Part shown: piece by piece, positions 1 to 64,000 of the stretch | Layout of the letters: every line of letters begins with the position of its first letter | Numbering within the stretch: position 1 is the first letter of the stretch | NCBI RefSeq assembly: GCF_000620645.1 | Contig: NZ_JIAV01000014.1 | Span: forward strand, 372,001-436,000 | Direction of reading: 5' to 3' | Source of the DNA: Nocardioides sp. URHA0032 | GTDB taxonomy: Bacteria > Actinomycetota > Actinomycetes > Propionibacteriales > Nocardioidaceae | Length of the DNA: 64,000 nt | The notes under the pieces: model-generated | Told to the model about the DNA's origin: nothing | The model's input: only the letters and a program-made list of their open reading frames with translations | Database searches by the model: none | Made by a program: the position numbers and the translations under genes

Positions 1-124
1 GGCGCTGGCCGCCGTTGTCCCGCAGGTCGAGCGAGGCCTGCAGGGCGGCCTGGACGTTCTCGTGGCTGCGGGGGTTCTCGGGGTGGTGCTGGGCCGGACC
101 CCAGTCGGGGTACATGTCGTACAT
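1..124 (-). CDS. Hypothetical protein, N-terminal part (runs off window)
   Basis: A minus-strand reading frame opens with ATG at 124 and continues to the window edge without a stop, giving 41 visible residues that begin MYDMYPDWGPAQHH. A purine-rich GAGAGAGAG run lies about 8 nt upstream of the ATG and is a plausible ribosome binding site. The visible part is hydrophilic, rich in Pro, His and Asn, and shows no signal peptide or known domain. The start is supported by the upstream purine run and by clean codon use. I do not recognise the family, and the function is unknown. Confidence 0.55.
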   Translation of the reverse strand, partial: MYDMYPDWGPAQHHPENPRSHENVQAALQASLDLRDNGGQR

Positions 125-525
125 CGCAGTGCTCTCTCTCGTGTGGGTTCGTTCCGTTGCATCAGGTGTCCGTGGTCCCGGTACACCTGGAACGAAGATG
201 ATCCGCTCGAGTGAGCGATCGGCTCGTGGATCACACGAGCTGAGGGAGAACCATCAGGAAGCGGGTCGCGCCGTGCTGCTGGACGCTCGTTCGCCGCGGA
301 GACATCTTCGATCCAGATGTGCCCGAACCAGGTCGGGCGGAGAGACCGTCAACGCCGAACACCGCGGCGAGGTGGCCTCTCTCAGGCCCCGCCGCGGCAG
401 TCGATGAGTACGAAGACGCTCCGCATGGTGCTCCGACCGTACGGTAGCCGGCCGCCACCGGCCACGAGATCGCACAGAGTGTTCGACATGCGAGACACAA
501 GGTCCGAAATGGAAGACTCGGGGCC
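125..525. other. Intergenic region, no gene recognised
   Basis: About 400 bp between two divergent genes. Short open frames exist on both strands, but none has a convincing start, ribosome binding site or recognisable protein. It presumably carries the promoters for the partial gene on the left and the methyltransferase on the right. I could not identify a TANNNT box at the leaderless distance before either start. Confidence 0.4.
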
Positions 526-1092
526 ATGAGCGCCCCTCCCGAGCTTCCCGAGGTCGTCGCGCGTGCGTTCGACGTGTCCCGCAAGGCGGGGTACGCGTCG
601 TTCTGCCGCAACGAGACCGGCCGCCTGCTGGCCACCCTGGCCGCGACCCGGGACGGGACGATGGCGGAGTTCGGCACCGGCTGCGGCGTCGGTACGGCGT
701 GGCTGCGCTCGGGCGTCCGCGGCGACGCGCGGATCGTGACCGCCGAGCTGGACGCGAAGCTCGCCGATGCGGCTGCCGAGATCTTCGAGGACGACCCGCA
801 GGTCGAGGTGCTGTCCGCGGACTGGTCGACGCTGCTCGACAAGGGCCCGTTCTCGCTGCTCTTCCTCGACTCCGGCGAGCCCACCGAGGTGAGCGTCGAC
901 TCGGTCGCCGACCTCGTCGAGGAGGGCGGCATCGTCGTGCTCGACGACTTCACGCCGTGCGAGCTCTGGCCGCCGCTCAGCTACGGGCGCGTCGACTCCC
1001 TGCGTGAGCAGTGGCTCACCGACGAGCGGTTCACGTCGGTCGAGGTGATGGTGGCACCGGACGCGTCGGCGCTGATCGCGACCAAGCGCTGA
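526..1092 (+). CDS. SAM-dependent methyltransferase (O-methyltransferase-like)
   Basis: This 188-residue cytoplasmic protein has a Rossmann-type methyltransferase core. The glycine-rich SAM motif I is EFGTGCGVGTAWL at about residues 48-60. An acidic residue ends strand 2 (VTAELDAKL), and a motif resembling post-I (LLFLDSG) and a GGIVVLDDF strand follow. That layout resembles class I O-methyltransferases of the COMT/caffeoyl-CoA type, although it lacks the long N-terminal dimerisation arm. The substrate cannot be inferred. Its 3' end overlaps the convergent yczE-like gene by 62 bp, so the two transcripts are antisense to each other there. Confidence 0.75.
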   Translation: MSAPPELPEVVARAFDVSRKAGYASFCRNETGRLLATLAATRDGTMAEFGTGCGVGTAWLRSGVRGDARIVTAELDAKLADAAAEIFEDDPQVEVLSADWSTLLDKGPFSLLFLDSGEPTEVSVDSVADLVEEGGIVVLDDFTPCELWPPLSYGRVDSLREQWLTDERFTSVEVMVAPDASALIATKR

Positions 1093-1720
1093 CGTCCCCC
1101 AGGTCGACCGTGAAGGCCGGCAGCCACAGCTGGGTGAGCGGACCGATCGCCAGCGCGTAGAGCACCGTGCCGAGACCGATGGTGCCGCCGAGCAGGACAC
1201 CGACGATGACCACGGCGACCTCGAGGCCGGTGCGCACCAGCCGGATCGAGCGGCCGGTCCGCCGCGCCAGCCCCGTCATCAGCCCGTCGCGGGGTCCGCG
1301 CCCGAGCTGGGCGCCGATGTAGAGGGCGCTGGCCAGGCCGCAGAGCAGGATGCCGCCGACCATCAGTGCGACCCGCAGGACGATCGCGTCCGGCTCGTCC
1401 AGCAGCGAGAGCGTCGCGTCGGCGGCGAACCCGACGACCAGCGCGTTGGAGATCGTCCCGAGACCCGGGGTCTCGCGGAGCGGGATCCAGAGCACCAGGA
1501 CGACGAAGCTCATCAGCACCACGGCCTGGCCGATGGTGATCGGCAGGTGCCGGATCAGGCCGGAGTGGAGGACGTCCCAGGGCGCGAGGCCCAGGTCGCC
1601 GCGGTACATCAGCGCCAGTGAGACGCCGTACGCCACGAGCCCGACGTAGAGCTGCGGCAGCCGGCGCGCCAGGCGGCCGGCGCGGAGCTGGGCGATCGGG
1701 CCGAGGTCGACGAGGTTCAC
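1031..1720 (-). CDS. YczE/YitT-like integral membrane protein
   Basis: A 229-residue polytopic membrane protein starting with GTG at 1720. The N-terminal part contains the YVGLVAYGVSLALM and LGLAPWDVLHSGL segments characteristic of the YczE (DUF161/YitT-like) family, followed by about four or five further hydrophobic helices. The substrate of the family is unknown. The gene is divergent from a MocR-type regulator, the arrangement known for the YczR subgroup of MocR proteins and YczE. This makes the neighbouring regulator the likely controller. The 3' end runs 62 bp into the convergent methyltransferase gene. Confidence 0.8.
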   Translation of the reverse strand: MNLVDLGPIAQLRAGRLARRLPQLYVGLVAYGVSLALMYRGDLGLAPWDVLHSGLIRHLPITIGQAVVLMSFVVLVLWIPLRETPGLGTISNALVVGFAADATLSLLDEPDAIVLRVALMVGGILLCGLASALYIGAQLGRGPRDGLMTGLARRTGRSIRLVRTGLEVAVVIVGVLLGGTIGLGTVLYALAIGPLTQLWLPAFTVDLGDVSAWSRSAPTRPVPPSPRPT

Positions 1721-1737
1721 CCCACCATTCTGCTGCA

Positions 1738-1780
1738 GGATTGGCCTTCTCCTGAATAGCCAATCGTGCGAGAGTGGCCT
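1738..1780. promoter_or_regulatory. Candidate MocR operator between yczE-like gene and its regulator
   Basis: The short divergent intergenic region holds an inverted repeat ATTGGC (1740-1745) and GCCAAT (1759-1764). It also holds a direct repeat GGATTGGCCT (1738-1747) and AGAGTGGCCT (1771-1780), spaced 33 bp start to start, about three helical turns. MocR regulators typically bind direct or inverted repeats in the divergent spacer, so this is the natural operator candidate. The assignment is inferred from position and symmetry only. Confidence 0.5.
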
Positions 1781-1782
1781 GC

Positions 1783-3213
1783 ATGACCCGCACGATCAGC
1801 GCTGCCAGGGTGGCCACCCTGGTCGGCGACTTCGACCGCTCCCCCGCGTACGCCGGGCTCGCCGACGCGCTGGTGCTGCTCATCGGCGACGGACGGATCA
1901 CGCTCGACACCCGGCTGCCCAGCGAGCGCGAGCTCACCGAGGCGCTCGGGGTCTCGCGGACCACCGTGACCCGGGCGTACGCCGAGCTCCGCGACGCCGG
2001 GTACGCCCGCGCCCGGCAGGGTGCCGGCACGTTCACCCGGGTGCCGGGCGGCCGCGCACGGGCCCACGACCGGGCGCTGCTCCCCCGGGCCGGCGACTCC
2101 GACGCGATCGACCTCAACTGCGCCGCACCCTCGGCGCCTCCCGGCATCGCGGCCGCCTACGCCGCGGCGGTCGCCGACCTGCCGGCGTACCTCGGTGGCC
2201 ACGGGTACTTCCCCGCCGGCCTGCCCGAGCTCCAGCGCGCGATCGCGGCGACGTACGACGACCGCGGGCTGCCGACCGACCCCGACCAGATCATGGTGAC
2301 ACCCGGCGCGCTGGCCGCGGCGTCGATCATCGCGCAGGCGTTCACCGGACCCGGCGAGCGGGTGCTCGTGGAGTCGCCGGTCTACCCGAACGCGACCGAC
2401 GCGCTGCGGCACGGTGGCGCCCGCCTCGCGGCGTACCCCGTCGACCCGGACGGCTGGGACCTGGCCGCGGCCGCGGCGGCGCTGCGCCAGACCGCGCCGC
2501 GGATGGCGTACCTGATCCCCGACTTCCAGAACCCCACCGGTCACCTCATGACCGACGCGCAGCGCGAGGAGTACGCCGGGCACCTGCGCCGGACGCACAC
2601 CACCGCGATCGTCGACGAGGCGCACCAGGCGCTGCCTCTCGAGGGCCAGGAGATGCCACGGCCGTTCGCGGCCCACGCGCCCGACACCATCACGATCGGC
2701 AGCGCGAGTAAGGCCTACTGGGGCGGGCTGCGGCTCGGCTGGATCCGGGCGCCGAAGGGCATGGGCGACCGGCTGACCCGGGCGCGGGTGAGCCTCGACC
2801 TCGGCGCTCCCGTGCTCGAGCAGCTGGTGCTGGTCCGGCTGCTCGCCGATCCCGAGATCCTCCCCGTCAACCGCGACCGGCTCCGGGGTCACCGCGACGC
2901 GCTGGTCGGCGCCGTGCGTGAGCAGCTGCCGGACTGGTCGTTCCACGTCCCGACCGGCGGGCTCGCGCTCTGGTGCCGGCTGCCGGGGTCCTTCGGCACG
3001 GCGGTCGCCGCCGAGGCCGAGGCGCGGGGCGCGATCGTCGCCCCCGGCCCGGTCTTCGCGGTCGAGGGCGGCCTGGACAGCTTCCTCCGCATCCCGTGGG
3101 GTCGCCCCGCCGACGAGCTCACCGCCGCGGTCGGCCGGCTGGCGGAGGCGTGGTCCGTCGTCCGTGAGCGCCCGTCCGGCCGCACGCCGACCGGGCGCGT
3201 GATGGTGGCCTGA
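1783..3213 (+). CDS. MocR-family (YczR-type) GntR/aminotransferase regulator
   Basis: A fusion of an N-terminal GntR winged helix (LPSERELTEALGVSRTTVTR, residues about 45-65) to a fold-type I aminotransferase domain. The PLP lysine is in the motif SASKAYWGG, and the aspartate/tyrosine region reads IVDEAH. Members sense a PLP-bound effector and regulate the adjacent gene. The divergent YczE-like membrane gene points to the YczR subgroup. I chose ATG at 1783; an in-frame GTG at 1774 would add three residues. The domain is complete, with no missing key residue noticed. The effector is unknown. Confidence 0.85.
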   Translation: MTRTISAARVATLVGDFDRSPAYAGLADALVLLIGDGRITLDTRLPSERELTEALGVSRTTVTRAYAELRDAGYARARQGAGTFTRVPGGRARAHDRALLPRAGDSDAIDLNCAAPSAPPGIAAAYAAAVADLPAYLGGHGYFPAGLPELQRAIAATYDDRGLPTDPDQIMVTPGALAAASIIAQAFTGPGERVLVESPVYPNATDALRHGGARLAAYPVDPDGWDLAAAAAALRQTAPRMAYLIPDFQNPTGHLMTDAQREEYAGHLRRTHTTAIVDEAHQALPLEGQEMPRPFAAHAPDTITIGSASKAYWGGLRLGWIRAPKGMGDRLTRARVSLDLGAPVLEQLVLVRLLADPEILPVNRDRLRGHRDALVGAVREQLPDWSFHVPTGGLALWCRLPGSFGTAVAAEAEARGAIVAPGPVFAVEGGLDSFLRIPWGRPADELTAAVGRLAEAWSVVRERPSGRTPTGRVMVA

Positions 3214-3270
3214 CGTACGGGGCTGGCTCTCGTGTCCAACCGCCGCGGATGGGCACCTATCAACGCGTGG

Positions 3271-6237
3271 TCAAGCAGGGTGAGCAGTCGTGGTGGCGCC
3301 CACGATCGCGTTCCGTAGCGGTACATGCTGATGAGCGAGCACTCGTGCCCGCCGTAGCAACTTCGCTCCCGTAGTTGCCTGGCCGCGAGTCAAGGCGGAC
3401 TGGCCCGCTCGCCAGAGGCAGTACGCCTCGTCGTGCGGTCGGGGCAACTGGTGCCACTCGTTGGCAGCGCGGTTCCACCGGTCCACTGAGGGTTGACCAG
3501 CCAGGCGGGCGATCTCCGCCGCCCAGGTCGCTGCCAGAGCCTTGTTTGCTCCGAACGCCAGACTGGGCCGGAAAGGGTCTCTTGCGGTCGCATCGCGCAG
3601 GTCACGCAGGGTGTGGAGCAGGCGGTCCCGGTCGTGGTCGAGATCAGCCGAGATCTCCATCTTGTCGGCGGCCGCGCGTGCCGCAAGGCATAGCAGCGGA
3701 CCGATGAACGCCGAAGCGTCCGTGCGCACCGCCCTGCGGATGACGATGAGGAGGCGGTCAAGTGCCATCTGCGGTCGGCCGGACCACAGGGAGGCTGCGG
3801 CGAACGCATCGGTCGACTCGATCAGGTTGGCGAGGCCGTCGAACTGGGACGGGTCAACCATCGCGTACCTCTCGATGGCCTCCGTGTCGAAACGCCCACG
3901 GAGAAGGTCGAGGAGGGCGCGTTCACTGTGTAGGCCGAAGATGCGTGGAACGGGGATCCCTTCGGTCATCGGGTCGATCAGCTCGGCAGCCCGGTCCACG
4001 TGACCGGCCAGGCGCAGGGCCTGTGCCACGTTGTACCGAAGGACCGCGACGATGTGGGCGTCGAAGCCCCAGGCCGTTGCTACATCCAGTGCTGGACGTG
4101 CGGCCGCGATCACCGAGTCGGGGTCAGCGGCAGCCCAGTTCAAGATCACGGTGTGCTCAATGGCGATGTGGACGTCGCCAGCCGGATCCGGCTGCGGGAC
4201 CTGGATCCGAGCCGCCTCCCGGATCCGCGAGAGCGCGAGATCAAGGTCGCCGTCCTTGGCCGAATACGAGGCCAGGAGTGCCAGCAACCACCGATGCAGT
4301 TCAGGTGCCGCGATCAGGGCGCACATCTCAGCTCCCAACAGTGCGGTCGCGGCGCCCTCCTCCTCGCGACCAACAGACCAAAGCAGCCACTCCCGACGGA
4401 TCAGAGCACGCACGTGGTCCGCTGAGGGTCCGAGCCCTTCGTAGATGTGGAGAGCCTTGTCCATCAGAAGCAGGGCGCTCTCCTGCTCGCCGAGGTTCCC
4501 TTGATACTCGGCCGCGCGCTGATAGATCGCTGCCGCGTCCGGACTCTCGGAGTCGGCCTGGTCTTCCATCGCCTCCTGGGCTACCGCTGCGGCGAGCAGA
4601 ACGTCGACGGGGCCCAGTGCATCCATCAGCGCGAGATAGACGTCGCACTTACGGACGGGCGGCGAGCCGGCCAGCTCGTCGTCTCCGGGCCACAGCAGAA
4701 GGGCGCGCTGCCAGTGCGCCGCCGCTGCTCTCATCGCGAGTCGCTGGCCGGCAGCCTGGGCTGCGCGTATACGCCAGACGATCTCCTGGGCAGGGTCCTC
4801 GCCGAGCTGCCATTGCTCGGCGACCTCACCAGGGGATGGATCAGCAGTCCGGGCGAGTGCGGTCGCAAGCCGGCGATGTTCCTCGACGAGCTCGTGGGCC
4901 ACCAGGTGCCGCCGCACGGCTTCAGCCAGCAGCGGGTGCCGCAACTCGACCTCGTGGCCCTTGGCCGAACGGAGCAACCTCCGAGCCTCCAACTCGTGGA
5001 GGCCGGCGACGAACGCGGTCGGCGGCAGCTGGGTCAGCTCCGACAACAACGAGTCGGTCAGGGAACGGTCAGCCGCGCCAAGGGCACTCACGATGGACCA
5101 TGCCGGATCGCCGAGCCCTTGGATGCGCCGGTCGAGCAGGTCCGCGAGAAGTTCCGGGAGGGGCTGGCCGTCGTCGTGCGCCGCGAGCTGTTCGGTGAAC
5201 AGGGGTTGCCCACGAGTACGGCGGTAGATCCTTTCCAACAGCTCAGCTGCCGGGCGATCGCCAGCCAGCAGTTCAAGCTGGACGGCCGTCTCCTCGCGGC
5301 TCAGCGGGCCCAGGACGAACGTCTCGACGCTCGGCATCCGTCGCACCCGAATACCCCAGTCGGCCGTGGCCACGGACGTGGCCGGATCCTCGAGACGCCA
5401 CGTCCCCACCATTGGCACATCCACGCCGCGAGACACCAGATGCTCGAGCAGGTCCAGGGTCGAGGAGTCGGCCCAATGCAGGTCCTCCACCAGGACCGCG
5501 AGCGGCCGGACCGCGGCGAGCGAAGTCCAGGCCGCCGAGACCGCCGCGAACATCCGGTGCCGCCACCAGTCATCCGCCGACATCCCCGGCGTGTCGTCGG
5601 CCTCGCCGAGCTCGGGCAGCAGCCGACACAGCACCGCCCGCACGTACGGCGCGCACCCGGCGAGGCCCTCCTCGAGCCACCGGCCCTCGTCCACCTGGTA
5701 CGCCGAGCGAAGGACGTCGGCGATCGGAAGCAGCGGCACCTGGGTCGACAACGGACGGCAGGTACCCCTGGCTACGAACATGTTGCGCCCAGAGCCAGCC
5801 GCGAACCCCGCCGCCGTGTCCACCAGCCGGGTCTTCCCCATCCCCGCCTCGCCGGTGACCAGCAACAGACCGCTGCCGGACTCGAGGTGCCGCCGGACCG
5901 TAGCCAGCTCGTCACGGCGCCCGGCGATCGGCGACCCCGGAGTCGAAGCGGGACCACTCGCGGCTAGCCACAACCTGCGGAACTCATCGACGTCACCGCC
6001 CATCGCCTCCACGACCAGCTCCAGCACCCCCCACGACGGCAGCTTGGGTGAAGAGAACACCGTGGCGACCGTTGTATGTGAGCAACCCGCCTCCCGGGCG
6101 AGCGCCCGCAGGCTCGGCCAGCCCGCCTCGTGGTGCAGCGCATGGAGCGAATCGACCAGGTCTCGTTGGGAACCCGGCTGGACCTCGGGACGTGCGAGCC
6201 GTCCTCCAGTACCTCCCACAGCACCTCCCGCGCGCAC
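3271..6237 (-). CDS. HTH-AAA ATPase transcriptional regulator (MalT/SARP-like architecture)
   Basis: A 988-residue regulator. Residues about 25-90 form a helix-turn-helix segment (SLRALAREAGCSHTTVATV) of the type found at the N-terminus of actinobacterial HTH-AAA proteins. An AAA/STAND ATPase follows, with Walker A GEAGMGKT at about 129-136 and Walker B LAVLVEDLHWAD at about 246-257. The rest is a long alpha-helical, TPR-like region. There is no LuxR HTH at the C-terminus. Start GTG 6237 is taken, but GTG 6219 has a better ribosome binding site (GGGAGG 4 nt upstream). No operon partner is evident and the target is unknown. Proteins of this design usually act as signal-integrating activators. 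Confidence 0.8.
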   Translation of the reverse strand: MRAGGAVGGTGGRLARPEVQPGSQRDLVDSLHALHHEAGWPSLRALAREAGCSHTTVATVFSSPKLPSWGVLELVVEAMGGDVDEFRRLWLAASGPASTPGSPIAGRRDELATVRRHLESGSGLLLVTGEAGMGKTRLVDTAAGFAAGSGRNMFVARGTCRPLSTQVPLLPIADVLRSAYQVDEGRWLEEGLAGCAPYVRAVLCRLLPELGEADDTPGMSADDWWRHRMFAAVSAAWTSLAAVRPLAVLVEDLHWADSSTLDLLEHLVSRGVDVPMVGTWRLEDPATSVATADWGIRVRRMPSVETFVLGPLSREETAVQLELLAGDRPAAELLERIYRRTRGQPLFTEQLAAHDDGQPLPELLADLLDRRIQGLGDPAWSIVSALGAADRSLTDSLLSELTQLPPTAFVAGLHELEARRLLRSAKGHEVELRHPLLAEAVRRHLVAHELVEEHRRLATALARTADPSPGEVAEQWQLGEDPAQEIVWRIRAAQAAGQRLAMRAAAAHWQRALLLWPGDDELAGSPPVRKCDVYLALMDALGPVDVLLAAAVAQEAMEDQADSESPDAAAIYQRAAEYQGNLGEQESALLLMDKALHIYEGLGPSADHVRALIRREWLLWSVGREEEGAATALLGAEMCALIAAPELHRWLLALLASYSAKDGDLDLALSRIREAARIQVPQPDPAGDVHIAIEHTVILNWAAADPDSVIAAARPALDVATAWGFDAHIVAVLRYNVAQALRLAGHVDRAAELIDPMTEGIPVPRIFGLHSERALLDLLRGRFDTEAIERYAMVDPSQFDGLANLIESTDAFAAASLWSGRPQMALDRLLIVIRRAVRTDASAFIGPLLCLAARAAADKMEISADLDHDRDRLLHTLRDLRDATARDPFRPSLAFGANKALAATWAAEIARLAGQPSVDRWNRAANEWHQLPRPHDEAYCLWRAGQSALTRGQATTGAKLLRRARVLAHQHVPLRNAIVGATTTAHPA

Positions 6238-6346
6238 GACCGCTGGAATCCAGCATCCTCTCGTTGGCCAGTTCTGTCAGGCGGCGTAAAGCGGGCCCCG
6301 GACGGCTTGACGGTGGTGGTCCAACCTCACTGCAAGGAGCAGGGCC

Positions 6347-6670
6347 ATGAACACGAACACCACCACGAAGATCATCGCCGCAACCACCATCACGATCTGC
6401 CTCGGCACCGCGTGGGCCAGCCCGGTCCACGCCACCACCAACCACCACGGGCAGACGATCGCTGTCCGGACCGAGCCGGACCCCGGCCAGCTGATCGGGC
6501 AGCGCAAGGCGCGGGCTGCCCACGACTTTGTCGCCTACGCCGCCGCCAGGGCGCGGTACGCCGCCCTCGCCCGGCCGGCCGTGGAGCCGAAGGATGACCG
6601 TCACCGCAACGACCCGCCGCGGCCGTGCACCAAGTTCCCAGACCTCTGCGGCATCACTCCGACGCAGTAG
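6347..6670 (+). CDS. Small secreted protein of unknown function
   Basis: A 107-residue protein with an N-terminal signal peptide: a Thr/Lys n-region, then IIAATTITICLGTAWA, with likely cleavage after PVHA. The mature part is hydrophilic, rich in Ala, Arg and Pro, and has two cysteines close together near the end (CTKFPDLC), which could form a disulfide. A good ribosome binding site, AAGGAG, lies 8 nt before the ATG. It is divergent from the large HTH-AAA regulator, so it could be its target, but that is only positional inference. No domain was recognised. Confidence 0.65.
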   Translation: MNTNTTTKIIAATTITICLGTAWASPVHATTNHHGQTIAVRTEPDPGQLIGQRKARAAHDFVAYAAARARYAALARPAVEPKDDRHRNDPPRPCTKFPDLCGITPTQ

Positions 6671-6815
6671 GGCACCCTGCACGGTGGCAGCCGACTCATG
6701 GCCGCACCCAAGTGGCCCTGGTCGACCGCACTCACTTGCCGCGATCAGCGAACTCTTCGACCCGCGTCTTACCGCGCAAGAGTTGCAGCGCCTCACGACT
6801 TTGAACGCGTTCGGC

Positions 6816-8069
6816 CTACGTCCGTCGGTGGAAGGTGACGTCGCCGTTGGGGTGGTAGTTCGTCTGGTACCTGGTGTCGTGGGCGCGGTTGTGGTGCCAG
6901 TGGCAGAGACTGACGCCGTCTGCGAGGTCGGTGTGGCCGCCGTCGATCCAACGGGTCTTGTGGTGGGCGTGCAGGCTGGCGCTCCGGTCGCAGCCCTCGG
7001 CGCGGCAGCCGCGATCCCGGACCAGCATCGCGGTGCGCTGGGCCTCGGTGAAGTAGCGGCGCTTGCGCCCGACGTCCAGCGGCTGGGAGTCCCCGCCCAG
7101 GACGACGGGGATGATCCCGGCCTCGCAGGCCAGCCGGCGGGCCACGCCGGGGGAGATCGTGCCGCCGGTGTCCAGCACGCAGGCCTTCTCCTCCAGGCGG
7201 CCGAGGAGGACGTCGAGGTCGATCAGGACCACCGTGGTCGCCGACACCCCACCGGTGCGGGGCAGGCGGTCGGCCGGGTACCGCTCGATGAGCTCGCACA
7301 ACGCCTGTCCCATCGCCTCGGGGGTCGGCGGCCGGTCGGCGGCGGCGCCGGCGCCCTTGGTGGCGTTCTGGTGTTTGGACGCGGCGATCGCGGCCAGCAT
7401 CTTCTTCAACGCCGCCCAGTGGTAGGAGGGCAGGGTGCCGGCGAAGTGGGCCTTGCCCTTGCCGTCGTCGTATCCGGACAGCCGGCATGCCTTCGCCGCC
7501 GCGTTCTCTTCTTTCGCCAGGAGCGCGGCTTCGCGGGCGTCGGCCTCGTCGGGGGCGATGACCTCGAACAGCCGCTTCCCCAGCCGGTTCAACGCGTGCG
7601 CGTCGTGGTGGCGGGCCTGCTCCAGCAGGGGGGCCTCGGCTCCTGTGACCTTCTCGGCCGGGACGGTGTCGGGCAGGTCGTCGATCCAGTGGACGATCAC
7701 CCGCGCCTGCTCCACATGAAGGTGGCCGGCGGCCAGGGCGTCGCGGACCGCGGGATGCGCCTCCAGGTCCCGGCCCAACCGCACCGCCGCGTGGGCCGCC
7801 GCACGGGTGGTGTTCGTCTCGTGTGCCAACCACGCCGCCGCACTGGATGCGCCCTTGTCCTGGCCGACGTGCAGGTCGTCGGCGTGTGCGGCCACCCGGG
7901 CTCGCAGCTCGGTCGCCTGGTTGATCGCCCGGGTCAGCTCGACCAGGGTCGCGGCGGTCTCCTCAGCGTCCATGGACCACACCGACGCGTCGGCCACCGC
8001 GTCGGCCGCGGCGCGCATCTGCGCGGTCGCTGCCGACACCCGGTGCCGACGTGTGGCCATCGCTCTCAT
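6816..8069 (-). CDS. 13E12-family protein: DUF222 plus HNH endonuclease (copy 1)
   Basis: A roughly 417-residue protein of the 13E12 repeat family abundant in actinobacteria. The N-terminal two thirds match the DUF222 pattern (DASVWSMDAEET, LAAGHLHVEQARVIV). The C-terminus carries an HNH nuclease with paired cysteines (CRAEGC), the histidine core LHAHHKTRW and the final CHWHH. The enzyme is predicted to be a metal-dependent DNase, but the family role is unknown. Start: ATG 8069 is chosen because the same ATGANAGCGATGGCC context recurs in the second copy at 46834-47997. Upstream in-frame starts exist up to 8078. The two copies are clear paralogs and share their 5' flank. Confidence 0.85.
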   Translation of the reverse strand: MRAMATRRHRVSAATAQMRAAADAVADASVWSMDAEETAATLVELTRAINQATELRARVAAHADDLHVGQDKGASSAAAWLAHETNTTRAAAHAAVRLGRDLEAHPAVRDALAAGHLHVEQARVIVHWIDDLPDTVPAEKVTGAEAPLLEQARHHDAHALNRLGKRLFEVIAPDEADAREAALLAKEENAAAKACRLSGYDDGKGKAHFAGTLPSYHWAALKKMLAAIAASKHQNATKGAGAAADRPPTPEAMGQALCELIERYPADRLPRTGGVSATTVVLIDLDVLLGRLEEKACVLDTGGTISPGVARRLACEAGIIPVVLGGDSQPLDVGRKRRYFTEAQRTAMLVRDRGCRAEGCDRSASLHAHHKTRWIDGGHTDLADGVSLCHWHHNRAHDTRYQTNYHPNGDVTFHRRT

Positions 8070-8180
8070 GACACCCACTCAAGCACCCGCCACCGACAGT
8101 GGACCGCCCAGAATCCCCTTGTTCACAGGGGTTCTGGTCACAATGAGGTCACGATCGACGACCTGTTTCCACAGGTGGCG
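8070..8180 (-). repeat. Conserved 5' flank of 13E12 copy 1, with hairpin
   Basis: About 110 bp upstream of copy 1 align with 47998-48105 upstream of copy 2 at constant spacing from the start codon. The shared blocks include ACTCAAGCACC, AGGTCACGAT (8146-8155) and GTTTCCACAG (8165-8174). An inverted repeat at 8108-8118 and 8128-8137 forms a ten-pair stem with one bulged base (CCAGAATCCCC/GGGGTTCTGG). The hairpin is preserved in the other copy. This may be a promoter/operator region, a structured 5' UTR, or part of the mobile repeat itself. Confidence 0.7.
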
Positions 8181-8240
8181 ACGGGTGGTTTCGAGGCTCG
8201 TCGTTGGCGCTCTTCGCACCTCAACCACCGCGCGGGCCGT

Positions 8241-8307
8241 GAGCCGGGAAGCGGCCGTCACCAGCCGCCCGCGTCCCCGTCGCTGCCTGTCGGTCGCAAC
8301 CCCAACG
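8241..8307. repeat. Diverged copy of the ~97-bp 13E12-associated repeat
   Basis: This segment (GAGCCGGGAAGCGGCCGTC..., later CTGTCGGTCGCAACCCC) is a degenerate relative of the tandem unit at 48117-48311, which also lies upstream of a 13E12 gene. The most similar part is the CGTCCCCGT-GCTG-C-TGTCGGTCG core. No gene covers it. Its recurrence beside both family members suggests a shared element boundary or shared regulatory DNA. Confidence 0.5.
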
Positions 8308-8422
8308 GACCGGTGAGGTGCTGGCAGTCGACGTCGCCGCGCCCGCCGTACCGGGGTCTCGACAAGCTCGACCACCGGAGAGCCGGGAGGCCGGGTGATG
8401 GTGGCCCGAGCCGGACACGCCG

Positions 8423-8469
8423 ACACAAGATGTGGTCCCACACTTCCCCGACCGTCCTACATATGGTGG
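8423..8469. promoter_or_regulatory. Paired NrdR-like boxes and -10 of the nrdAB promoter
   Basis: Two motifs resembling the NrdR box lie with their cores (CACAAGATGTGG and CCTACATATGG) exactly 31 bp apart, at C8426 and C8457. A spacing of about 31 bp, three helical turns, is the hallmark of tandem NrdR sites. The second overlaps a -10-like TATGGT at 8462-8467, placing the likely transcription start near 8474, just before the riboswitch. Matches to the general consensus are partial (about 11 of 16 in box 1), so this is a good candidate rather than a certainty. Confidence 0.6.
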
Positions 8470-8477
8470 CGGACGCA

Positions 8478-8657
8478 GCTGGTTCGGCGCCCCAGCCAGG
8501 GACGCCGAGGCAAGAGGGAACCCGGTGAGAGACCGGGACTGCCCCGCAGCGGTGAGTGGGAACGAGCGCCGTCATCAGCACTGGAGAGATCCGGGAAGCG
8601 ACGGTCAGTAGGGGTCGAGATCGTTCGACGTGCCCACGAGTCCGAAGACCTGCCAGC
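8478..8657 (+). ncRNA. Cobalamin (AdoCbl, class I) riboswitch upstream of nrdAB
   Basis: The sequence holds the ordered conserved blocks of a B12 riboswitch. First is GAGGGAA, then CCGGTGAGAGACCGGG, CTGCCCCGCAGCGGTGAG, and CAGCACTGG with CCGGGAAGCG. The B12-box region GTCCGAAGACCTGCCAGC lies at about 8640-8657. The presence of the CACTG and GGGAAG blocks fits class I. It precedes nrdAB, as in Streptomyces coelicolor nrdABS, where B12 represses the class Ia reductase because a B12-dependent class II enzyme can take over. High cobalamin is therefore expected to switch nrdAB off. Confidence 0.9.
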
Positions 8658-8658
8658 G

Positions 8659-8681
8659 CACCCCGCCCGTCGGGCGGGGTG
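8659..8681 (+). terminator. GC-rich hairpin after the riboswitch, probable expression platform
   Basis: CACCCCGCCCG (8659-8669) and CGGGCGGGGTG (8671-8681) are exact reverse complements, separated by one base. This makes an extremely stable hairpin directly after the B12 box. It lacks a U-tract, like many actinobacterial terminators. It could be the conditional terminator of the riboswitch or a structural spacer; the nrdA start is a further 134 nt downstream. Confidence 0.55.
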
Positions 8682-8815
8682 GTCCGAGGCCTCGTGGGAC
8701 GGCCGACGGCACGTACGACGTACGCAGGTCCCCGGCTCGCCCGGACCCGCACTCGTACCTCCGTCCTCTCCTCACGACCCCGGACCGTCGGGACCGATCT
8801 CGCGAGGAGAGAGAA

Positions 8816-11188
8816 GTGACGGTCACAGCAGCATCCAGCCGAGCAGTGGGCAGGACCTCGATGCAGGTCCGCAAGCGCAACGGCGACAGCGAGCCCGTCG
8901 ACGTCAACAAGATCGTGCGGGCGGTGGACCGCGTCAGCGGCGACCTGGCGGACGTCGACCCGATGCGGGTCGCGACCCGGACCATCAGCGGGCTCTACGA
9001 CGGCGCCACGACCGCCGAGCTCGACCGCCTGTCGATCCAGACGGCCGCGGAGATGATCGGCGAGGAACCGCAGTACTCGCGGCTCGCGGCCCGGCTGCTG
9101 TCGGGCTACATCGACAAGGAGGTCCGCAACCAGGGCGTCGCGTCGTTCAGCCAGTCGGTCTCGCTCGGCCACGCCGAGGGCCTGATCGGCGACGAGACCG
9201 CGGCGTTCGTGAAGGACAACGCCCGCAAGCTCGACTTCGCGATCGACGACCGGGCCGATCGCCGCTTCGAGTACTTCGGCCTCCGGACCGTGTACGACCG
9301 CTACCTGCTGCGGCATCCCTCGACCCGGCTGGTGGTCGAGACCCCGCAGTACTTCCTCCTCCGGGTGGCGTGCGGCCTGGCGCAGAGCCCGGGCGAGGCG
9401 ATCCGGTTCTACCGGCTGATGTCCTCGCTCGCCTACCTGCCGAGCAGCCCGACGCTCTTCAACTCCGGCACGCGGCACACCCAGATGTCCTCGTGCTACC
9501 TGGTGGACAGCCCCCGCGACGACCTCGACTCGATCTACGCGCGCTACGGACAGGTCGCGAAGCTGTCCAAGTTCGCCGGCGGCATCGGGATCGCGTTCTC
9601 CCGGGTCCGGTCGCGCGGCGCGCTGATCCGCGGCACCAACGGGCAGTCCAACGGGATCGTGCCGTTCCTGCGCACCCTCGACTCGTCGGTCGCGGCGGTC
9701 AACCAGGGCGGCCGCCGCAAGGGGGCCGCGTGCGTGTACCTCGAGCCGTGGCACCCCGATGTCGAGGAGTTCCTCGAGCTGCGGGACAACACCGGCGAGG
9801 ACGCCCGGCGCGCCCACAACCTCAACCTGGCCAACTGGATCCCCGACGAGTTCATGCGGCGGGTCGAAGCCGACGAGGCCTGGTCCCTCATCGACCCCGA
9901 CCAGGCCCCGGAGCTCCCGGACCTGTGGGGCGAGGCGTTCGACGCGGCGTACCGCCGGGCCGAGGAGGACGGTCGTCTCGTCCGCCAGGTGCGGGCCCGT
10001 GACCTCTACGCGAAGATGATGCGCACCCTCGCGCAGACCGGCAACGGCTGGATCACCTTCAAGGACGCGGCGAACCGCACCTGCAACCAGACCCGGGACA
10101 CGCCGGGCGGACCGGTCGTGCACCTGTCGAACCTGTGCACCGAGATCATCGAGGTCTCCTCCGACGGGGAGACCGCCGTCTGCAACCTCGGCTCGATCAA
10201 CCTGGCCCAGCACCTGCTCGCCGACGGGGTCGACTGGGACAAGCTCCGCGAGACCGTGCGCACGGCGGTGCCGCTGCTGGACCGGGTGATCGACATCAAC
10301 TACTACCCGAGCGAGGAAGCGGCGGCGTCCAACCCGCGCTGGCGCCCGGTCGGGCTCGGGCTGATGGGCCTGCAGGACGTGTTCTTCGCGCTCAGGATGC
10401 CCTTCGACTCCCCCGAGGCCCGTGAGCTCTCGACCCGGATCCAGGAGGAGATCTACCTGACCGCGCTCGAGGTGTCGTGCGACCTCGCGAGGCGACACGG
10501 GCCGCACCCGTCGTACGACGAGACCCGAGCGGCCGCCGGCGTCCTGCAGCTCGACCACTGGGAGGCCACGCCGCACCAGACCGAGCGCTGGGAGGCGGTG
10601 CGAGCCGACATCGCCGCGCACGGACTGCGGAACTCGCTGCTCGTCGCGGTCGCACCGACGGCGACCATCGCCTCGATCGCGGGCTGCTACGAGTGCATCG
10701 AGCCCCAGGTCTCCAACCTGTTCAAGCGCGAGACGCTGTCCGGGGAGTTCCTCCAGGTCAACGCCGCCCTCACCCGTGAGCTGAAGGCGCGCGGGCTGTG
10801 GACACCCGAGGTGCGCGAGGCGATCAAGCGCGCCGAGGGCTCGGTGCAGGGCCTCACCGCGCTGCCGGAGGACGTGCGCGCGCTCTTCCGCACGGCGTGG
10901 GAGCTCCCGCAACGCGCGCTGGTCGACATGGCGGCCGACCGCTCGCCGTACGTCGACCAGAGCCAGTCGCTCAACCTCTTCATCGCCGGCCCGTCGATCG
11001 GGAAGCTCTCGTCGATGTACCTGCACGCCTGGAAGTCCGGGCTGAAGACGACGTACTACCTGCGCTCGCGGCCCGCGACGCGGATCCAGCAGACGACCGT
11101 GTCGGTGGCTGTCCCTGACGCGGCGTCCGACACCGCAGCCGTCGTCTGCTCCCTGGAGAACCCCGAGACCTGCGAGGCGTGCGAATGA
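8816..11188 (+). CDS. nrdA: Ribonucleoside-diphosphate reductase class Ia, alpha subunit
   Basis: The 790-residue large subunit reduces NDPs to dNDPs. The N-terminus carries an ATP-cone allosteric domain (MQVRKRNGDSEPV). The active-site pattern is complete: the disulfide-forming Cys in MSSCYLVD, the catalytic NLCTEI (Asn, Cys, Glu), the second redox Cys in AVCNLGSINL, and the radical-transfer tyrosines in TTYYLRSR. The C-terminal tail TCEACE provides the shuttle cysteines. Start GTG 8816 is chosen because GCGAGGAGAGAGAA precedes it and the ATP-cone begins soon after. Open sequence further upstream belongs to the riboswitch leader. It overlaps nrdB by 4 bp and is controlled by a B12 riboswitch and probably NrdR. 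Confidence 0.95.
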   Translation: MTVTAASSRAVGRTSMQVRKRNGDSEPVDVNKIVRAVDRVSGDLADVDPMRVATRTISGLYDGATTAELDRLSIQTAAEMIGEEPQYSRLAARLLSGYIDKEVRNQGVASFSQSVSLGHAEGLIGDETAAFVKDNARKLDFAIDDRADRRFEYFGLRTVYDRYLLRHPSTRLVVETPQYFLLRVACGLAQSPGEAIRFYRLMSSLAYLPSSPTLFNSGTRHTQMSSCYLVDSPRDDLDSIYARYGQVAKLSKFAGGIGIAFSRVRSRGALIRGTNGQSNGIVPFLRTLDSSVAAVNQGGRRKGAACVYLEPWHPDVEEFLELRDNTGEDARRAHNLNLANWIPDEFMRRVEADEAWSLIDPDQAPELPDLWGEAFDAAYRRAEEDGRLVRQVRARDLYAKMMRTLAQTGNGWITFKDAANRTCNQTRDTPGGPVVHLSNLCTEIIEVSSDGETAVCNLGSINLAQHLLADGVDWDKLRETVRTAVPLLDRVIDINYYPSEEAAASNPRWRPVGLGLMGLQDVFFALRMPFDSPEARELSTRIQEEIYLTALEVSCDLARRHGPHPSYDETRAAAGVLQLDHWEATPHQTERWEAVRADIAAHGLRNSLLVAVAPTATIASIAGCYECIEPQVSNLFKRETLSGEFLQVNAALTRELKARGLWTPEVREAIKRAEGSVQGLTALPEDVRALFRTAWELPQRALVDMAADRSPYVDQSQSLNLFIAGPSIGKLSSMYLHAWKSGLKTTYYLRSRPATRIQQTTVSVAVPDAASDTAAVVCSLENPETCEACE

Positions 11189-12189
11189 ACCAGATGCTGT
11201 TGGACCCCGGCATGAACCTGACCCTGCGGCCGATGCGCTACCCGCACTTCTACGACCGCTACCGGGACGCGATCAAGAACACCTGGACCGTCGAGGAGGT
11301 CGACCTGCACTCCGACCTCAAGGACCTCCAGCGGCTCAGCGACGCCGAGCGGCACCTGGTCTCGCGGCTGGTGGCGTTCTTCGCCACCGGCGACACGATC
11401 GTCGCCAACAACCTGGTGCTGAACCTCTACCAGCACATCAACTCGCCGGAGGGCCGGCTGTACCTCTCCCGCCAGCTGTTCGAGGAGGCGGTGCACGTGC
11501 AGTTCTACCTGACCCTGCTCGACACCTACGTCCCCGACGAGACCGAGCGACACGAGGCGTTCGCCGCGGTCGACAACATCCCCTCGATCAAGGCGAAGGC
11601 GGACTTCTGCTTCCGGTGGATCGACTCGGTCTTCGACCTCGACCGGCTCGAGACCCGGGAGCACCGGCGCAGGTTCCTGCTCAACCTGATCTGCTTCGCC
11701 GCCGTCATCGAGGGGCTCTTCTTCTACGGGGCGTTCGCCTACGTCTACTTCCTGCGCTCGCGGGGCTTCCTCAACGGCCTCGCCTCGGGGACGAACTGGG
11801 TGTTCCGCGACGAGTCCATGCACATGGCGTTCGCCTTCGACGTCGTCGACACCGTCCGTGCCGAGGAGCCCGAGCTCTTCGACGACGAGCTGGCTGCCCA
11901 GGTCCGGCAGATGCTGGTGGACGGAGTGGACGCCGAGGCGCAGTTCGCCGACGACCTCCTCGGCGGGGGTGTCGCCGGCCTGTCGACCGCCGACATGCGC
12001 TCCTACCTGGAGTACGTCGCCGACCGGCGCATGGAGCGCCTCGACCTGGAGCCGATCTACGGGTCCCGGAACCCGCTCGCGTTCATGGAGCTCCAGGACG
12101 TGCAGGAGCTCTCGAACTTCTTCGAGCGCAAGGTGTCCGCGTACCAGGTCGGCGTCACCGGGGTCGTCGGGTTCGACGAGGACTTCTGA
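11185..12189 (+). CDS. nrdB: Ribonucleoside-diphosphate reductase class Ia, beta subunit
   Basis: The 334-residue radical-generating subunit. The dimetal ligands are in place: Asp in FATGDTIV, Glu and His in EEAVHVQFY, Glu in VIEGLFF, and Glu and His in RDESMHMAF. The Tyr four residues after the first His (HVQFY) is the predicted tyrosyl radical. The C-terminal tail VVGFDEDF is the peptide that docks on the alpha subunit. ATG 11185 overlaps the nrdA stop (ATGA), so translation is coupled. The enzyme needs oxygen and a metal cluster, which makes its control by cobalamin availability sensible. Confidence 0.95.
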   Translation: MNQMLLDPGMNLTLRPMRYPHFYDRYRDAIKNTWTVEEVDLHSDLKDLQRLSDAERHLVSRLVAFFATGDTIVANNLVLNLYQHINSPEGRLYLSRQLFEEAVHVQFYLTLLDTYVPDETERHEAFAAVDNIPSIKAKADFCFRWIDSVFDLDRLETREHRRRFLLNLICFAAVIEGLFFYGAFAYVYFLRSRGFLNGLASGTNWVFRDESMHMAFAFDVVDTVRAEEPELFDDELAAQVRQMLVDGVDAEAQFADDLLGGGVAGLSTADMRSYLEYVADRRMERLDLEPIYGSRNPLAFMELQDVQELSNFFERKVSAYQVGVTGVVGFDEDF

Positions 12190-12201
12190 GTGCGGCGGGC
12201 G

Positions 12202-12223
12202 GGGCAGCCGGGAACGGTTGCCC
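12202..12223. terminator. Terminator hairpin between convergent nrdB and serA
   Basis: GGGCAGCCG (12202-12210) and CGGTTGCCC (12215-12223) pair over nine positions with one G-U, closed by a GGAA tetraloop. The hairpin sits between the stop codons of nrdB (+) and serA (-), so it could end both transcripts. There is no U-tract. Confidence 0.6.
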
Positions 12224-12247
12224 TGCCCGGCTCACCCGGACGAGCCG

Positions 12248-13834
12248 TCAGACCAGGTTGACGGCCCGGACGGAGCCGGCGTCGATCGCGTGCTGGATGT
12301 CGGCCAGGGCGTCGTGCGGGATGGCGGTGTCGACGGAGAGCGCGACGAGCGCATCGCCGCCGGGGGCGGTCCGGGAGACCTGCATGCTGCCGATGTTGAT
12401 GCCGGCGTCCCCCAGGATGCCGCCGACCGTCCCGACCATCCCCGGGCGGTCCTGGTAGGTGAAGAACGCCAGGTGCTCGGCCGGCTCGATGTCGACGTCG
12501 AAGCCGTTCACCTCGACCAGCCGCTCCTTCTGGTTGATCCCGACGAGGGTCCCGCTGACCGAGACCTGCGAGCCGTCGGCGAGGGTGCCGCGGATCGTGA
12601 TGAGGTTCCGGTGGTCGGGGCTCTCCGGGTCGGCGACCAGGCGTACGGCGCAGCCGCGCTCGGCCGCGAGCAGCGGCGCGTTCACGTAGGAGACCTGCTC
12701 CTCCACGATGTCGGCGAAGACGCCCTTGAGCGCGGCCAGCTCGAGCACCTTGACGTCGTACTCGGTGATCTCGCCGCGGACCTCGACGTCGACCTGCTGG
12801 GCGACCTCGCCGGCGAGGCCGGTGAAGACGCGGCCGAGCTTCTCGGTGAGGGGGATGCCGGGCCGGACGTCCTCGGCGATCACGCCGCCCTGGACGTTGA
12901 CCGCGTCCGGGACCAGCTCTCCGGACAGGGCGAGGCGCACCGAACGGGCGACCGCGATGCCGGCCTTCTCCTGGGCCTCGTCGGTGGAGGCACCGAGGTG
13001 CGGGGTGGCCACGACGTTCTCGAGCTCGAACAGCGGGCTGTCCGTGCACGGCTCCTGGGCGAAGACGTCGAGACCGGCGGCCGCGACCCGCCCCTCCTTG
13101 AGGGCGGCGTACAGCGCGACCTCGTCGACGATGCCGCCACGCGCGGCATTCACCAGCACCAGGGACGGCTTCACCCGGGACAGCTGCTCTGCGCCGATGA
13201 GCCCGATGGTCTCCGGGGTCCTCGGCAGGTGCACGGACATGAAGTCGGCCTCGGCGAGCAGGACGTCCAGGTCGACGAGGCGGACGCCCATCTGGGCGGC
13301 GCGCCCGGCCTGGACGTAGGGGTCGTAGGCGATCACGTTCATGCCGAACGCCGAGAGACGCTGCGCGACGAGCACGCCGATCCGCCCGAGTCCGACGATG
13401 CCGACGGTCTTCTCGTAGAGCTCGGTGCCGGTGTAGCGCGAGCGCTTCCACTCGCCGTTCTTCAGCGCGGCGTGCGCCGGCGAGACGTGCCGGGCGGCGG
13501 CCAGCATCAGTGCGACCGCGAGCTCGGCAGCCGAGACGATGTTGGAGGTCGGGGCGTTGACGACCATCACGCCGGCCTGGGTGGCGGCCCGCACGTCGAC
13601 GTTGTCGAGGCCGACGCCGGCGCGGGCGACCACCTTGAGCCGGGTCGCGGCGCCGAGCGCCTCGGCGTCGATGCGGGTGGCCGAGCGGACCAGGACGGCG
13701 TCCACGTCCACGATCGAGCGGAGCAGCTCGTCGCGGTCCGCACCGTTGCAATGGCGGATCTCGAACTCCGGCCCCAGGGCCTCGACGGTCGCCGGGCTGA
13801 GCTCCTCGGCGATGAGTACGACGGGCATGCTCAC
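12248..13834 (-). CDS. serA: D-3-phosphoglycerate dehydrogenase
   Basis: This 528-residue enzyme catalyses the first step of serine synthesis, 3-phosphoglycerate to 3-phosphohydroxypyruvate with NAD+. The NAD-binding motif is GIVGLGRIG. The substrate Arg is in VNAARGGIVDE, the Glu in AQEPC and the catalytic His in VATPHLGAS. The C-terminus holds an intervening ASB-type domain and an ACT domain (DRPGMVGTVGGILGDAGI), as in the long actinobacterial/mycobacterial form. Start GTG 13834 is preferred because GAGGAC lies 7 nt upstream. It also gives the N-terminus MSMPVVL and a length matching the mycobacterial enzyme. It is monocistronic and convergent with nrdB. Confidence 0.93.
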   Translation of the reverse strand: MSMPVVLIAEELSPATVEALGPEFEIRHCNGADRDELLRSIVDVDAVLVRSATRIDAEALGAATRLKVVARAGVGLDNVDVRAATQAGVMVVNAPTSNIVSAAELAVALMLAAARHVSPAHAALKNGEWKRSRYTGTELYEKTVGIVGLGRIGVLVAQRLSAFGMNVIAYDPYVQAGRAAQMGVRLVDLDVLLAEADFMSVHLPRTPETIGLIGAEQLSRVKPSLVLVNAARGGIVDEVALYAALKEGRVAAAGLDVFAQEPCTDSPLFELENVVATPHLGASTDEAQEKAGIAVARSVRLALSGELVPDAVNVQGGVIAEDVRPGIPLTEKLGRVFTGLAGEVAQQVDVEVRGEITEYDVKVLELAALKGVFADIVEEQVSYVNAPLLAAERGCAVRLVADPESPDHRNLITIRGTLADGSQVSVSGTLVGINQKERLVEVNGFDVDIEPAEHLAFFTYQDRPGMVGTVGGILGDAGINIGSMQVSRTAPGGDALVALSVDTAIPHDALADIQHAIDAGSVRAVNLV

Positions 13835-13943
13835 AGCGGTTGTCCTCGACGTGGTGCGGACAGGTGACGGCACGGCGCTGTGCTCCTCGTGACTGTACCC
13901 GACCGGTCCGCGTAATCGGCTGGCGTCCACGAGCGTGCCGACC

Positions 13944-13968
13944 TAGCCTTGCGCCCATGGAGCTGTGA
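13944..13968 (+). promoter_or_regulatory. -10 box and putative leaderless mini-ORF (Met-Glu-Leu-stop) before the ABC-F gene
   Basis: TAGCCT (13944-13949) is followed seven nt later by ATGGAGCTGTGA (13957-13968), a three-codon reading frame. The spacing matches the leaderless pattern seen at many other genes in this window, so transcription may start at or next to this ATG. The ABC-F gene begins 38 nt further on with its own ribosome binding site. Short upstream ORFs are common in the control regions of ABC-F and other ribosome-protection genes, hence the annotation. It is a weak but testable call. Confidence 0.4.
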
Positions 13969-14006
13969 GACGTCCCGTCCCTTCCCGACCTCTCCCAGGA
14001 GTCTCC

Positions 14007-15530
14007 ATGTCCTCGACCGCCGCGGTCGTCTCCGCGTCCGGCCTCACCTTCACCTGGCCCGACGGCACCCCCGTCCTGCGCGACCTCGACCTGCTCGTCA
14101 GCCCGGGCCGCTCCGGGCTGGTCGGCGTCAACGGCGCCGGCAAGTCCACCCTGCTTCGCCTCGTCGCTGGCCTCCTGCGGCCCACCGCCGGGCACATCAG
14201 CGTGGCGGGCGAGATCGCCTACCTGGCCCAGGACCTCACCCTCGACGTGCACCAGCCGGTCGAGGAGTTCCTCGGCATCGGGGCGGTACGCCGCGCGATC
14301 CGCGCCGTCGAGTCCGGCGACGTCGACCCGTTCCACTTCGACACCATCGGCGACGACTGGGACGTCGAGGAGCGTGCGGTGGCGGAGCTGGCCCGGCTCG
14401 GCCTGCCCGGCGACGTGCTCGACCGGCGGCTCGGCGAGCTCTCCGGAGGTGAGGTCACCCAGCTCGGCCTGGCGCGGCTGCTGATCCGGCGGCCGGACGT
14501 GCTGCTGCTCGACGAGCCGACCAACAACCTCGACGCCGACGCCCGCCGCCGGTTGTACGACGTCGTCGAGGGCTGGAGCCGGTCGCTGCTCGTGGTCAGC
14601 CACGACCGCGAGCTGCTCGAGCGGATGGACCGGATCGGTGACCTGCGGGACGGCTCCGTGCGCTGGTACGGCGGCGGCTACTCCTCCTACGCCGCCCAGG
14701 TCCAGGCCGAGCAGGACGCCGCTGCCCAGGCGGTGTCGAGCGCTCGCTCGGACCTGCGCAAGCAGCGCAACGAGCGGGTCGAGGCCGAGCGGATGCTGGC
14801 GGGTCGCAGGCGCGCCGCCCACAAGGCCGAGCGCACCACGGGACTCGGCAAGGCCGTGATCAACGCCAAGAAGCAGCAGGCCGAGGAGTCGGCCGCGCGG
14901 CACCGGCGCGTGCAGGACGACCGCGTCGGCCAGGCCCGCGAGCGGCTCGACGAGGCCGAGACCCGGCTCCGGGAGGAGCGCGAGATCCGGATCGACCTGC
15001 CCGGCACCGAGGTGCCCCGGGGGCGGGTCGTGCTCGAGAGCGAGGACCTCCGGATCAACGGGCCCGACCGGATCGGCGTCGTGGGGCCGAACGGCTCCGG
15101 CAAGACGACGCTGCTGCACCGGCTGGTCGACCAGGCGCGGGTGCCGGTGGCGCTGCTCCCCCAGCGGCTCGACGTGCTCGACTCCGACGACACCGTCTAC
15201 GGCAACGTCGCCCGTCGAGCACCCGGTGCGGACGCGAACACGGTCCGGGCCCGACTGGCACGCTTCCTGTTCCGCGGCGCGACCGCGGACCGCAGGGTGG
15301 GTGACCTGTCGGGCGGCGAGCGGTTCCGCGCGACCCTGGCCGCGCTGCTGCTGGCGGACCCGGCGCCGCAGCTGCTGCTGCTCGACGAGCCGACCAACAA
15401 CCTCGACTTCGCGTCGTACGACGCCCTCGTCTCGGCGCTCGCGTCGTACCGGGGCGCTCTCGTGGTCGCGAGCCACGACCCGGCGTTCCTCGACGACGTC
15501 GGCGTGGACCGCGTGGTCGACCTCGGCTGA
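14007..15530 (+). CDS. ABC-F family ATPase (ribosome-associated, soluble)
   Basis: The 507-residue protein has two ABC domains and no membrane segment. Domain 1 has Walker [10 protein letters not shown], signature LSGGE and Walker [13 protein letters not shown]. Domain 2 has [14 protein letters not shown] and [12 protein letters not shown]. Between them is a charged, arginine-rich helical linker (about residues 240-310). This is the ABC-F plan; such proteins act on the ribosome as translation factors or antibiotic-protection proteins. Which of these applies cannot be told from sequence. ATG 14007 is supported by CCAGGAG six nt upstream. Confidence 0.88.
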
Positions 15531-15542
15531 CCCGGCCGGGCG

Positions 15543-16805
15543 CTAGGCGAACAGCGCCTGGCCGACGTACTCGCCCGCACCGATGCCGGGCGGCACGGCG
15601 AACAGGGCGGAGCCGGTGACCTTGACGTACTCCATCAGCGCGTCCACCTTCGCCATCCGGTTCTGCACCGGGATGAACTGGGTGTCCGGGTTGCGCATGA
15701 ACGCGATGAAGAACAGGCCGGCGTTCAGCCCGCCGAGCGGGTCGCTGCCGTCGACGAAGTTGTAGCCGCGGCGCAGCATCCGGACGCCGTCGTTGAAGTC
15801 CGGGTGCACGACCCGGACGTGGGCGTCGCGCGGGATGACGGGGCCGTCGCTGCCGGGCATCGAGAAGTCCGGCTCGGTGAACTCGGTGCCGCCCGAGAGC
15901 GGAGCGCCGCTGGCCTTGGTGCGGCCGATGAAGTCCTCCTGGTCGCCGAGCGACTGGCGGTCCCAGATCTCGATGTTCATGTTGAAGCGGCGGGCGACGA
16001 GGTAGGAGCCGCCGGCCAGCCACGCGGCCTTCGCGTCGTCGCCGTCGGCGACCCAGACGTGCTGGGCGACGTCCGACGTCTCCTCCGCCTTGACGTTCGC
16101 GGTGCCGTCCTTGAAGCCGAACAGGTTGCGCGGCGTGGACTGCGAGGTCGAGGTGGTCGAGGTGCGGCCGAACCCGAGCTGCGACCAGCGCACGGCGACC
16201 GTGCCGAACCCGATCCGGGCCAGGTTGCGGATCGCGTGCACGGCGACCTGCGGGTCGTCGGCGCAGGCCTGCACGCACAGGTCGCCGTAGGACCGCTCGG
16301 GGTCGAGCACGTCGGCCGGGAAGTGCGGGAGCGTGCGGAGCGCCTCCGGCTGCCGGTCGGCGATGCCGAACCGGTCGCGGCCCCTGGCGTCGCGGAAGAG
16401 CGCGGGGCCGAAGCCGAACGTGATGGTCAGGCCGCTCGCGGACAGCCCGATCGCCTCGCCGGTGTCGTCCGGTGGCAGGTCGACGGCGCCTTCGGTGGGG
16501 CCGATCCGGCCGGCGGGCAGGCCGCGGGTCATCCGGTCGGCGGCCTCGGTCCACGCCTCGAGGAGCGCGATCAGCTGTGCCCGGGAACCGGTGGTGACGT
16601 CGAACGCCGCGAAGTGGAGGCGGTCCTGCGCGGGGGTCGTGATGCCGGCCTGGTGGGCGCCGCGGAAGGCGAAGGCGTCGCTGCCGGTGGCCCCCGGCGT
16701 CTCGTCGGCCGCGGTCGCCCGTCCCGCCGCGAACGCGCCGACGGCCAGGCCGGCGGCGACACCCCCGCCGACCAGGCCTCGGCGCGAGACGCTCGGCGTG
16801 CTCAG
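15543..16805 (-). CDS. efeB: Tat-exported deferrochelatase/DyP-type peroxidase EfeB, probable CTG start
   Basis: A dye-decolorising-type haem peroxidase of the EfeUOB iron system. The GXXDG motif is FGFKDGTAN, and the typical downstream haem-side segments (VRVVHPDFNDG, RRGYNF) are present. From codon 1 the protein reads LSTPSVSRRGLVGGG, a twin-arginine signal, so export by Tat is expected. No ATG, GTG or TTG exists in frame before ATG 16532, which would delete the signal and about 90 residues. The CTG at 16805 overlaps the efeO stop as CTGA, exactly where an ATGA overlap would be expected. I therefore annotate a CTG start, giving 420 aa. Confidence 0.85.
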   Translation of the reverse strand: MSTPSVSRRGLVGGGVAAGLAVGAFAAGRATAADETPGATGSDAFAFRGAHQAGITTPAQDRLHFAAFDVTTGSRAQLIALLEAWTEAADRMTRGLPAGRIGPTEGAVDLPPDDTGEAIGLSASGLTITFGFGPALFRDARGRDRFGIADRQPEALRTLPHFPADVLDPERSYGDLCVQACADDPQVAVHAIRNLARIGFGTVAVRWSQLGFGRTSTTSTSQSTPRNLFGFKDGTANVKAEETSDVAQHVWVADGDDAKAAWLAGGSYLVARRFNMNIEIWDRQSLGDQEDFIGRTKASGAPLSGGTEFTEPDFSMPGSDGPVIPRDAHVRVVHPDFNDGVRMLRRGYNFVDGSDPLGGLNAGLFFIAFMRNPDTQFIPVQNRMAKVDALMEYVKVTGSALFAVPPGIGAGEYVGQALFA

Positions 16806-17959
16806 GAGACCACCACCGCCGTGAGCTCGGAGAGCGGCTCGGCCAGCGCGTTGACGGCGTTCGCGAGCTGCCGGACCTCGGCGTGGCTGAGCCGGTCGTA
16901 GGAGACGAACCCGTCGTCGGTCTTCTGCGCGTCGAGCAGCTTCTGGAGCGCGGCGAACCGCTCCTCCAGGGTCTGGGCGAGCTCGGGATCCTTGTGCTCA
17001 ACGATCGGCTCGAGGCCTTCGTAGCCGACCCGGGCTCCGTCGACGTTCGCCTGGAAGTCCCAGAGGTCGGTGTGCGACCAGATCTCCTCCTCGCCGGTCA
17101 CCTTGCCGCTGGCGACCTCCTCGAGCAGGCCGCGGGAGCCGTTGGCGATCTGGTCGACGGTGTAGGTGAGCTTCTGGACCCGGCCGTCGAGGGTCTCGAT
17201 GTTGCCCAGCAGGTCATCGGCGTAGAACGCGCGCTGCTTCGTCGAGAGGGGGGTGTAGCCGGTGGCCGGCGGCCAGAGGTCCTTCTCGATCCGGTGCCAG
17301 CCGGTCCACTTCTGACCGGGCTCGAGGTCGGCCTCGCGCGCGTCGGTCTTGGGGTCGAGGTCACCGAAGGACTCGGCGACGGTCTCGATCCGCTCCCAGT
17401 GCACCCGGGCCTCGGGGTAGAGCGCGCGGGCGGCGTCGTCCTCGCCGTTCGTGTAGAGCTCGACGAACTGCCGGGTCTTGGCCACGAGCTGGTCGGACTG
17501 GTCCTGCACGTAGTCCTCGTAGCTCTCCAGGGCCTGGTCCACCTGCTGCTGGTCCCCGGCGGAGACGCTCGGCTCCTGGTCCGACCCGGTGACCGTGAAG
17601 TCGGCGCGGATGCCGTCGCCCTCCATGCCCGGCTTGCAGGCGGCGACGTAGTCACCCTCGGGGGCGCTCACGACCAGCTGGCGGGAGAGCTGCGGGCCGA
17701 TGTTCTCGACCTCGCCGACGATCCGTTGCCCGTCCTCGCCGAGCAGGTAGAACTCGGTGACCTTCGAGCCGTCGTTGGTCACGTCGAAGGTCAGCGTGCC
17801 GGAGGGTGCCTGCGCGCTCGACAGCTCGCAGCCGTCGTCGGTCGAGGTGACCGAGACGGTGCGGGAGTCGCCGGAGTCGTCCGCGGCCTTGACGTTCTCG
17901 GTGCACGCGGCGAGCAGGGGCGTGGCCAGGAGCAGGGCCACAAGGGCAGGCTTGCGCAT
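16802..17959 (-). CDS. efeO: Iron uptake lipoprotein EfeO (cupredoxin plus imelysin domain)
   Basis: A 385-residue periplasm-side component of the EfeUOB ferrous/ferric iron system. The signal peptide ends in a lipobox LLAAC with Cys19, so it is probably a lipoprotein. Residues about 30-125 form a cupredoxin-like domain, and the remainder is an imelysin/M75 domain with the HXXE motif HRIE at 222-225. It sits 19 bp downstream of efeU and overlaps efeB by 4 bp. The operon is preceded by an IdeR/DtxR box, so expression should rise when iron is scarce. Confidence 0.93.
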   Translation of the reverse strand: MRKPALVALLLATPLLAACTENVKAADDSGDSRTVSVTSTDDGCELSSAQAPSGTLTFDVTNDGSKVTEFYLLGEDGQRIVGEVENIGPQLSRQLVVSAPEGDYVAACKPGMEGDGIRADFTVTGSDQEPSVSAGDQQQVDQALESYEDYVQDQSDQLVAKTRQFVELYTNGEDDAARALYPEARVHWERIETVAESFGDLDPKTDAREADLEPGQKWTGWHRIEKDLWPPATGYTPLSTKQRAFYADDLLGNIETLDGRVQKLTYTVDQIANGSRGLLEEVASGKVTGEEEIWSHTDLWDFQANVDGARVGYEGLEPIVEHKDPELAQTLEERFAALQKLLDAQKTDDGFVSYDRLSHAEVRQLANAVNALAEPLSELTAVVVS

Positions 17960-17978
17960 CGGGGTCTCTCTGTTCGCG

Positions 17979-18845
17979 TCAGTGGCTGACGGTGGTCGGG
18001 GCAGCGGGCGCGGCGGCCCGGGGAGGGGTACGGCGGCGGCGCGCGCCGAGCAGGAACAGGGTCATCACCGGGACGACGTACAGCACCCAGACCGTGGCCT
18101 CGAGGACGGTCGTCTCCGGCGAGAAGTTGAAGACGCCCTTGAGCAGCGTGGCGTACCACGTGGTCGGGTCGATCGTGTCCGAGACGTCCCAGGCCAGGTG
18201 GTGCAGGCCGGGCAGCACGCCGGCCTCCTGGAGGTCGTGCACGCCGTACGACAGGACGCCGCCGGCGACCAGGATCAGGAATGCACCGGTCCAGGTGAAG
18301 AACGTGCTCAGGTTGATCCGGATCGCGCCGCGGTAGAGGAGGTAGCCCAGGACCACGGCGGTGGCGATGCCGAGGGCGGCGCCGAGCAGCGGCTGCCAGG
18401 TCGCGTCGGTGTGGCGGGAGACCGCCTCGGTCGCGGACCACAGGAACAGCGCGGTCTCCAGGCCCTCGCGACCGACGGCGAGCACCGCGACGAGCACCAG
18501 CGCCCACCACGAGCCCTCGGCCGCGCTGTCGATCTGGCCGCGCAGCTCACCGCTCAGCGAGCGGGCGGCGCGGGCCATCCAGAAGATCATCCAGGTGACG
18601 AGGGCGACCGCGACGATCGAGAGGGTGCCGCCGATCGCCTCCTGCGCCTCGAAGGTCAGGCTGCGCGGCCCGTAGAAGAGCGCGAACCCGAACCCGAGCG
18701 CGACGACGACCGCGATGCCCACGCCGATCCAGATCCGCGGCAGCAGGTGCCGGCGGTCGGTCTTGACCAGGTAGGCGACGAGGATGCTGACCACGAGGGC
18801 CGCTTCGAGGCCCTCGCGCAGACCGATGAGGTAGTTCGCGAGCAC
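17979..18845 (-). CDS. efeU: High-affinity iron permease EfeU (FTR1 family)
   Basis: A 288-residue membrane permease with about seven helices and the two REGLE iron-binding motifs of the FTR1/OFeT family, at residues about 10-14 and 126-130. It is the first gene of efeUOB. The start GTG 18845 is seven nt after a TAGCAT -10 box, so the mRNA is probably leaderless. Together with EfeO and EfeB it imports iron; EfeB is thought to handle haem iron or oxidation. Confidence 0.93.
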   Translation of the reverse strand: MLANYLIGLREGLEAALVVSILVAYLVKTDRRHLLPRIWIGVGIAVVVALGFGFALFYGPRSLTFEAQEAIGGTLSIVAVALVTWMIFWMARAARSLSGELRGQIDSAAEGSWWALVLVAVLAVGREGLETALFLWSATEAVSRHTDATWQPLLGAALGIATAVVLGYLLYRGAIRINLSTFFTWTGAFLILVAGGVLSYGVHDLQEAGVLPGLHHLAWDVSDTIDPTTWYATLLKGVFNFSPETTVLEATVWVLYVVPVMTLFLLGARRRRTPPRAAAPAAPTTVSH

Positions 18846-18852
18846 GACCCGG

Positions 18853-18887
18853 ATGCTACGCCAATTACTTAGGTTTGCCTAACCAAA
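18853..18887 (-). promoter_or_regulatory. IdeR/DtxR iron box and promoter of efeUOB
   Basis: The 19-mer TTAGGTTTGCCTAACCAAA at 18869-18887 matches the IdeR/DtxR consensus TTAGGTTAGGCTAACCTAA at 16 of 19 positions. On the minus strand a -35-like TTAGGC lies inside it, and a -10 TAGCAT (18853-18858) follows at 18 bp. The efeU GTG begins seven nt later. Iron-bound repressor would block RNA polymerase directly. Confidence 0.88.
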
Positions 18888-18905
18888 GGTTGCCCATCTC
18901 ACGTC

Positions 18906-18924
18906 CCGGCCGCCGAGCGGCCGG
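18906..18924 (-). terminator. Terminator hairpin of the FrnE-like gene
   Basis: CCGGCCGC and GCGGCCGG form a perfect eight-pair stem with a three-base loop, directly after the stop codon of the FrnE-like gene and just before the efeUOB promoter. It separates the two transcription units. No U-tract is present. Confidence 0.6.
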
Positions 18925-18927
18925 AGC

Positions 18928-19635
18928 TCAGATCGCGCAGCCGTCGGGGCCGCACGCCTCGGCGTCGCCGCCCACGGTCTGGAGCACGGGGTGCGAGGCC
19001 GCCCAGGCCTGGTCGAGCACCTGGGCGAAGACCTCCGCGGGCTGGGCGCCGGAGACGCCGTACGCCCGGTCCACGACGAAGAAGGGCACGCCGGTCGCGC
19101 CGTAGGCGCGGGCCTGCGCCACGTCGGCGGCCACCGCGTCGGCGTACTCGTCCCCCGCGAGGACGGCGCGCACGCGAGCCTCGTCGAGGCCGGTGCCGAC
19201 CGCGACCCGGGTCAGGACCTCGTGGTCACCGACGTCCTGCGCCTGCTCGAAGTACGCCGAGAGGAGGGCCTCCTTGAGCTCGCGCTGGAGGGCCGGACCG
19301 CCCGCGTCGAGCGCGAGGTGCAGGAGCCGGTGGGCATCGACGGTGTTGGTGTGCACGGTCTCGAAGAGGCGGAGCGCCAGGCCCTCCTCGGCGGCGACGT
19401 CGATGAGCTGCTGCTGCAGCTGGCGCATCTCCGCCTCCGACCGGCCGTACTTGCGCGCGATCACACCGGTCGAGAGCTCGTGCCCGTGCGCGGGTGCGCT
19501 CGGGTCGAGCTCGAAGGAGCGGTAGACGACCTCGACCTCGTCCGCGTGCTCGAAGCCGGCGAGGGCGGTCTCCAGGCGGCGCTTGCCGACGAAGCACCAC
19601 GGGCAGACGACGTCGCTCCAGATCTCGATGCGCAT
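18928..19635 (-). CDS. FrnE-like DsbA-family oxidoreductase
   Basis: A 235-residue thioredoxin-fold protein of the FrnE/DsbA-like family. The active-site CPWC is at residues 11-14, immediately after the first strand. The cis-proline region reads GATGVPFFVV near the end. It lacks a signal peptide, so it acts in the cytoplasm as a thiol oxidoreductase or isomerase; two extra cysteines lie in the tail (CGPDGCAI). ATG 19635 is chosen; TTG 19653 would add six residues. A perfect palindrome, CCGGTTGAACCGG, abuts the start. The terminator hairpin follows the stop. Confidence 0.85.
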   Translation of the reverse strand: MRIEIWSDVVCPWCFVGKRRLETALAGFEHADEVEVVYRSFELDPSAPAHGHELSTGVIARKYGRSEAEMRQLQQQLIDVAAEEGLALRLFETVHTNTVDAHRLLHLALDAGGPALQRELKEALLSAYFEQAQDVGDHEVLTRVAVGTGLDEARVRAVLAGDEYADAVAADVAQARAYGATGVPFFVVDRAYGVSGAQPAEVFAQVLDQAWAASHPVLQTVGGDAEACGPDGCAI

Positions 19636-19637
19636 GA

Positions 19638-19650
19638 CCGGTTGAACCGG
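19638..19650. promoter_or_regulatory. Palindrome at the start of the FrnE-like gene
   Basis: CCGGTTGAACCGG is a perfect 13-bp inverted repeat ending two bp before the ATG of the FrnE-like gene. It lies in the short space after the histidine kinase. It could be an operator or an mRNA hairpin limiting translation. No ribosome binding site is visible between it and the start. Confidence 0.4.
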
Positions 19651-19663
19651 CAACCAGACGGAG

Positions 19664-21406
19664 CTATTCCGGTCGGTGCTGGGCCGTGGGCAGCGTCACC
19701 GTGAACGTCGTGCCCTCGCCGAGCCGCGAGTGCACGCCGACGGTGGCTGCGTGCCGCTCGACGATCGTCGCGACGATCGCGAGCCCCAGACCGGTGCCGG
19801 GCTCGCGGAGGGCGTCCGGGTTGGTGGTGCGGAAGAAGGCGCTGAACAGCCCGATCTGGTCCTCCTCGGAGATGCCCAGCCCGTCGTCGGAGACCTGGAG
19901 GACGACGTCGTCGCCGCCGGAGGTGAGCGAGACCGCGACGGTGCCCCCGGCGGGCGTGTACTTGACGGCGTTGCTCACCAGGTTCCCGACCAGCCGGTCC
20001 AGCTCACTCTCGTCGCCGGGCACGACCAGGTCGCCGCCTCCGAGCTGGAGGCGCAGGTCGATCCCCTTGGCCCGGGCGGCGGAGTCGACGAGCGCGATCA
20101 CGTCGGCGGTGACCGCACGGAGGTCGACGGACCGGCGCACCAGCGGGTACTGCGGGTTGCTGACCTGCGCCAGGAGCAGCAGGTCCTCGACCACGCGCTC
20201 CATCCGGGCGGTCCCGCGGGTCATCGCCTGGTGGTGTCGTACGGCGGTCTCGTCGAGATCCACCGCGCCCAGGAGCTCGAGGTTGCCGGCGATGACGGTG
20301 AGCGGGGTGCGCAGCTCGTGCGAGAGCGTGGCGATCAACTGGCTCCGGTAGTCGTCGAGCTGCTGCAGCTCGCGGACCAGGTTCCGCTCGCGCTCCAGCG
20401 CCCTCGCGGTCATCAGCGCCGCGCCGAGGTCGTGCCCGATCTGGAGCGCGGAGTCGATCTCGACCTGGGACCAGGGCGGGTCCTGGGAGCGCCGCGTCAG
20501 CGCGAGGAAGCCGACGCACTCGGTGCCGACGCCCAGCGCGACGGCGAGCACCGAGGACAGGTCGAGCTCCGCGAGCTCCTGGCGGACGTGCCGGGGCTGC
20601 TCGGGGTCCGCCGCCGAGACGAGGAGTGGACGCTCATCGGCCCACAGCCGGGGCGCGAGCTCCTCCGAGGTCCGGCGTACCCCGTCGGAGATGTGGACGG
20701 GGCTGCCGTCGTGGGAGCGGGCGTAGCCGGAGCCGTCGAGCAGCTGGATCCAGGAGCCGCTCGCCCCGAAGCCCTCGACGAGCGGGCGGTGCGTGTGCTC
20801 GAGCACCGCCTCCAGCGATGCCTGCGCGCGGGTCGAGGAGGACCGGATCAGCCGGCGCGCGGCCTCCGCGTGCTCGACCTGGTGGATCAGCTCCTCGCGC
20901 TCGAACGCGGTCAGCACCGCGCGCTCGGCCTGCGCGGCGTACCGCTCGAGGAGGCTGCGCTGGCGGTCGTCGGGGCGGCGGCCGGAGACCGGTCGGTCGA
21001 CGGACAGGAGGCCGACGGGGCGGCCGCCGTCGTCGGTGAGGAGCGCCAGCAGCGCGTCCTCGATGTGCCACGCGTCCGGCGTGCCGGAGGACTCCTGCTC
21101 GATCAGGACCCAGTGACCCTCCAGCTCGCCGTGGGTCCCGGCCGGGATGAAGCGCAGCCGCGGCCCCCACTCGACGGCAGCCGGCAGGACGGAGTCGAGC
21201 ACCGAGATCGGGTCGGACTCCTCGAGATACTCGCGGTACTGCTCGGGACCCGTGTAGGCGACGGTGACCAGGCGCTCGTCGAGGACCACCGAGAGGACCG
21301 CGACCTCGAAGCCGACCATCTCCGCCACGGACTCGACCATCAGCTGCAGGACGGCACGCGCGGACGAGTCCGACCAGCCCCCGTGATCGGTCGGTCCGGG
21401 CTCCAC
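19664..21406 (-). CDS. Soluble GAF-domain sensor histidine kinase
   Basis: A 580-residue kinase without membrane helices. Two GAF-like domains occupy roughly residues 10-165 and 190-340. The HisKA box is ATLSHELRTPLTV, and the HATPase domain has NLVSNAVKYTPAGG, DDGLGISEED and GTGLGLAIV. It should sense an intracellular signal and phosphorylate a response regulator, but none is adjacent, so it is an orphan. GTG 21406 lies six nt after TAGGTT (21413-21418, minus strand), which supports a leaderless start. Confidence 0.85.
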   Translation of the reverse strand: MEPGPTDHGGWSDSSARAVLQLMVESVAEMVGFEVAVLSVVLDERLVTVAYTGPEQYREYLEESDPISVLDSVLPAAVEWGPRLRFIPAGTHGELEGHWVLIEQESSGTPDAWHIEDALLALLTDDGGRPVGLLSVDRPVSGRRPDDRQRSLLERYAAQAERAVLTAFEREELIHQVEHAEAARRLIRSSSTRAQASLEAVLEHTHRPLVEGFGASGSWIQLLDGSGYARSHDGSPVHISDGVRRTSEELAPRLWADERPLLVSAADPEQPRHVRQELAELDLSSVLAVALGVGTECVGFLALTRRSQDPPWSQVEIDSALQIGHDLGAALMTARALERERNLVRELQQLDDYRSQLIATLSHELRTPLTVIAGNLELLGAVDLDETAVRHHQAMTRGTARMERVVEDLLLLAQVSNPQYPLVRRSVDLRAVTADVIALVDSAARAKGIDLRLQLGGGDLVVPGDESELDRLVGNLVSNAVKYTPAGGTVAVSLTSGGDDVVLQVSDDGLGISEEDQIGLFSAFFRTTNPDALREPGTGLGLAIVATIVERHAATVGVHSRLGEGTTFTVTLPTAQHRPE

Positions 21407-21482
21407 CTGCGCAACCTAGCGATTCCCGGACGCCCGCGCCCCGGAAACGCCGAGTCAGGTCCAGCACAGGTGGAGGCAGGCG

Positions 21483-22574
<1,092 letters not shown>

Positions 22575-23129
22575 TCAGCTTGCCGCCGGCGGAGCCGGCA
22601 CGGTGACCGGACGCAGGTTGCGCTCGGAGATGGAACGGGAGCCGCGGCCGATCGCGACCATGCCGGACTGCACGAGCTCGCGGATGCCGAAGGGCTCCAG
22701 CACGCGCAGCAGGTCTGCGAGCTTGTCGGCGTTGCCCACGGCCTGGATGGTCACGGCGTCGGGTGCGATGTCGACCACCTTGGCGCGGAACAGCTGCACG
22801 GCGTCGAGCACGCTGCCGCGAGTGTCGACGTCGGCCTTCACCTTGACCAGCAGCAGCTCACGGTTGACCGAGGCGGGGCCGTCGAGCTCGACGATCTTGA
22901 TCACCTCGACCAGCTTGTTCAGCTGCTTGGTGACCTGCTCGAGCGGCGAGTCCTCGACGTTCACGACGATCGTCATCCGCGAGACCTCGGGGTGCTCCGT
23001 CGGACCCACGGCCAGGGAGTCGATGTTGAAGCCGCGGCGGCTGAACAGGCCCGCGATCCGGGCCAGCACGCCGGGCTTGTTCTCGACCAGCACCGAGAGC
23101 GTGTGCCGGGTGTTGATGGGCGTCGTCAC
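22575..23129 (-). CDS. ilvN: Acetolactate synthase, regulatory small subunit
   Basis: The 184-residue regulatory subunit. An N-terminal ACT domain ([20 protein letters not shown]) mediates valine feedback, and an ALS_ss_C domain follows. GTG 23129 is chosen because GGAGCT lies upstream and the N-terminus then reads [12 protein letters not shown] frame reaching to 23228 is out-of-family sequence inside ilvB. The GTGA overlap with the ilvB stop couples translation. Confidence 0.94.
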
Positions 23130-24880
23130 GGGCGGAGCTCCAGGTCTGCGTCGTCGTCGAACTTCGGGGCCAGGTCGCGGGCGTACTTGATGTCGTCGTT
23201 GCTGGTGCCGGCGGCGACCATCGGCCACACCATCGCGTCGCGGTGCACGCGGAAGTCCACCACCACCGGGACGTCGTTGATCTCCATCGCCTTGGTGATG
23301 GTGGCGTCCACGTCCTCCGGGCTCTCACACGCGAGGCCCACGCAGCCGTAGGCGTCGGCGAGCTTGACGAAGTCCGGGATCCGCTTCGAGTGCAGGTCGG
23401 TGTTGGAGTACCGCTCGTTGTAGAACAGCGTCTGCCACTGGCGGACCATGCCGAGCGACTCGTTGTTGATGATCGCGACCTTGATCGGGATGTCGTTGAT
23501 CGCGCAGGTGGCGAGCTCCTGGTTGGTCATCTGGAAGCAGCCGTCCCCGTCGATCGCCCACACCGTGGCGTCGGGGCGGCCGACCTTCGCGCCCATCGCC
23601 GCCGGGACGGCGTAGCCCATGGTGCCGAGGCCACCGGAGTTGATCCAGGTGTTCGGGTGCTCGTAGCCGACGAAGTGGGCCGCCCACATCTGGTGCTGGC
23701 CGACGCCCGCGGCGTACACCGCCTCGGGGCCGACGATCGCCCCGAGTCGCTCGAGGACGTACTGCGGTGCGAGCTCGCCCTTCGGCGCGTCGTACCCGAG
23801 CGGGTACTTCTTCTTCACCCCCGCCAGGAACTCCACCCACGCCTCGTAGTCGCCGGTGTGCCCGGCGTCCGCCTCGGCCTTGAGCGCCACGACGAGGTCG
23901 CTGATCACCTCGCGGCAGTCGCCGACGATCGGGACGTCGACGACGCGGTTCTTCCCGATCTCCGCGGGGTCGATGTCGGCATGGATGACACGGGCGTTCG
24001 GCGCGAACGTGTCGAGGTTGCCGGTCACGCGGTCGTCGAAGCGCGCGCCGAGGCTGATGATCAGGTCGCTGCGCTGCAGGCCCGCCACCGCGGCCACGGT
24101 GCCGTGCATGCCGGGCATGCCGAGGTGCTGCGGGTGGCTGTCGGGGAAGGCGCCGCGCGCCATCAGCGTGGTCACCACCGGCATGCCGGTCAGCTCCGCG
24201 AGCACCCTGAGCTCGCGCGCCGCGCCGGCGCGGATGCAGCCGCCGCCGACGTACAGGACCGGCCGACGGGACTCCAGGATGAGCTTCGCCGCCTCCCGGA
24301 TCTGCTTCGAGTGCGGCCTGGTCACCGGGCGGTAGCCGGGCAGGTTCAGCTCGGTCGGCCAGTCGAAGGTCGTCGCCGCCTGGAGCGCGGACTTGGCCAC
24401 GTCGACGAGCACCGGGCCGGGGCGTCCGGTCGAGGCGATGTAGAACGCCTCCGCGATGGTGCGCGGGATCTCGGCCGGGTCGGTGACCAGGAAGTTGTGC
24501 TTGGTGATCGGCATCGTGATGCCGCGGATGTCGGCCTCCTGGAACGCGTCCGTGCCGATCGACGCGGCGCCGACCTGGCCGGTCACCGCCACGATCGGGA
24601 CCGAGTCCATGTGTGCGTCCGCGAGCGGCGTGACGAGGTTGGTGGCGCCGGGGCCGCTGGTTGCCATGCACACCCCGACCCGGCCCGTGGCGGCGGCGTA
24701 CCCCTGCGCGGCGTGGCCCGCGCCCTGCTCGTGACGGACCAGGATGTGCCGGATCGAGGAGTCCATCAGCGGGTCGTACGCCGGGAGGATGGCGCCACCC
24801 GGGATCCCGAAGATGTCGGTGGTCCCGGCTGCTTCCAGCGACCTGATCAGGCTCTGCGCGCCCGTCATGTGCTCGCTCAT
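23126..24880 (-). CDS. ilvB: Acetolactate synthase, catalytic large subunit
   Basis: A 584-residue ThDP- and FAD-dependent enzyme making acetolactate or acetohydroxybutyrate. The catalytic Glu is in [14 protein letters not shown] (about residue 51), and the ThDP-binding motif begins GDGCFQMT and ends with INN. ATG 24880 is used, with AGGACA upstream; GTG 24883 would add one residue. It is the first structural gene of ilvBNC. Upstream are a leader peptide rich in regulated codons and a true U-tract terminator, so the operon is under attenuation control. Confidence 0.95.
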
Positions 24881-24910
24881 CACTGTGTCCTGTCTCGTCC
24901 GTGCCTGCCC

Positions 24911-24947
24911 AACAAAAAACCCCTCGGCCCTGGTGGGCGGCGAGGGG
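24911..24947 (-). terminator. Attenuator terminator of ilvBNC
   Basis: On the minus strand CCCCTCG (24947-24941) pairs with CGAGGGG (24926-24920) and is followed by TTTTTTGTT. This is one of the few classical terminators with a U-run in the window. It lies between the leader peptide stop and ilvB, as expected for transcription attenuation. Confidence 0.88.
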
Positions 24948-24974
24948 TGACGTGCGCGCTGAGTCGGTGTCCGG

Positions 24975-25016
24975 TCAGCTCACACGTCGCGTGCGTACAA
25001 GAATGTCCTGGGGCAT
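24975..25016 (-). CDS. ilvB leader peptide (attenuation sensor)
   Basis: A 13-residue peptide, [13 protein letters not shown], encoded just upstream of the attenuator. It contains the consecutive Ile-Leu-Val codons of the three pathway products plus a second Val. Ribosome stalling there under starvation would favour an antiterminator. A -10 TACGGT (25023-25028) lies six nt before the ATG, so the leader is probably leaderless and always translated. Short Ile/Leu/Val-containing leader peptides are known before ilvB in Streptomyces and Corynebacterium. Confidence 0.85.
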
Positions 25017-25101
25017 GACGCCACCGTAGCCGCCCGGGCCTCCCGCCCGCATCCGAGTGTGGCAGGCGTCCCACCATCCGGGACGGCGGTCTCAGTCCGT
25101 G

Positions 25102-25782
25102 TCAGTCGAACGAGCCGGGTTCGCGCCCGTCGGCCGTGCAGACGCAGACCTTGTTGCCGTGGACGTCCGCGAGCACCCAGAACGCCGGAGCGTGCTCGTC
25201 GGTGACCAGCGTGCCGCCGGCGGCGACGGCCGCCTCGACCCGCTCCTCGGCGACGTCGCGGGGCACCACGATGTCGAGGTGGAAGCGCTGCTGGACCTCA
25301 CCCGTGGCATCCGGAGCCTCCTGGAACCACAGCGCGTTGTTGCGGCCGGCCGGGTCCTCGACCTGGTGGTAGGGCTCGTCGTCGTACCCGAGGACCGTCG
25401 CCCAGAACGGCTTGACCACGTCGCCATCCGGGACGTCGAGGGCGAGCTCGAGCGTCGAGACCTCCCGCGGCGCCGCCTCGACGCCGAGCTCGGCGGCGAT
25501 GTCGGAGATCCGGCGGGCCAGGGCGATGTCGCGGCTGGTGACCCCGTGCACGTCGTGGCTGTGCAGGTCGACGTCGACCTGGGGGTAGGTGAGCACCACG
25601 TCGGGGTGGTGGTTCGCCTCCTCGGCAGCCTCGGTGATGCGCGTGACCAGCTCGAGCCCCTTCACGAAGCTGCCGGTCCGGAAGCGGGCGTGCAGCTTCA
25701 TGAGGAAGAACCGCCAGTCGGCGAGGTCCTCGGCCTGCACCTGGGGGTAGCGGAGCACCTGCTTCGGGTCCGGCTGGGTCAT
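25102..25782 (-). CDS. Pterin-4a-carbinolamine dehydratase domain fused to a VOC domain
   Basis: A 226-residue protein with two domains. Residues about 5-100 match 4a-hydroxytetrahydrobiopterin dehydratase, including the motif EEANHHPDVVLTYPQVDV followed by the conserved His/Asp region. Residues about 110-226 are a VOC/glyoxalase-like domain (LELALDVPDGD, FHLDIVVP). The first would recycle a pterin cofactor; the role of the VOC domain is unknown. ATG 25782 overlaps the stop of the upstream VOC gene (ATGA), so they form one operon. Confidence 0.82.
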   Translation of the reverse strand: MTQPDPKQVLRYPQVQAEDLADWRFFLMKLHARFRTGSFVKGLELVTRITEAAEEANHHPDVVLTYPQVDVDLHSHDVHGVTSRDIALARRISDIAAELGVEAAPREVSTLELALDVPDGDVVKPFWATVLGYDDEPYHQVEDPAGRNNALWFQEAPDATGEVQQRFHLDIVVPRDVAEERVEAAVAAGGTLVTDEHAPAFWVLADVHGNKVCVCTADGREPGSFD

Positions 25783-26195
25783 GGCAGTACCACCTGTCCG
25801 ATCGGTCCGGGGTTGAAGGCGACCTCCCAGCGGTACCCGTCCGGGTCGCCGAAGTAGCCGGTGTAGCCGCCCCACTCGCGATCGACCGCGGCGTGGACCG
25901 GCTCCGCGCCGGCCGCCCGTGCGGTCTCGAGCGCGGCGTCCACGTCCTCGCGGGTGGGGACGTTGTGCGCGAGGGTGAGCGGCGCGACGCCGTCCCCGCG
26001 GACGATCGTGCCGACCTCGGCCTCGAAGGCGGTGTCCTGCCAGAGCGAGAGGACGACGTGCTCGCCGACCTGGATCATCAGCACGTCGCCGGGGACGTCG
26101 AGCGACGCGCCCCAGCCGAGTCCGTCGACGTAGAACGCGCGGGTGGCGTCGAGGTCGCGGACGGCGAGCGTGACGAAGCTGATCCGTTGGTCCAC
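25779..26195 (-). CDS. VOC family (glyoxalase/bleomycin resistance-like) protein
   Basis: A 138-residue single-domain VOC protein of two beta-alpha-beta-beta-beta modules (ISFVTLAVRDLDATRAFY at the start; GGYTGYFGDPDGYRWEVAF at the end). GTG 26195 is chosen because AAGG lies eight nt upstream and the N-terminus then matches the family; GTG 26204 would add three residues. The substrate is unknown. It is coupled to the pterin dehydratase/VOC fusion gene by a 4-bp overlap. Confidence 0.82.
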   Translation of the reverse strand: MDQRISFVTLAVRDLDATRAFYVDGLGWGASLDVPGDVLMIQVGEHVVLSLWQDTAFEAEVGTIVRGDGVAPLTLAHNVPTREDVDAALETARAAGAEPVHAAVDREWGGYTGYFGDPDGYRWEVAFNPGPIGQVVLP

Positions 26196-26261
26196 GTCCT
26201 TCACCTTGGCACAGCCACGTGGGCCGGGCCCGGATCCACCCGGGGGACGTAGTCTCGGAGG

Positions 26262-26609
26262 ATGACCCAGCGCGCCGGCATCGACCAGTCCGTCCCGCCG
26301 AGTGGCAGCGGGTGCGCGGAGTGCGAGGCCACCGGTGGCTGGTGGGTGCACCTGCGGCGCTGTGCGCAGTGCGGCCACGTCGGCTGCTGCGACACCTCGC
26401 CGATGCAGCACGCCACCGCGCACTTCCGCGAGACCGGCCACCCGGTGATCCGGAGCTTCGAGCCGGGCGAGGAGTGGTTCTGGGACTACACCACCGAGTC
26501 CGGGTTCGCCGGCCCCGGGCTGGCGCCGCCGGAGTGCCACCCCGAGGACCAGACGGTGCCCGGGCCCGCCGACCGGGTGCCCGGGGACTGGCGCGACAAG
26601 ATCCACTAG
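26262..26609 (+). CDS. UBP-type zinc finger domain protein
   Basis: A 115-residue protein that is essentially one ZnF-UBP domain. Cysteines and histidines run CAECEATG, HLRRCAQCGHVGCCD, HATAHFRETGH, and WFWDY follows, the classic UBP pattern. In eukaryotes this domain binds the ubiquitin C-terminus. The role in bacteria is unclear, although small UBP proteins are frequent in actinobacteria. TAGTCT (26250-26255) lies six nt before the ATG, indicating a leaderless transcript. Confidence 0.85.
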   Translation: MTQRAGIDQSVPPSGSGCAECEATGGWWVHLRRCAQCGHVGCCDTSPMQHATAHFRETGHPVIRSFEPGEEWFWDYTTESGFAGPGLAPPECHPEDQTVPGPADRVPGDWRDKIH

Positions 26610-26692
26610 GACTGACCGGCGGATGACAGCGGCGCCGGCCGGGCGGACACTGCGAGACGTCCGATGGTCGTCCGTCTCCCGAGGAGTCCGCC

Positions 26693-27271
26693 ATGTCCGC
26701 TGTCGTCGTCCCACGCCGCCGCGTGCTCGTCCTGGTCCCGCTGCTGCTCGTCTCGCTGCTCACGTGGTGGGCCACCCGCGCCGACTCCGAGGCGAGTCCA
26801 CCGGCCGCCCGTGCAGCGAGCACCGCGCAGGCGGGGAAGATCGCGTTCGCGTCGCTCCCCGGCGGCGTCCAGGCCACGCTCCCGGTCCTGTCCTTCCGGG
26901 CCGGGGGTGTCAACACGTCGGCGCCGGCCGGGAGCGGCGGTGGCACCGGCAAGTTCGTGCCCGACGACCCGACGGTGGTCGTCGACGCGAACGACGTCGA
27001 CCCCCTGCTGCTGCGCGCGGTCACGACCGGCGTCCACATCGCGCAGGCCACCGTGACCCTCTACCGCCCGGGCACGACGAAGAAGCAGGAGGTCTGGCAG
27101 CTCGCGGACGTGACGATCAGCCAGCTGCGCACCGCGCAGTCGGGCTCGACGAAGCCGCCGCGGCTCACCCTCGGCCTGCACTACACGCGGGTCGCCGTGA
27201 CCTCGTTCGCCGCCGGCGGCACCGCCGCCGGGACCTACTGCTTCGACCTGGCCACCAGCACGTCCTGCTGA
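26693..27271 (+). CDS. Exported Hcp-like (DUF796-fold) protein
   Basis: A 192-residue protein with an N-terminal hydrophobic anchor or signal (VLVLVPLLLVSLLTWWA). The mature part resembles the Hcp tube-protein fold: a VDPLLLRAVTTGVHIAQATVTLY segment (split by me as VDPLLLRAVTTG and HIAQATVTLY), then VWQLADVTISQ and a late YTRVAVTSF strand. It ends in a likely disulfide loop (CFDLATSTSC). The similarity is pattern-based. No other type VI secretion gene is near, so it is not part of a T6SS. GAGGAG precedes the ATG. The function is unknown. Confidence 0.5.
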   Translation: MSAVVVPRRRVLVLVPLLLVSLLTWWATRADSEASPPAARAASTAQAGKIAFASLPGGVQATLPVLSFRAGGVNTSAPAGSGGGTGKFVPDDPTVVVDANDVDPLLLRAVTTGVHIAQATVTLYRPGTTKKQEVWQLADVTISQLRTAQSGSTKPPRLTLGLHYTRVAVTSFAAGGTAAGTYCFDLATSTSC

Positions 27272-27307
27272 GAGGCGGCTCCGGCCGCGATGGTCCCTGG
27301 ATCGGCG

Positions 27308-29263
27308 TCAGCCGGCGTGGAGGTGGGGGCGCCTGGCCCGGTCGGGTTCGGCCCGGCGCAGCACCTCGCGGGTGATGGGGGCGACCTCACCGGCGCCGAA
27401 CAGGAGGAACCGGACCAGGTGCCCGAACGGGTTGCCCTCCGTCCACTCGAAGTAGATGTGCGGCCGGACGCCGGTGCGGTCACGGATGTCGATCAGCAGC
27501 GCGGCGAGCGTGTTCGGCACGGAGGCGCCGGTGACGGTGAGCACCCGGTACTCGTCGTGCATGACCAGGCCGCGGACGTCGATCCGGCTCTCGAAGTCGG
27601 AGTAGTCGCCGACGGTCACCTCGACGAGGACGATGTCACCGGCGTTGGGGAGGTCGTGGTCGTCGACGATCTGCTGGATCTTCTCGCGGTACTCCTCGAC
27701 GTCCCGGGCGTCGGGCTCGTTGGCGACCAACCGGATGGACCGGCGGGCGCAGTCACGGAGGAAGGAGTCAGCCCGTGCGTCGTAGGTGATGTCGGTGGCA
27801 CGCAGCTCGAACGCTCGCGAGATCCGCGACAGCAGGGACACGAGCACGATGGCGCCGATGAAGCAGGCGGCGATCTTGACGCCGTCGGGGCGTTCGCGGA
27901 CGTTGTCGAGCGTGGTGTAGGTGAGCACCAGCGCGATCAGGACGAACGCCACGGTCAGGCGGCGCTGGCCCGCCCTGCGCGCGGCGAGCGTGACCGCGAC
28001 GGCCGCCGAGGTCATCAGGACCAGCACACCGGTGGCGTAGGCACCGCCCTGCGCGTTGACATCGGCATCGAAGACCCAGGTGATCGCGGCGGCGACACCG
28101 GTGAGGACGAGGACGAGCGGTCGCACCGCACCGGCCCACTCCGGCGACATGCCGTAGCGGGGCAGGTAGCGCGGGATCAGGTTGAGCATGCCCGCCATCG
28201 CCGAGGCGCCGGCGAACCAGAGGATCAGGATCGTCGATGCGTCGTAGACGGTCCCGAAGCCGTCGCCGAGGTAGCGGTGGGCGAGATAGGCCAACGCTCG
28301 TCCGTTGGCGGATCCGCCTTCCTGGAACTCCGCAGCGGGGATCAGCAGCGTGGTGACCAGGCTGGAGGCGATCAGGTAGACGCTCATGATGCAGGCCGCC
28401 ACCGTGAGGAGCTTCCTGGTGTTGCGGATCCGACCGGCCGGATGTGCCGGGTCGTCCACCGCGCCGCCTTCGACGTGGCTCATCACCGCCACACCGGTCT
28501 CGAACCCGGACAGGCCCAGGGCCAGCTTGGGGAACAGTGTGAGAGAGACGGCCACCATGACCGCGAGGTTCCCGTGTTCGGCGGTGAGCGCGCCTGTCCA
28601 GTCGGTGACCCGGTGGCCCGCCGACACCACGTGGCCGGCCGCTACCCCGATCACGACGGCGTTGAGCACGAGGTAGGTCACGACGAGCGCGACCGCCACG
28701 CCGATGGCCTCGGTGAAGCCCTTGAGGAACACCGCGCCGAGCAGGGCCACGAGGCCGAGGGTGATCCACAGCTCCTGACCGTGCAGGACGCTCGGCACAT
28801 GCGGGTTCTCCACGACGTGAGCGCTGGCGTCGGCGGCCGAGAGCGTGATCGTGATGACGAAGTCCGTGAGCGCGAAGCCGAGCAGCGCCAGCACGAAGAG
28901 CTTGCCGCGCCAGAAGGGCAGCAGCCGTTCGAGCATCGCGATCGACCCCTGGCCGTGCGGACTCTCGGCGGCCACCCGTCGGTAGACCGGCAGGGCTCCG
29001 AACAGGGTGAGCAGCACGAGGATGACCGTCGCCAGCGGGCTGAGGAGACCCGCAGCGAGGAACGCGATGCCGGGCTGGTAGCCGAGGGTCGAGAAGTAGT
29101 CGACACCGGTCAGGCACATCACCTTCCACCAGCGGTGCGGCTCCTCGCCGGAGTGCTCGACCGCATGTGGCCCGGCGTGCCGGGCGGCGACGTCGGGCCG
29201 GTAGAAGAGCCACCGGCGGAAGCGGACACCGGGCTGCTCGCGCAGCGGGAGATCGAGACTCAC
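27308..29263 (-). CDS. APC-superfamily permease, possibly a K+ importer (KimA/Kup-like)
   Basis: A 651-residue protein with about 12 membrane helices and a C-terminal cytosolic domain of about 170 residues (after [14 protein letters not shown]). It belongs to the APC superfamily; the N-terminal [20 protein letters not shown] resembles the signature of large KimA/Kup-like transporters more than amino acid permeases. It is divergent from a short KdpD/KdpE pair with phased repeats between them, which also suggests potassium. Start GTG 29263 has no strong ribosome binding site. Substrate assignment is inference. Confidence 0.7.
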
Positions 29264-29336
29264 GCCGTCAATCCAACTCGCCGTCGACCGGGATCGGACG
29301 GGGCCTAACAGACCCCTAACACCGGGTCCTTCGCGC

Positions 29337-29386
29337 GTCAGGATCCCGCACGGATCGGGGACGACGTCGTCAGGATCCTGTCAGGA
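29337..29386. promoter_or_regulatory. Tandem direct repeats, candidate KdpE-like binding sites
   Basis: Heptamer GTCAGGA occurs at 29369-29375 and 29380-29386, exactly 11 bp apart. A second pair, GTCAGGA at 29337-29343 and GCACGGA at 29348-29354, also has 11-bp spacing and lies 32 bp upstream. Head-to-tail repeats at 11 bp are the typical footprint of OmpR/PhoB-type regulators. They lie between the transporter and the two-component genes. Confidence 0.65.
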
Positions 29387-29425
29387 CGACGACGTTCCCG
29401 GACGCCGTGGACTTGACTGCACGAC

Positions 29426-29749
29426 ATGGCTCAACGCGTCATGACCGACGAGGTCGGCGTCCGGTTCGGGATGAGCGGCGGGGTGCTGTTCGTCCTGGCG
29501 GCGCTCATCGTCGCGAGCGGACTGCGCGGAACGCTCGGCGTCGTCGTGCTGTTCCTGGCCACGACCGTGCTCGCGACGGCACTGGACACGCGGCACTCAC
29601 TGCTGCTGGGCCTGGCCGGCTGGGCGTTCGCCACCGGCTTCGCCGTCAACACGGCGGGCGTGCTCACCCTGGCGCAGCTCGACCTGCTCCGCCTGGTCGT
29701 CTTCGTCGTCGCCGCCCTGGCCACCAGCCGACGCGGCACACTGGGGTGA
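29426..29749 (+). CDS. Small polytopic membrane protein
   Basis: A 107-residue protein with about four hydrophobic segments (VLFVLAALIVASGL, VVLFLATTVLATAL, LLLGLAGWAFATGFAV, LLRLVVFVVAALA) and a short polar N-terminus. It is first in a cluster with the KdpD-like kinase and the KdpE-like regulator, 74 bp upstream of the kinase. It could be a small accessory or sensory membrane partner, but no family was recognised. Confidence 0.6.
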   Translation: MAQRVMTDEVGVRFGMSGGVLFVLAALIVASGLRGTLGVVVLFLATTVLATALDTRHSLLLGLAGWAFATGFAVNTAGVLTLAQLDLLRLVVFVVAALATSRRGTLG

Positions 29750-29823
29750 ACGCCGTCGAACCCATCCCGCCCGGGAGCACGGCCCGACGCCGGTCCACCG
29801 GCGCCGACAGGACCGGAGGTGCG

Positions 29824-30888
29824 ATGGGTCGGAGCAGTCTCAGCCCGAGGCGACGCGCCTACGGCTACCTCTCGGCCGTCGCCGGGAGTGCACTCCTGGT
29901 CGCGGTGCTGGTCCCCGTGGGCAGCCACGTCGACATCGCGAGCGCGGCCATGCTGTTCCTGCTGCTGGTCGTCACCACCGCCATCGTCGGCGGTATCGGT
30001 CCGGCACTGCTCGCCGGCGCCCTCGGAGCGGCCCTCGTGAACTTCTTCTTCACCGAGCCGCTCCACACCTTCCGGATCCACGAGGCCGGCGATGTCGTGG
30101 CGCTGGTGGTCTTCGCGATGGTGGCCGTGATGGTCAGCTGGGTCGTCGACCTCGCCGCCCGCCGGGCAGCGGCGGTGCGAGAGGCTGCGGAGCTCGAGGC
30201 GGGGAACCGGTTGCGCACCGCTCTCCTGGCGGCGGTCGGCCATGACCTGCGGACGCCGCTGGCCACCGTGAAGGCCGTCGTCTCCGGGCTGCGCAGCCGT
30301 GAGGTGACCCTGACCGAGGAGGACCGCAGGGAGCTGCTCGAGACCGCCGACGACGCACTCGACCGACTGGCCGCGCTGGTCGACAACCTGCTCGACCTCA
30401 GCCGGCTCCAGGCGGGCGCGATGCCGGTCCGCACCCGGCCGATCCCGCTCGACGACGTCGTCGCGGCGGCGCTCGACGAGCTCGCGGTCGGGTCGGTGGC
30501 CGTCTCGATCGACCTGCCCGAGCAGCTTCCCGAGGTCGTGGCGGACCCGGGCCTGCTCGAGCGAGTGGTCGTCAACCTGGTGGCCAACGCCCAGCGCCAT
30601 GCGCCCGGACCCGTGCTGCTGACCGCCGGGGCCGTCGGAGATCGCGTGGAGCTCCGCGTCGTCGACCGGGGTCCGGGTATCGCGGTTCCCGACCGCGACC
30701 GGGTGTTCGTGCCGTTCCAGCGGCTCGGGGACAGCGGCACCAGCGGCCTCGGTCTCGGGATGGCGCTCTCCCGCGGACTGGTCGAGGCCATGGCAGGAAG
30801 CCTGACGCTCGCGGAGACGCCCGGCGGCGGGCTGACGCTGGTCATCTCCCTTCCCGCCGCGCCGGCCGTCGTCGCAGAGCGCGGGTGA
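29824..30888 (+). CDS. Short KdpD-like sensor histidine kinase (DUF4118)
   Basis: A 354-residue membrane kinase. Residues about 15-110 hold four helices of the DUF4118/KdpD transmembrane domain (AALVNFFFTEPLHTF is characteristic). HisKA (VGHDLRTPLATVKAVV) and HATPase (NLVANAQRHAPGP, GTSGLGLGMALS) domains follow. It lacks the N-terminal KdpD and USP sensor domains of the full-length protein, so potassium/c-di-AMP sensing must differ. GGAGG lies five nt before ATG 29824. It is cotranscribed with the response regulator; kdpFABC is absent. Confidence 0.88.
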   Translation: MGRSSLSPRRRAYGYLSAVAGSALLVAVLVPVGSHVDIASAAMLFLLLVVTTAIVGGIGPALLAGALGAALVNFFFTEPLHTFRIHEAGDVVALVVFAMVAVMVSWVVDLAARRAAAVREAAELEAGNRLRTALLAAVGHDLRTPLATVKAVVSGLRSREVTLTEEDRRELLETADDALDRLAALVDNLLDLSRLQAGAMPVRTRPIPLDDVVAAALDELAVGSVAVSIDLPEQLPEVVADPGLLERVVVNLVANAQRHAPGPVLLTAGAVGDRVELRVVDRGPGIAVPDRDRVFVPFQRLGDSGTSGLGLGMALSRGLVEAMAGSLTLAETPGGGLTLVISLPAAPAVVAERG

Positions 30889-30892
30889 CGCC

Positions 30893-31567
30893 GTGAGTCG
30901 CGTCCTGGTCGTCGACGACGAGCCGCAGATCGTCCGGGCCCTCGCCATCAACCTCCGCGCCCGCGGCTACGAGGTGTCCACCGCCGGCGACGGCGGCGAG
31001 GCACTGCTGGTCGCGGCCTCCCACCCGCCCGACGTCGTCATCCTCGACCTGGGACTGCCCGACCTCGACGGGGTCGACGTCATCGCCGGCATCCGCGGCT
31101 GGTCGAGCGTGCCGATCCTGGTGCTCTCCGGTCGCAGCGACAGTGTCGACAAGGTCGACGCCCTCGACGCGGGTGCGGACGACTACGTGACCAAGCCGTT
31201 CGGGATGGACGAGCTGATGGCGCGGCTGCGGTCCTTGCTCCGCCGCACCACCCCTGCTGAGTCGCAGCCCGTCGTGGAGTTCGGCGACGTGCGGGTGGAC
31301 CTCGCCGCCACGCGCGTCTCCGTCGGCGGCACCGAGGTCCGGCTCACCCCCACCGAGTGGCACCTGCTCGAGGTCCTCGTGCGCCATCCCGGCAAGCTCC
31401 TCAGTCACCGGCAGCTCCTCGCCGAGGTCTGGGGCCCCGGCTACGAGACCGCTCAGGGCAACCTGCGGCTGTACGTCGCCCAGCTCCGCCGCAAGCTCGA
31501 GCCCGATCCCTCCCGGCCTCGTTTCCTCCGCACCGAGCCCGGCATGGGCTACCGATTCCAGCCCTGA
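30893..31567 (+). CDS. KdpE-like OmpR-family response regulator
   Basis: A 224-residue regulator with a receiver domain (acidic pocket D8/D9, phospho-acceptor D52 in LDLGLPDLDG, Lys101 in VTKPFG) and a winged-helix domain (LTPTEWHLLEVLVRHPGKLL, recognition region GNLRLYVAQLRRKL). The pattern is closest to KdpE. GTG 30893 follows the kinase stop by four bp. Its probable targets are the phased GTCAGGA repeats before the divergent APC transporter. Confidence 0.9.
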   Translation: MSRVLVVDDEPQIVRALAINLRARGYEVSTAGDGGEALLVAASHPPDVVILDLGLPDLDGVDVIAGIRGWSSVPILVLSGRSDSVDKVDALDAGADDYVTKPFGMDELMARLRSLLRRTTPAESQPVVEFGDVRVDLAATRVSVGGTEVRLTPTEWHLLEVLVRHPGKLLSHRQLLAEVWGPGYETAQGNLRLYVAQLRRKLEPDPSRPRFLRTEPGMGYRFQP

Positions 31568-31585
31568 CCGGACGTCCGTCGACGA

Positions 31586-32611
31586 TCAGGCCAGTGTCTG
31601 CGTGATCTCGTGCCGGTCGCCGTCGCCGTCGACGACGACGCGGGCGAGCGCGCCGTTCACCAGCGGGAGGTACGGCGCGACGTGCCCGCACTCGACGTCG
31701 AGCACGACCGGGATGCCGAGGTCGCCGAGGGCGTCGGCGACCGCCTCGGCCTGGGTGAGGTCCGGCATGTCCGGCGCGTTCGTGCGCCCGATGAGCACGG
31801 CCCGGGCGTGGTCGAACCAGCCCGCGTAGCGCAGCGAGTGGAGGGTGCGGGCGATCGTGTAGGCGTTGTCCTCGCAGGCCTCGAGGTAGACGACCAGCCC
31901 CTCCGGGCTCGCCTCGCCGAACGCCGCGACGTCGCCGTACGGCGTGGCCGCGATCGGGCCGACCGTCTCGATGCAGCCGCCGATCAGCCGGCCGGAGACG
32001 TCGACCGACGACCCGGACAGCACCCGCCAGGTGCCGGGCGAGTCGAGCGTCAACCGCGAGACGTCGGGGTGCGCGACGTAGTCGTCCCAGCCGGTCGAGC
32101 GGTACCGGCCCGGGCTCCGCTGCACGAAGGGACCGGGCTGCGAGGCCAGCGTGGTCCAGTGCAGCAGGCCGTCCGGCGGGGAGTACGGCGTGTCCATCAG
32201 GTTGCTGCCGTGCAGCGTGGTCCAGCCGAGCCGCAGCGTGATCGGCACCATCAGCGTGGTCAGGTCGCTGTAGCCGACGAACCAGGTCGGCTCGGCACCG
32301 GCGAGCGCGGACCAGTCCAGCTGGTCGAGCAGGTCGATCGCCAGCTCCCCGCCCCACGGCGGGACCACGGCCCGGATCGAGGGATCGACCAGCATCTCGG
32401 TGAGCTCGGCGGCGCGCTGCTCCTTCGGCGCGGACACCACGCCGGACGTGCCGAGGCACAAGCCACGCACCACGTCGTACCCGCGAGCCTCCAGCGATGA
32501 GACGGCGACCTCCAACCTGGCCCGCATCGGCTCCTGCACGCCGCTCGACGGCGCGGTGACGCCGATCCGGTCACCGGGCTCCAGCGGTCGCGGACTCCGG
32601 GTCGGGGGCAT
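31586..32611 (-). CDS. S66-family peptidase (MccF/LD-carboxypeptidase-like)
   Basis: A 341-residue serine peptidase of the S66 family. The nucleophile Ser115 is in FVGYSDLTT, with Glu in VVYLEACEDNAY and His in DVECGHVAPY, completing the Ser-Glu-His triad. There is no signal peptide. The family includes murein LD-carboxypeptidases and MccF microcin-immunity peptidases; the cytoplasmic location and length favour the MccF-like branch. It lies three bp downstream of kynU and is likely in the same operon. Confidence 0.82.
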   Translation of the reverse strand: MPPTRSPRPLEPGDRIGVTAPSSGVQEPMRARLEVAVSSLEARGYDVVRGLCLGTSGVVSAPKEQRAAELTEMLVDPSIRAVVPPWGGELAIDLLDQLDWSALAGAEPTWFVGYSDLTTLMVPITLRLGWTTLHGSNLMDTPYSPPDGLLHWTTLASQPGPFVQRSPGRYRSTGWDDYVAHPDVSRLTLDSPGTWRVLSGSSVDVSGRLIGGCIETVGPIAATPYGDVAAFGEASPEGLVVYLEACEDNAYTIARTLHSLRYAGWFDHARAVLIGRTNAPDMPDLTQAEAVADALGDLGIPVVLDVECGHVAPYLPLVNGALARVVVDGDGDRHEITQTLA

Positions 32612-32614
32612 GCC

Positions 32615-33805
32615 TCAGGCTGTCAGGTCCGCCAGCACCCCGCGAACCATTTCCAGGCCGCGGTCGACCTCCTCGAACGACGTCGACAACGGCGACAGCC
32701 CGATCCGCAGGCCTCCCGGGTCGCGGTAGTCCGGGATCACGTCGCGCTCCCACAGCGCGGCGGTCACCTCGCGCATCAGCGGGTGGTTCAGCGTCACGTG
32801 CCCACCCCGCCGGGCCGGGTCGCGGGGCGAGGCCACCTCCACCCCCGCGGCAGCGAGCGTCCCGTCGGCGACCGAGATCGCGTGCTCGGTCAGCGCGACC
32901 GACTTCTCCCGGACGGCGGGCATCCCGACCTCGTCGATCAGCGCGAGCATGTCCTGCACCGCGAGCATCCCGACGATCGGGGGCGTCCCGGAGAGGAACC
33001 GCCGGATCCCGCTCGCCGGCGCGTACGCCGGGCCCATGAGGAACGGGTCGACCGCGCCCATCCAGCCCTGGATCGGCTGGACCAGGTCGTCGAGGTGCCG
33101 CGTGGCCACGTAGCAGAACGCCGGCGCGCCGGGCCCGCCGTTCAGGTACTTGTACGTGCACCCCACCGCGAGGTCCACGCCCCAGTCGTCGAGCGACAGC
33201 GGCACCGACCCCACGGAGTGGCAGAGGTCCCAGAGCACGAGGGCGCCGGCGTCGTGGGCGATCCGGGTCAGCTCCGGGACGTCCGCGAGCCAGGCGGATC
33301 GGTACGCGACGTGCGACAGCACCACGAGCGCGGTGTCCGGTCCGACGGCGTCCGAGAGCAGGTCCGCCGTCACGCCGGCGCTGGTGTCGACGTCGATCCA
33401 GCGCAGCGTCAGGCCACACTCGGCGGCGATCCCGGCCGCGACGTAGCGGTCGGTCGGGAAGTTGTCGCGGTCGATCACGATCTCGGTGCGCCCCGGGCGG
33501 GCCGCGACCGCGGCCCGCATCAGCTTGTAGAGCAGGACCGTGGTCGAGTCGCCGATCGCGGCCTGGCCCGGGCCGGCCCCGAGCACGACGCGGCCGAGCT
33601 CGTCGCCGATCGTGCGCGGCAGGTCGAACCAGCGCTCGTCCCAGCCGCGGATCAGCCGACCGCCCCACTCCTCCTCGACGAACGCCGCGAGGCGGGGTCC
33701 GGTGACCTTCAGGGGCCGCCCGAGCGAGTTGCCGTCGAAGTAGACCAGCGAGGACGAGGCGCCGACGAAGCGGTCGCGGTACGACGCGAGCGGGTCCCGG
33801 ATCAC
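32615..33805 (-). CDS. kynU: Kynureninase
   Basis: A 396-residue PLP enzyme hydrolysing kynurenine to anthranilate and alanine. The N-terminal [11 protein letters not shown] and the PLP-lysine motif [12 protein letters not shown] are diagnostic of kynureninase. The [12 protein letters not shown] segment is also typical. The start is GTG 33805, overlapping the xylB stop as GTGA. No other kynurenine pathway genes are nearby, so its role in tryptophan breakdown or NAD synthesis is not settled by context. Confidence 0.92.
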
Positions 33806-35199
33806 GGGCGCACCGCCGTCAGGTCACGCACGGAGGCGTACCGGGCGCGCACGAACGGCGTCGCCTCCACCTCCGTCTCGACGACGTCGGCGAGCTGCCA
33901 CGCCGGCGGCTCGGCCGCGCCGGACAGCACCCACGCGGCCTGGCGGGCGGCGCCGCGGGCGACGTACTCCCCCGGCTGCGGCACGGTCACCGGCAGCCCG
34001 AGCACCGCGGACGCGATCTCCCGGACCGCCTGAGACCGGGCGGCGCCGCCGACCAGCACCACGCGCTCGACCGGCGTGCCGAGCGCGCGCACGGCGTCGA
34101 CCGCGTCGGCGAGGCCGCAGAGCATCCCCTCCACGGCGGCGCGCGCGAGGTACGGCGGGTTCGCGGTCTCGAGGCGCAGCCCGTGGATCGCCCCGGTGGC
34201 GTCGGGCTTGTTCGGCGTGCGCTCGCCCTCGAGGTACGGCACCAGGGCCATGCCGCCGGCACCGGCCGGCGCGGAGAGCGCCAGGTCAGAGAGCCCGGCG
34301 TGGTCGGTGCCGACCATCCGGGCCGCCGCGTCGAGCACGCGGGCGGCGTTCATGGTGGCGACCAGCGGCAGGAACCGGCCGGTCGCGTCGGCGAAGCCGG
34401 CCACCGCGCCGGTGACGTCGCCCACCGGCTTCTCGGCCACGGCGCACGCGACGCCGGAGGTGCCGATCGAGACGATGACGTCGCCGCTGACCGCGCCGAG
34501 CCCCAGCGCGGCGGCCGCGTTGTCGCCGGTGCCGGGGCCGAGCGGCTGACCCGCGGGCGTGTGGCCGGCGACCTCCGCCGGGCCGAGCACCCGGGGGACG
34601 ACCGCGTCGTGGCCCAGGCCCATGGTGAGCAGGTCGCGGCGGTACTCCCCCGTGAGCGGTGACCAGTAGCCGGTACCGCTCGCGTCCCCGCGGTCGGTGG
34701 CCAAGGCGTCGAGGCCTGACGCGCCGGCGAGCTTCCACGTCAACCAGTCGTGCGGCAGGCAGACCGCCGCGACCCGCGCGGCGTTCTCGGGCTCGTGGTC
34801 ACGCAGCCAGCGCAGCTTGGTGACCGTGAACGACGCCACCGGCACCAGCCCGACCGCGTCCACCCAGGGCCCGGGCCCGCCGAGCTCCTCGATCAGGTCG
34901 AGCGCGGCTCGGGCGGAGCGGGTGTCGTTCCAGAGCAGTGCCGGCCGGACCACCTCGCCGTGCTCGTCGAGGCAGACCATGCCGTGCTGCTGGCCGCCGA
35001 CCGCGATCGCCGCGACGTCGTCGAGCCCCCCGGCCGCCTCGATCGCCTGCTGGAGCGCCGACCACCAGTGGTCGGGGTGCACCTCGGTGCCCTCGGGGTG
35101 CGGGGCGGTCCCGATGCGCACCTGCTCCCCCGTATCGGCGTCGCAGACGACGACCTTGCAGGACTGGGTGGAGGAGTCGATCCCGGCGACGAGAGGCAT
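33802..35199 (-). CDS. xylB: Xylulokinase
   Basis: A 465-residue FGGY-family sugar kinase. The start motif [11 protein letters not shown] is the ATP phosphate-binding loop, and GGQQHGMV is the hallmark of xylulokinase. The C-terminal FGGY signature region reads [16 protein letters not shown], and the acidic base lies near [10 protein letters not shown]. It phosphorylates D-xylulose for the pentose phosphate pathway. ATG 35199 is chosen over upstream in-frame codons because the family N-terminus begins there. No isomerase or transporter is adjacent. Confidence 0.9.
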
Positions 35200-35224
35200 G
35201 CGGCGATTCTGGCAGGCTTCCCCC

Positions 35225-36106
35225 ATGCGCGAGCCCGCCGGCCACACCCTCGTCCTCGATCACGGTCCGTACCGGGCCGAGGTCGTCACCGTGGGCGCGG
35301 GCCTCCGCACCTTCACGTACGGCGGGCGCGACCTGGTCGCCGGCTACCGGCCCGGTGAGATCTGCCCCGACTACCGGGGCTGGGTGCTCCAGCCCTGGCC
35401 GAACCGGGTGGGTCACGGCCGCTACGACTTCGGAGGGTCCACCCACCAGCTCCCCCTCACCGAGCCGGAGAACGGCAACGCCCTGCACGGCCTGGCCGGT
35501 TGGGTCGACTGGCGGGTCGCGCACCACGACGACACGAGCGCGACGCTCCGGCACGAGCTGGTGCCGCAGGCGGGCTACCCGTTCGCGCTCGACCTCGAGG
35601 CGGCGTACCGGCTGGACGGCCACGGCCTGCACGTGGCGATCGCGGCCACGAACGCCGGCTCGGCGCCCGCGCCGTACGGCGCCGGGCACCATCCGTACTT
35701 CACGCTCGACCGTCCCGCCGACGACCTCGAGCTCGTGCTCCCGGCGACCACGTGGTGCGCGATGGACGAGCGCGGCCTGCCCTCGCCGGCGCAGCCGGTG
35801 GAGGGCTCGGCGTACGACTTCCGCGAGTCCCGCCCGATCGGCGACCTGGTCGTGGACCATCCCTTCGGCGGTCTCACGGGCGACACCGCGACGCTGCGCC
35901 ACGGGGACCGGGCCATCAGCGTGACGCTCGGCGAGGGCTGCGCGTGGCTGCACGTCTTCACCTGCGACACCCACGACCCGGCGCGGCGGGCGGTGGCGAT
36001 CGAGCCGATGAGCTGCCCGCCGGACGCGTTCCGCACCGGCACCGACCTGGTCGTGCTCGAGCCGGGCGCCACGCACCGGCTGGCGTTCACGATCACTGGA
36101 AGCTGA
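35225..36106 (+). CDS. Aldose 1-epimerase (galactose mutarotase family)
   Basis: A 293-residue beta-sandwich protein of the GalM superfamily. The active-site His is in GAGHHPYF, the N-terminal His in NALHGLAGW, and a candidate catalytic Glu in [13 protein letters not shown]. It interconverts sugar anomers in the cytoplasm. The ATG at 35225 is right after a CAGGCT box (leaderless-like spacing) and divergent from xylB by 25 bp, so the two may serve the same sugar pathway. The 3' end overlaps the convergent hypothetical gene by 14 bp. Confidence 0.88.
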
Positions 36107-37103
36107 CGAGCCGCACCGTCGGCCGGAGCGCGTGCACGGCGGGCGCGCCCATCCGATCGACGTCCTCGTCGTAGAAGAGCTTGAACCCCATCGTGAACTG
36201 CCGTGGCCGGCCGACCGCGTGGTACGTCGCGAGCTTCTGCCGGCGGGTGCCGAAGCCGTCGACGTGCTGGACCATCGCCAGGCCCCTGCGGCGGACGACG
36301 TCCTCGATGTGCTCGACCATGTCGACCCGGAACTGGTGCAGCACGAACAGCTTCTGGGGAAGGCCCTCCTCCCGGGTGAGGTGCGAGAGCCACTTCGAGG
36401 TCCGGTTCACCTCCGGTGCGCCGACCTGCCCGACCGTGCGGGCGGGGACCTGGTGCGGCGCCATCCGCCACTCCGGGTCGAGCGCGAGGCCGACCCACGG
36501 GTCCCGCAGGGCCCAGCCCCAGCGCTTCGCGACCTCGAGGAACCCGCTCCGGCCGGGCTGCAGGTCGAGCAGCAGCAGGGCATGGTTGCGGTGGGCCGCG
36601 CGGAGATAGGTCTCGACCACCGCTCGCGGGATGTCGTGGCTGTAGGAACCGTCCGCGCCGGCGCTGCCGTCGGCGATGGTGACGATCAGCTCGTACACGT
36701 GACGCAGCGGGCGGCCCGTCCCCGCGAACGGCGCCGCGGCGTGGTGCAGCCGCGCGTCCATGGTGTCGGGATCGCTCTCGCCCAGCACTCCCATCGCCGC
36801 GGTCTGGCCGGTGCCGTAGTAGGCGACGAGGAAGTGGTTGCCGCCGAACACCCTGGTGCCCCCGTCGGGCAGCGGGACCGGGCGGCCGCCGGGCCGCGGG
36901 TCGGGCTCCGGGTCGGGCTGCGCCGCCCCTGCCGAGGGGGCGGACCCCCGAACGGCGTCCTCGAGCTGCACGACCTCGACCGGACGCGCCGAGCCGGCGC
37001 CGCCGTCGGATCCGTCGACGCCCCAGGCGACGACGATCAGCGCGACGATCGCCAGGAGCACGAGGAACAGCACCGGGCCGCGGTTGTCCGGCTGCTGGGT
37101 CAT
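36093..37103 (-). CDS. Membrane-anchored hypothetical protein downstream of ilvD
   Basis: A 336-residue protein with one N-terminal membrane anchor (VLFLVLLAIVALIVVAWGV) and a Pro-rich linker. A globular domain of about 250 residues follows. Segments such as ALLLLDLQPGRSGFLEV and VGLALDPEWRM suggest an alternating beta/alpha (TIM-barrel-like) fold with acidic residues at strand ends, as in glycoside hydrolase-like domains. No family was recognised. ATG 37103 is 16 bp after the ilvD stop, with no strong ribosome binding site, so it may be translated by coupling. Confidence 0.65.
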   Translation of the reverse strand: MTQQPDNRGPVLFLVLLAIVALIVVAWGVDGSDGGAGSARPVEVVQLEDAVRGSAPSAGAAQPDPEPDPRPGGRPVPLPDGGTRVFGGNHFLVAYYGTGQTAAMGVLGESDPDTMDARLHHAAAPFAGTGRPLRHVYELIVTIADGSAGADGSYSHDIPRAVVETYLRAAHRNHALLLLDLQPGRSGFLEVAKRWGWALRDPWVGLALDPEWRMAPHQVPARTVGQVGAPEVNRTSKWLSHLTREEGLPQKLFVLHQFRVDMVEHIEDVVRRRGLAMVQHVDGFGTRRQKLATYHAVGRPRQFTMGFKLFYDEDVDRMGAPAVHALRPTVRLVSFQ

Positions 37104-37119
37104 CTGGACGACGACACCG

Positions 37120-38802
37120 TCAGCTGGTGATCGCGCCGTGCGCCGCGGACTGCACGATCTTGGCGTACTTGCCGAGCACGCCGCGGGTGTACTTCGGGGG
37201 CAGCGGCTCCCAGCCGACCTGCCGCTCCGCCCACTCGTCCTCGGCGCCCATCTCGACCTCGAGCAGCCGGTTGGCGACGTCGAGGGTGATCGTGTCGCCG
37301 TCGCGGACGAACGCGATCGGGCCGCCGTCCACGGCCTCGGGCGCGATGTGTCCGACGCAGAGGCCCGTCGTACCACCGGAGAAGCGGCCGTCGGTGATCA
37401 GCAGGACGTCCTTGCCGAGCCCGGCGCCCTTGATCGCACCGGTGATCGCGAGCATCTCACGCATGCCCGGACCGCCCTTGGGGCCCTCGTAGCGGATCAC
37501 CACGACGTCGCGGGGCCGGATCTCGCCGCGCTCGAGCGCGTCCATCGCCGCCCGCTCGCCGTCGAAGACCCTCGCGGTGCCGGTGAACACCGACTCGTCG
37601 AAGCCCGCGGTCTTCACGACCGCGCCCTCCGGGGCCAGCGAGCCCTTGAGGATCGTCAGCCCGCCCGTCTTGTGGATCGGCCGGTCCAGCCTGCGGATCA
37701 CGTCGTCGTCCAGGTCCGGCGGCGCCAGGTCGGCGAGGTTCTCCCCCATCGTCCGCCCGGTCACCGTCAGGCAGTCGCCGTGCATGAGACCGGCGTCGAG
37801 GAGCGCCTTCATCACGACCGGGATGCCGCCGATCTTGTCGACGTCGTTCATCACGTAGCGGCCGAACGGCTTGAGGTCCGCGAGGTGCGGCACCTTGTCG
37901 CCGATCCGGTTGAAGTCGTCGATCGTCAGGTCGACGTCGGCCTCGCGGGCCATCGCCAGCAGGTGCAGGACGGCGTTGGTCGAGCCGCCGAGAGCCATGA
38001 CGACCGTGATGGCGTTCTCGAACGCCTCCTTGGTCATGATCTGACGGGCCGTGATGCCGTGCCGGAGCAGGTTGACCACGGCCTCGCCGGAGCGGTGCGC
38101 GAAGCCGTCGCGACGGCGGTCCACGGCGGGCGGGGCGGCCGAGCCCGGCAGCGACATGCCGATCGCCTCGGCGACCGCGGCCATCGTGTTCGCGGTGTAC
38201 ATGCCGCCGCAGGCGCCCTCGCCCGGGCAGATCGCCCGCTCGATCCGGTCGACCTCCTCGCGGCTGATCTTGCCGGCCAGGCAGGCGCCGACCGCCTCGA
38301 AGGCGTCGATGATCGTCACGTCGTTGCCGTCGACCTGGCCGGGCATGATCGAGCCGGCGTACAGGAAGACGCTCGCGAGGTCGAGCCGCGCCGCCGCCAT
38401 CATCATGCCGGGCAGCGACTTGTCACAGCCGGCCAGCAGGACCGAGCCGTCGAGCCGCTCGGCCATCATCACGGTCTCGACCGAGTCCGCGATCACCTCG
38501 CGGGAGACCAGCGAGAAGTGCATGCCCTCGTGGCCCATCGCGATGCCGTCGGACACCGAGATGGTGCCGAACTCCAGCGGGTAGCCGCCGGCCGCGTGCA
38601 CGCCGTTCTTGACCGCCTTCGCCAGGCGGTCCAGCGACAGGTTGCAGGGGGTGATCTCGTTCCAGCTGGACGCGACCCCGATCTGCGGCTTCGCGAAGTC
38701 CTCGTCGCCCATGCCCACCGCGCGCAGCATGCCGCGGGCCGCGGCCCGCTCCAGGCCGTCGGTGACGTCGCGGGAGCGGGGCTTGATGTCGGGGCTGGTC
38801 AT
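37120..38802 (-). CDS. ilvD: Dihydroxy-acid dehydratase
   Basis: A 560-residue Fe-S enzyme of valine and isoleucine synthesis. Cluster ligands are consistent with the Cys in [18 protein letters not shown] and [15 protein letters not shown]; the last two are the IlvD signatures. ATG 38802 is seven nt after TACCCT (38810-38815, minus strand), suggesting a leaderless transcript separate from ilvBNC. It completes the set ilvB-ilvN-ilvC found 14 kb away. Confidence 0.95.
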
Positions 38803-38903
38803 GGCCACGAGGGTATCGGCGCGGCCTCCGCCCCCGGACCGGAAGGTCACGATGTGACCGCCTGGTCGCGACGCCGGAGCATCGCGAACACTAGCCTCGT
38901 ACC

Positions 38904-39620
38904 GTGACCGTGACCTGGCAGGAGCACGACGCCGTCCTGTTCGACCTCGACGGCGTCATCACGCCGACGGCGGAGGTGCACATGCGCGCCTGGTCGGACA
39001 TGTTCAGCGAGTTCCTCGCCTCGTGGGACGGCGAGGGCGACACCGCGGCGTACACGGATGTCGACTACTTCGCCCACGTCGACGGGAAGCCCCGGTACGA
39101 CGGCGTCCGCGACTTCCTGACCTCGCGCGGCATCCCGGCGCCGCAGGACCTCGTCCGCGAGCTCGGCGACCGGAAGAACGACGCGTTCAACGTGGTGCTC
39201 GCGCGTGACGGCGTGCAGCCCTACCCGGGATCGGTCCGGCTGCTCGACCACCTGGGGCGGCTCGGCACGCCCCTCGGCGTCGTGTCGTCCTCCGCGAACG
39301 CGCCGGCGGTGCTTGAGGCCGCGGGCCTGCTCGCCCGCTTCCGCACGGTCATGAGCGGCGCGGTGGCGACCGAGCTGGGCCTGCCCGGCAAGCCCGCACC
39401 CGACACCTTCCTGCACGCCGCCGCCGAGCTCGGGGCGACGCCGCAGCGGTCGGTCGTGCTCGAGGACGCCGTCTCCGGGGTCCGCGCCGGGCGGGCCGGC
39501 GACTTCGGACGCGTGGTCGGTGTCGACCGGGGCGCGGGCGAGAAGGCGCTGCGTGAGGCCGGCGCGGACGTCGTGGTCGCCGACCTCGCCGACCTCGTCC
39601 CGGCCGGGGACGCCGCATGA
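38904..39620 (+). CDS. HAD hydrolase of the beta-phosphoglucomutase family
   Basis: A 238-residue HAD-superfamily protein. Motif I is LFDLDGVIT, motif II is VVSSSAN, and the late motif [13 protein letters not shown] matches beta-phosphoglucomutase. The cap domain lies between residues about 20 and 100. It would convert beta-glucose-1-phosphate to glucose-6-phosphate. The stop overlaps the GH65 start, and GH65 phosphorylases release beta-glucose-1-phosphate, so the two fit as one pathway. GTG 38904 is six nt after TAGCCT (38892-38897), so it is leaderless. Confidence 0.88.
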
Positions 39621-42193
39621 GCCGGCGCACGGTCGGCCCGAACCCGATGGACCGCGGCCGGTTCCCGATCGAGCCGTGGGCGCTGGTGGAGACCAGCTAC
39701 AGCCTCGACGACATGGGCGTCGCCGAGACGCTGTTCGCCGTCGGTAACGGCTACCTCGGCATGCGCGGGAACCCCGAGGAGGGACGGCCGGCGTACGCCC
39801 ACGGCACGTTCGTCAACGGCTTCCACGAGACCTGGCCGATCCGGCACGCCGAGACGGCGTTCGGCTTCGCGCGCACCGGCCAGACCATCGTGAACGCGCC
39901 CGACACCAAGGTGCTCAAGATCTACGTCGACGACGAGCCGCTGACGTTCGGCACCGCCGACCTCGAGCACTACGAACGGCGGCTCGACTTCCGCGACGGC
40001 GTGCTGCGGCGGAACCTGATCTGGCGCACGCCGTCGGGCAAGCGGGTGCGGATCGACTCCACCCGGATGGTGTCGATGACCCAGCGCCACCTCGCCGTGA
40101 TGACGCTCGAGGTCGAGGTGCTCACCGGCGACGCACCGGTCGTCATCTCCTCCCAGATCCTCAACCGCCAGGACGGCATGGACGAGTACCGCATGCCCCA
40201 GCATGCGGCGACGACCGCCGATCCCCGCAAGACCATGATGTTCGCCGAGCGGGTCCTGCAGCCGCGGATGAGCCACGCGACCAACGACCGGCTGCTGCTG
40301 GGCTACCAGTGCGCCCACTCCGGCATGACGCTCGCCGTCGCGGCCGACCACGTGCTCGAGACCCAGGACGAGCACGAGATCGTCGCGCGGTCCGACGCCG
40401 ACCAGGCGAAGCTGGTGTTCCGCGTCGACGCGACCCGCGGCGCCACCACCCGCCTGACGAAGACCGTCACCTACCACACGTCCAGGGCCGTCCCCGCCCG
40501 TGAGCTCGCAGACCGCTGTGAGCGCACCCTGGACCGCGCGAAGCGGCACGGCGTCCAGAACTACGTCGAGGACCAGCGCGCCTGGTACGCCGACTTCTGG
40601 GCGGGAGCCGACATCGAGGTCGGCGGCGACACCACCGGGCACCGCGCGGTGCAGCAGGCCGTGCGCTTCAACCTGTTCAGCCTGGCCCAGGCGACCGGCC
40701 GGATCGACGGGCTCGGCGTGCCGGCGAAGGGCGTGACCGGCTCGGGCTACGAGGGTCACTTCTTCTGGGACACCGAGATCTACGTCATCCCGTTCCTCAG
40801 CTACACCAACCCGGAGGTGGCGCGGAACGCCCTGCACTTCCGCTCGCTGATGCTGCCCGCTGCGCGCGAGCGCGCCCGCGAGCTGGCGGGGAGCGGCGCC
40901 ATGTACCCCTGGCGCACCATCAACGGCGAGGAGGCCTCGGCGTACTACGCGGCCGGCTCGGCCCAGGTGCACATCGACGCGGACGTGGCGTACGCGCTCA
41001 TGAAGTACGTCGGTGCGACCGGCGACGAAGGGTTCCTCATCCGTGAGGGGATCGACATCCTCGTCGAGACCGCGCGGATGTGGGCGGACCTCGGCTTCTG
41101 GCGCAGCAACGGCGACCCGTCGTTCCACATCCACGGCGTCACCGGGCCGGACGAGTACACGACCGTCGTCAACAACAACCTGTTCACCAACGTGATGGCG
41201 CGCTTCAACCTCGACCAGGCCGCCGCCGCCATCACCCGGATCCGCGACGCCCATCCCGAGGAGTACGTCCGGATCGCCGCCCGCCTGCGCCTCGACCCCG
41301 CCGAGGTCGAGGAGTGGCAGCGCTGCGCGGACGGCATGACGATCCCGTACGACGAGGGCCTCGGCATCCATCCCCAGGACGACTACTTCCTCGATCGGGA
41401 GGTCTGGGACCTCTCCAAGACCCCCGACGACCTGTTCCCGCTGCTGCTGCACTACCACCCGCTCGTGATCTACCGCTTCCAGGTGCTCAAGCAGGCGGAC
41501 GTCGTGCTCGCGCTCTTCCTCCAGGGCGAGCGGTTCACGCCCGAGGAGAAGCGCGCCGACTTCGAGTACTACGACCCGATCACCACCGGCGACTCCACCC
41601 TGTCGGCGGTCGTGCAGTCCGTGGTCGCCGCCGAGGTCGGCTACCACGACGCGGCCCTCGACTACTTCCACCAGTCGCTCTACGTCGACCTCGCGGACCT
41701 GCACGGGAACACCGTCGACGGTCTGCACATCGCCTCGTGCGGCGGCGTCTGGAGCGCGCTGGCGTACGGGTTCGGCGGGATGCGCGACTACCACGGCCGG
41801 TTGAGCTTCGACCCACGGCTGCCGGTCGCCTGGGACAGCCTGCGGTTCCGGATCTGCTGGCAGGGCTCCCGCCTCCTCGTCGAGCTCGACGAGGACCGGA
41901 TCCGGTTCACCGCCATCGCCGGCGACGACGCCGTACCGGTCTCCGTCCGCGGCACCGAGTACGTCGTGACCCCCGGCGCTCCGGTCGAGGTCGTCCTGTC
42001 CGACCAGGGCGAGCGGATCGACGGCCTGCTCGGGGAGCGCCCGGTCGTCGGCGGCCGGCGCGCGGACGGCAGCACCATCACCGCCGGGGTGCCCGAGCCC
42101 ATCCATCCGCCGGAGGAGCTCGAGGCGACCGGCGAGATCCCGATCGCCGCGATGGACGCGCCGCCGCTCGGGACGCACATCTCGCAGTCGTAG
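39617..42193 (+). CDS. Glycoside hydrolase family 65 (disaccharide phosphorylase)
   Basis: An 858-residue GH65 enzyme with the N-terminal beta-sandwich, the (alpha/alpha)6 barrel and a small C-terminal domain. The catalytic acid Glu is in HGVTGPDEYTTVVNNN, and the FWDTEIYVIPFL segment is also typical. Family members phosphorolyse trehalose, maltose, kojibiose or nigerose to beta-glucose-1-phosphate. The exact disaccharide cannot be read from sequence. ATGA overlap with the beta-PGM-like gene makes a two-gene catabolic unit. Confidence 0.9.
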   Translation: MSRRTVGPNPMDRGRFPIEPWALVETSYSLDDMGVAETLFAVGNGYLGMRGNPEEGRPAYAHGTFVNGFHETWPIRHAETAFGFARTGQTIVNAPDTKVLKIYVDDEPLTFGTADLEHYERRLDFRDGVLRRNLIWRTPSGKRVRIDSTRMVSMTQRHLAVMTLEVEVLTGDAPVVISSQILNRQDGMDEYRMPQHAATTADPRKTMMFAERVLQPRMSHATNDRLLLGYQCAHSGMTLAVAADHVLETQDEHEIVARSDADQAKLVFRVDATRGATTRLTKTVTYHTSRAVPARELADRCERTLDRAKRHGVQNYVEDQRAWYADFWAGADIEVGGDTTGHRAVQQAVRFNLFSLAQATGRIDGLGVPAKGVTGSGYEGHFFWDTEIYVIPFLSYTNPEVARNALHFRSLMLPAARERARELAGSGAMYPWRTINGEEASAYYAAGSAQVHIDADVAYALMKYVGATGDEGFLIREGIDILVETARMWADLGFWRSNGDPSFHIHGVTGPDEYTTVVNNNLFTNVMARFNLDQAAAAITRIRDAHPEEYVRIAARLRLDPAEVEEWQRCADGMTIPYDEGLGIHPQDDYFLDREVWDLSKTPDDLFPLLLHYHPLVIYRFQVLKQADVVLALFLQGERFTPEEKRADFEYYDPITTGDSTLSAVVQSVVAAEVGYHDAALDYFHQSLYVDLADLHGNTVDGLHIASCGGVWSALAYGFGGMRDYHGRLSFDPRLPVAWDSLRFRICWQGSRLLVELDEDRIRFTAIAGDDAVPVSVRGTEYVVTPGAPVEVVLSDQGERIDGLLGERPVVGGRRADGSTITAGVPEPIHPPEELEATGEIPIAAMDAPPLGTHISQS

Positions 42194-42238
42194 CGGGTTT
42201 GGCCGCCGGTCGCGCCGGGCACCCCCACGGGGTTTGAA

Positions 42239-42250
42239 GTGTCGCGACAC
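42239..42250. promoter_or_regulatory. Perfect 12-bp palindrome before the APC permease
   Basis: GTGTCGCGACAC is a perfect inverted repeat, directly followed by the ribosome binding site GGAGGAG and ATG 42264. The position would let a repressor block transcription or a hairpin block ribosome loading. No regulator gene is adjacent. Confidence 0.45.
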
Positions 42251-42263
42251 GGAGGAGACCTCG

Positions 42264-43934
42264 ATGGCCACCGCCACACCCACCCGAGAGGCCACGGAGC
42301 CCAACCTCAAACGGCACGTCGGCGTCGTCGGCCTGTTGTTCGCCAGCGTCGGGTCGATCATCGGCTCCGGCTGGCTCTTCGGTGCGCTCAACGCCTCCCA
42401 GCAGGCCGGTCCGGCCGCGATCATCTCGTGGGCCCTCGGCGGCTTCATGATCCTGCTGATCGCGCTGGTGTACGCCGAGCTGGGCACGATGTTCCCGGTG
42501 TCCGGCGGGGTGGTCCGCTTCCCGCACCTGGCCTTCGGCTCGTTCGCGAGCTACAGCGCCGGCTGGATCACGTGGGTCGCCGTCGCGACCACCGCCCCGA
42601 TCGAGGTCGAGGCGGCGCTGCAGTACGCGACCAAGTACGCGCCGTTCACGCGCGAGCACACGGTCAACGGCGAGATCGTGCACACGCTGACGGCCCTCGG
42701 CTACGGCGCCGCCGTGGTGCTCATGGCGACCTTCGTGGTCATCAACTACTTCGGCATCCGCTGGTTCGCGCGGATCAACAACGCGCTGGTGTGGTGGAAG
42801 CTGGGCATCATCCTGCTGGTCATCGCGGCCTTCCTGATCTCCGCGTTCCACGGCGAGAACTTCACCAGCCACGGCTTCAAGCCGTCGGGATGGCACGGAG
42901 TCTTCACGGCGATCGCCACGTCCGGGATCGTCTTCTCCTACCTCGGGTTCCGACAGGGCATCGAGCTGGCCGGCGAGACCGACAACCCACGGCGCAACGT
43001 CCCGCTCGCGGTCGTCGGGTCGGTGCTGCTCACGGGCCTCATCTACATCGCCCTGCAGGTGGCGTTCATCGGCGCCCTGCCGACGCAGGTCCTGAGCGAC
43101 TCGGGCAGCTGGGCGAAGCTGACCTTCGAGAACGACTTCGGCCCGCTCGCCGCGCTCGCGTCCCTGCTCGGCCTGTCCTGGCTGGCCGTGCTGCTCTACG
43201 TCGACGCCATCGTCTCGCCCGGAGACACCGGCCTGATCTACACGACCGTCACGTCGCGGATCTCGTACGCCATGGCGCGCAACGGCAACGCGCCGAAGGC
43301 GCTCGCGCGCACGACCGACCGCGGTGTCCCGCTGATCTCGCTCGTGGTCGCCTTCGTGGTGGGGCTCATCGTGTTCCTGCCGTTCCCGAGCTGGCAGCAG
43401 CTGGTCGGCTTCATCACCTCGGCGACCGTGATGTCGTTCGCCTCCGGGCCCCTCGTGCTCGTCGCCCTGCGCAAGCGGATGCCGGAGCTCGAGCGTCCGT
43501 TCCGGGTGCCGGGCGGGCACCTCATCCCGTTCCTGGCGTTCTGGTCCTCGAACCTGATCATCTACTGGTCGGGCTGGGACATCGTCTGGAAGCTCGCGGT
43601 GGCCATCGCCATCGGGTTCCTGCTGCTCCCGATCTACCACGTGCTGGGCCACGACACCCCGAAGCTCGACCTGCGCTCCGGCGCGAGCTGGGTGCTCCCG
43701 TGGCTGGCCGGCCTGCTGGTCATCTCCTGGCTCGGAAGCTACCCGGAGCCGGCCGCCGGCAACCAGAACGTGCTCAGCTTCGGCACGGCGATCCCGGCGC
43801 TGTTCGCCCTCTCGGTCCTCGTCTACGTGATCGCGTACCTGGTGCCGCTCCGGCGCGAGGAGATCGAGGAGCACATCGAGGCCTCACGCAGGGAGGCCGA
43901 GTACGAGGAGAAGGAGCTCGGAGCGGCGCCCTGA
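42264..43934 (+). CDS. APC-family amino acid permease
   Basis: A 556-residue transporter with about 12-13 helices. The consensus first helix reads VGLLFASVGSIIGSGWLFG, where the GSIIGSGW motif binds substrate backbone in APC amino acid permeases. The C-terminal tail is charged (EEIEEHIEASRREAEYEEK). The substrate is unknown. The ribosome binding site GGAGGAG lies seven nt before ATG 42264, preceded by a 12-bp palindrome. It stands 70 bp after the GH65 gene; whether it is cotranscribed is unclear. Confidence 0.87.
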   Translation: MATATPTREATEPNLKRHVGVVGLLFASVGSIIGSGWLFGALNASQQAGPAAIISWALGGFMILLIALVYAELGTMFPVSGGVVRFPHLAFGSFASYSAGWITWVAVATTAPIEVEAALQYATKYAPFTREHTVNGEIVHTLTALGYGAAVVLMATFVVINYFGIRWFARINNALVWWKLGIILLVIAAFLISAFHGENFTSHGFKPSGWHGVFTAIATSGIVFSYLGFRQGIELAGETDNPRRNVPLAVVGSVLLTGLIYIALQVAFIGALPTQVLSDSGSWAKLTFENDFGPLAALASLLGLSWLAVLLYVDAIVSPGDTGLIYTTVTSRISYAMARNGNAPKALARTTDRGVPLISLVVAFVVGLIVFLPFPSWQQLVGFITSATVMSFASGPLVLVALRKRMPELERPFRVPGGHLIPFLAFWSSNLIIYWSGWDIVWKLAVAIAIGFLLLPIYHVLGHDTPKLDLRSGASWVLPWLAGLLVISWLGSYPEPAAGNQNVLSFGTAIPALFALSVLVYVIAYLVPLRREEIEEHIEASRREAEYEEKELGAAP

Positions 43935-44079
43935 CGGGTGTCAACGGGTGACCCTCTCGGAGCTGGGCGTGCAGGCCCAGCTACCGGATCCGCCGGCATG
44001 GGACGGCAACTCCCAGGTTCAGCTGATGTCGGGGCCGGCTGCTTGGATTGCTCATCCGTGAGCCGATCAAGGAGACCTC

Positions 44080-45042
44080 GTGACCCGACCCGGAGCCACC
44101 ACCCAGCCCGTCGACCGTGCACCCGAGCGCCGCTGGGGTGACGACCTCGCAGTTGCGGTGGGTCTCGGGGGCAACACGTTCGGCCGCACGACCGACGCCG
44201 CTGGATCCCATCGGATCCTCGACGCCTTCGCCGACGCCGGAGGTGCACTGGTGGACACGGCCGACACGTACTCCGACGGAGCATCGGAGGTCATCCTCGG
44301 AGATTGGATGCGAGACCGGCGGAATCGCGACCAGATGATCGTGTCGACGAAGTGCGGCAACCACCCGGCTTTCGAGGGTCTGTCCGCGAGCACCGTGGCC
44401 GCGGCGGTCGACGAGTCGCTGCGTCGGCTGGGCACCGACTACATCGACCTCTACTTCGCGCACTACCAGGACGACCGAACGCCGATCCAGGAGAGTGCGG
44501 AGGCGTTCGACGCCCTGGTCCGGGCGGGCAAGATCCGGGCCGTCGGACTGTCCAACTTCACCGCAGACGCCGTCCGTCAGTGGATCGAGACGACGTGCAC
44601 GAACGGCTTCGTCGCACCGGTCGCGCTCCAACCGCACTTCAGCCTGGTCCACCGACGGCCGTACGAGACGGGGCTCGCGTCCCTGGCGGCCGAGGCCGGT
44701 CTTGCCGTGCTGCCCTACCGTGCTCTCGGCGGTGGCTTCCTCTCGGGCAAGTACCGCACCGAGGCTGACACCGAGGACCGAGCCAGAGGAGCCGGCGTAC
44801 GACCTCTGCTCACGCCACAGGGGCTCCGCCTGCTCGACACCATCGAAGCGATCGCCCACGAACACCACGTCCGTGCCGCCACCATCGCTCTGGCCTGGCT
44901 GATGCACCAACCGACCGTGACGGCGCCTTTGGCCTCCGCCACCTCCAGCGCGCAGCTCGACGACCTCCTGGCAGCGCCGGCCATCACGCTCGACGACGCG
45001 CAGATCACTCTTCTCGAAGCCGCCGCCGCCGAGCTCGCATAG
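44080..45042 (+). CDS. Aldo/keto reductase
   Basis: A 320-residue NADPH-dependent oxidoreductase with the (beta/alpha)8 fold. The catalytic tetrad is visible: Asp and Tyr in DTADTYSDG, Lys in VSTKCGNH and His in YFAHYQD. The NADP-binding C-terminus reads TAPLASATSSAQLDDLL. The AAGGAG ribosome binding site lies seven nt before GTG 44080. It appears monocistronic and the physiological substrate is unknown. Confidence 0.87.
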   Translation: MTRPGATTQPVDRAPERRWGDDLAVAVGLGGNTFGRTTDAAGSHRILDAFADAGGALVDTADTYSDGASEVILGDWMRDRRNRDQMIVSTKCGNHPAFEGLSASTVAAAVDESLRRLGTDYIDLYFAHYQDDRTPIQESAEAFDALVRAGKIRAVGLSNFTADAVRQWIETTCTNGFVAPVALQPHFSLVHRRPYETGLASLAAEAGLAVLPYRALGGGFLSGKYRTEADTEDRARGAGVRPLLTPQGLRLLDTIEAIAHEHHVRAATIALAWLMHQPTVTAPLASATSSAQLDDLLAAPAITLDDAQITLLEAAAAELA

Positions 45043-45263
45043 CCGGCGGCGTCCTGTGCGGCCCGCGCTGTGAAGTCAGTGGGCGGTGCTCCGCTCAGCC
45101 GACGTGCGGACCATGGGGTCCGGCTCGACGCGGTCACCGAGCGACGCCGTCAGGACGTCAGATCCTGGACGGGATGCGACCGGAGGACGCGGCGACGGTC
45201 GCCGCTGCCCTCCGGTCGTTCGACCTGGCGGCCGGCCAGTCGGATCTCGCCGACCGACCTGCC

Positions 45264-46508
45264 TCAGTGGCGGAAGCTGATCCGCGACACGCCACCGGCG
45301 GAGTCAGGTGCCGACGATCCGGTCGTCACGTACATCGCTCCGTCCGGGCCCTGGGCGATCATCCCGGGCAGCGGCAACTTCCCGGCGCCCAGGTGCTTCT
45401 GGAACTCCGGGTGCCGCCACGGGATGACGACGACATCACCCGGCGGGTTGGCCGTCGTACCACCGGCGAACATCTCCGCCGCCCAGAAGTTGCCGTGCCG
45501 GTCGAAGGTGCACCCGGTGATCGTCGTCAGGCCGGACGCCCAGACGGTGGGCGCGGTCGGGAAGTCGGCGTTCGGGTCGACCCGCCAGACGCGGGAGAAG
45601 CCGCCGGTGCCCGGGGGCACGAACAGGTTGGACACCAGGTCCAGCGTGCCGACGTACAGGTAGCCGTCCGGCCCCTGTGCCATGCAGGTGGGCGTCGAGT
45701 CGCGCATCGCCCCGAAGTCCTCGTTGGGAATGTACGCGACCACCCGGGCGGTCCCGTCCCGCATGATCTCGCTGATCGTGTTCGCGCCCGCGTCCGCGAC
45801 GAAGGTGCGGATCCCGCCGCGGTGGCCCTTGGTGATCAGCAGGCCGAACGGGTTGGAGTCCGGGAAGTCGTCCGGGAACAGGTCGGAGTGGTCAGTCGTC
45901 CACTGGTACATCTGCGAGCCGACGTCCGAGATCGACTTGGCCCTGCCGTTGACGCCGTCGAGCCGGTACAGGTGGCCGGCCTGGGGCGCGTTCACCATAC
46001 CGTTGCTGGCGGCGAGGATGCCCGGCGTCGACTCGCTCATGATCATCTGCACCTGGCAGCCGTGGTGGTGGCCGTCGCCGTGGTCGCGTCCGTGGCGGTC
46101 GTCGTCGTCCTTCATACATCCGTTCCCCATCGCGCTGAGCCCTTCGGGACCCAGGACGTCGGGCGGCTGAGACGGGTCCTCGGACGCGTAGAACGAGTCG
46201 AAGCGGGTGGTCCACGCCGGAGTGTCGGAGCCCCAGCGGTACTTGCTCACCTTGCCGGTGTGGGTCAGGCCGGCCGTGCCGGAGCCCGCGATGCCAGACT
46301 CCGCGACGTACATGTCGCCCCGGCTGTCGAACGCGATCCCGCGCGGTGCGGCCAGACCGCTGAGCACCGGCTTGATGGAGATGTGGTGATCGTGGTGGTG
46401 ATGCTGTTGCTGACCCAGCACTCCGGCGTTCGCCGACGAGCCGAGAAGGAGCGCGGCGGCGCTCACGGCTCCTATCGCGATACGGATGCTCGAGCGACGC
46501 ATGGTCAT
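45264..46508 (-). CDS. Secreted ScyD/ScyE-like beta-propeller with His-rich loops
   Basis: A 414-residue exported protein with a signal peptide ending near SANAG. The mature part has repeated blade motifs (GIAFDSRGDMYVAES, MAQGPDGYLYVGTL, TFDRHGNFWAAEM, IAQGPDGAMYVTTG), as in ScyD/ScyE and other six-bladed propellers. Two metal-binding-like patches are unusual: QQQHHHHDHH just after the signal (about 33-42), and DDDDRHGRDHGDGHHHG around 135-152. GGAGGA lies five nt before ATG 46508. The substrate is unknown, and scytonemin genes are absent. Confidence 0.75.
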   Translation of the reverse strand: MTMRRSSIRIAIGAVSAAALLLGSSANAGVLGQQQHHHHDHHISIKPVLSGLAAPRGIAFDSRGDMYVAESGIAGSGTAGLTHTGKVSKYRWGSDTPAWTTRFDSFYASEDPSQPPDVLGPEGLSAMGNGCMKDDDDRHGRDHGDGHHHGCQVQMIMSESTPGILAASNGMVNAPQAGHLYRLDGVNGRAKSISDVGSQMYQWTTDHSDLFPDDFPDSNPFGLLITKGHRGGIRTFVADAGANTISEIMRDGTARVVAYIPNEDFGAMRDSTPTCMAQGPDGYLYVGTLDLVSNLFVPPGTGGFSRVWRVDPNADFPTAPTVWASGLTTITGCTFDRHGNFWAAEMFAGGTTANPPGDVVVIPWRHPEFQKHLGAGKLPLPGMIAQGPDGAMYVTTGSSAPDSAGGVSRISFRH

Positions 46509-46833
46509 GCGGTTCCTCCGTCGTCAGGCGCCGACTGCCCCGCACAGACCACGCGATTGCTCCTCACGCTAGAAGCGGGCCCGGCCCGCCGCTTCCCCCA
46601 CATTGACCAATTCGTTCAGCTTTCGGGGTCGAGGTCGACCCCGGCGACCACGCGGGTGGCGTCGTCGAACACCTGCGCGCTGACGGAGCAGGCCCTTGCC
46701 GTGCGTGCCGACTGCGAGCGAAGTGGGGTCAGGGTGCGCGGATCTGCGGCGTTCCGCGTGGTTCGTGACGCGGGTGGTCAGGCTGCGCGCGACCGGGCGC
46801 CGTCTGTGGTGGAGGTTCGTCGGGCCGGTCGGC
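46509..46833. other. Intergenic region, no gene; one hairpin
   Basis: No gene was recognised between the propeller gene and the end of 13E12 copy 2. It contains an inverted repeat GAAGCGG/CCGCTTC at 46572-46595 with a GC-rich centre, about 65 bp upstream of the propeller start. The promoter of the propeller gene must lie here. Near 46824-46850 the sequence GGTCGGCCTAGGTTCGTCGGTGGAA resembles the 3' end of copy 1 (6806-6832), so the repeat may extend slightly past the stop codons. Confidence 0.5.
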
Positions 46834-47997
46834 CTAGGTTCGTCGGTGGAACCTGGTGTGGTGTTTCGGGCAGAGGAGCCTGCCGTGCTCGACGTCGGTG
46901 GGTCCGCCTCGGCTCCAGGGGATGTCGTGATGGACGTGGCACATCGCGGGTGGCCAATCGCAGCCCGGTTCGGTGCAGCCCTTGTCCCGGATGCCGATCG
47001 CGGTCCGCTGGGCCTTGGTGTGGAACCGGCGGGTCCGGCCCAGGTCGAGGACCTCGGAGGTGCCGCCGAGGACGGCGGGGATGATCCCGGCCTCGCACGC
47101 GAGCCGGCGGGCGGTGGACGCGGAGATCCTCTCCCCGGTGTCCAGCAGCGCGGCCTGCTCGAGCCGCCCCTCCAGGGCCTCGAGGGTCATGGTCACGACG
47201 ATGGTGGCCGAGACCCCGCCGGTCTGCGGGAGCTGGTCGGCCGGGTAGCGCTCGATGAGCTCGCAGAACGCCCGGCCCCGGCGTTCGGGTCCGGGGCGCA
47301 GCGGGACGCCGGGTTCCTGGGGTTCCTGCCGTTTCGGGGCGGCGATCGCGAGCAGCATCTTCTTCAGCGCGGCACCGTGGAGGGACGGGACCGTGAACTT
47401 CCCGTGGCACTTGCCGTGCCCGTCATCGACCATCGTGAACGTGGTGGCCAGTAGCGCGTCGCGTTCCTCGCGGGCGAGCTGGCGGGCCTCGTAGGCGTCG
47501 GCCAGGTCGGGGGCGACCACGTCCATCAGTCGCTTGCCCAGGATCCGCAGGGTCGGGGCGGTGTGCTCGCGCCCGGCGGCGATCAGGTGCCGCTCGGCCC
47601 GGTCCACCAGGGCGGTGTCGAGGTCGCCGGGGAGCTGGTCCAGCGCGGTGACGATCACCCGCGCCTGCTCGACCACCAGGTCACCGGCGGCGAGCGCGTC
47701 GCGGACCTGGCCGCGGGTGACCAGGGCCTGGCCGAGCTTCACCTGGCCGAGCACCGCGGGCTTGGTCTGCCGGGTCCGGTGCGCCCACGCGTCGACCTGT
47801 TCGTCGTCGGCGTGCTCGGCCACCCGGGCCTCGAGCTCGGCCACCTGCGCCTTCAGCCGGGTGAGCGCGATCAGCGTCGTCGTGGTCTCCGCGGCGTCCA
47901 TGGACCACACCGACGCATCGGTCACCGAGCCGGCCAGGTCACGCATCTGCGCAACCGTCACCGACACCCGGTGCCGAGGTGTGGCCATCGCTGTCAT
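46834..47997 (-). CDS. 13E12-family protein: DUF222 plus HNH endonuclease (copy 2)
   Basis: A roughly 387-residue paralog of the gene at 6816-8069. The DUF222 part shares DASVWSMDA, LAAGDLVVEQARVIV, FCELIERYPADQLP and RRLACEAGIIP. The HNH domain has CTEPGC, CHVHHDIPW and CPKHHTRFH. It is slightly shorter at the C-terminus than copy 1. ATG 47997 is picked to match copy 1; TTG 48009 lies upstream. Nuclease activity is predicted but the biological role is not known. Confidence 0.85.
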   Translation of the reverse strand: MTAMATPRHRVSVTVAQMRDLAGSVTDASVWSMDAAETTTTLIALTRLKAQVAELEARVAEHADDEQVDAWAHRTRQTKPAVLGQVKLGQALVTRGQVRDALAAGDLVVEQARVIVTALDQLPGDLDTALVDRAERHLIAAGREHTAPTLRILGKRLMDVVAPDLADAYEARQLAREERDALLATTFTMVDDGHGKCHGKFTVPSLHGAALKKMLLAIAAPKRQEPQEPGVPLRPGPERRGRAFCELIERYPADQLPQTGGVSATIVVTMTLEALEGRLEQAALLDTGERISASTARRLACEAGIIPAVLGGTSEVLDLGRTRRFHTKAQRTAIGIRDKGCTEPGCDWPPAMCHVHHDIPWSRGGPTDVEHGRLLCPKHHTRFHRRT

Positions 47998-48105
47998 GGC
48001 TCTACTCAAGCACCGGCCACCGACACCGAGAGGCCCAGAACCCCATGTTCCACAGGGTCCTGGGTAACGAACAGGTCACGATTCCGAGCGCGTTTCCACA
48101 GCCGG
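47998..48105 (-). repeat. Conserved 5' flank of 13E12 copy 2, with hairpin
   Basis: This aligns with 8070-8180 at the same distances from the ATG (within one base). The hairpin CCCAGAACCC (48034-48043) and GGGTCCTGGG (48055-48064) pairs at nine of ten positions. AGGTCACGAT (48073-48082) and GTTTCCACAG (48092-48101) are shared blocks. Conservation of spacing suggests function or recent common origin. Confidence 0.7.
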
Positions 48106-48116
48106 TGCGACCCCCG

Positions 48117-48340
48117 GGACCCGCAGGCCGGGAACCGGCGACGACCACCAACCCACGTCCCCGTAGCTGCCATGTCGGTCGAAACCACCCACGGCCCGCG
48201 ACTCGCGGCCATCGGACGCGCAAGCCGGGAGCCCGCGACGACCACCAACCAGCCGTTCCCGTAGCTGCCATGTCGGTCGCAACCACCCACGGCCAGAAAG
48301 CCACGGACACAGGACCCGCAAGCCGGGAACCGTTGCCCAC
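48117..48340. repeat. Tandem ~97-bp repeats (two full units and a partial)
   Basis: Units begin with GGAC(C/G)CGCA(A/G)GCCGGGA at 48117, 48214 and 48312, giving periods of 97 and 98 bp. The best-conserved core is CCGTAGCTGCCATGTCGGTC followed by G(A/C)AACCACCCACGGCC. The third unit is truncated after about 28 bp. A diverged relative lies at 8241-8307, near the other 13E12 gene. The array is not a CRISPR: units are long, contiguous and without spacers. Confidence 0.8.
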
Positions 48341-48430
48341 CCGCCGCGACGAGACCGAACCGGTCACGATCGCGCGGCTTCGAGCTCGTCCGGCCGACAA
48401 GCTCGTTCCGGGCAGCAGCGACACACCCGG

Positions 48431-49519
48431 TCAGAGCGCGGCCGCCCGGACGCACATGACGTCCGGCAGGTCGGCGACGACCTGGTGCCAGGTCTCGCCC
48501 TCGTCGGGCGAGCCCCAGACCGCGCCGTTGCGGGCGCCGAAGTACAGCCCGCTGCGCTCGTGGTCGTCGGCGCACATCGCGTCGCGCATCACCGCGACGT
48601 AGAAGGCGTCCGGCAACCCGTCGGCGAGCTCCTCCCACGTCTCGCCGGCGTCGCGCGAGCGCCAGACCCGGGCCTTCGCGTCCGGCGGGTAGCGCTTGTC
48701 CCCGCCGTTGATCGGGAAGACGTAGACGGTGTCGGGCTGGTGGGGGTGCACCACGATCGGGAACCCGAACTCCGCCGGCAGGCCCTCCGCGATCGAGGCC
48801 CAGCTCGCGCCGTGGTCGTCGGAGCGGTAGACGCCTCCGTGGTTCTGCAGGTACAGGCGCTCCGGGCGGGCGGGGTGCCGGGTGACCTTGTGCACGCACT
48901 GGCCGAACTCGGGGAACTGCTGGCCCTCCGGCAGGAACTCCGCCCGGATGCCGTGGTTGCGCGGCGCCCAGCTCTGCCCGCCGTCGCTGGTCTGGTAGAC
49001 ACCGCCGGTGCTGAGGGCTGCGGTCACGCTGAGCGGGTCCTGCGGGTGCGGCAGCACCGTGTGGAAGGCCTGGCCACCGAACCCGGCGTTCCACTCCGGG
49101 CGGTGCGGGTGGTCCCAGAGCGCGCGCTCGAGGGTGAAGGTCTCGCCGCGGTCGGTCGAGCGGAAGACCGCGGCCGGCTCGGTGCCGGCGTACACGACGC
49201 CGTCCTCGCAGCCCGGCGCCAGCTGCCAGACCCGCTCGACCTTCGCGCCGGTGTCGTCGGGGAACCGGACCGCACCGTTCGGGGTGCCCTCCCAGGACCC
49301 GCCGAGGTCGTCGGAGCGCCACACCTGCGGGCCGAGCCAGCTCGACGAGGCACCGGCCAGCAGCCGCGGCGTACCGCCACGGGTGTCGACCAGGCAGGAG
49401 TACACCTCCTCCATGTCGAAGTGCGGGCCGGTGAACTCCCAGTCCTCGCGCGCCTCGTCCGACGTGCCGATCCACAGACCCTTGCGGGTCCCGACCATCA
49501 GCAGGGTCCGGTCTGCCAT
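48431..49519 (-). CDS. Asp-box (BNR/YVTN-type) beta-propeller protein
   Basis: A 362-residue cytoplasmic propeller, without a signal peptide. It contains at least six Asp-box motifs of type S/T-x-D-x-G-x-x-W/F: SDDLGGSW, STDRGETF, TSDGGQSW, SDDHGASW, SRDAGETW and SPDEGETW. Such repeats occur in sialidases and photosystem assembly factors, but I see no sialidase active site. The function is unknown. GGAGG five nt before ATG 49519 sets the start. It is divergent from the DMT transporter gene. Confidence 0.8.
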   Translation of the reverse strand: MADRTLLMVGTRKGLWIGTSDEAREDWEFTGPHFDMEEVYSCLVDTRGGTPRLLAGASSSWLGPQVWRSDDLGGSWEGTPNGAVRFPDDTGAKVERVWQLAPGCEDGVVYAGTEPAAVFRSTDRGETFTLERALWDHPHRPEWNAGFGGQAFHTVLPHPQDPLSVTAALSTGGVYQTSDGGQSWAPRNHGIRAEFLPEGQQFPEFGQCVHKVTRHPARPERLYLQNHGGVYRSDDHGASWASIAEGLPAEFGFPIVVHPHQPDTVYVFPINGGDKRYPPDAKARVWRSRDAGETWEELADGLPDAFYVAVMRDAMCADDHERSGLYFGARNGAVWGSPDEGETWHQVVADLPDVMCVRAAAL

Positions 49520-49565
49520 CTCGTCCTCCACTCTCGTGGCTCTACTGTGCCGCTAGGTTGACCCG

Positions 49566-50441
49566 GTGGCCACCCGGAACTCATCGCTCCGCCTGGTCTC
49601 GCCGGTCTGGCTGGTGCTGATCGGGATCCTGTCGGTGCAGTTCGGTGCCTCGGTCGCGAAGTCGATCTTCGACGAGGCCGCGCCCACCACGATCGTCTGG
49701 CTCCGGCTGGCGACCAGCGCGCTCGTGCTGGTGGCGGTGGCCCGGCCGGCGCTGCGGGGCCGGACCCGCCAGGACTGGTACGTCGCCCTCACGTTCGGCG
49801 GCTCGCTCGGCCTCATGAACTGGTCGTTCTACCAGGCGTTCGCCCGGATCCCCCTCGGCGTCGCGGTGACGCTGGAGTTCATGGGCCCGCTCACGCTCGC
49901 CGTGGTCGGGTCGCGCCGTCGTCGCGACCTGCTCTGGGTCGCGCTCGCCGGTCTCGGCGTCGCGCTGCTCGGCCTCTCAGGCGGCCGCGGGTCCCTGACC
50001 GTGGCCGGCGTGCTGTTCGCGCTGGTGGCCGCCGCGTGCTGGGCGGCGTACATCCTGCTGAGTGCCCAGACCGGGCGCCGCTGGCCCGGCTTCGACGGGC
50101 TCGCGGTCGCCTCCGTGGTGGCCGCGCTCCTGCTCCTGCCCGCCGCGGTCGGCGTGGGCGGGTCCGACCTCGTCGACCCGCGCATCCTCGCGCTCGGCGC
50201 GGTGGTGGGCCTGCTCTCGTCGGTCATCCCCTACAGCTGCGAGCTGGTCGCGCTCCGCAGCCTCGCCCCTGCGGCGTTCTCCATCCTGATGAGCCTCGAG
50301 CCCGCGGCGGCCGCCCTCGCGGGCATAGTCGTCCTCGGCGAGTTCCTCACTGCTCCGCAGTGGGTCGCGATGGCGTGCGTGGTCGTCGCCTCGGTCGGCG
50401 CGACGCGCTCCTCACGGGCGGTGGCGCCCGCGCCGGACTGA
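49566..50441 (+). CDS. EamA/DMT-family transporter (RhtA-like)
   Basis: A 291-residue permease with about ten membrane helices arranged as two EamA repeats. The first helix VSPVWLVLIGILSVQFGASVA and late segments such as PAAFSILMSLEPAAAALAG recall RhtA-type threonine/homoserine exporters. GTG 49566 lies six nt after TAGGTT (49554-49559), so the message is probably leaderless. The true substrate is unknown. Confidence 0.85.
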   Translation: MATRNSSLRLVSPVWLVLIGILSVQFGASVAKSIFDEAAPTTIVWLRLATSALVLVAVARPALRGRTRQDWYVALTFGGSLGLMNWSFYQAFARIPLGVAVTLEFMGPLTLAVVGSRRRRDLLWVALAGLGVALLGLSGGRGSLTVAGVLFALVAAACWAAYILLSAQTGRRWPGFDGLAVASVVAALLLLPAAVGVGGSDLVDPRILALGAVVGLLSSVIPYSCELVALRSLAPAAFSILMSLEPAAAALAGIVVLGEFLTAPQWVAMACVVVASVGATRSSRAVAPAPD

Positions 50442-50449
50442 GCGGCCGG

Positions 50450-51145
50450 CTACTTCCCCTTGCGGATGGTCACGTAGTCGAAGTCGCCCCGGAAGTAGTC
50501 GCAGTCGACGCGCGAGGAGAAGCTGCAGTTCGGCTTCCCCCCGATCGCGAGCGGCTGGTCGTTCTCCACCGAGCCGAGGGGGCCGCGCTGGACGGCGACG
50601 TACCGCTTTCCCTCGTGCCGCAGGACGAGACGGGTGGCCCGTGCCGTGCTGGTGCAGCGGATCGTCCACCAGCGCCCGTCGGTGACGTCGAGGTCACGCC
50701 GGCCGGTCGCACGTCCGCGACCGGACGCGTCGTGGAAGCCGCAACGAGGGTGCCGGCCATCGAACAGCGCGAGCTTGAAGTATCCACCCGGCTGGCCGTG
50801 CTGGCCCTTCTGCACCAGGTTCGGTTCGGAACCGCCGGTGGTCCGGATCCGGATCTCGATCTCGTACCGGGCGTTCTGGGGGTCGAGGTCGTCGGCGTCG
50901 TCCACGACCAGGATGCGCTGGTGGTCCGAGCGCCAGCGGCTGCTGCTCCCCGGGAAGTGGAAGACACCCCCGCCCGGGATGATCTTCCGGCCGATCGGGG
51001 CATCGTGGTTCCCGGTCGTGTCGTGCATGACCTGCGCGTTCCGGCTCTCGTCCATCGGCCAGTCCGCCACCGTCTCCGCCGCGGCCCGCGCCGAGCCGGA
51101 CAGCACGACGACCGCGGCCACGAGCAGCATCGCCCGCTTGCGCAT
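50450..51145 (-). CDS. Secreted LamG/concanavalin-like domain protein
   Basis: A 231-residue exported protein. The signal peptide is MRKRAMLLVAAVVVLSGSARA. The mature part is a single jelly-roll lectin-like (laminin G/LamG) domain with WPMDESRNAQVMHD, ARYEIEIRIRT and GYFKLALFDGR strands and four cysteines likely paired. It could bind a cell-surface or environmental glycan. GAGGAG lies about seven nt before ATG 51145. It is convergent with the DMT exporter gene. Confidence 0.78.
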   Translation of the reverse strand: MRKRAMLLVAAVVVLSGSARAAAETVADWPMDESRNAQVMHDTTGNHDAPIGRKIIPGGGVFHFPGSSSRWRSDHQRILVVDDADDLDPQNARYEIEIRIRTTGGSEPNLVQKGQHGQPGGYFKLALFDGRHPRCGFHDASGRGRATGRRDLDVTDGRWWTIRCTSTARATRLVLRHEGKRYVAVQRGPLGSVENDQPLAIGGKPNCSFSSRVDCDYFRGDFDYVTIRKGK

Positions 51146-51287
51146 CCCCCACTCCTCACCCGTCCCCCACACCTGCAACGCGCGTGTGGAGCCAGTGTTA
51201 CGGACCGATCGCGGCTCCGCAGCGAGTTCACGCAACCGTCACACGACGTTGACCGGCTGGAATCGCCCGGCTCCTAGGGTGGTGCCC

Positions 51288-51482
51288 ATGTTCGGGACGC
51301 AGCTCGTGGATGCGGTACGCCGGTGGCCGGTCGAGTCCCAGCTCCGTGCCAGACGCAACGCCATGGTCGCCTCCACCGCTCTCGCACAACGGCGTGCCGA
51401 GCTCGACGACGTCGAGGAGTTCCTGGCCGCCCTCGGCAGGACGACGGCGCAGGAGGAAGCAGCCCGGGCTGCGCACGGCTGA
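51288..51482 (+). CDS. Small conserved-looking protein, 64 aa, leaderless
   Basis: A 64-residue, highly charged, helical protein (MFGTQLVDAVRRWP, then alternating Arg/Glu to ALGRTTAQEEAARAAHG). It has no cysteines or signal peptide. TAGGGT (51275-51280) stands seven nt before the ATG, matching the leaderless pattern used throughout the window. The stop codon lies inside a very strong terminator hairpin, so it forms its own compact transcription unit. Function unknown. Confidence 0.7.
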   Translation: MFGTQLVDAVRRWPVESQLRARRNAMVASTALAQRRAELDDVEEFLAALGRTTAQEEAARAAHG

Positions 51483-51527
51483 CCTCGCCGGGCGGAACCA
51501 CCTCCCTGGCCGCCCGGTGAGGTCAGC
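51478..51527 (+). terminator. Very long terminator-like stem after the 64-aa gene
   Basis: Bases 51478-51495 (GCTGACCTCGCCGGGCGG) and 51510-51527 (CCGCCCGGTGAGGTCAGC) pair over 18 positions with a single G-U wobble, leaving a 14-nt loop. The stop codon TGA at 51480-51482 is inside the 5' arm. It is the most stable hairpin noticed in the window and likely ends the short transcript; there is no U-run. Confidence 0.8.
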
Positions 51528-51572
51528 CACACCTCCACGATCCCGGGCGCGGCGCGGGGCAGAATCAGGTCC

Positions 51573-52487
51573 ATGTCCGCCTCACCCACCCGCACCGAGG
51601 TCACGCCACGCCTCGCGTTCCACGACGTGCTCTCCGACGACGGGACCCGGCTGCGCGCCTGGACCAACGACCCGGACGGGCTGATGGACGGGCCGACCGT
51701 GCTGCTCTGCAACGGGCTGGGCACGAGTGCCTGGGCCTGGCCGGCCTTCCTCGACCCCGACTGCGGCGTCCGCGTGGTCTCGTGGAACCACCGTGGCACC
51801 GGGGGCTCCGCGCGGCCCGACGACGTCGAGCGGGTCGGCATCGAGGAGTTCGCCGAGGACGGGCTCTCGGTCATGGACCACTTCGGCATCGACCGGGCCG
51901 TGATCGTCGGCTGGTCGATGGGTGTCAACACCGCGTTCGAGATCGCCGCCCGGCACCCCGAGCGGGTCACCGGGCTGTTCGCGGTCGCCGGTGTCCCCGG
52001 TGACACGTTCGCCACGATGCTCGGCCCGCTGCGCGTGCCCGGCGTCGCCAGCAAGGCGATCGCCGTCAACCTCGCGCGTGCCCTCAAGTACGGCGGCCGC
52101 CTGGTCACGCCCCTCACCACCAGGCTGCCCGTGGGCCGCCGCACGATCGACGTGGTCAGCCACAGCGGCTTCATGCTGCCCGTCGCCGACCCCGAGCTCG
52201 CCCGCAGGGCGGTCGCGGCGTTCCTCCAGACCCCGGTCGAGTGGTACTCCCACGTCGCCCTCCACACCTCCCGTCACCCCCGGGTCCGACTCAGCCGGAT
52301 CGACGCACCGGCGGTGTTCGTCGCGGGCACCTGGGACCTCCTCGCCGGCGCGCGCTCGATGGCGTCGGCCGCCGCGAAGATGCGGGACGCGACGTACGTC
52401 GAGCTCGGCGGCACGCACTTCCTCCAGATGGAGCACCCCGACCGCGTCCACGGCCTGCTCCGGGAGTTCCTGCGTAGAGTCGGCTGA
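51573..52487 (+). CDS. Alpha/beta-hydrolase
   Basis: A 304-residue alpha/beta-hydrolase. The nucleophile elbow is GWSMG (Ser in VIVGWSMGVN). The oxyanion region is NGLGTSAWAW, the acid Asp lies in FVAGTWDLLAGA and the His in LGGTHFLQMEHPD. There is no signal peptide and the substrate is unknown. CAGAAT lies seven nt before ATG 51573, again a leaderless-like start. It ends one bp before the PQQ-type dehydrogenase gene. Confidence 0.87.
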   Translation: MSASPTRTEVTPRLAFHDVLSDDGTRLRAWTNDPDGLMDGPTVLLCNGLGTSAWAWPAFLDPDCGVRVVSWNHRGTGGSARPDDVERVGIEEFAEDGLSVMDHFGIDRAVIVGWSMGVNTAFEIAARHPERVTGLFAVAGVPGDTFATMLGPLRVPGVASKAIAVNLARALKYGGRLVTPLTTRLPVGRRTIDVVSHSGFMLPVADPELARRAVAAFLQTPVEWYSHVALHTSRHPRVRLSRIDAPAVFVAGTWDLLAGARSMASAAAKMRDATYVELGGTHFLQMEHPDRVHGLLREFLRRVG

Positions 52488-52488
52488 C

Positions 52489-53652
52489 ATGGGACGGTCC
52501 GCCGCGCTCGTCACCTCCGCCGTCCTCACGGCGGCACTGCTCTCCTCGTGCAGCGACGACGAGCCGCCGGACGCGGCCCCCGGCGACACCGTGACCGCCA
52601 CCCCCCAGTCGCCGACCGGCACGACCAGCCCGTCCAGGCCGGCGGGCGACAACACGCCGTCGGTGGACGACTCGCCTCCGACAGTCGTCGACACGGTCGC
52701 GATCGGGCTGGCCGTGCCGTGGGGCATCGGCTTCCTGCCCGACGGCGACGCCGTCGTCACCGAGCGCGACACCCGGCGGGTGCTGGTGATCGACGGGTCG
52801 ACGTACGACGTCCACCAGGTCGGCCTGATCAGCGCGGCCGTGCCGCTGGGCGACCAGGGCGGCGAGGCCGGGCTGCTCGGGGTCGCCGTGTCTCCGGACT
52901 TCGAGCAGGACCACCTCCTGTACTTCTACCTGAGCACGGCCGTGGACAACCGGATCGTGAAGGCCACCCTCGAGCACGGCCGGCTCGGCCCGACCACGGT
53001 GATCCTGGACGGCATCCCGAACGGCTTCATCCACGATGGCGGCCGGCTCGCGTTCGGCCCCGACGGCTACCTCTACGCCTCCACCGGCGAGACCGGAGAC
53101 GCCGAGCTCGCCCAGGACAAGGGCACGCTCGCCGGCAAGATCCTGCGGATGACCACCGACGGGAAGCCGGCCCCCGGCAACCCGTTCCCCGGCTCGCAGA
53201 TCTGGTCCTACGGGCACCGGAACGTGCAGGGCCTGGCGTTCGACGACGACGACCGCCTCTGGGCCTCGGAGTTCGGCCAGGACACCTACGACGAGCTGAA
53301 CCTGATCGAGAAGGGCCACGACTACGGCTGGCCGATGGTCGAGGGCCGCGGCTCGGGCAAGGGACTCACCAATCCGCAGGTCGTCTGGCCGACCGACGTC
53401 GCGTCGCCCTCCGGGCTGGCCTACCTCGACGGGCACCTGTGGCTCGCGTCGCTGCGCGGCGAGCGGCTCTGGCGCGTCGACCTGCACGGCGACCACGCCG
53501 TCCACCCGGTCGACTACTTCGTCGGGAAGTACGGCCGGATGCGCACCGTGGTGGTGACGCCGGACGGCAGGCTGTGGGTCACGACCAGCAACCGCGACGG
53601 CCGCGGCGACCCGCAACCGGGTGACGACCGGATCCTGCTCATCGACCCGTGA
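52489..53652 (+). CDS. PQQ-dependent sugar dehydrogenase-like lipoprotein
   Basis: A 387-residue exported beta-propeller of the soluble glucose dehydrogenase (GSDH) family. The lipobox is ALLSSC (Cys21), then a Pro/Thr/Ser-rich linker to about residue 62. The propeller contains LAVPWGIGFLPDGDAVVTER, GGEAGLLGVAVSPDF, IPNGFIHDGGRLAFGPDGYL (without the usual His-His-Gly) and SYGHRNVQGLAF. The GHRNVQG motif is diagnostic. It may oxidise sugars on the cell surface if PQQ is available. TAGAGT (52475-52480) precedes the ATG by eight nt. Confidence 0.85.
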   Translation: MGRSAALVTSAVLTAALLSSCSDDEPPDAAPGDTVTATPQSPTGTTSPSRPAGDNTPSVDDSPPTVVDTVAIGLAVPWGIGFLPDGDAVVTERDTRRVLVIDGSTYDVHQVGLISAAVPLGDQGGEAGLLGVAVSPDFEQDHLLYFYLSTAVDNRIVKATLEHGRLGPTTVILDGIPNGFIHDGGRLAFGPDGYLYASTGETGDAELAQDKGTLAGKILRMTTDGKPAPGNPFPGSQIWSYGHRNVQGLAFDDDDRLWASEFGQDTYDELNLIEKGHDYGWPMVEGRGSGKGLTNPQVVWPTDVASPSGLAYLDGHLWLASLRGERLWRVDLHGDHAVHPVDYFVGKYGRMRTVVVTPDGRLWVTTSNRDGRGDPQPGDDRILLIDP

Positions 53653-54442
53653 GCACCCGGCCGGTCACGGTCGCGCGCCGCGACGCCCGCCGCAGCGTCG
53701 TGAGGATCGCCGGACCCAGCACCACGATCGCCACGGCGTTGGTGATCGCGCGGGCGGTGTCCCAGCTGCCCGTCGAGGTGAGCAGGGTGTAGACGAGGAA
53801 CGTGTGCAGGTTCTCCAGCACCGGCGCGCCGGCGACGTAGGCCAGCGACCCCTCGTGCCCCTCGACGGCGATCCCTGCGATGAACGGCCATCCCGAGAGG
53901 TTCATGAACAAGCCGTAGAGGTAGGCGGACACCACGCCGTACGCCGCCAGCATCGCGATCTCGCCGCGACCGGCGACCCGGCGTGGGAGCAGGCCGGCGC
54001 CCATGCCGACCCAGGCGGCGCAGAGCATCTGGTACGGCAGCCACGGGCCGACGCCCGCGGTCATCAGCGCGGACGCGAACAGCGACGTGCAGCCCAGCAC
54101 GAACCCGAAGCCGGGGCCGAACACGCGTCCGGCGAGGATCAGCAGGAAGAACGTCAGCTCCACGCCGGCGGTGCCCGGCGAGACGCCGCGCAGGATCGCG
54201 TTGGCCGCGCTGAGCACGCCGAGGATCGCGAGCACCCGCGGGTCGAGCCCACCCTCGTTCAGCTCGGCGAGCACGACGGCGAGCACCACCGGCAGCAGGC
54301 CGAGGAACAGGAACGGCGGGTCGACCCGGGTCGCGTCGTGGACGCGGAGCAGCAGCGGCCAGCAGAGCATGGCCAACCCGGCCGCCGAGGCGACCGCGAG
54401 CACGACCAGGGATCGCGGCGAGATCCGGACCGCCGGTGTCAT
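53639..54442 (-). CDS. ECF transporter S component (substrate-binding membrane subunit)
   Basis: A 267-residue integral membrane protein with about six to eight helices, typical of ECF S components (segments VLAILGVLSAANAILRGV, VELTFFLLILAGRVFG and GFVLGCTSLFASALMTAGVGPW). It confers substrate specificity on the adjacent EcfT and EcfAA' subunits. The operon is preceded by a cobalamin riboswitch, so cobalamin or a precursor is the likely substrate. The ATGA overlap at 54439-54442 couples it to the ATPase gene. The 3' end overlaps the convergent sugar dehydrogenase gene by 14 bp. Confidence 0.85.
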   Translation of the reverse strand: MTPAVRISPRSLVVLAVASAAGLAMLCWPLLLRVHDATRVDPPFLFLGLLPVVLAVVLAELNEGGLDPRVLAILGVLSAANAILRGVSPGTAGVELTFFLLILAGRVFGPGFGFVLGCTSLFASALMTAGVGPWLPYQMLCAAWVGMGAGLLPRRVAGRGEIAMLAAYGVVSAYLYGLFMNLSGWPFIAGIAVEGHEGSLAYVAGAPVLENLHTFLVYTLLTSTGSWDTARAITNAVAIVVLGPAILTTLRRASRRATVTGRVLTGR

Positions 54443-56013
54443 GACGCGTCCAGCTGGGCTGCGACCTCGTCCACCCGCAGCCACGGCGGGCCGAGGACCT
54501 TCATGACCTGGGGCGCGAACGACGGCGACTCGGCGACCACGCGGCGCACCGGGCCGGACGAGACCACGTCGCCGTCGGCGAGGACGACGACGTCGTCGGC
54601 CACCTGCGCGACGAACTCCACGTCGTGGGTGGCCACCAGCACGTCGTGGCCGTCGGCGGCGAGTCCGCGGAGCACGCCCGCGAGGACGTGCTTCGCGGCG
54701 TAGTCGAGCCCGCGGGTCGGCTCGTCGAGCAGCAGCACCCGAGGCCGGGTGGTGAGCACCAGGGCGAGCACGAGCGCCAGCCGCTGTCCCTCCGAGAGGT
54801 CACGCGGGTGGTGGTCGTCGGGGATGCCCGGCACCAGCCGGTCCAGCAGCGCCCGGCACGCGCCGGAGCCACCGTCGGCGGCGGCGCACTCCTCCGCGAC
54901 GGTCTCGAGGTACAGCAGGTCGGCGGCGTTCTGCGGCACCAGCCCGACCAGCGCGCGGCGGCCCGCGGCGTCCAGGTCCTTCGGGTCCACGCCGCCGGCG
55001 GACACCCGGCCCGCCGAGCGACGGCCGCTGCCCTGCAGCGCCCAGATCAGCGAGGACTTCCCGGCGCCGTTGCGGCCCATCAGCGCGGTCACCCGGCCGG
55101 CGCCGAGGGTCAGGTCGACCTGCCGCAGGGCGACCGTCCGCCCGTGCACGACCGACAGGCCGCTGACCGACACGCCCACCTCGACCGCCTCGTCGACCGT
55201 GACCGGCGGCTGCAACCGCTCCACGAGCCCGCGCGCCCGGCGGCGGGCGTCGCGCACGCTGAGCGGCAACGGGTCCCAGCCGGCCGCGCGCCCCAGCTCC
55301 ACGATCGGGGGGACGACGGGCGAGTCGACCAGCAGCTCCCCCGGCTCGCCCACGTGCACGCGGCCGTCGCCGGTGAGCAGGCACATCCGGTCGGCGAACG
55401 GCACGACCCGCTCGAGCCGGTGCTCGGCGAGCAGCACGGAGACGCCGAGGTCGTGCACGAGCCGGGTCAGGGTCGCCAGCACCTCCTCGGCAGCGGTGGG
55501 GTCGAGCGCGGAGGTGGGCTCGTCGAGCACCAGCAGCCGCGGGTGCATCGTGAGCACGGACCCGATCGCCACCCGCTGCTGCTGCCCGCCCGAGAGCGTG
55601 CGCAGGTCCCGAGCGCGCAGCTCGGCGATGCCGAGCAGGTCGAGCGTCTCCTCGACCCGGCGGCGCATGGTCTCGGAGGGCAGCCCGAGCTGCTCCATGC
55701 CGTACGCCAGCTCCTCCTCGACGGTGTCGGTGACGAAGCCGGCGGCCGGGTTCTGCCCGACGTACCCGATCGCGTGGGCGCGCTCGCGCGGCGGAGCGTG
55801 CACGATGCTGACGCCGTCGAGCAGCACGTCGCCGTCCAGGGTGCCGCCGCTGAACCGCGGCACCAGGCCGGTCACCACCCCCAGCAGCGTCGACTTGCCG
55901 ACGCCCGTCGGACCGGACACCAGGACCAGCTCGCCCTCGTCCACGGCCAGGTCGACGCCCTCGAGGACCGGCAGCTCGTCGTAGCGGAACGTGATGCCGC
56001 GCAGCTCGATCAT
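54439..56013 (-). CDS. ECF transporter duplicated ATPase (EcfA-A' fusion)
   Basis: A 524-residue protein with two ABC domains. Domain 1 has Walker A GPTGVGKST, signature LSGGQQQR and Walker B VLDEPTSALDP. Domain 2 has GRNGAGKSS, the variant signature LSEGQRLAL and LLLDEPTRGLD. It energises the membrane T/S complex. The S gene follows with an ATGA overlap, and the T gene precedes with another. This A-A' fusion plan is known in actinobacterial ECF systems. Confidence 0.92.
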   Translation of the reverse strand: MIELRGITFRYDELPVLEGVDLAVDEGELVLVSGPTGVGKSTLLGVVTGLVPRFSGGTLDGDVLLDGVSIVHAPPRERAHAIGYVGQNPAAGFVTDTVEEELAYGMEQLGLPSETMRRRVEETLDLLGIAELRARDLRTLSGGQQQRVAIGSVLTMHPRLLVLDEPTSALDPTAAEEVLATLTRLVHDLGVSVLLAEHRLERVVPFADRMCLLTGDGRVHVGEPGELLVDSPVVPPIVELGRAAGWDPLPLSVRDARRRARGLVERLQPPVTVDEAVEVGVSVSGLSVVHGRTVALRQVDLTLGAGRVTALMGRNGAGKSSLIWALQGSGRRSAGRVSAGGVDPKDLDAAGRRALVGLVPQNAADLLYLETVAEECAAADGGSGACRALLDRLVPGIPDDHHPRDLSEGQRLALVLALVLTTRPRVLLLDEPTRGLDYAAKHVLAGVLRGLAADGHDVLVATHDVEFVAQVADDVVVLADGDVVSSGPVRRVVAESPSFAPQVMKVLGPPWLRVDEVAAQLDAS

Positions 56014-57110
56014 GCGACCGCCGCCTCCAGCGTCGCGGCGGCCAGCCGCGGCGGCGGCGAGCAGAGCGGGCCGAGGAGGCCGACGACCGCGAGCAGCAGC
56101 GCGGCGCCGCTGACGGGCGGGAAAGCGTCCAGTGCCGGGTAGGCGACGGCCGACTGGTGCGCGTTGAGCCACCAGCCCAGCGCGCCGACCAGCACGCCGC
56201 TGGCGACCACGGCGAGCTCGGGCCAGCGCCACGAGTCCGGCCGGTACCGGCTCCGCTCGACCCGGCGTCCCGCGCTGAGCAGGCCGGCGGCGGCTGCTGC
56301 CACGCCCAGGCCGAGCATCGGCAGCGCGAGGAACCGCGGGGCGGTCGTGTCCAGCACGGCGTAGGTGCCGACGCAGATGCCACCGAGGCCGGTCAGCATC
56401 AGCGCTCCGGTCGTACGGCGCTGCGCACGGGTCGCCCCGCTCGCGCGACCGTAGCCCCGGGTGTCCATGCCTGCGGCCAGGGCGAGCGAGCGCTCCAGCG
56501 CGTCCTCGAGCACCGGCACGAGGAACCGGCGCAGCCGCCGGACCCGACCGGTCTCGCCCGCCCGCAGCGCCTGCGCGGCACGCACCCGGCGGGCGCTGTC
56601 GGCGAACTGCGGCAGCACCGTCACCGCGACGACGAGGGCGGTGCCGATCTCGTAGAGCGCGGGCGGGACCGAGCGGAGCAGCCGCTTGGGGTTGGCCACC
56701 GAGTTCGCGGCCCCGATGCAGATGACGATCGTGGCGAGCCGGAGCCCGTCGTACAGGGCGAACACCAGCGCCTCCGCGTACAGCGGACCGAGGAGGGTGA
56801 TCCCTGCGACCCAGTCCGGCAGCGGGACCGCCGGCAGCCGGAGCAGCACCCGCCCGCCGGTCCAGCCGCCGAACACGATCCAGAACGCCAGCCGGACGCC
56901 GACGATCACGACGCCGAGCCAGACGTAGAGGCGGAACGACCGGCCCCACGGCTGGTCGGACCGGCGCAGCGACACCACGGTGGCCGCGACCCCCACCAGC
57001 ATCAGCAGGATCAGCGGGTTCGTGGTGAACGACGCAGCGACCGCGAGCCCGAGCGCCCAGGCCCACCAGGCCACGGGATGCAGGTCGCGGGGCAGCCGGT
57101 CCACGCTCAC
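56010..57110 (-). CDS. ECF transporter transmembrane component (EcfT)
   Basis: A 366-residue membrane protein, longer than most EcfT. The central cytosolic coupling helices carry the family motif ALERSLALAAGMDTRGYG (about residues 206-223), which contacts both ATPase domains. Helices flank it at both ends. GTG 57110 overlaps the SCO2322-like stop (GTGA), and its own stop overlaps the ATPase start. It probably serves the one dedicated S component of this operon. Confidence 0.9.
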   Translation of the reverse strand: MSVDRLPRDLHPVAWWAWALGLAVAASFTTNPLILLMLVGVAATVVSLRRSDQPWGRSFRLYVWLGVVIVGVRLAFWIVFGGWTGGRVLLRLPAVPLPDWVAGITLLGPLYAEALVFALYDGLRLATIVICIGAANSVANPKRLLRSVPPALYEIGTALVVAVTVLPQFADSARRVRAAQALRAGETGRVRRLRRFLVPVLEDALERSLALAAGMDTRGYGRASGATRAQRRTTGALMLTGLGGICVGTYAVLDTTAPRFLALPMLGLGVAAAAAGLLSAGRRVERSRYRPDSWRWPELAVVASGVLVGALGWWLNAHQSAVAYPALDAFPPVSGAALLLAVVGLLGPLCSPPPRLAAATLEAAVA

Positions 57111-58000
57111 GCGGCTCCCCGGCGGCGTACGACGGCGACCGCGCCCGCGGCACCGAACAGCAGCACGATCACGACGGGCGCCACCCAGCCCGGCAGCCCG
57201 CCGCCGCCGGGATCCGCCGGGTCGGCGGAGGCGGGGAGGAGCGAGGGTGAGTCGCTCGCGGTGGGCGAGTCACCGGCGGTCGTGGCGGACGACCCCGAGG
57301 GCTGCGGCTCCCGGGAGTGCGGACCGTCGCCGGCCTTCGTCCGCGAGGACGTCGCCGACGGCGACCCGGACGGGCCCGCGGTGGCGGCCGACGAGGTGGC
57401 CGACGAGGTGGCCGGCGAGGTGGCCGACGGCGGTGCGCTCGAGGGGCCGGTGTGGCCCGGTGCGGCGGTGTGCGTCGGCGCGCGCGTGGGCGTGGGGCTG
57501 GCGCTGGGGTGCGGCGCCGGGCTCGCACCCGGCGCCGCGCTGTCGCTGCTGCCCTGCCAGGAGAACGCGACGTACCCGCCGTCGGGGACGTGCTGGCCGC
57601 CGGCGCCACTGGTCGCGTAGGTCCAGCGTCCCGACCTGCCGTCGGACCAGTACAGGGCCCAGTACGCGTCCGCGGGCGGCGTGTTCACGCACGGGTTGTC
57701 GGCGGGCTTGCCCGACACCCGGCACACGAAGCTCGGCTGGCGCTGCACGTAGGTGAGCGGGAAGCCGGCGGCCGGGAACAGCTGGGCCGCGGTCTCCCCG
57801 CCACCGTCGGCGACGCACGCCGTCTGCACGCCGCCGTCGAGCTGGTGGAAGTCGACGACGACGGTCACGCCGTCGGCGGTCGGGCAGCCGGCGGCTGATG
57901 CAGGGGCGCCCGGGAACGCCACCGCGACGGCCGCGACGAGGACTGCCGCGACCGGTGCCACCGGGTGGAGGAGCCGGTGGACCACCCTGGACCTCAGCAC
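57107..58000 (-). CDS. SCO2322-type secreted, membrane-anchored protein with transcobalamin beta-domain-like fold
   Basis: A 297-residue protein. A signal peptide (LLHPVAPVAAVLVAAVAVAF, cleavage after SASA-like ASA) leads to a domain at about residues 33-150. Next come a long Ser/Thr/Pro/Ala linker and a C-terminal helix (WVAPVVIVLLFGAAGAVAVV) with an RRR stop. The domain shows the order of a DUF4430/transcobalamin C-terminal fold: TVVVDFHQL, AAQLFPAAGF, an aromatic YWALYWSDGRSGRWTYA and DGGYVAFSW. GTG 58000 is inside the preceding gene's last codons. It lies in a B12-riboswitch operon with an ECF transporter. Confidence 0.75.
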   Translation of the reverse strand: MLRSRVVHRLLHPVAPVAAVLVAAVAVAFPGAPASAAGCPTADGVTVVVDFHQLDGGVQTACVADGGGETAAQLFPAAGFPLTYVQRQPSFVCRVSGKPADNPCVNTPPADAYWALYWSDGRSGRWTYATSGAGGQHVPDGGYVAFSWQGSSDSAAPGASPAPHPSASPTPTRAPTHTAAPGHTGPSSAPPSATSPATSSATSSAATAGPSGSPSATSSRTKAGDGPHSREPQPSGSSATTAGDSPTASDSPSLLPASADPADPGGGGLPGWVAPVVIVLLFGAAGAVAVVRRRGAA

Positions 58001-59028
58001 CCCGGGAGCTGCAGGGACGGTGCTGCCTGGCTGGTCGCACGGCGCCACTGGTCGAGGGTGTCGTCCGAGATCCCCGCCCGGTAGGCCTTGCGGTCGTAGG
58101 CGATGGCGCCGTTCTTCTTCTGCAGCCCGGCGACCCAGTCGGTGGCGTTGTCGGCGGCGCGGCACTTCCCGCCGCGGGCGAGCGCCCGGGCGGCCAGGCC
58201 GGTGCTGTTCGTGTTCGCCGCCGAGGTCGTGGGACCGCCGCCGAAGCTGCCGTTGTCCTTCTGGTGGCGCACCAGCCAGCGCAGCGCGTCCGCGATCGCG
58301 CTCTTCACCACACGCGAGGGGTGATGCACCGACTGCAGCTGGGCCACCGCGACCGCGGTCGCGTCGGTGTCCGGCGCGCGGTCGGAACGGGCCGCGCCGT
58401 CGCAGGTCTGGTCGGCCGCGGCCTTGTCGGCGAAGTACAGCCGGAAGAAGCCGGCGTCGCACTGCTGATCGAGGAGGAAGGTCGTGGCCGTGGCCGCCGC
58501 GGAGGAACCGGCGCGGCTCAGGGCCGCGACCGCGTACGCCTGGCCCAGGGTGTTCGCGTAGTCGGTGCCGTCGGTCTGGTCCTGCAGCCGGCCCGTGGTT
58601 CCGTCGGCGGTGCTGATCCGCCCCTCGAGCCGGTCGACGAGGTCCACCCCGCCGAACGCGGTCGGGTCGGCTCCGGCGACCTGCGCGAAGACGACCGCCT
58701 TGGCGACCGACCCGGCGTAGATGTCGCTGCTGCCGAAGTCGACGCCGGTGGTCCAGCTGTCGACGTGGTGGGCCAAGGCCCGCTTGACCTTCTTCACCGC
58801 CGGCCGGTGGCCGCCGATCTCGGTGAGCGCCATCGCGGTGTCCGCGGTGAGGCCGTAGTCGTCGAAGTCGTAGACGTCGTTGTGGATGAGGCCCCCGGTG
58901 AGCTGGCCCTCGAGCCAGTCGCCGGAGCGGCCGCCAGCGGCCGACGCGGCGGGCGTGGTGCCGACGGCGGTGCCGAGGGCGAGCGCGCCGACGACGAGTG
59001 CCGGGACGAGACGGGTCCTGCGATTCAT
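57994..59028 (-). CDS. Secreted alpha/alpha-toroid protein (prenyltransferase-repeat/intrinsic-factor-like)
   Basis: A 344-residue exported protein with signal peptide MNRRTRLVPALVVGALALG. The mature part consists of about six helical repeats of the terpenoid cyclase/prenyltransferase toroid type, with G/D/T-rich turns such as YDFDDYGLTADTAMAL, YANTLGQAYAVAALSRAG, DTDATAVAVAQLQ and NTNSTGLAARALARGG. The same fold forms the N-terminal alpha domain of intrinsic factor and transcobalamin. It starts at ATG 59028 with GGAAGG upstream. First in an ECF operon behind a cobalamin riboswitch, it is a likely extracellular cobalamin-binding or -presenting protein. Confidence 0.78.
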   Translation of the reverse strand: MNRRTRLVPALVVGALALGTAVGTTPAASAAGGRSGDWLEGQLTGGLIHNDVYDFDDYGLTADTAMALTEIGGHRPAVKKVKRALAHHVDSWTTGVDFGSSDIYAGSVAKAVVFAQVAGADPTAFGGVDLVDRLEGRISTADGTTGRLQDQTDGTDYANTLGQAYAVAALSRAGSSAAATATTFLLDQQCDAGFFRLYFADKAAADQTCDGAARSDRAPDTDATAVAVAQLQSVHHPSRVVKSAIADALRWLVRHQKDNGSFGGGPTTSAANTNSTGLAARALARGGKCRAADNATDWVAGLQKKNGAIAYDRKAYRAGISDDTLDQWRRATSQAAPSLQLPGC

Positions 59029-59037
59029 GGTGTTCCT

Positions 59038-59056
59038 TCCCGCTGCAGTAGCGGGA
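59038..59056 (-). promoter_or_regulatory. Ribosome-site-sequestering hairpin of riboswitch II
   Basis: On the minus strand TCCCGCT (59056-59050) pairs with AGCGGGA (59044-59038), whose end runs into the GGAAGG ribosome binding site of the toroid-protein gene. An upstream AGCGGG (59087-59082) could pair with the same CCCGCT and free the site. This is a plausible translational on/off switch for the cobalamin aptamer. Confidence 0.55.
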
Positions 59057-59111
59057 GGCACCGGACCCTGCCCGGAAGCGACCCGCTGCGTTCCGCGACA
59101 GCGTGGGTGAA

Positions 59112-59230
59112 GACGCGTCGCAACAGGCGCTCCGGCTCGCCCCCGGCAACGGCCGGGTGCCTACGGTTGCGGGTCAGCGCCGGACTTCGACCGGCTTCCC
59201 CCGCTGCGGGCGTGATGGATTCAGTTGTGC
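59112..59230 (-). ncRNA. Cobalamin riboswitch (short class II-like) before the ECF operon
   Basis: Read on the minus strand, the order is GGGGGAAGCCGGTCGAAGTC, CCGGCGCTGACCCGCAACC, a variable stem CACCCGGCCGTTGCCGGG, then the B12 box GCGAGCCGGAGCGCCTGTTG. The CACTG/GGGAAG block of class I is missing, which fits the shorter class II-type aptamers common in actinobacteria. A -10 TATGCT at 59242-59237 puts the transcript start near 59230. High cobalamin should repress the import operon that follows. Confidence 0.88.
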
Positions 59231-59322
59231 GGGCGCAGCATATCCCGTCGCCGGGCCGCCCCAGAGACGTGCCCGCAGTACGGCGAGAGTCGGCGCGTCC
59301 TGCCCGCCGTACGACTCGGGGG

Positions 59323-60822
59323 CTACTGGAGCTTCTCGAGGACCAGCTCGCGGACCCGGCCTGCGTCGGCCTGCCCGCTCATCTCCTTCATGACCGCACC
59401 GATGAGGGCACCGGCGGCCGCGACCTTGCCGTCGCGGATCTTTGCGGCGACGTCGGGGTTGGCCGCGATCGCGTTGTCGACCGCGGTCGAGAGCGCACCG
59501 TCGTCCGAGACGATCGCCAGCCCGCGGCCGGCGACGATCTCGTCCGGGCTGCCCTCGCCGGCGAGCAGGCCGTCGAACACCTGGCGGGCCAGCTTGTCGT
59601 TGAGGGTGCCGTCGTCGACCAGCGCCTGGACCCGGGCGACGTCCGCGGCGGTGACCGCGAGCGCGGTGACCTCGATGCCGTCCTCGTTCGCGCGCCGTGC
59701 CAGCTCGCCGAGCCACCACTTGCGGGCGGCCTGGGGCGGCGTGCCGGCGGCGATGGTCTGCTCGATGACGTCGAGCGCGCCCGCACCGACGGTGTCCCTC
59801 ATGTCCAGGTCGGAGAAGCCCCACTCGGCCTGCAGCCGGGCCCGGCGGGCGGTCGGGTTCTCGGGCAGCGTCTCCCGCAGCTCATCGACCCACGCCCTGG
59901 ACGGCGCCACGGGCACCAGGTCGGGCTCGGGGAAGTACCGGTAGTCCTCCGCGTCGGACTTCTCACGGCCACTGGTCGTCACCCCGGTGTCCTCGTGCCA
60001 GTGCCGGGTCTCCTGCAGGATCTTCGTCCCGCGGTCGAGGACCGCCGCGTGACGGGACATCTCGTGGCGCACGGCCCGCTCGACCGAGCGCAGGGAGTTC
60101 ACGTTCTTCGTCTCGGTGCGGGTGCCGAGGACGCCCGAGCCCTTGGGCGAGAGCGACAGGTTCACGTCGGCGCGGATCGAGCCCTGGTCCATCCGGGCGT
60201 CGGAGACGCCGAGCGCCACGATCAGGTCGCGCAGCTGGGCGACGTAGGCCCGGGCGACGTCGGGCGCCTTCGCGCCGGCGCCGAGGATCGGCTTGGTGAC
60301 GATCTCGATGAGCGGGATGCCGGCGCGGTTGTAGTCGACCAGCGAGTGGTCGGCGCCGTGGATGCGGCCGGTGGCGCCGCCCACGTGCAGCGACTTGCCG
60401 GTGTCCTCCTCCATGTGCGCGCGCTCGATCTCGACGCGGAAGGTCTCGCCGTCCACCTCCACGTCCATGAAGCCCTCGAAACAGATCGGCTCGTCGTACT
60501 GGGAGGTCTGGAAGTTCTTCGGCATGTCCGGGTAGAAGTAGTTCTTCCGCGCGAACCGGCACCACTGCGCGATCTCGCAGTTCAGCGCCAGCCCGATCCG
60601 GATCGCCGACTCGACCGCCTTGACGTTCACGACCGGCATCGCGCCGGGCAGCCCCAGGCAGGTCGGGCAGACCTGGGTGTTCGGCTCGGCGCCGAACTCG
60701 GTCGGGCAGCCGCAGAACATCTTGGACGCGGTGTTCAGCTCGACGTGGACCTCGAGGCCGAGCGCCGGGTCGTACGACGCGAGGACGTCGTCGAAGGCAA
60801 CCAGGGTGTCGGTCATGGTCAT
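59323..60822 (-). CDS. gatB: Asp-tRNA(Asn)/Glu-tRNA(Gln) amidotransferase subunit B
   Basis: A 499-residue subunit that binds the misacylated tRNA and activates it with ATP. The zinc-type cysteines are in [10 protein letters not shown] and CPTCLGLPG, and the conserved kinase-like segment is LEVHVELNT to [16 protein letters not shown]. The C-terminal YqeY-like tail domain binds tRNA. ATG 60822 overlaps the gatA stop (ATGA). Its presence implies that Gln-tRNA and/or Asn-tRNA is made indirectly. Confidence 0.95.
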
Positions 60823-62339
60823 GCCCCTTCCAGAGCGGGAGCCTTGTCGAGCAGCGGACCGCCCCACTGGTCGGCCAGCGCCGCCTCGAGGGCCGCGCCG
60901 ACCCGGTAGCAGCGGTCGTCGGCGAGCGCCGGGGCCAGGATCTGGAACCCGGCCGGCAGGCCGTCCTCGTCGGCGAGCCCGCTGGGCACCGAGATGCCCG
61001 GCACGCCGGCGAGGTTCGCCGGGATCGTCGCGAGGTCGTTGAGGTACATCGCGAGCGGGTCGTCGAGCTTCTCGCCGAGCTTGAACGCCGTGGTGGGCGC
61101 GGTCGGCGAGACCAGCACGTCGGCCTTCTCGAAGGCTGCGTCGAAGTCGCGCGCGATGAGGGTGCGTACCTTCTGGGCCTGGCCGTAGTAGGCGTCGTAG
61201 TAGCCGCTGGAGAGCGCGTAGGTGCCGAGGATGATGCGCCGCTTGACCTCGTCGCCGAAGCCGGCGTCGCGGGTGGCGCGCATGACCTCCTCGGCGCTCG
61301 CGTCCGGCCTTCCCTCGGGCCACACGCGCAGGCCGTAGCGCATCGCGTCGAACTTCGCGAGGTTGCTGGACGCCTCCGCCGGCAGGATCAGGTAGTAGGC
61401 CGCCAGGGCGTGCACGAACGTCGGGCAGGACACCTCGACCACCTCGGCCCCGGCCTTGATCAGCAGGTCGACCGACTCCTGGAAGCGGGTGATCACGCCC
61501 GGCTGCCAGCCGTCGCCGGCGAGCTCCTGGATGACGCCGACCCGCACGCCTGCGAGGTCACCGCCGGCGCCGAGACGGGCGGCCTCGACCAGGGCGGGGA
61601 GCGGCTGGTCGATGCTCGTGGAGTCCTTCGGGTCGTGGCCGCCGATGATCTCGTGCAGCAGCGCCGAGTCGAGGACGGTGCGGGTGACCGGGCCGGCCTG
61701 GTCGAGCGAGTTGGCCAGCGCCACGAGGCCGTAGCGGGACACCCCGCCGTACGTGGGCTTGACCCCGACCGTGCCGGTGACCGCACCGGGCTGGCGGATC
61801 GAGCCGCCGGTGTCGGTCCCGATCGCGAGCGGTGCCTCGAAGGCCGCGACCGCGGCCGCCGAGCCACCGCCCGAGCCGCCGGGGATCCGGTCCAGGTCCC
61901 ACGGGTTGTGGGTCGGGCCGTACGCCGAGTGCTCGGTCGAGCTGCCCATCGCGAACTCGTCCATGTTGGTCTTGCCCAGGATCGGCAGCCCTGCGTCGCG
62001 GAGCTTGCGCACCACGGTCGCGTCGTACGGCGGGATCCAGCCCTCGAGGATCCTCGAGCCGCACGTGGTCGGCAGGCCCTCCGTGGCGAGCACGTCCTTG
62101 ACCGCGATCGGCACGCCGTCCAGCGAGGACAGCAGGGTGCCCGCGGCGCGCCGGGCGTCGGAGGCCTCGGCCTGAGCGATCGCGCCGGGGGCGTCGACGT
62201 GGAGGAAGGCGTGCACGGCTCCGTCGACCGACGAGATCCGGTCCAGGTGGGCCCGGGTGATCTCGACCGAGGTCGTCTCGCCGGCGGCGAGCGCGTCGGC
62301 CAGCTCCGCGGCGGTCCTGCGGGTCCAGTCGGCGCTCAC
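60819..62339 (-). CDS. gatA: Asp-tRNA(Asn)/Glu-tRNA(Gln) amidotransferase subunit A
   Basis: A 506-residue amidase-signature enzyme supplying ammonia from glutamine. The Lys of AVKDV, the cis-Ser of [13 protein letters not shown] and the nucleophile Ser of [11 protein letters not shown] form the catalytic triad. GTG 62339 overlaps the gatC stop, and the gene's own stop overlaps gatB, so the three subunits are translated in series. Confidence 0.95.
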
Positions 62340-62680
62340 GCCTCCTCCCCGAGGATCCGCGGCACGGAGAAGCGCTGCTGCTCGACCTCCGGGGCGCCGG
62401 CGAGCGCCTGCTCCGGGGTGAGGCCGGGCGTCACGACGTCCTCGCGGAACACGTTCGTCAGCGGCAGCGCGTGCGAGGTCGGCGGGATGTCGTCGCCCGC
62501 CACACCGCTGATGGAGGCGACCGACTCGAGGATCACGCTCAGCTGCGGCGCCAGGTGGTCGAGCTCCTCGTCGGAGAGGTCGATCCGGGCGAGGTTCGCC
62601 AGGTGCGCGACCTCGTCCCGGGTGATCTCGACACGCGCGCTCGTTCCGCGCGCGCCACTCGATCCAGGGATTTCAGGCAT
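62336..62680 (-). CDS. gatC: Asp-tRNA(Asn)/Glu-tRNA(Gln) amidotransferase subunit C
   Basis: A 114-residue subunit that wraps around A and B. The family motif [17 protein letters not shown] is near the middle, and the end [12 protein letters not shown] is typical of the C-terminal strand. ATG 62680 follows TAGGAT (62688-62693, minus strand) by seven nt, so the gatCAB transcript is probably leaderless. Upstream in-frame codons would add 40 residues without family similarity. Confidence 0.93.
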
Positions 62681-62765
62681 GGGGTCAATCCTAGGAGAGA
62701 GTGGACCGACCCAACCGATCGGGCCGCCGCGGCGTCTTGTGCTGTGACCCGCTCGAGGAGGATCG

Positions 62766-63287
62766 ATGGCGAGAACCAGCGTGACCGACGACGAGTTCAC
62801 CGAGTTCGTCCATGCCGCGTGGCCGAGTCTCTACCGCACGGCGTACCTCATGCTCGGCGAGCACCAGCTCGCCGAGGACCTGGTGCAGACGGCGCTGGCG
62901 AAGACCTACGCGTCCTGGCACAAGGTGCGCGAGCCGGCCGCTGCGCCTGCGTACGCCCGCGTGGTGCTGGCGAACACCGCGGCGTCGTGGTTCCGGCGGC
63001 GCTCGTGGCGCAACGAGCCCCCCACCGAGGTGCTGCCGGAGCGGGTCGGCGAGCACGACCCGAGCACCCGTCCCGCGGTCCTGGACGCCCTGCGGGCCCT
63101 GGCCCCGCGGCAGCGCGCCGTCGTGGTGCTGCGCTACTACGACGACCTCGGCGTCCGCGACGTCGCCCAGGCCCTCGGCATCAGCGAGGGCACCGTGAAG
63201 AGCCAGACGTCCGAGGCACTCGCCCGCCTCCGCACCCTGCTGGGCGATGCCGTCGTACCGATGACCGAAGGAGCCCGTCATGACTGA
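62766..63287 (+). CDS. SigE-family ECF RNA polymerase sigma factor
   Basis: A 173-residue extracytoplasmic-function sigma factor of the actinobacterial SigE family. Region 2 reads [16 protein letters not shown] to [17 protein letters not shown], and region 4 reads [16 protein letters not shown] to [18 protein letters not shown]. It directs a stress or cell-surface regulon. GAGGAGG precedes ATG 62766. It overlaps the next gene by eight bp, which is the usual place for the cognate anti-sigma factor. Confidence 0.92.
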
Positions 63288-64000
63288 GCGCCTCAGCACG
63301 CTCCTCCACACCGAGGCCGAGCGCCTCGAGGTGCCCGCCCCGCCGGCCGCCGAGGTCATCAGCCGCGGCCACGGCCTGCGTCGCCGCCGGCGGCTGGCGA
63401 CCGGGGTCGCCTGCGTCGCCGCCGTGGCCGTCGTGACCGTCGGCACCGGGTACGCCGTCTCCCGGATCGGCGAGGACGGCGGAGGCCGGGCCGTCCAGCC
63501 GGCCGGCCCCAGCACCGGCCACGGGGCGGTCTTCACGATCGGCACCACCGTCTACTGGGACGGCGGGACCGAGCACACCCGGATCGACGACAAGGCGATC
63601 AAGTCGACCTACTACACCTCCGCCGGGCTGCTGGTCCGGCACGGCAACAACAACGCCAGTGACGGCGGTGGACCGCAGCGGTTCTCGCTGGTCACCGAGG
63701 ACGGCACCGTGCACCCGGTCTCGGTCGTGACCGAGGAGGTCGTGCCGGGTGTCGACCCGACGCAGCCGTACCTCGCCTACGCGGAGGTCGTCGACGGCCA
63801 GGTGCAGGTCGTCGTCCACGACGTCGCGACCGACGAGGAGGTCGCCCGCTGGCCGGTGGCGGACGCGGAGAGCTGGGGCGGTTGGACCGCGCCTCCGGTC
63901 GCCCTGAACGGGGACACCGTCTACGTCGGCACGGACGACGTGATGCGGACCGTCGACTGGCGCACCGGCGAGGTCGGCACGACCGACAACCTGCCGCCCG
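63280..64000 (+). CDS. Membrane-anchored partner of the sigma factor (partial, runs off window)
   Basis: An open frame from ATG 63280 to the window end, 240 residues without a stop. The first about 45 residues are cytosolic (LEVPAPPAAEVISRGHGLRR), then one membrane helix (GVACVAAVAVVTVGTGYAV). An external part with a beta-propeller-like repeat follows (GAVFTIGTTVYWDGG, GDTVYVGTDDVMRTVDW). This architecture and the 8-bp overlap with the sigma gene suggest an anti-sigma or sensor protein. It has no recognised zinc-binding HXXXCXXC motif, so the assignment is tentative. Confidence 0.75.
   Translation, partial: MTERLSTLLHTEAERLEVPAPPAAEVISRGHGLRRRRRLATGVACVAAVAVVTVGTGYAVSRIGEDGGGRAVQPAGPSTGHGAVFTIGTTVYWDGGTEHTRIDDKAIKSTYYTSAGLLVRHGNNNASDGGGPQRFSLVTEDGTVHPVSVVTEEVVPGVDPTQPYLAYAEVVDGQVQVVVHDVATDEEVARWPVADAESWGGWTAPPVALNGDTVYVGTDDVMRTVDWRTGEVGTTDNLPP

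Follow-up and report, generated by a model that had tools for sequence, protein, structure and literature searches.

A five-gene operon of Nocardioides sp. URHA0032, preceded by a cobalamin riboswitch, probably encodes a split transcobalamin-like protein pair serving an ECF importer by capture of cobalamin or a related corrinoid. From the genes, their order, the riboswitch, the predicted folds, their conservation, natural fusions and co-occurrence across genomes, we infer ligand binding, assembly of the pair, hand-over and transport. The finding points to a bacterial mode of B12 capture that may resemble the one used by human blood and stomach proteins. The uptake of B12 by actinobacteria unable to make it is poorly known, and how the B12 carriers of animals arose is an open question too; the operon joins both, offering a candidate importer that is tractable by genetics and biochemistry in a common bacterial group.

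Results

The operon occupies positions 53639-59224 on the minus strand of the window, that is, of the whole 64,000-nucleotide stretch analysed; all features given below lie on that strand. The original prediction of one tightly coupled operon was borne out by the open reading frames, which confirm five genes in the predicted order, neighbours overlapping by 4-7 bp throughout. The 5' leader (59107..59224) contains a short cobalamin riboswitch, assigned using our own covariance model R1, RF00174 and covariation. The first gene (57994..59028, ATG at 59028) encodes a secreted alpha/alpha-toroid protein, with a signal peptide recognised by eye and weak matches to cyclase/toroid profiles. It overlaps by 7 bp the gene of a secreted beta-domain protein (57107..58000), the fold of which was predicted with AlphaFold2. 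Overlaps of 4 bp each then connect the genes of EcfT, the transmembrane T component (56010..57110), of a fused EcfA-A' ATPase (54439..56013), and of the S component, the substrate-specific membrane subunit (53639..54442).

The same gene order was found repeatedly across Actinomycetota, as the original prediction had proposed to check, and the arrangement is therefore not due to chance. EcfT and EcfA genes lie upstream of the S gene, i.e. on the same strand and within 9 kb of it, in all 70 assessable named loci (the count set aside 10 of 80 and 6 of 40 loci, seven short named loci being classed as truncated). In seven of these 70 the transporter and the riboswitch are present and no toroid gene was detected upstream, which we count against the capture-pair reading.

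The leader of the window matched RF00174 (59129-59198) with 21.8 bits, below the gathering score of 31.5, at an E value of 0.0014 in a 471-base search, and the conserved core was aligned. R1 gave 106.1 bits for this leader, which is itself one of the 30 members of the model. These 30 were kept from 34 diverse leaders, four being dropped, out of 61 extracted in all. In their alignment 96% of the pair cells are standard, both sides have changed in 10 pairs, and the covariation score was reached by none of 500 shuffles. The R1 search took in the window and 73 of the 80 named loci, seven short loci being left out. A riboswitch match lies upstream in 69 of the 70 assessable named relatives; these matches were entered by hand, and those below 26 bits were omitted except for three at 24.9-26.0. 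Since the element is conserved and covaries in relatives, the B12 riboswitch originally proposed is secure in the window despite its sub-gathering score. Among nine loci scanned, RF00174 exceeded its gathering score at the R1 site of the operon in L177, L192 and L213 and, in L189 and L194, at an R1 site that precedes a pair of toroid and beta genes; the score was not reached in L166, L184, L203 and L206.

The transporter was likewise identified as predicted: EcfT matches PF02361 (38.6 bits, cut-off 25), EcfA-A' contains two ABC_tran stretches (E 4.4e-49), and the S component matches PF12822 (34.1 bits, cut-off 30.7). In an alignment of 22 of the 35 S rows, the S components of 21 relatives are 65-81% identical to that of the window. 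A PDB search at E up to 10 gave no sequence match of the S component to any solved chain; S components of ECF transporters diverge strongly in sequence. A comparison can be drawn with the cobalamin transporter ECF-CbrT of Lactobacillus delbrueckii. Both have S, T and A components, and B12 is the likely substrate here. Unlike ECF-CbrT, the present system is a dedicated module with a fused EcfA-A', two extracellular proteins and an S component that lacks a sequence match to solved chains. The accessible portion of the ECF-CbrT paper mentions neither a lipoprotein nor a riboswitch, and the word 'soluble' occurs there once, in an unrelated context (PMC5997447).

Judging from its gene content, URHA0032 seems unable to build B12 itself: its genome gave no match for CobN or CbiC, and CobS and a cobalamin adenosyltransferase are present. 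Methylmalonyl-CoA mutase reading frames are among six with B12-binding-domain matches over the cut-off; two of the six gave a family, and the other four are longest frames that may not be coding ones. Two cobalamin riboswitches were found in the genome, that of this operon and one at an nrdAB-like pair, among the 150 candidates scored per search (of 304 and of 11890 first-look candidates). Across high-quality genomes of the family, the S component occurs in 47 of 47 genomes without CobN versus 69 of 82 with CobN; this table (47, 0, 69, 13) was assembled from two separate tallies and the genomes listed, one genome missing from a listing being taken to be G145. With incomplete genomes added, the association disappears (p 0.16, uncorrected for shared ancestry). 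Toroids were detected in 87 of the 128 genomes that have the S component and in 2 of the 21 that lack it (p 4e-7, likewise uncorrected). Riboswitch control and co-occurrence with the absence of CobN speak, indirectly, against an unrelated substrate of the ECF transporter. Instead of cobalamin, the physiological ligand of the same machinery might be a corrinoid that is incomplete, such as cobinamide or a different precursor. A genome that lacks CobN and CbiC matches and has CobS and the adenosyltransferase fits precursor salvage, and known B12 importers take cobinamide too (PMC6593275); however, cobalamin would suit both the riboswitch and the transcobalamin-type fold just as well, and we regard a precursor as the less likely, though serious, candidate.

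The toroid of the window produced only sub-threshold cyclase/toroid matches in a Pfam scan (SQHop_cyclase_C, 22.9 against a cut-off of 26.1), so that the related profiles anticipated for it are present but below the Pfam cut-off. A relative has already been catalogued as the SCO2321 family membrane protein (NCBIfam NF053823), a model name that gives no function; the window toroid matches it partially (78 bits, E 6.4e-22, cut-off 300). PF01122 (Cobalamin_bind) matched nothing in the window genome, searched at E values up to 10, and did not come up in the Pfam scan either. Toroid alignments comprised 31 of 50 toroid rows or, in another, 44 of 70 diverse named-locus toroids and that of the window; a joint toroid/beta alignment (A8) combined the latter 44 and the window toroid with the 10 nearest of 48 beta rows, was trimmed, and had the inspected rows correctly placed. 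In hhalign, the toroid profile matched the toroids of transcobalamin, intrinsic factor and haptocorrin with an E value of 2.5e-4 and a probability of 43% (0 of 200 shuffles as high), and three transcobalamins only with an E value of 0.023 (0 of 40 shuffles as high).

The natural toroid-beta fusion L177, a relative of the window protein, was modelled as a stand-in for the pair. The secreted alpha/alpha toroid of the original prediction is supported by this homologue, the predicted toroid fold being that of L177 and not of the window protein itself. Its structural matches for the toroid reach Z 25.1, with cyclases and sugar epimerases in the top rows, and the VIA structure list for the fusion likewise holds cyclases, epimerases and other toroid enzymes, transcobalamin being absent among the 50 matches listed. 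In Foldseek, the nine best PDB matches of the fusion are transcobalamins (E from 7.9e-9). Residues D202, T204, N251, N253, T255 and Q329, numbered along the modelled L177 stretch, are invariant. The domains are placed unlike those of transcobalamin (rmsd of about 21 Å over both), and the model is uninformative on a shared cleft.

Toroid and beta domain share one reading frame in 10 of the 160 loci examined, in the order toroid-beta (L033, L044, L062, L177, L209, L213 and L216) or beta-toroid (L146, L166 and L175). The domains originally described as adjacent genes are thus split in the window but not always in its relatives. The L062 and L177 proteins are nearly identical, hence the ten fusions do not represent ten independent events. 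An apparent fusion, L162:4368-6869, was set aside as a likely broken frame: it also enters EcfT, and its toroid match is short.

Alternatively, the uptake system might consist of the ECF transporter plus the beta protein, and the toroid, connected to them by the regulon alone, would be an exported enzyme that either resembles terpene cyclases or has the cell wall or corrinoids as its target. The closest solved sequence relatives of the toroid are squalene-hopene cyclases, its best structural matches are enzymes, and the seven loci without a detected upstream toroid would also fit. However, DXDD, the catalytic motif of squalene-hopene and terpene cyclases, is missing in 46 of 46 toroids (the first Asp is present in 28, the last in none), 76 of 79 toroids have a hydrophobic segment at the N terminus, which points to export, and both the fusions in either order and the better-than-shuffled match to transcobalamin-family toroids speak against an enzyme, making this reading improbable. 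Even less probably, the proteins bind corrinoids not for import by this transporter but to store them, to scavenge them against competitors or to signal: a lipobox-like site occurs in only 9 of 79 toroids, so the toroid may be freely secreted, and some loci have two toroid genes, but the tight overlaps and the regular association with a dedicated ECF module argue otherwise.

By eye, the beta protein has a signal peptide, a linker rich in Pro, Ser and Thr, and a membrane anchor at its C terminus. The AlphaFold2 model of its beta domain (window:57470-57889) has a pLDDT of 85.0 and, in the comparison proposed at the outset, matched transcobalamin, haptocorrin, intrinsic factor and the bacterial 3u7z in 15 rows with Z 9.5-10.6, the next unrelated fold scoring 6.2; the transcobalamin-type rows align 94-100 residues with an rmsd of 2.9-3.4. 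The protein had no Pfam match, and NCBIfam and PDB sequence searches gave nothing useful and no transcobalamin. For the DUF4430-like domain originally claimed, a transcobalamin-type fold is predicted, but by sequence the domain does not belong to the family: PF14478 (DUF4430) matched neither the window protein nor the window genome, and only 1 of 23 relatives, at E 0.043 (the alignment comprising 23 of the beta matches listed). In hhalign, the score of the beta domain against transcobalamin-family beta domains was reached by 95 of 200 shuffles and does not stand out from them. The domain is therefore predicted to have a transcobalamin-type fold, with no detectable sequence kinship to transcobalamin. 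This likeness might also be devoid of function, the beta domain binding something else and the riboswitch marking an unrelated process under B12 repression, for instance cobalt uptake. Such a reading would suit 3u7z (Z 10.1), whose only description is that of a putative metal-binding protein, but is the least probable one, given that the S component matches PF12822, that the CbiM family (PF01891) is absent from its listed Pfam matches, and that high-quality genomes show the co-occurrence with CobN absence.

Discussion

In the favoured reading, capture by a split pair, the riboswitch would permit expression of the operon when cobalamin is scarce, as riboswitch biology implies. The secreted toroid and the membrane-tethered beta protein would each supply one half of a binder of the transcobalamin type and, outside the membrane, probably enclose cobalamin or a corrinoid related to it. 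The pair may be stabilised by its own ligand, by analogy with human transcobalamin, the separately expressed domains of which are reported to assemble once cobalamin is added (PMC5599065). The loaded complex would hand its ligand to the S component of the dedicated ECF transporter, and EcfT, EcfA-A' and S would import it with ATP.

The animal carriers transcobalamin (whose Asp176 and Asn224 contact cobalamin), intrinsic factor and haptocorrin likewise pair an alpha/alpha toroid with a beta domain, whose fold is the one predicted here. They differ in that the bacterial domains are usually encoded by two genes, the beta half is tethered to the membrane beside an importer, and the window proteins match neither PF01122 nor PF14478. 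The capture lipoproteins of Bacteroides, BtuG and BtuH/DUF4465, have other folds and operate at a Gram-negative outer membrane with a TonB-dependent receptor instead of an ECF importer. Surface capture of B12, described for the Bacteroides proteins (PMC6143338, PMC13398666), would be common to both systems. In the accessible part of a review on mycobacteria, the sole assigned B12 importer is one promiscuous ABC transporter, and no ECF constituent is named (PMC12713380). We found no description of a bacterial split transcobalamin-like pair in the literature searched, most subscription papers being outside its reach.

More tentatively, the pair may be a ligand-assembled B12 receptor, in which a soluble toroid (lipid-anchored in some species) and a tethered beta protein close only around cobalamin beside the ECF importer; if the proteins are homologous, the animal carriers would descend from, or share an origin with, a pair of bacterial surface capture proteins that became joined on more than one occasion. 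We favour this extended version rather less than its negation. Naturally split and naturally fused transcobalamin architectures offer ways to test how such a binder is loaded, closed and released.

The locus also varies among relatives. L180 is a transporter locus without toroid and beta genes, and four loci with single-chain transporters retain the beta gene, no riboswitch being found there; both observations count against the capture-pair reading. At some loci two toroid genes are present. In L194 the riboswitch-toroid/beta pair is divergent from the transporter, and toroid genes unlinked to a transporter have a riboswitch of their own in 4 of 4 cases examined.

Operon structure and predicted folds

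The original prediction of a tightly coupled five-gene operon was borne out, as the genes follow one another on the minus strand without gaps, and Pfam confirmed the EcfT, ABC ATPase and S assignments. The toroid gene (57994-59028), with only sub-threshold cyclase-type Pfam matches, is followed by the beta protein gene (57107-58000; 7 bp overlap with the toroid gene, without any Pfam match), the EcfT gene (56010-57110; PF02361, 4 bp overlap with the beta gene), the EcfA-A' gene (54439-56013; two ABC ATPase stretches, 4 bp overlap with the EcfT gene) and the S component gene (53639-54442; PF12822, ECF S component, 4 bp overlap with the EcfA-A' gene).

The relation of the beta domain to transcobalamin was invisible to sequence methods. 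The domain (57470-57889) was modelled with AlphaFold2 from 49 alignment rows (pLDDT 85.0, pTM 0.75), and the top 13 PDB rows found with this model in Foldseek were transcobalamins and haptocorrin. In VIA-align the model gave Z of 9.5-10.6 against transcobalamin, haptocorrin, intrinsic factor and the bacterial 3u7z, which we take to be a DUF4430 protein; Z fell to 6.2 after the transcobalamin-type rows and 3u7z. Judged by this model, the domain appears to have the claimed fold, that of the beta domains of the animal proteins.

By sequence, the nearest solved proteins to the window toroid were squalene-hopene cyclases; the cyclase DXDD motif is absent from the toroid family, its last Asp being found in 0 of 46 rows. 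The toroid profile matched transcobalamin, intrinsic factor and haptocorrin with E 2.5e-4 and a probability of 43%, higher than all 200 of 200 column shuffles. In the alignment, the invariant bacterial Asp202 stands opposite Asp176 of human transcobalamin, part of its V-D-T motif, and N-x-N-S-T-G-L-A in the bacterial family pairs with N-V-Y-S-T-P-L-A in the human protein; Asp176 and Asn224 of transcobalamin are presumably cobalamin-contacting residues. Invariant in 46/46 rows were D202, T204, N251, N253, T255 and Q329, numbered by the folded stretch of L177, a related locus with a toroid/beta fusion. According to simple thresholds, applied without a trained predictor, 76 of 79 toroids carry an N-terminal hydrophobic segment and nine of 79 a lipobox-like site, and a C-terminal membrane segment lies on average ~130 residues past the domain in 66 of 86 unfused beta proteins.

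Both domains share one reading frame in 10 of the 160 loci examined, two of which (L062 and L177) are nearly identical. Seven fusions have the toroid first, as in the animal proteins (L033, L044, L062, L177, L209, L213, L216), and three have the opposite order: L146 (34-3450, plus strand), L166 (9843-11402, minus strand) and L175 (3326-5359, plus strand). The L166 fusion has a riboswitch of its own at 11539-11653 (minus strand). An eleventh candidate, L162, was discarded as an apparently broken frame. The nine best Foldseek matches of the L177 fusion model (pLDDT 84.3) were transcobalamins, with E from 7.9e-9 and both domains aligned; the rmsd over both domains was ~21 Å, hence the domain placement in the model is unlike that in transcobalamin and provides no evidence for a cleft.

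Riboswitch control

The window leader scored 21.8 bits with the Rfam cobalamin model, below the gathering score of 31.5, in a match omitting 64 mid-model positions. An alignment of 30 related leaders revealed an invariant core, 96% standard pairs and both-sided changes in 10 pairs; none of 500 shuffles reached its covariation score, and sliding the partners lowered it at least 3.7-fold. R1, our covariance model built from these leaders, found an element upstream of the operon on the same strand in 69 of the 70 similar loci with sufficient left flank, a count including the loci that built R1, which match by construction. In 60 of the 69, no more than 1.2 kb separates the element from the first gene, and in the other nine an extra toroid gene stands 5' of the element; in the seventieth, L146, the locus edge cuts the region and the R1 match is partial. 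Nine loci were scanned with the Rfam model. For L177, L192 and L213 it exceeded the gathering score at the R1 site of the operon; for L189 and L194 it did so at R1 sites that precede a pair of toroid and beta genes; in L166, L184, L203 and L206 it stayed below that score. In the wider phylum, a riboswitch was found upstream in 25 of 34 assessable loci. L168 has tandem same-strand matches (3109-3219 and 3440-3561, plus strand) upstream of a single operon, and L231 an additional strong match (10145-10263, plus strand; 95.7 bits) immediately 3' of the S gene, ahead of the next gene or genes.

Conservation and co-occurrence

Of the 80 loci picked by S similarity, hence mostly from Nocardioides, 70 were assessable: EcfT and EcfA were present in 70/70, beta directly 5' of EcfT in 65/70, and a toroid upstream in 63/70. 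The beta gene follows S in L136, L168 and L176, precedes a second toroid in L114, and was not seen at the L180 locus. The 34 wider-phylum loci contained EcfT in 33, EcfA in 34, beta in 27 and a toroid in 18.

In the family sample, a toroid (E up to 1e-10) was found in 89 and the S component in 128 of 149 genomes; S was present in 87 of the 89 toroid genomes versus 41 of the 60 others (p 4e-7, a statistic that ignores ancestry). In the phylum sample, S was found in 82 of 396 genomes. Fifteen transporter loci were re-read, from 13 of the 41 genomes having S without a toroid and from G053 and G084, two genomes with the toroid elsewhere. Two have a weaker toroid adjoining beta and ECF genes, 12 have a beta match and ECF genes without a detected toroid nearby, and in one the contig stops short of the capture genes; in six of the 12, the beta matches are weak and fragmented, and one contig ends there. 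A riboswitch was present in 13 of the 14 re-read loci searched, the exception being the short contig L243. In four genomes examined (L043, L047, L053, L066) toroid and transporter genes are not neighbours, and all four such toroids have their own riboswitch ~55-65 bases 5' of the aligned toroid start; the beta-ECF operon of G053 and G084 likewise has one.

Corrinoid metabolism of the host

The window genome gave no match to CobN or CbiC, while CobS, an adenosyltransferase and six B12-binding domains above the cut-off, two within methylmalonyl-CoA mutase reading frames, are present; on these grounds the organism seems to lack corrin-ring synthesis but to be capable of using B12. The genome yielded two cobalamin riboswitches, that of this operon and a classical one (8463-8671, plus strand; 85.8 bits) 5' of an nrdAB-like class I ribonucleotide reductase pair (8630-12189, plus strand), an arrangement known from Streptomyces. 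Among 129 high-quality family genomes, S was present in 47/47 without CobN versus 69/82 with it (p 0.002); across all 149 the difference was not significant (p 0.16). A single genus contributes nine of the 13 high-quality genomes that have CobN and lack S, and part of the association may therefore reflect ancestry.

Proposed mechanism and variant loci

For this system the analysis shows the genes and their arrangement, the folds predicted for their products, the regulation and the pattern of co-occurrence; we infer cobalamin binding, closure, hand-over and transport by toroid, beta protein and ECF transporter. Cobalamin would be sandwiched outside the membrane between the secreted toroid and the tethered beta domain, and then handed to S. 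Since the beta gene is near-constant before EcfT and the presence of the toroid is looser, the conservation suggests that the beta protein is the docking half. When the alpha and beta domains of human transcobalamin are expressed separately, they come together on cobalamin addition (PMC5599065); in the bacterial operon the two halves are encoded by separate genes. Animal transcobalamin is already known, as is ECF uptake of B12 (PMC5997447); a literature search of incomplete coverage did not turn up any description of an ECF operon that encodes a split transcobalamin-like pair.

Several loci depart from this layout. EcfT, EcfA-A' and S share one open frame of 1013-1196 residues adjoining a beta gene, apparently as a single-chain transporter, in L182 (4034-7075), L190 (3605-6661), L201 (3114-6362) and L202 (3339-6929), all on the minus strand; a cobalamin riboswitch was not detected at these four loci. 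Two toroid genes per operon occur in L033, L035, L036, L039, L055, L061, L118, L130, L131 and others. L183, L186, L188, L200, L203 and L204 have two toroid matches in one frame plus ECF genes, and their fragmented beta matches look like tandem beta domains. A beta gene lies immediately 3' of S in L050, L054, L058, L065, L136, L168 and L176, and in the first four it is additional to the one before EcfT.
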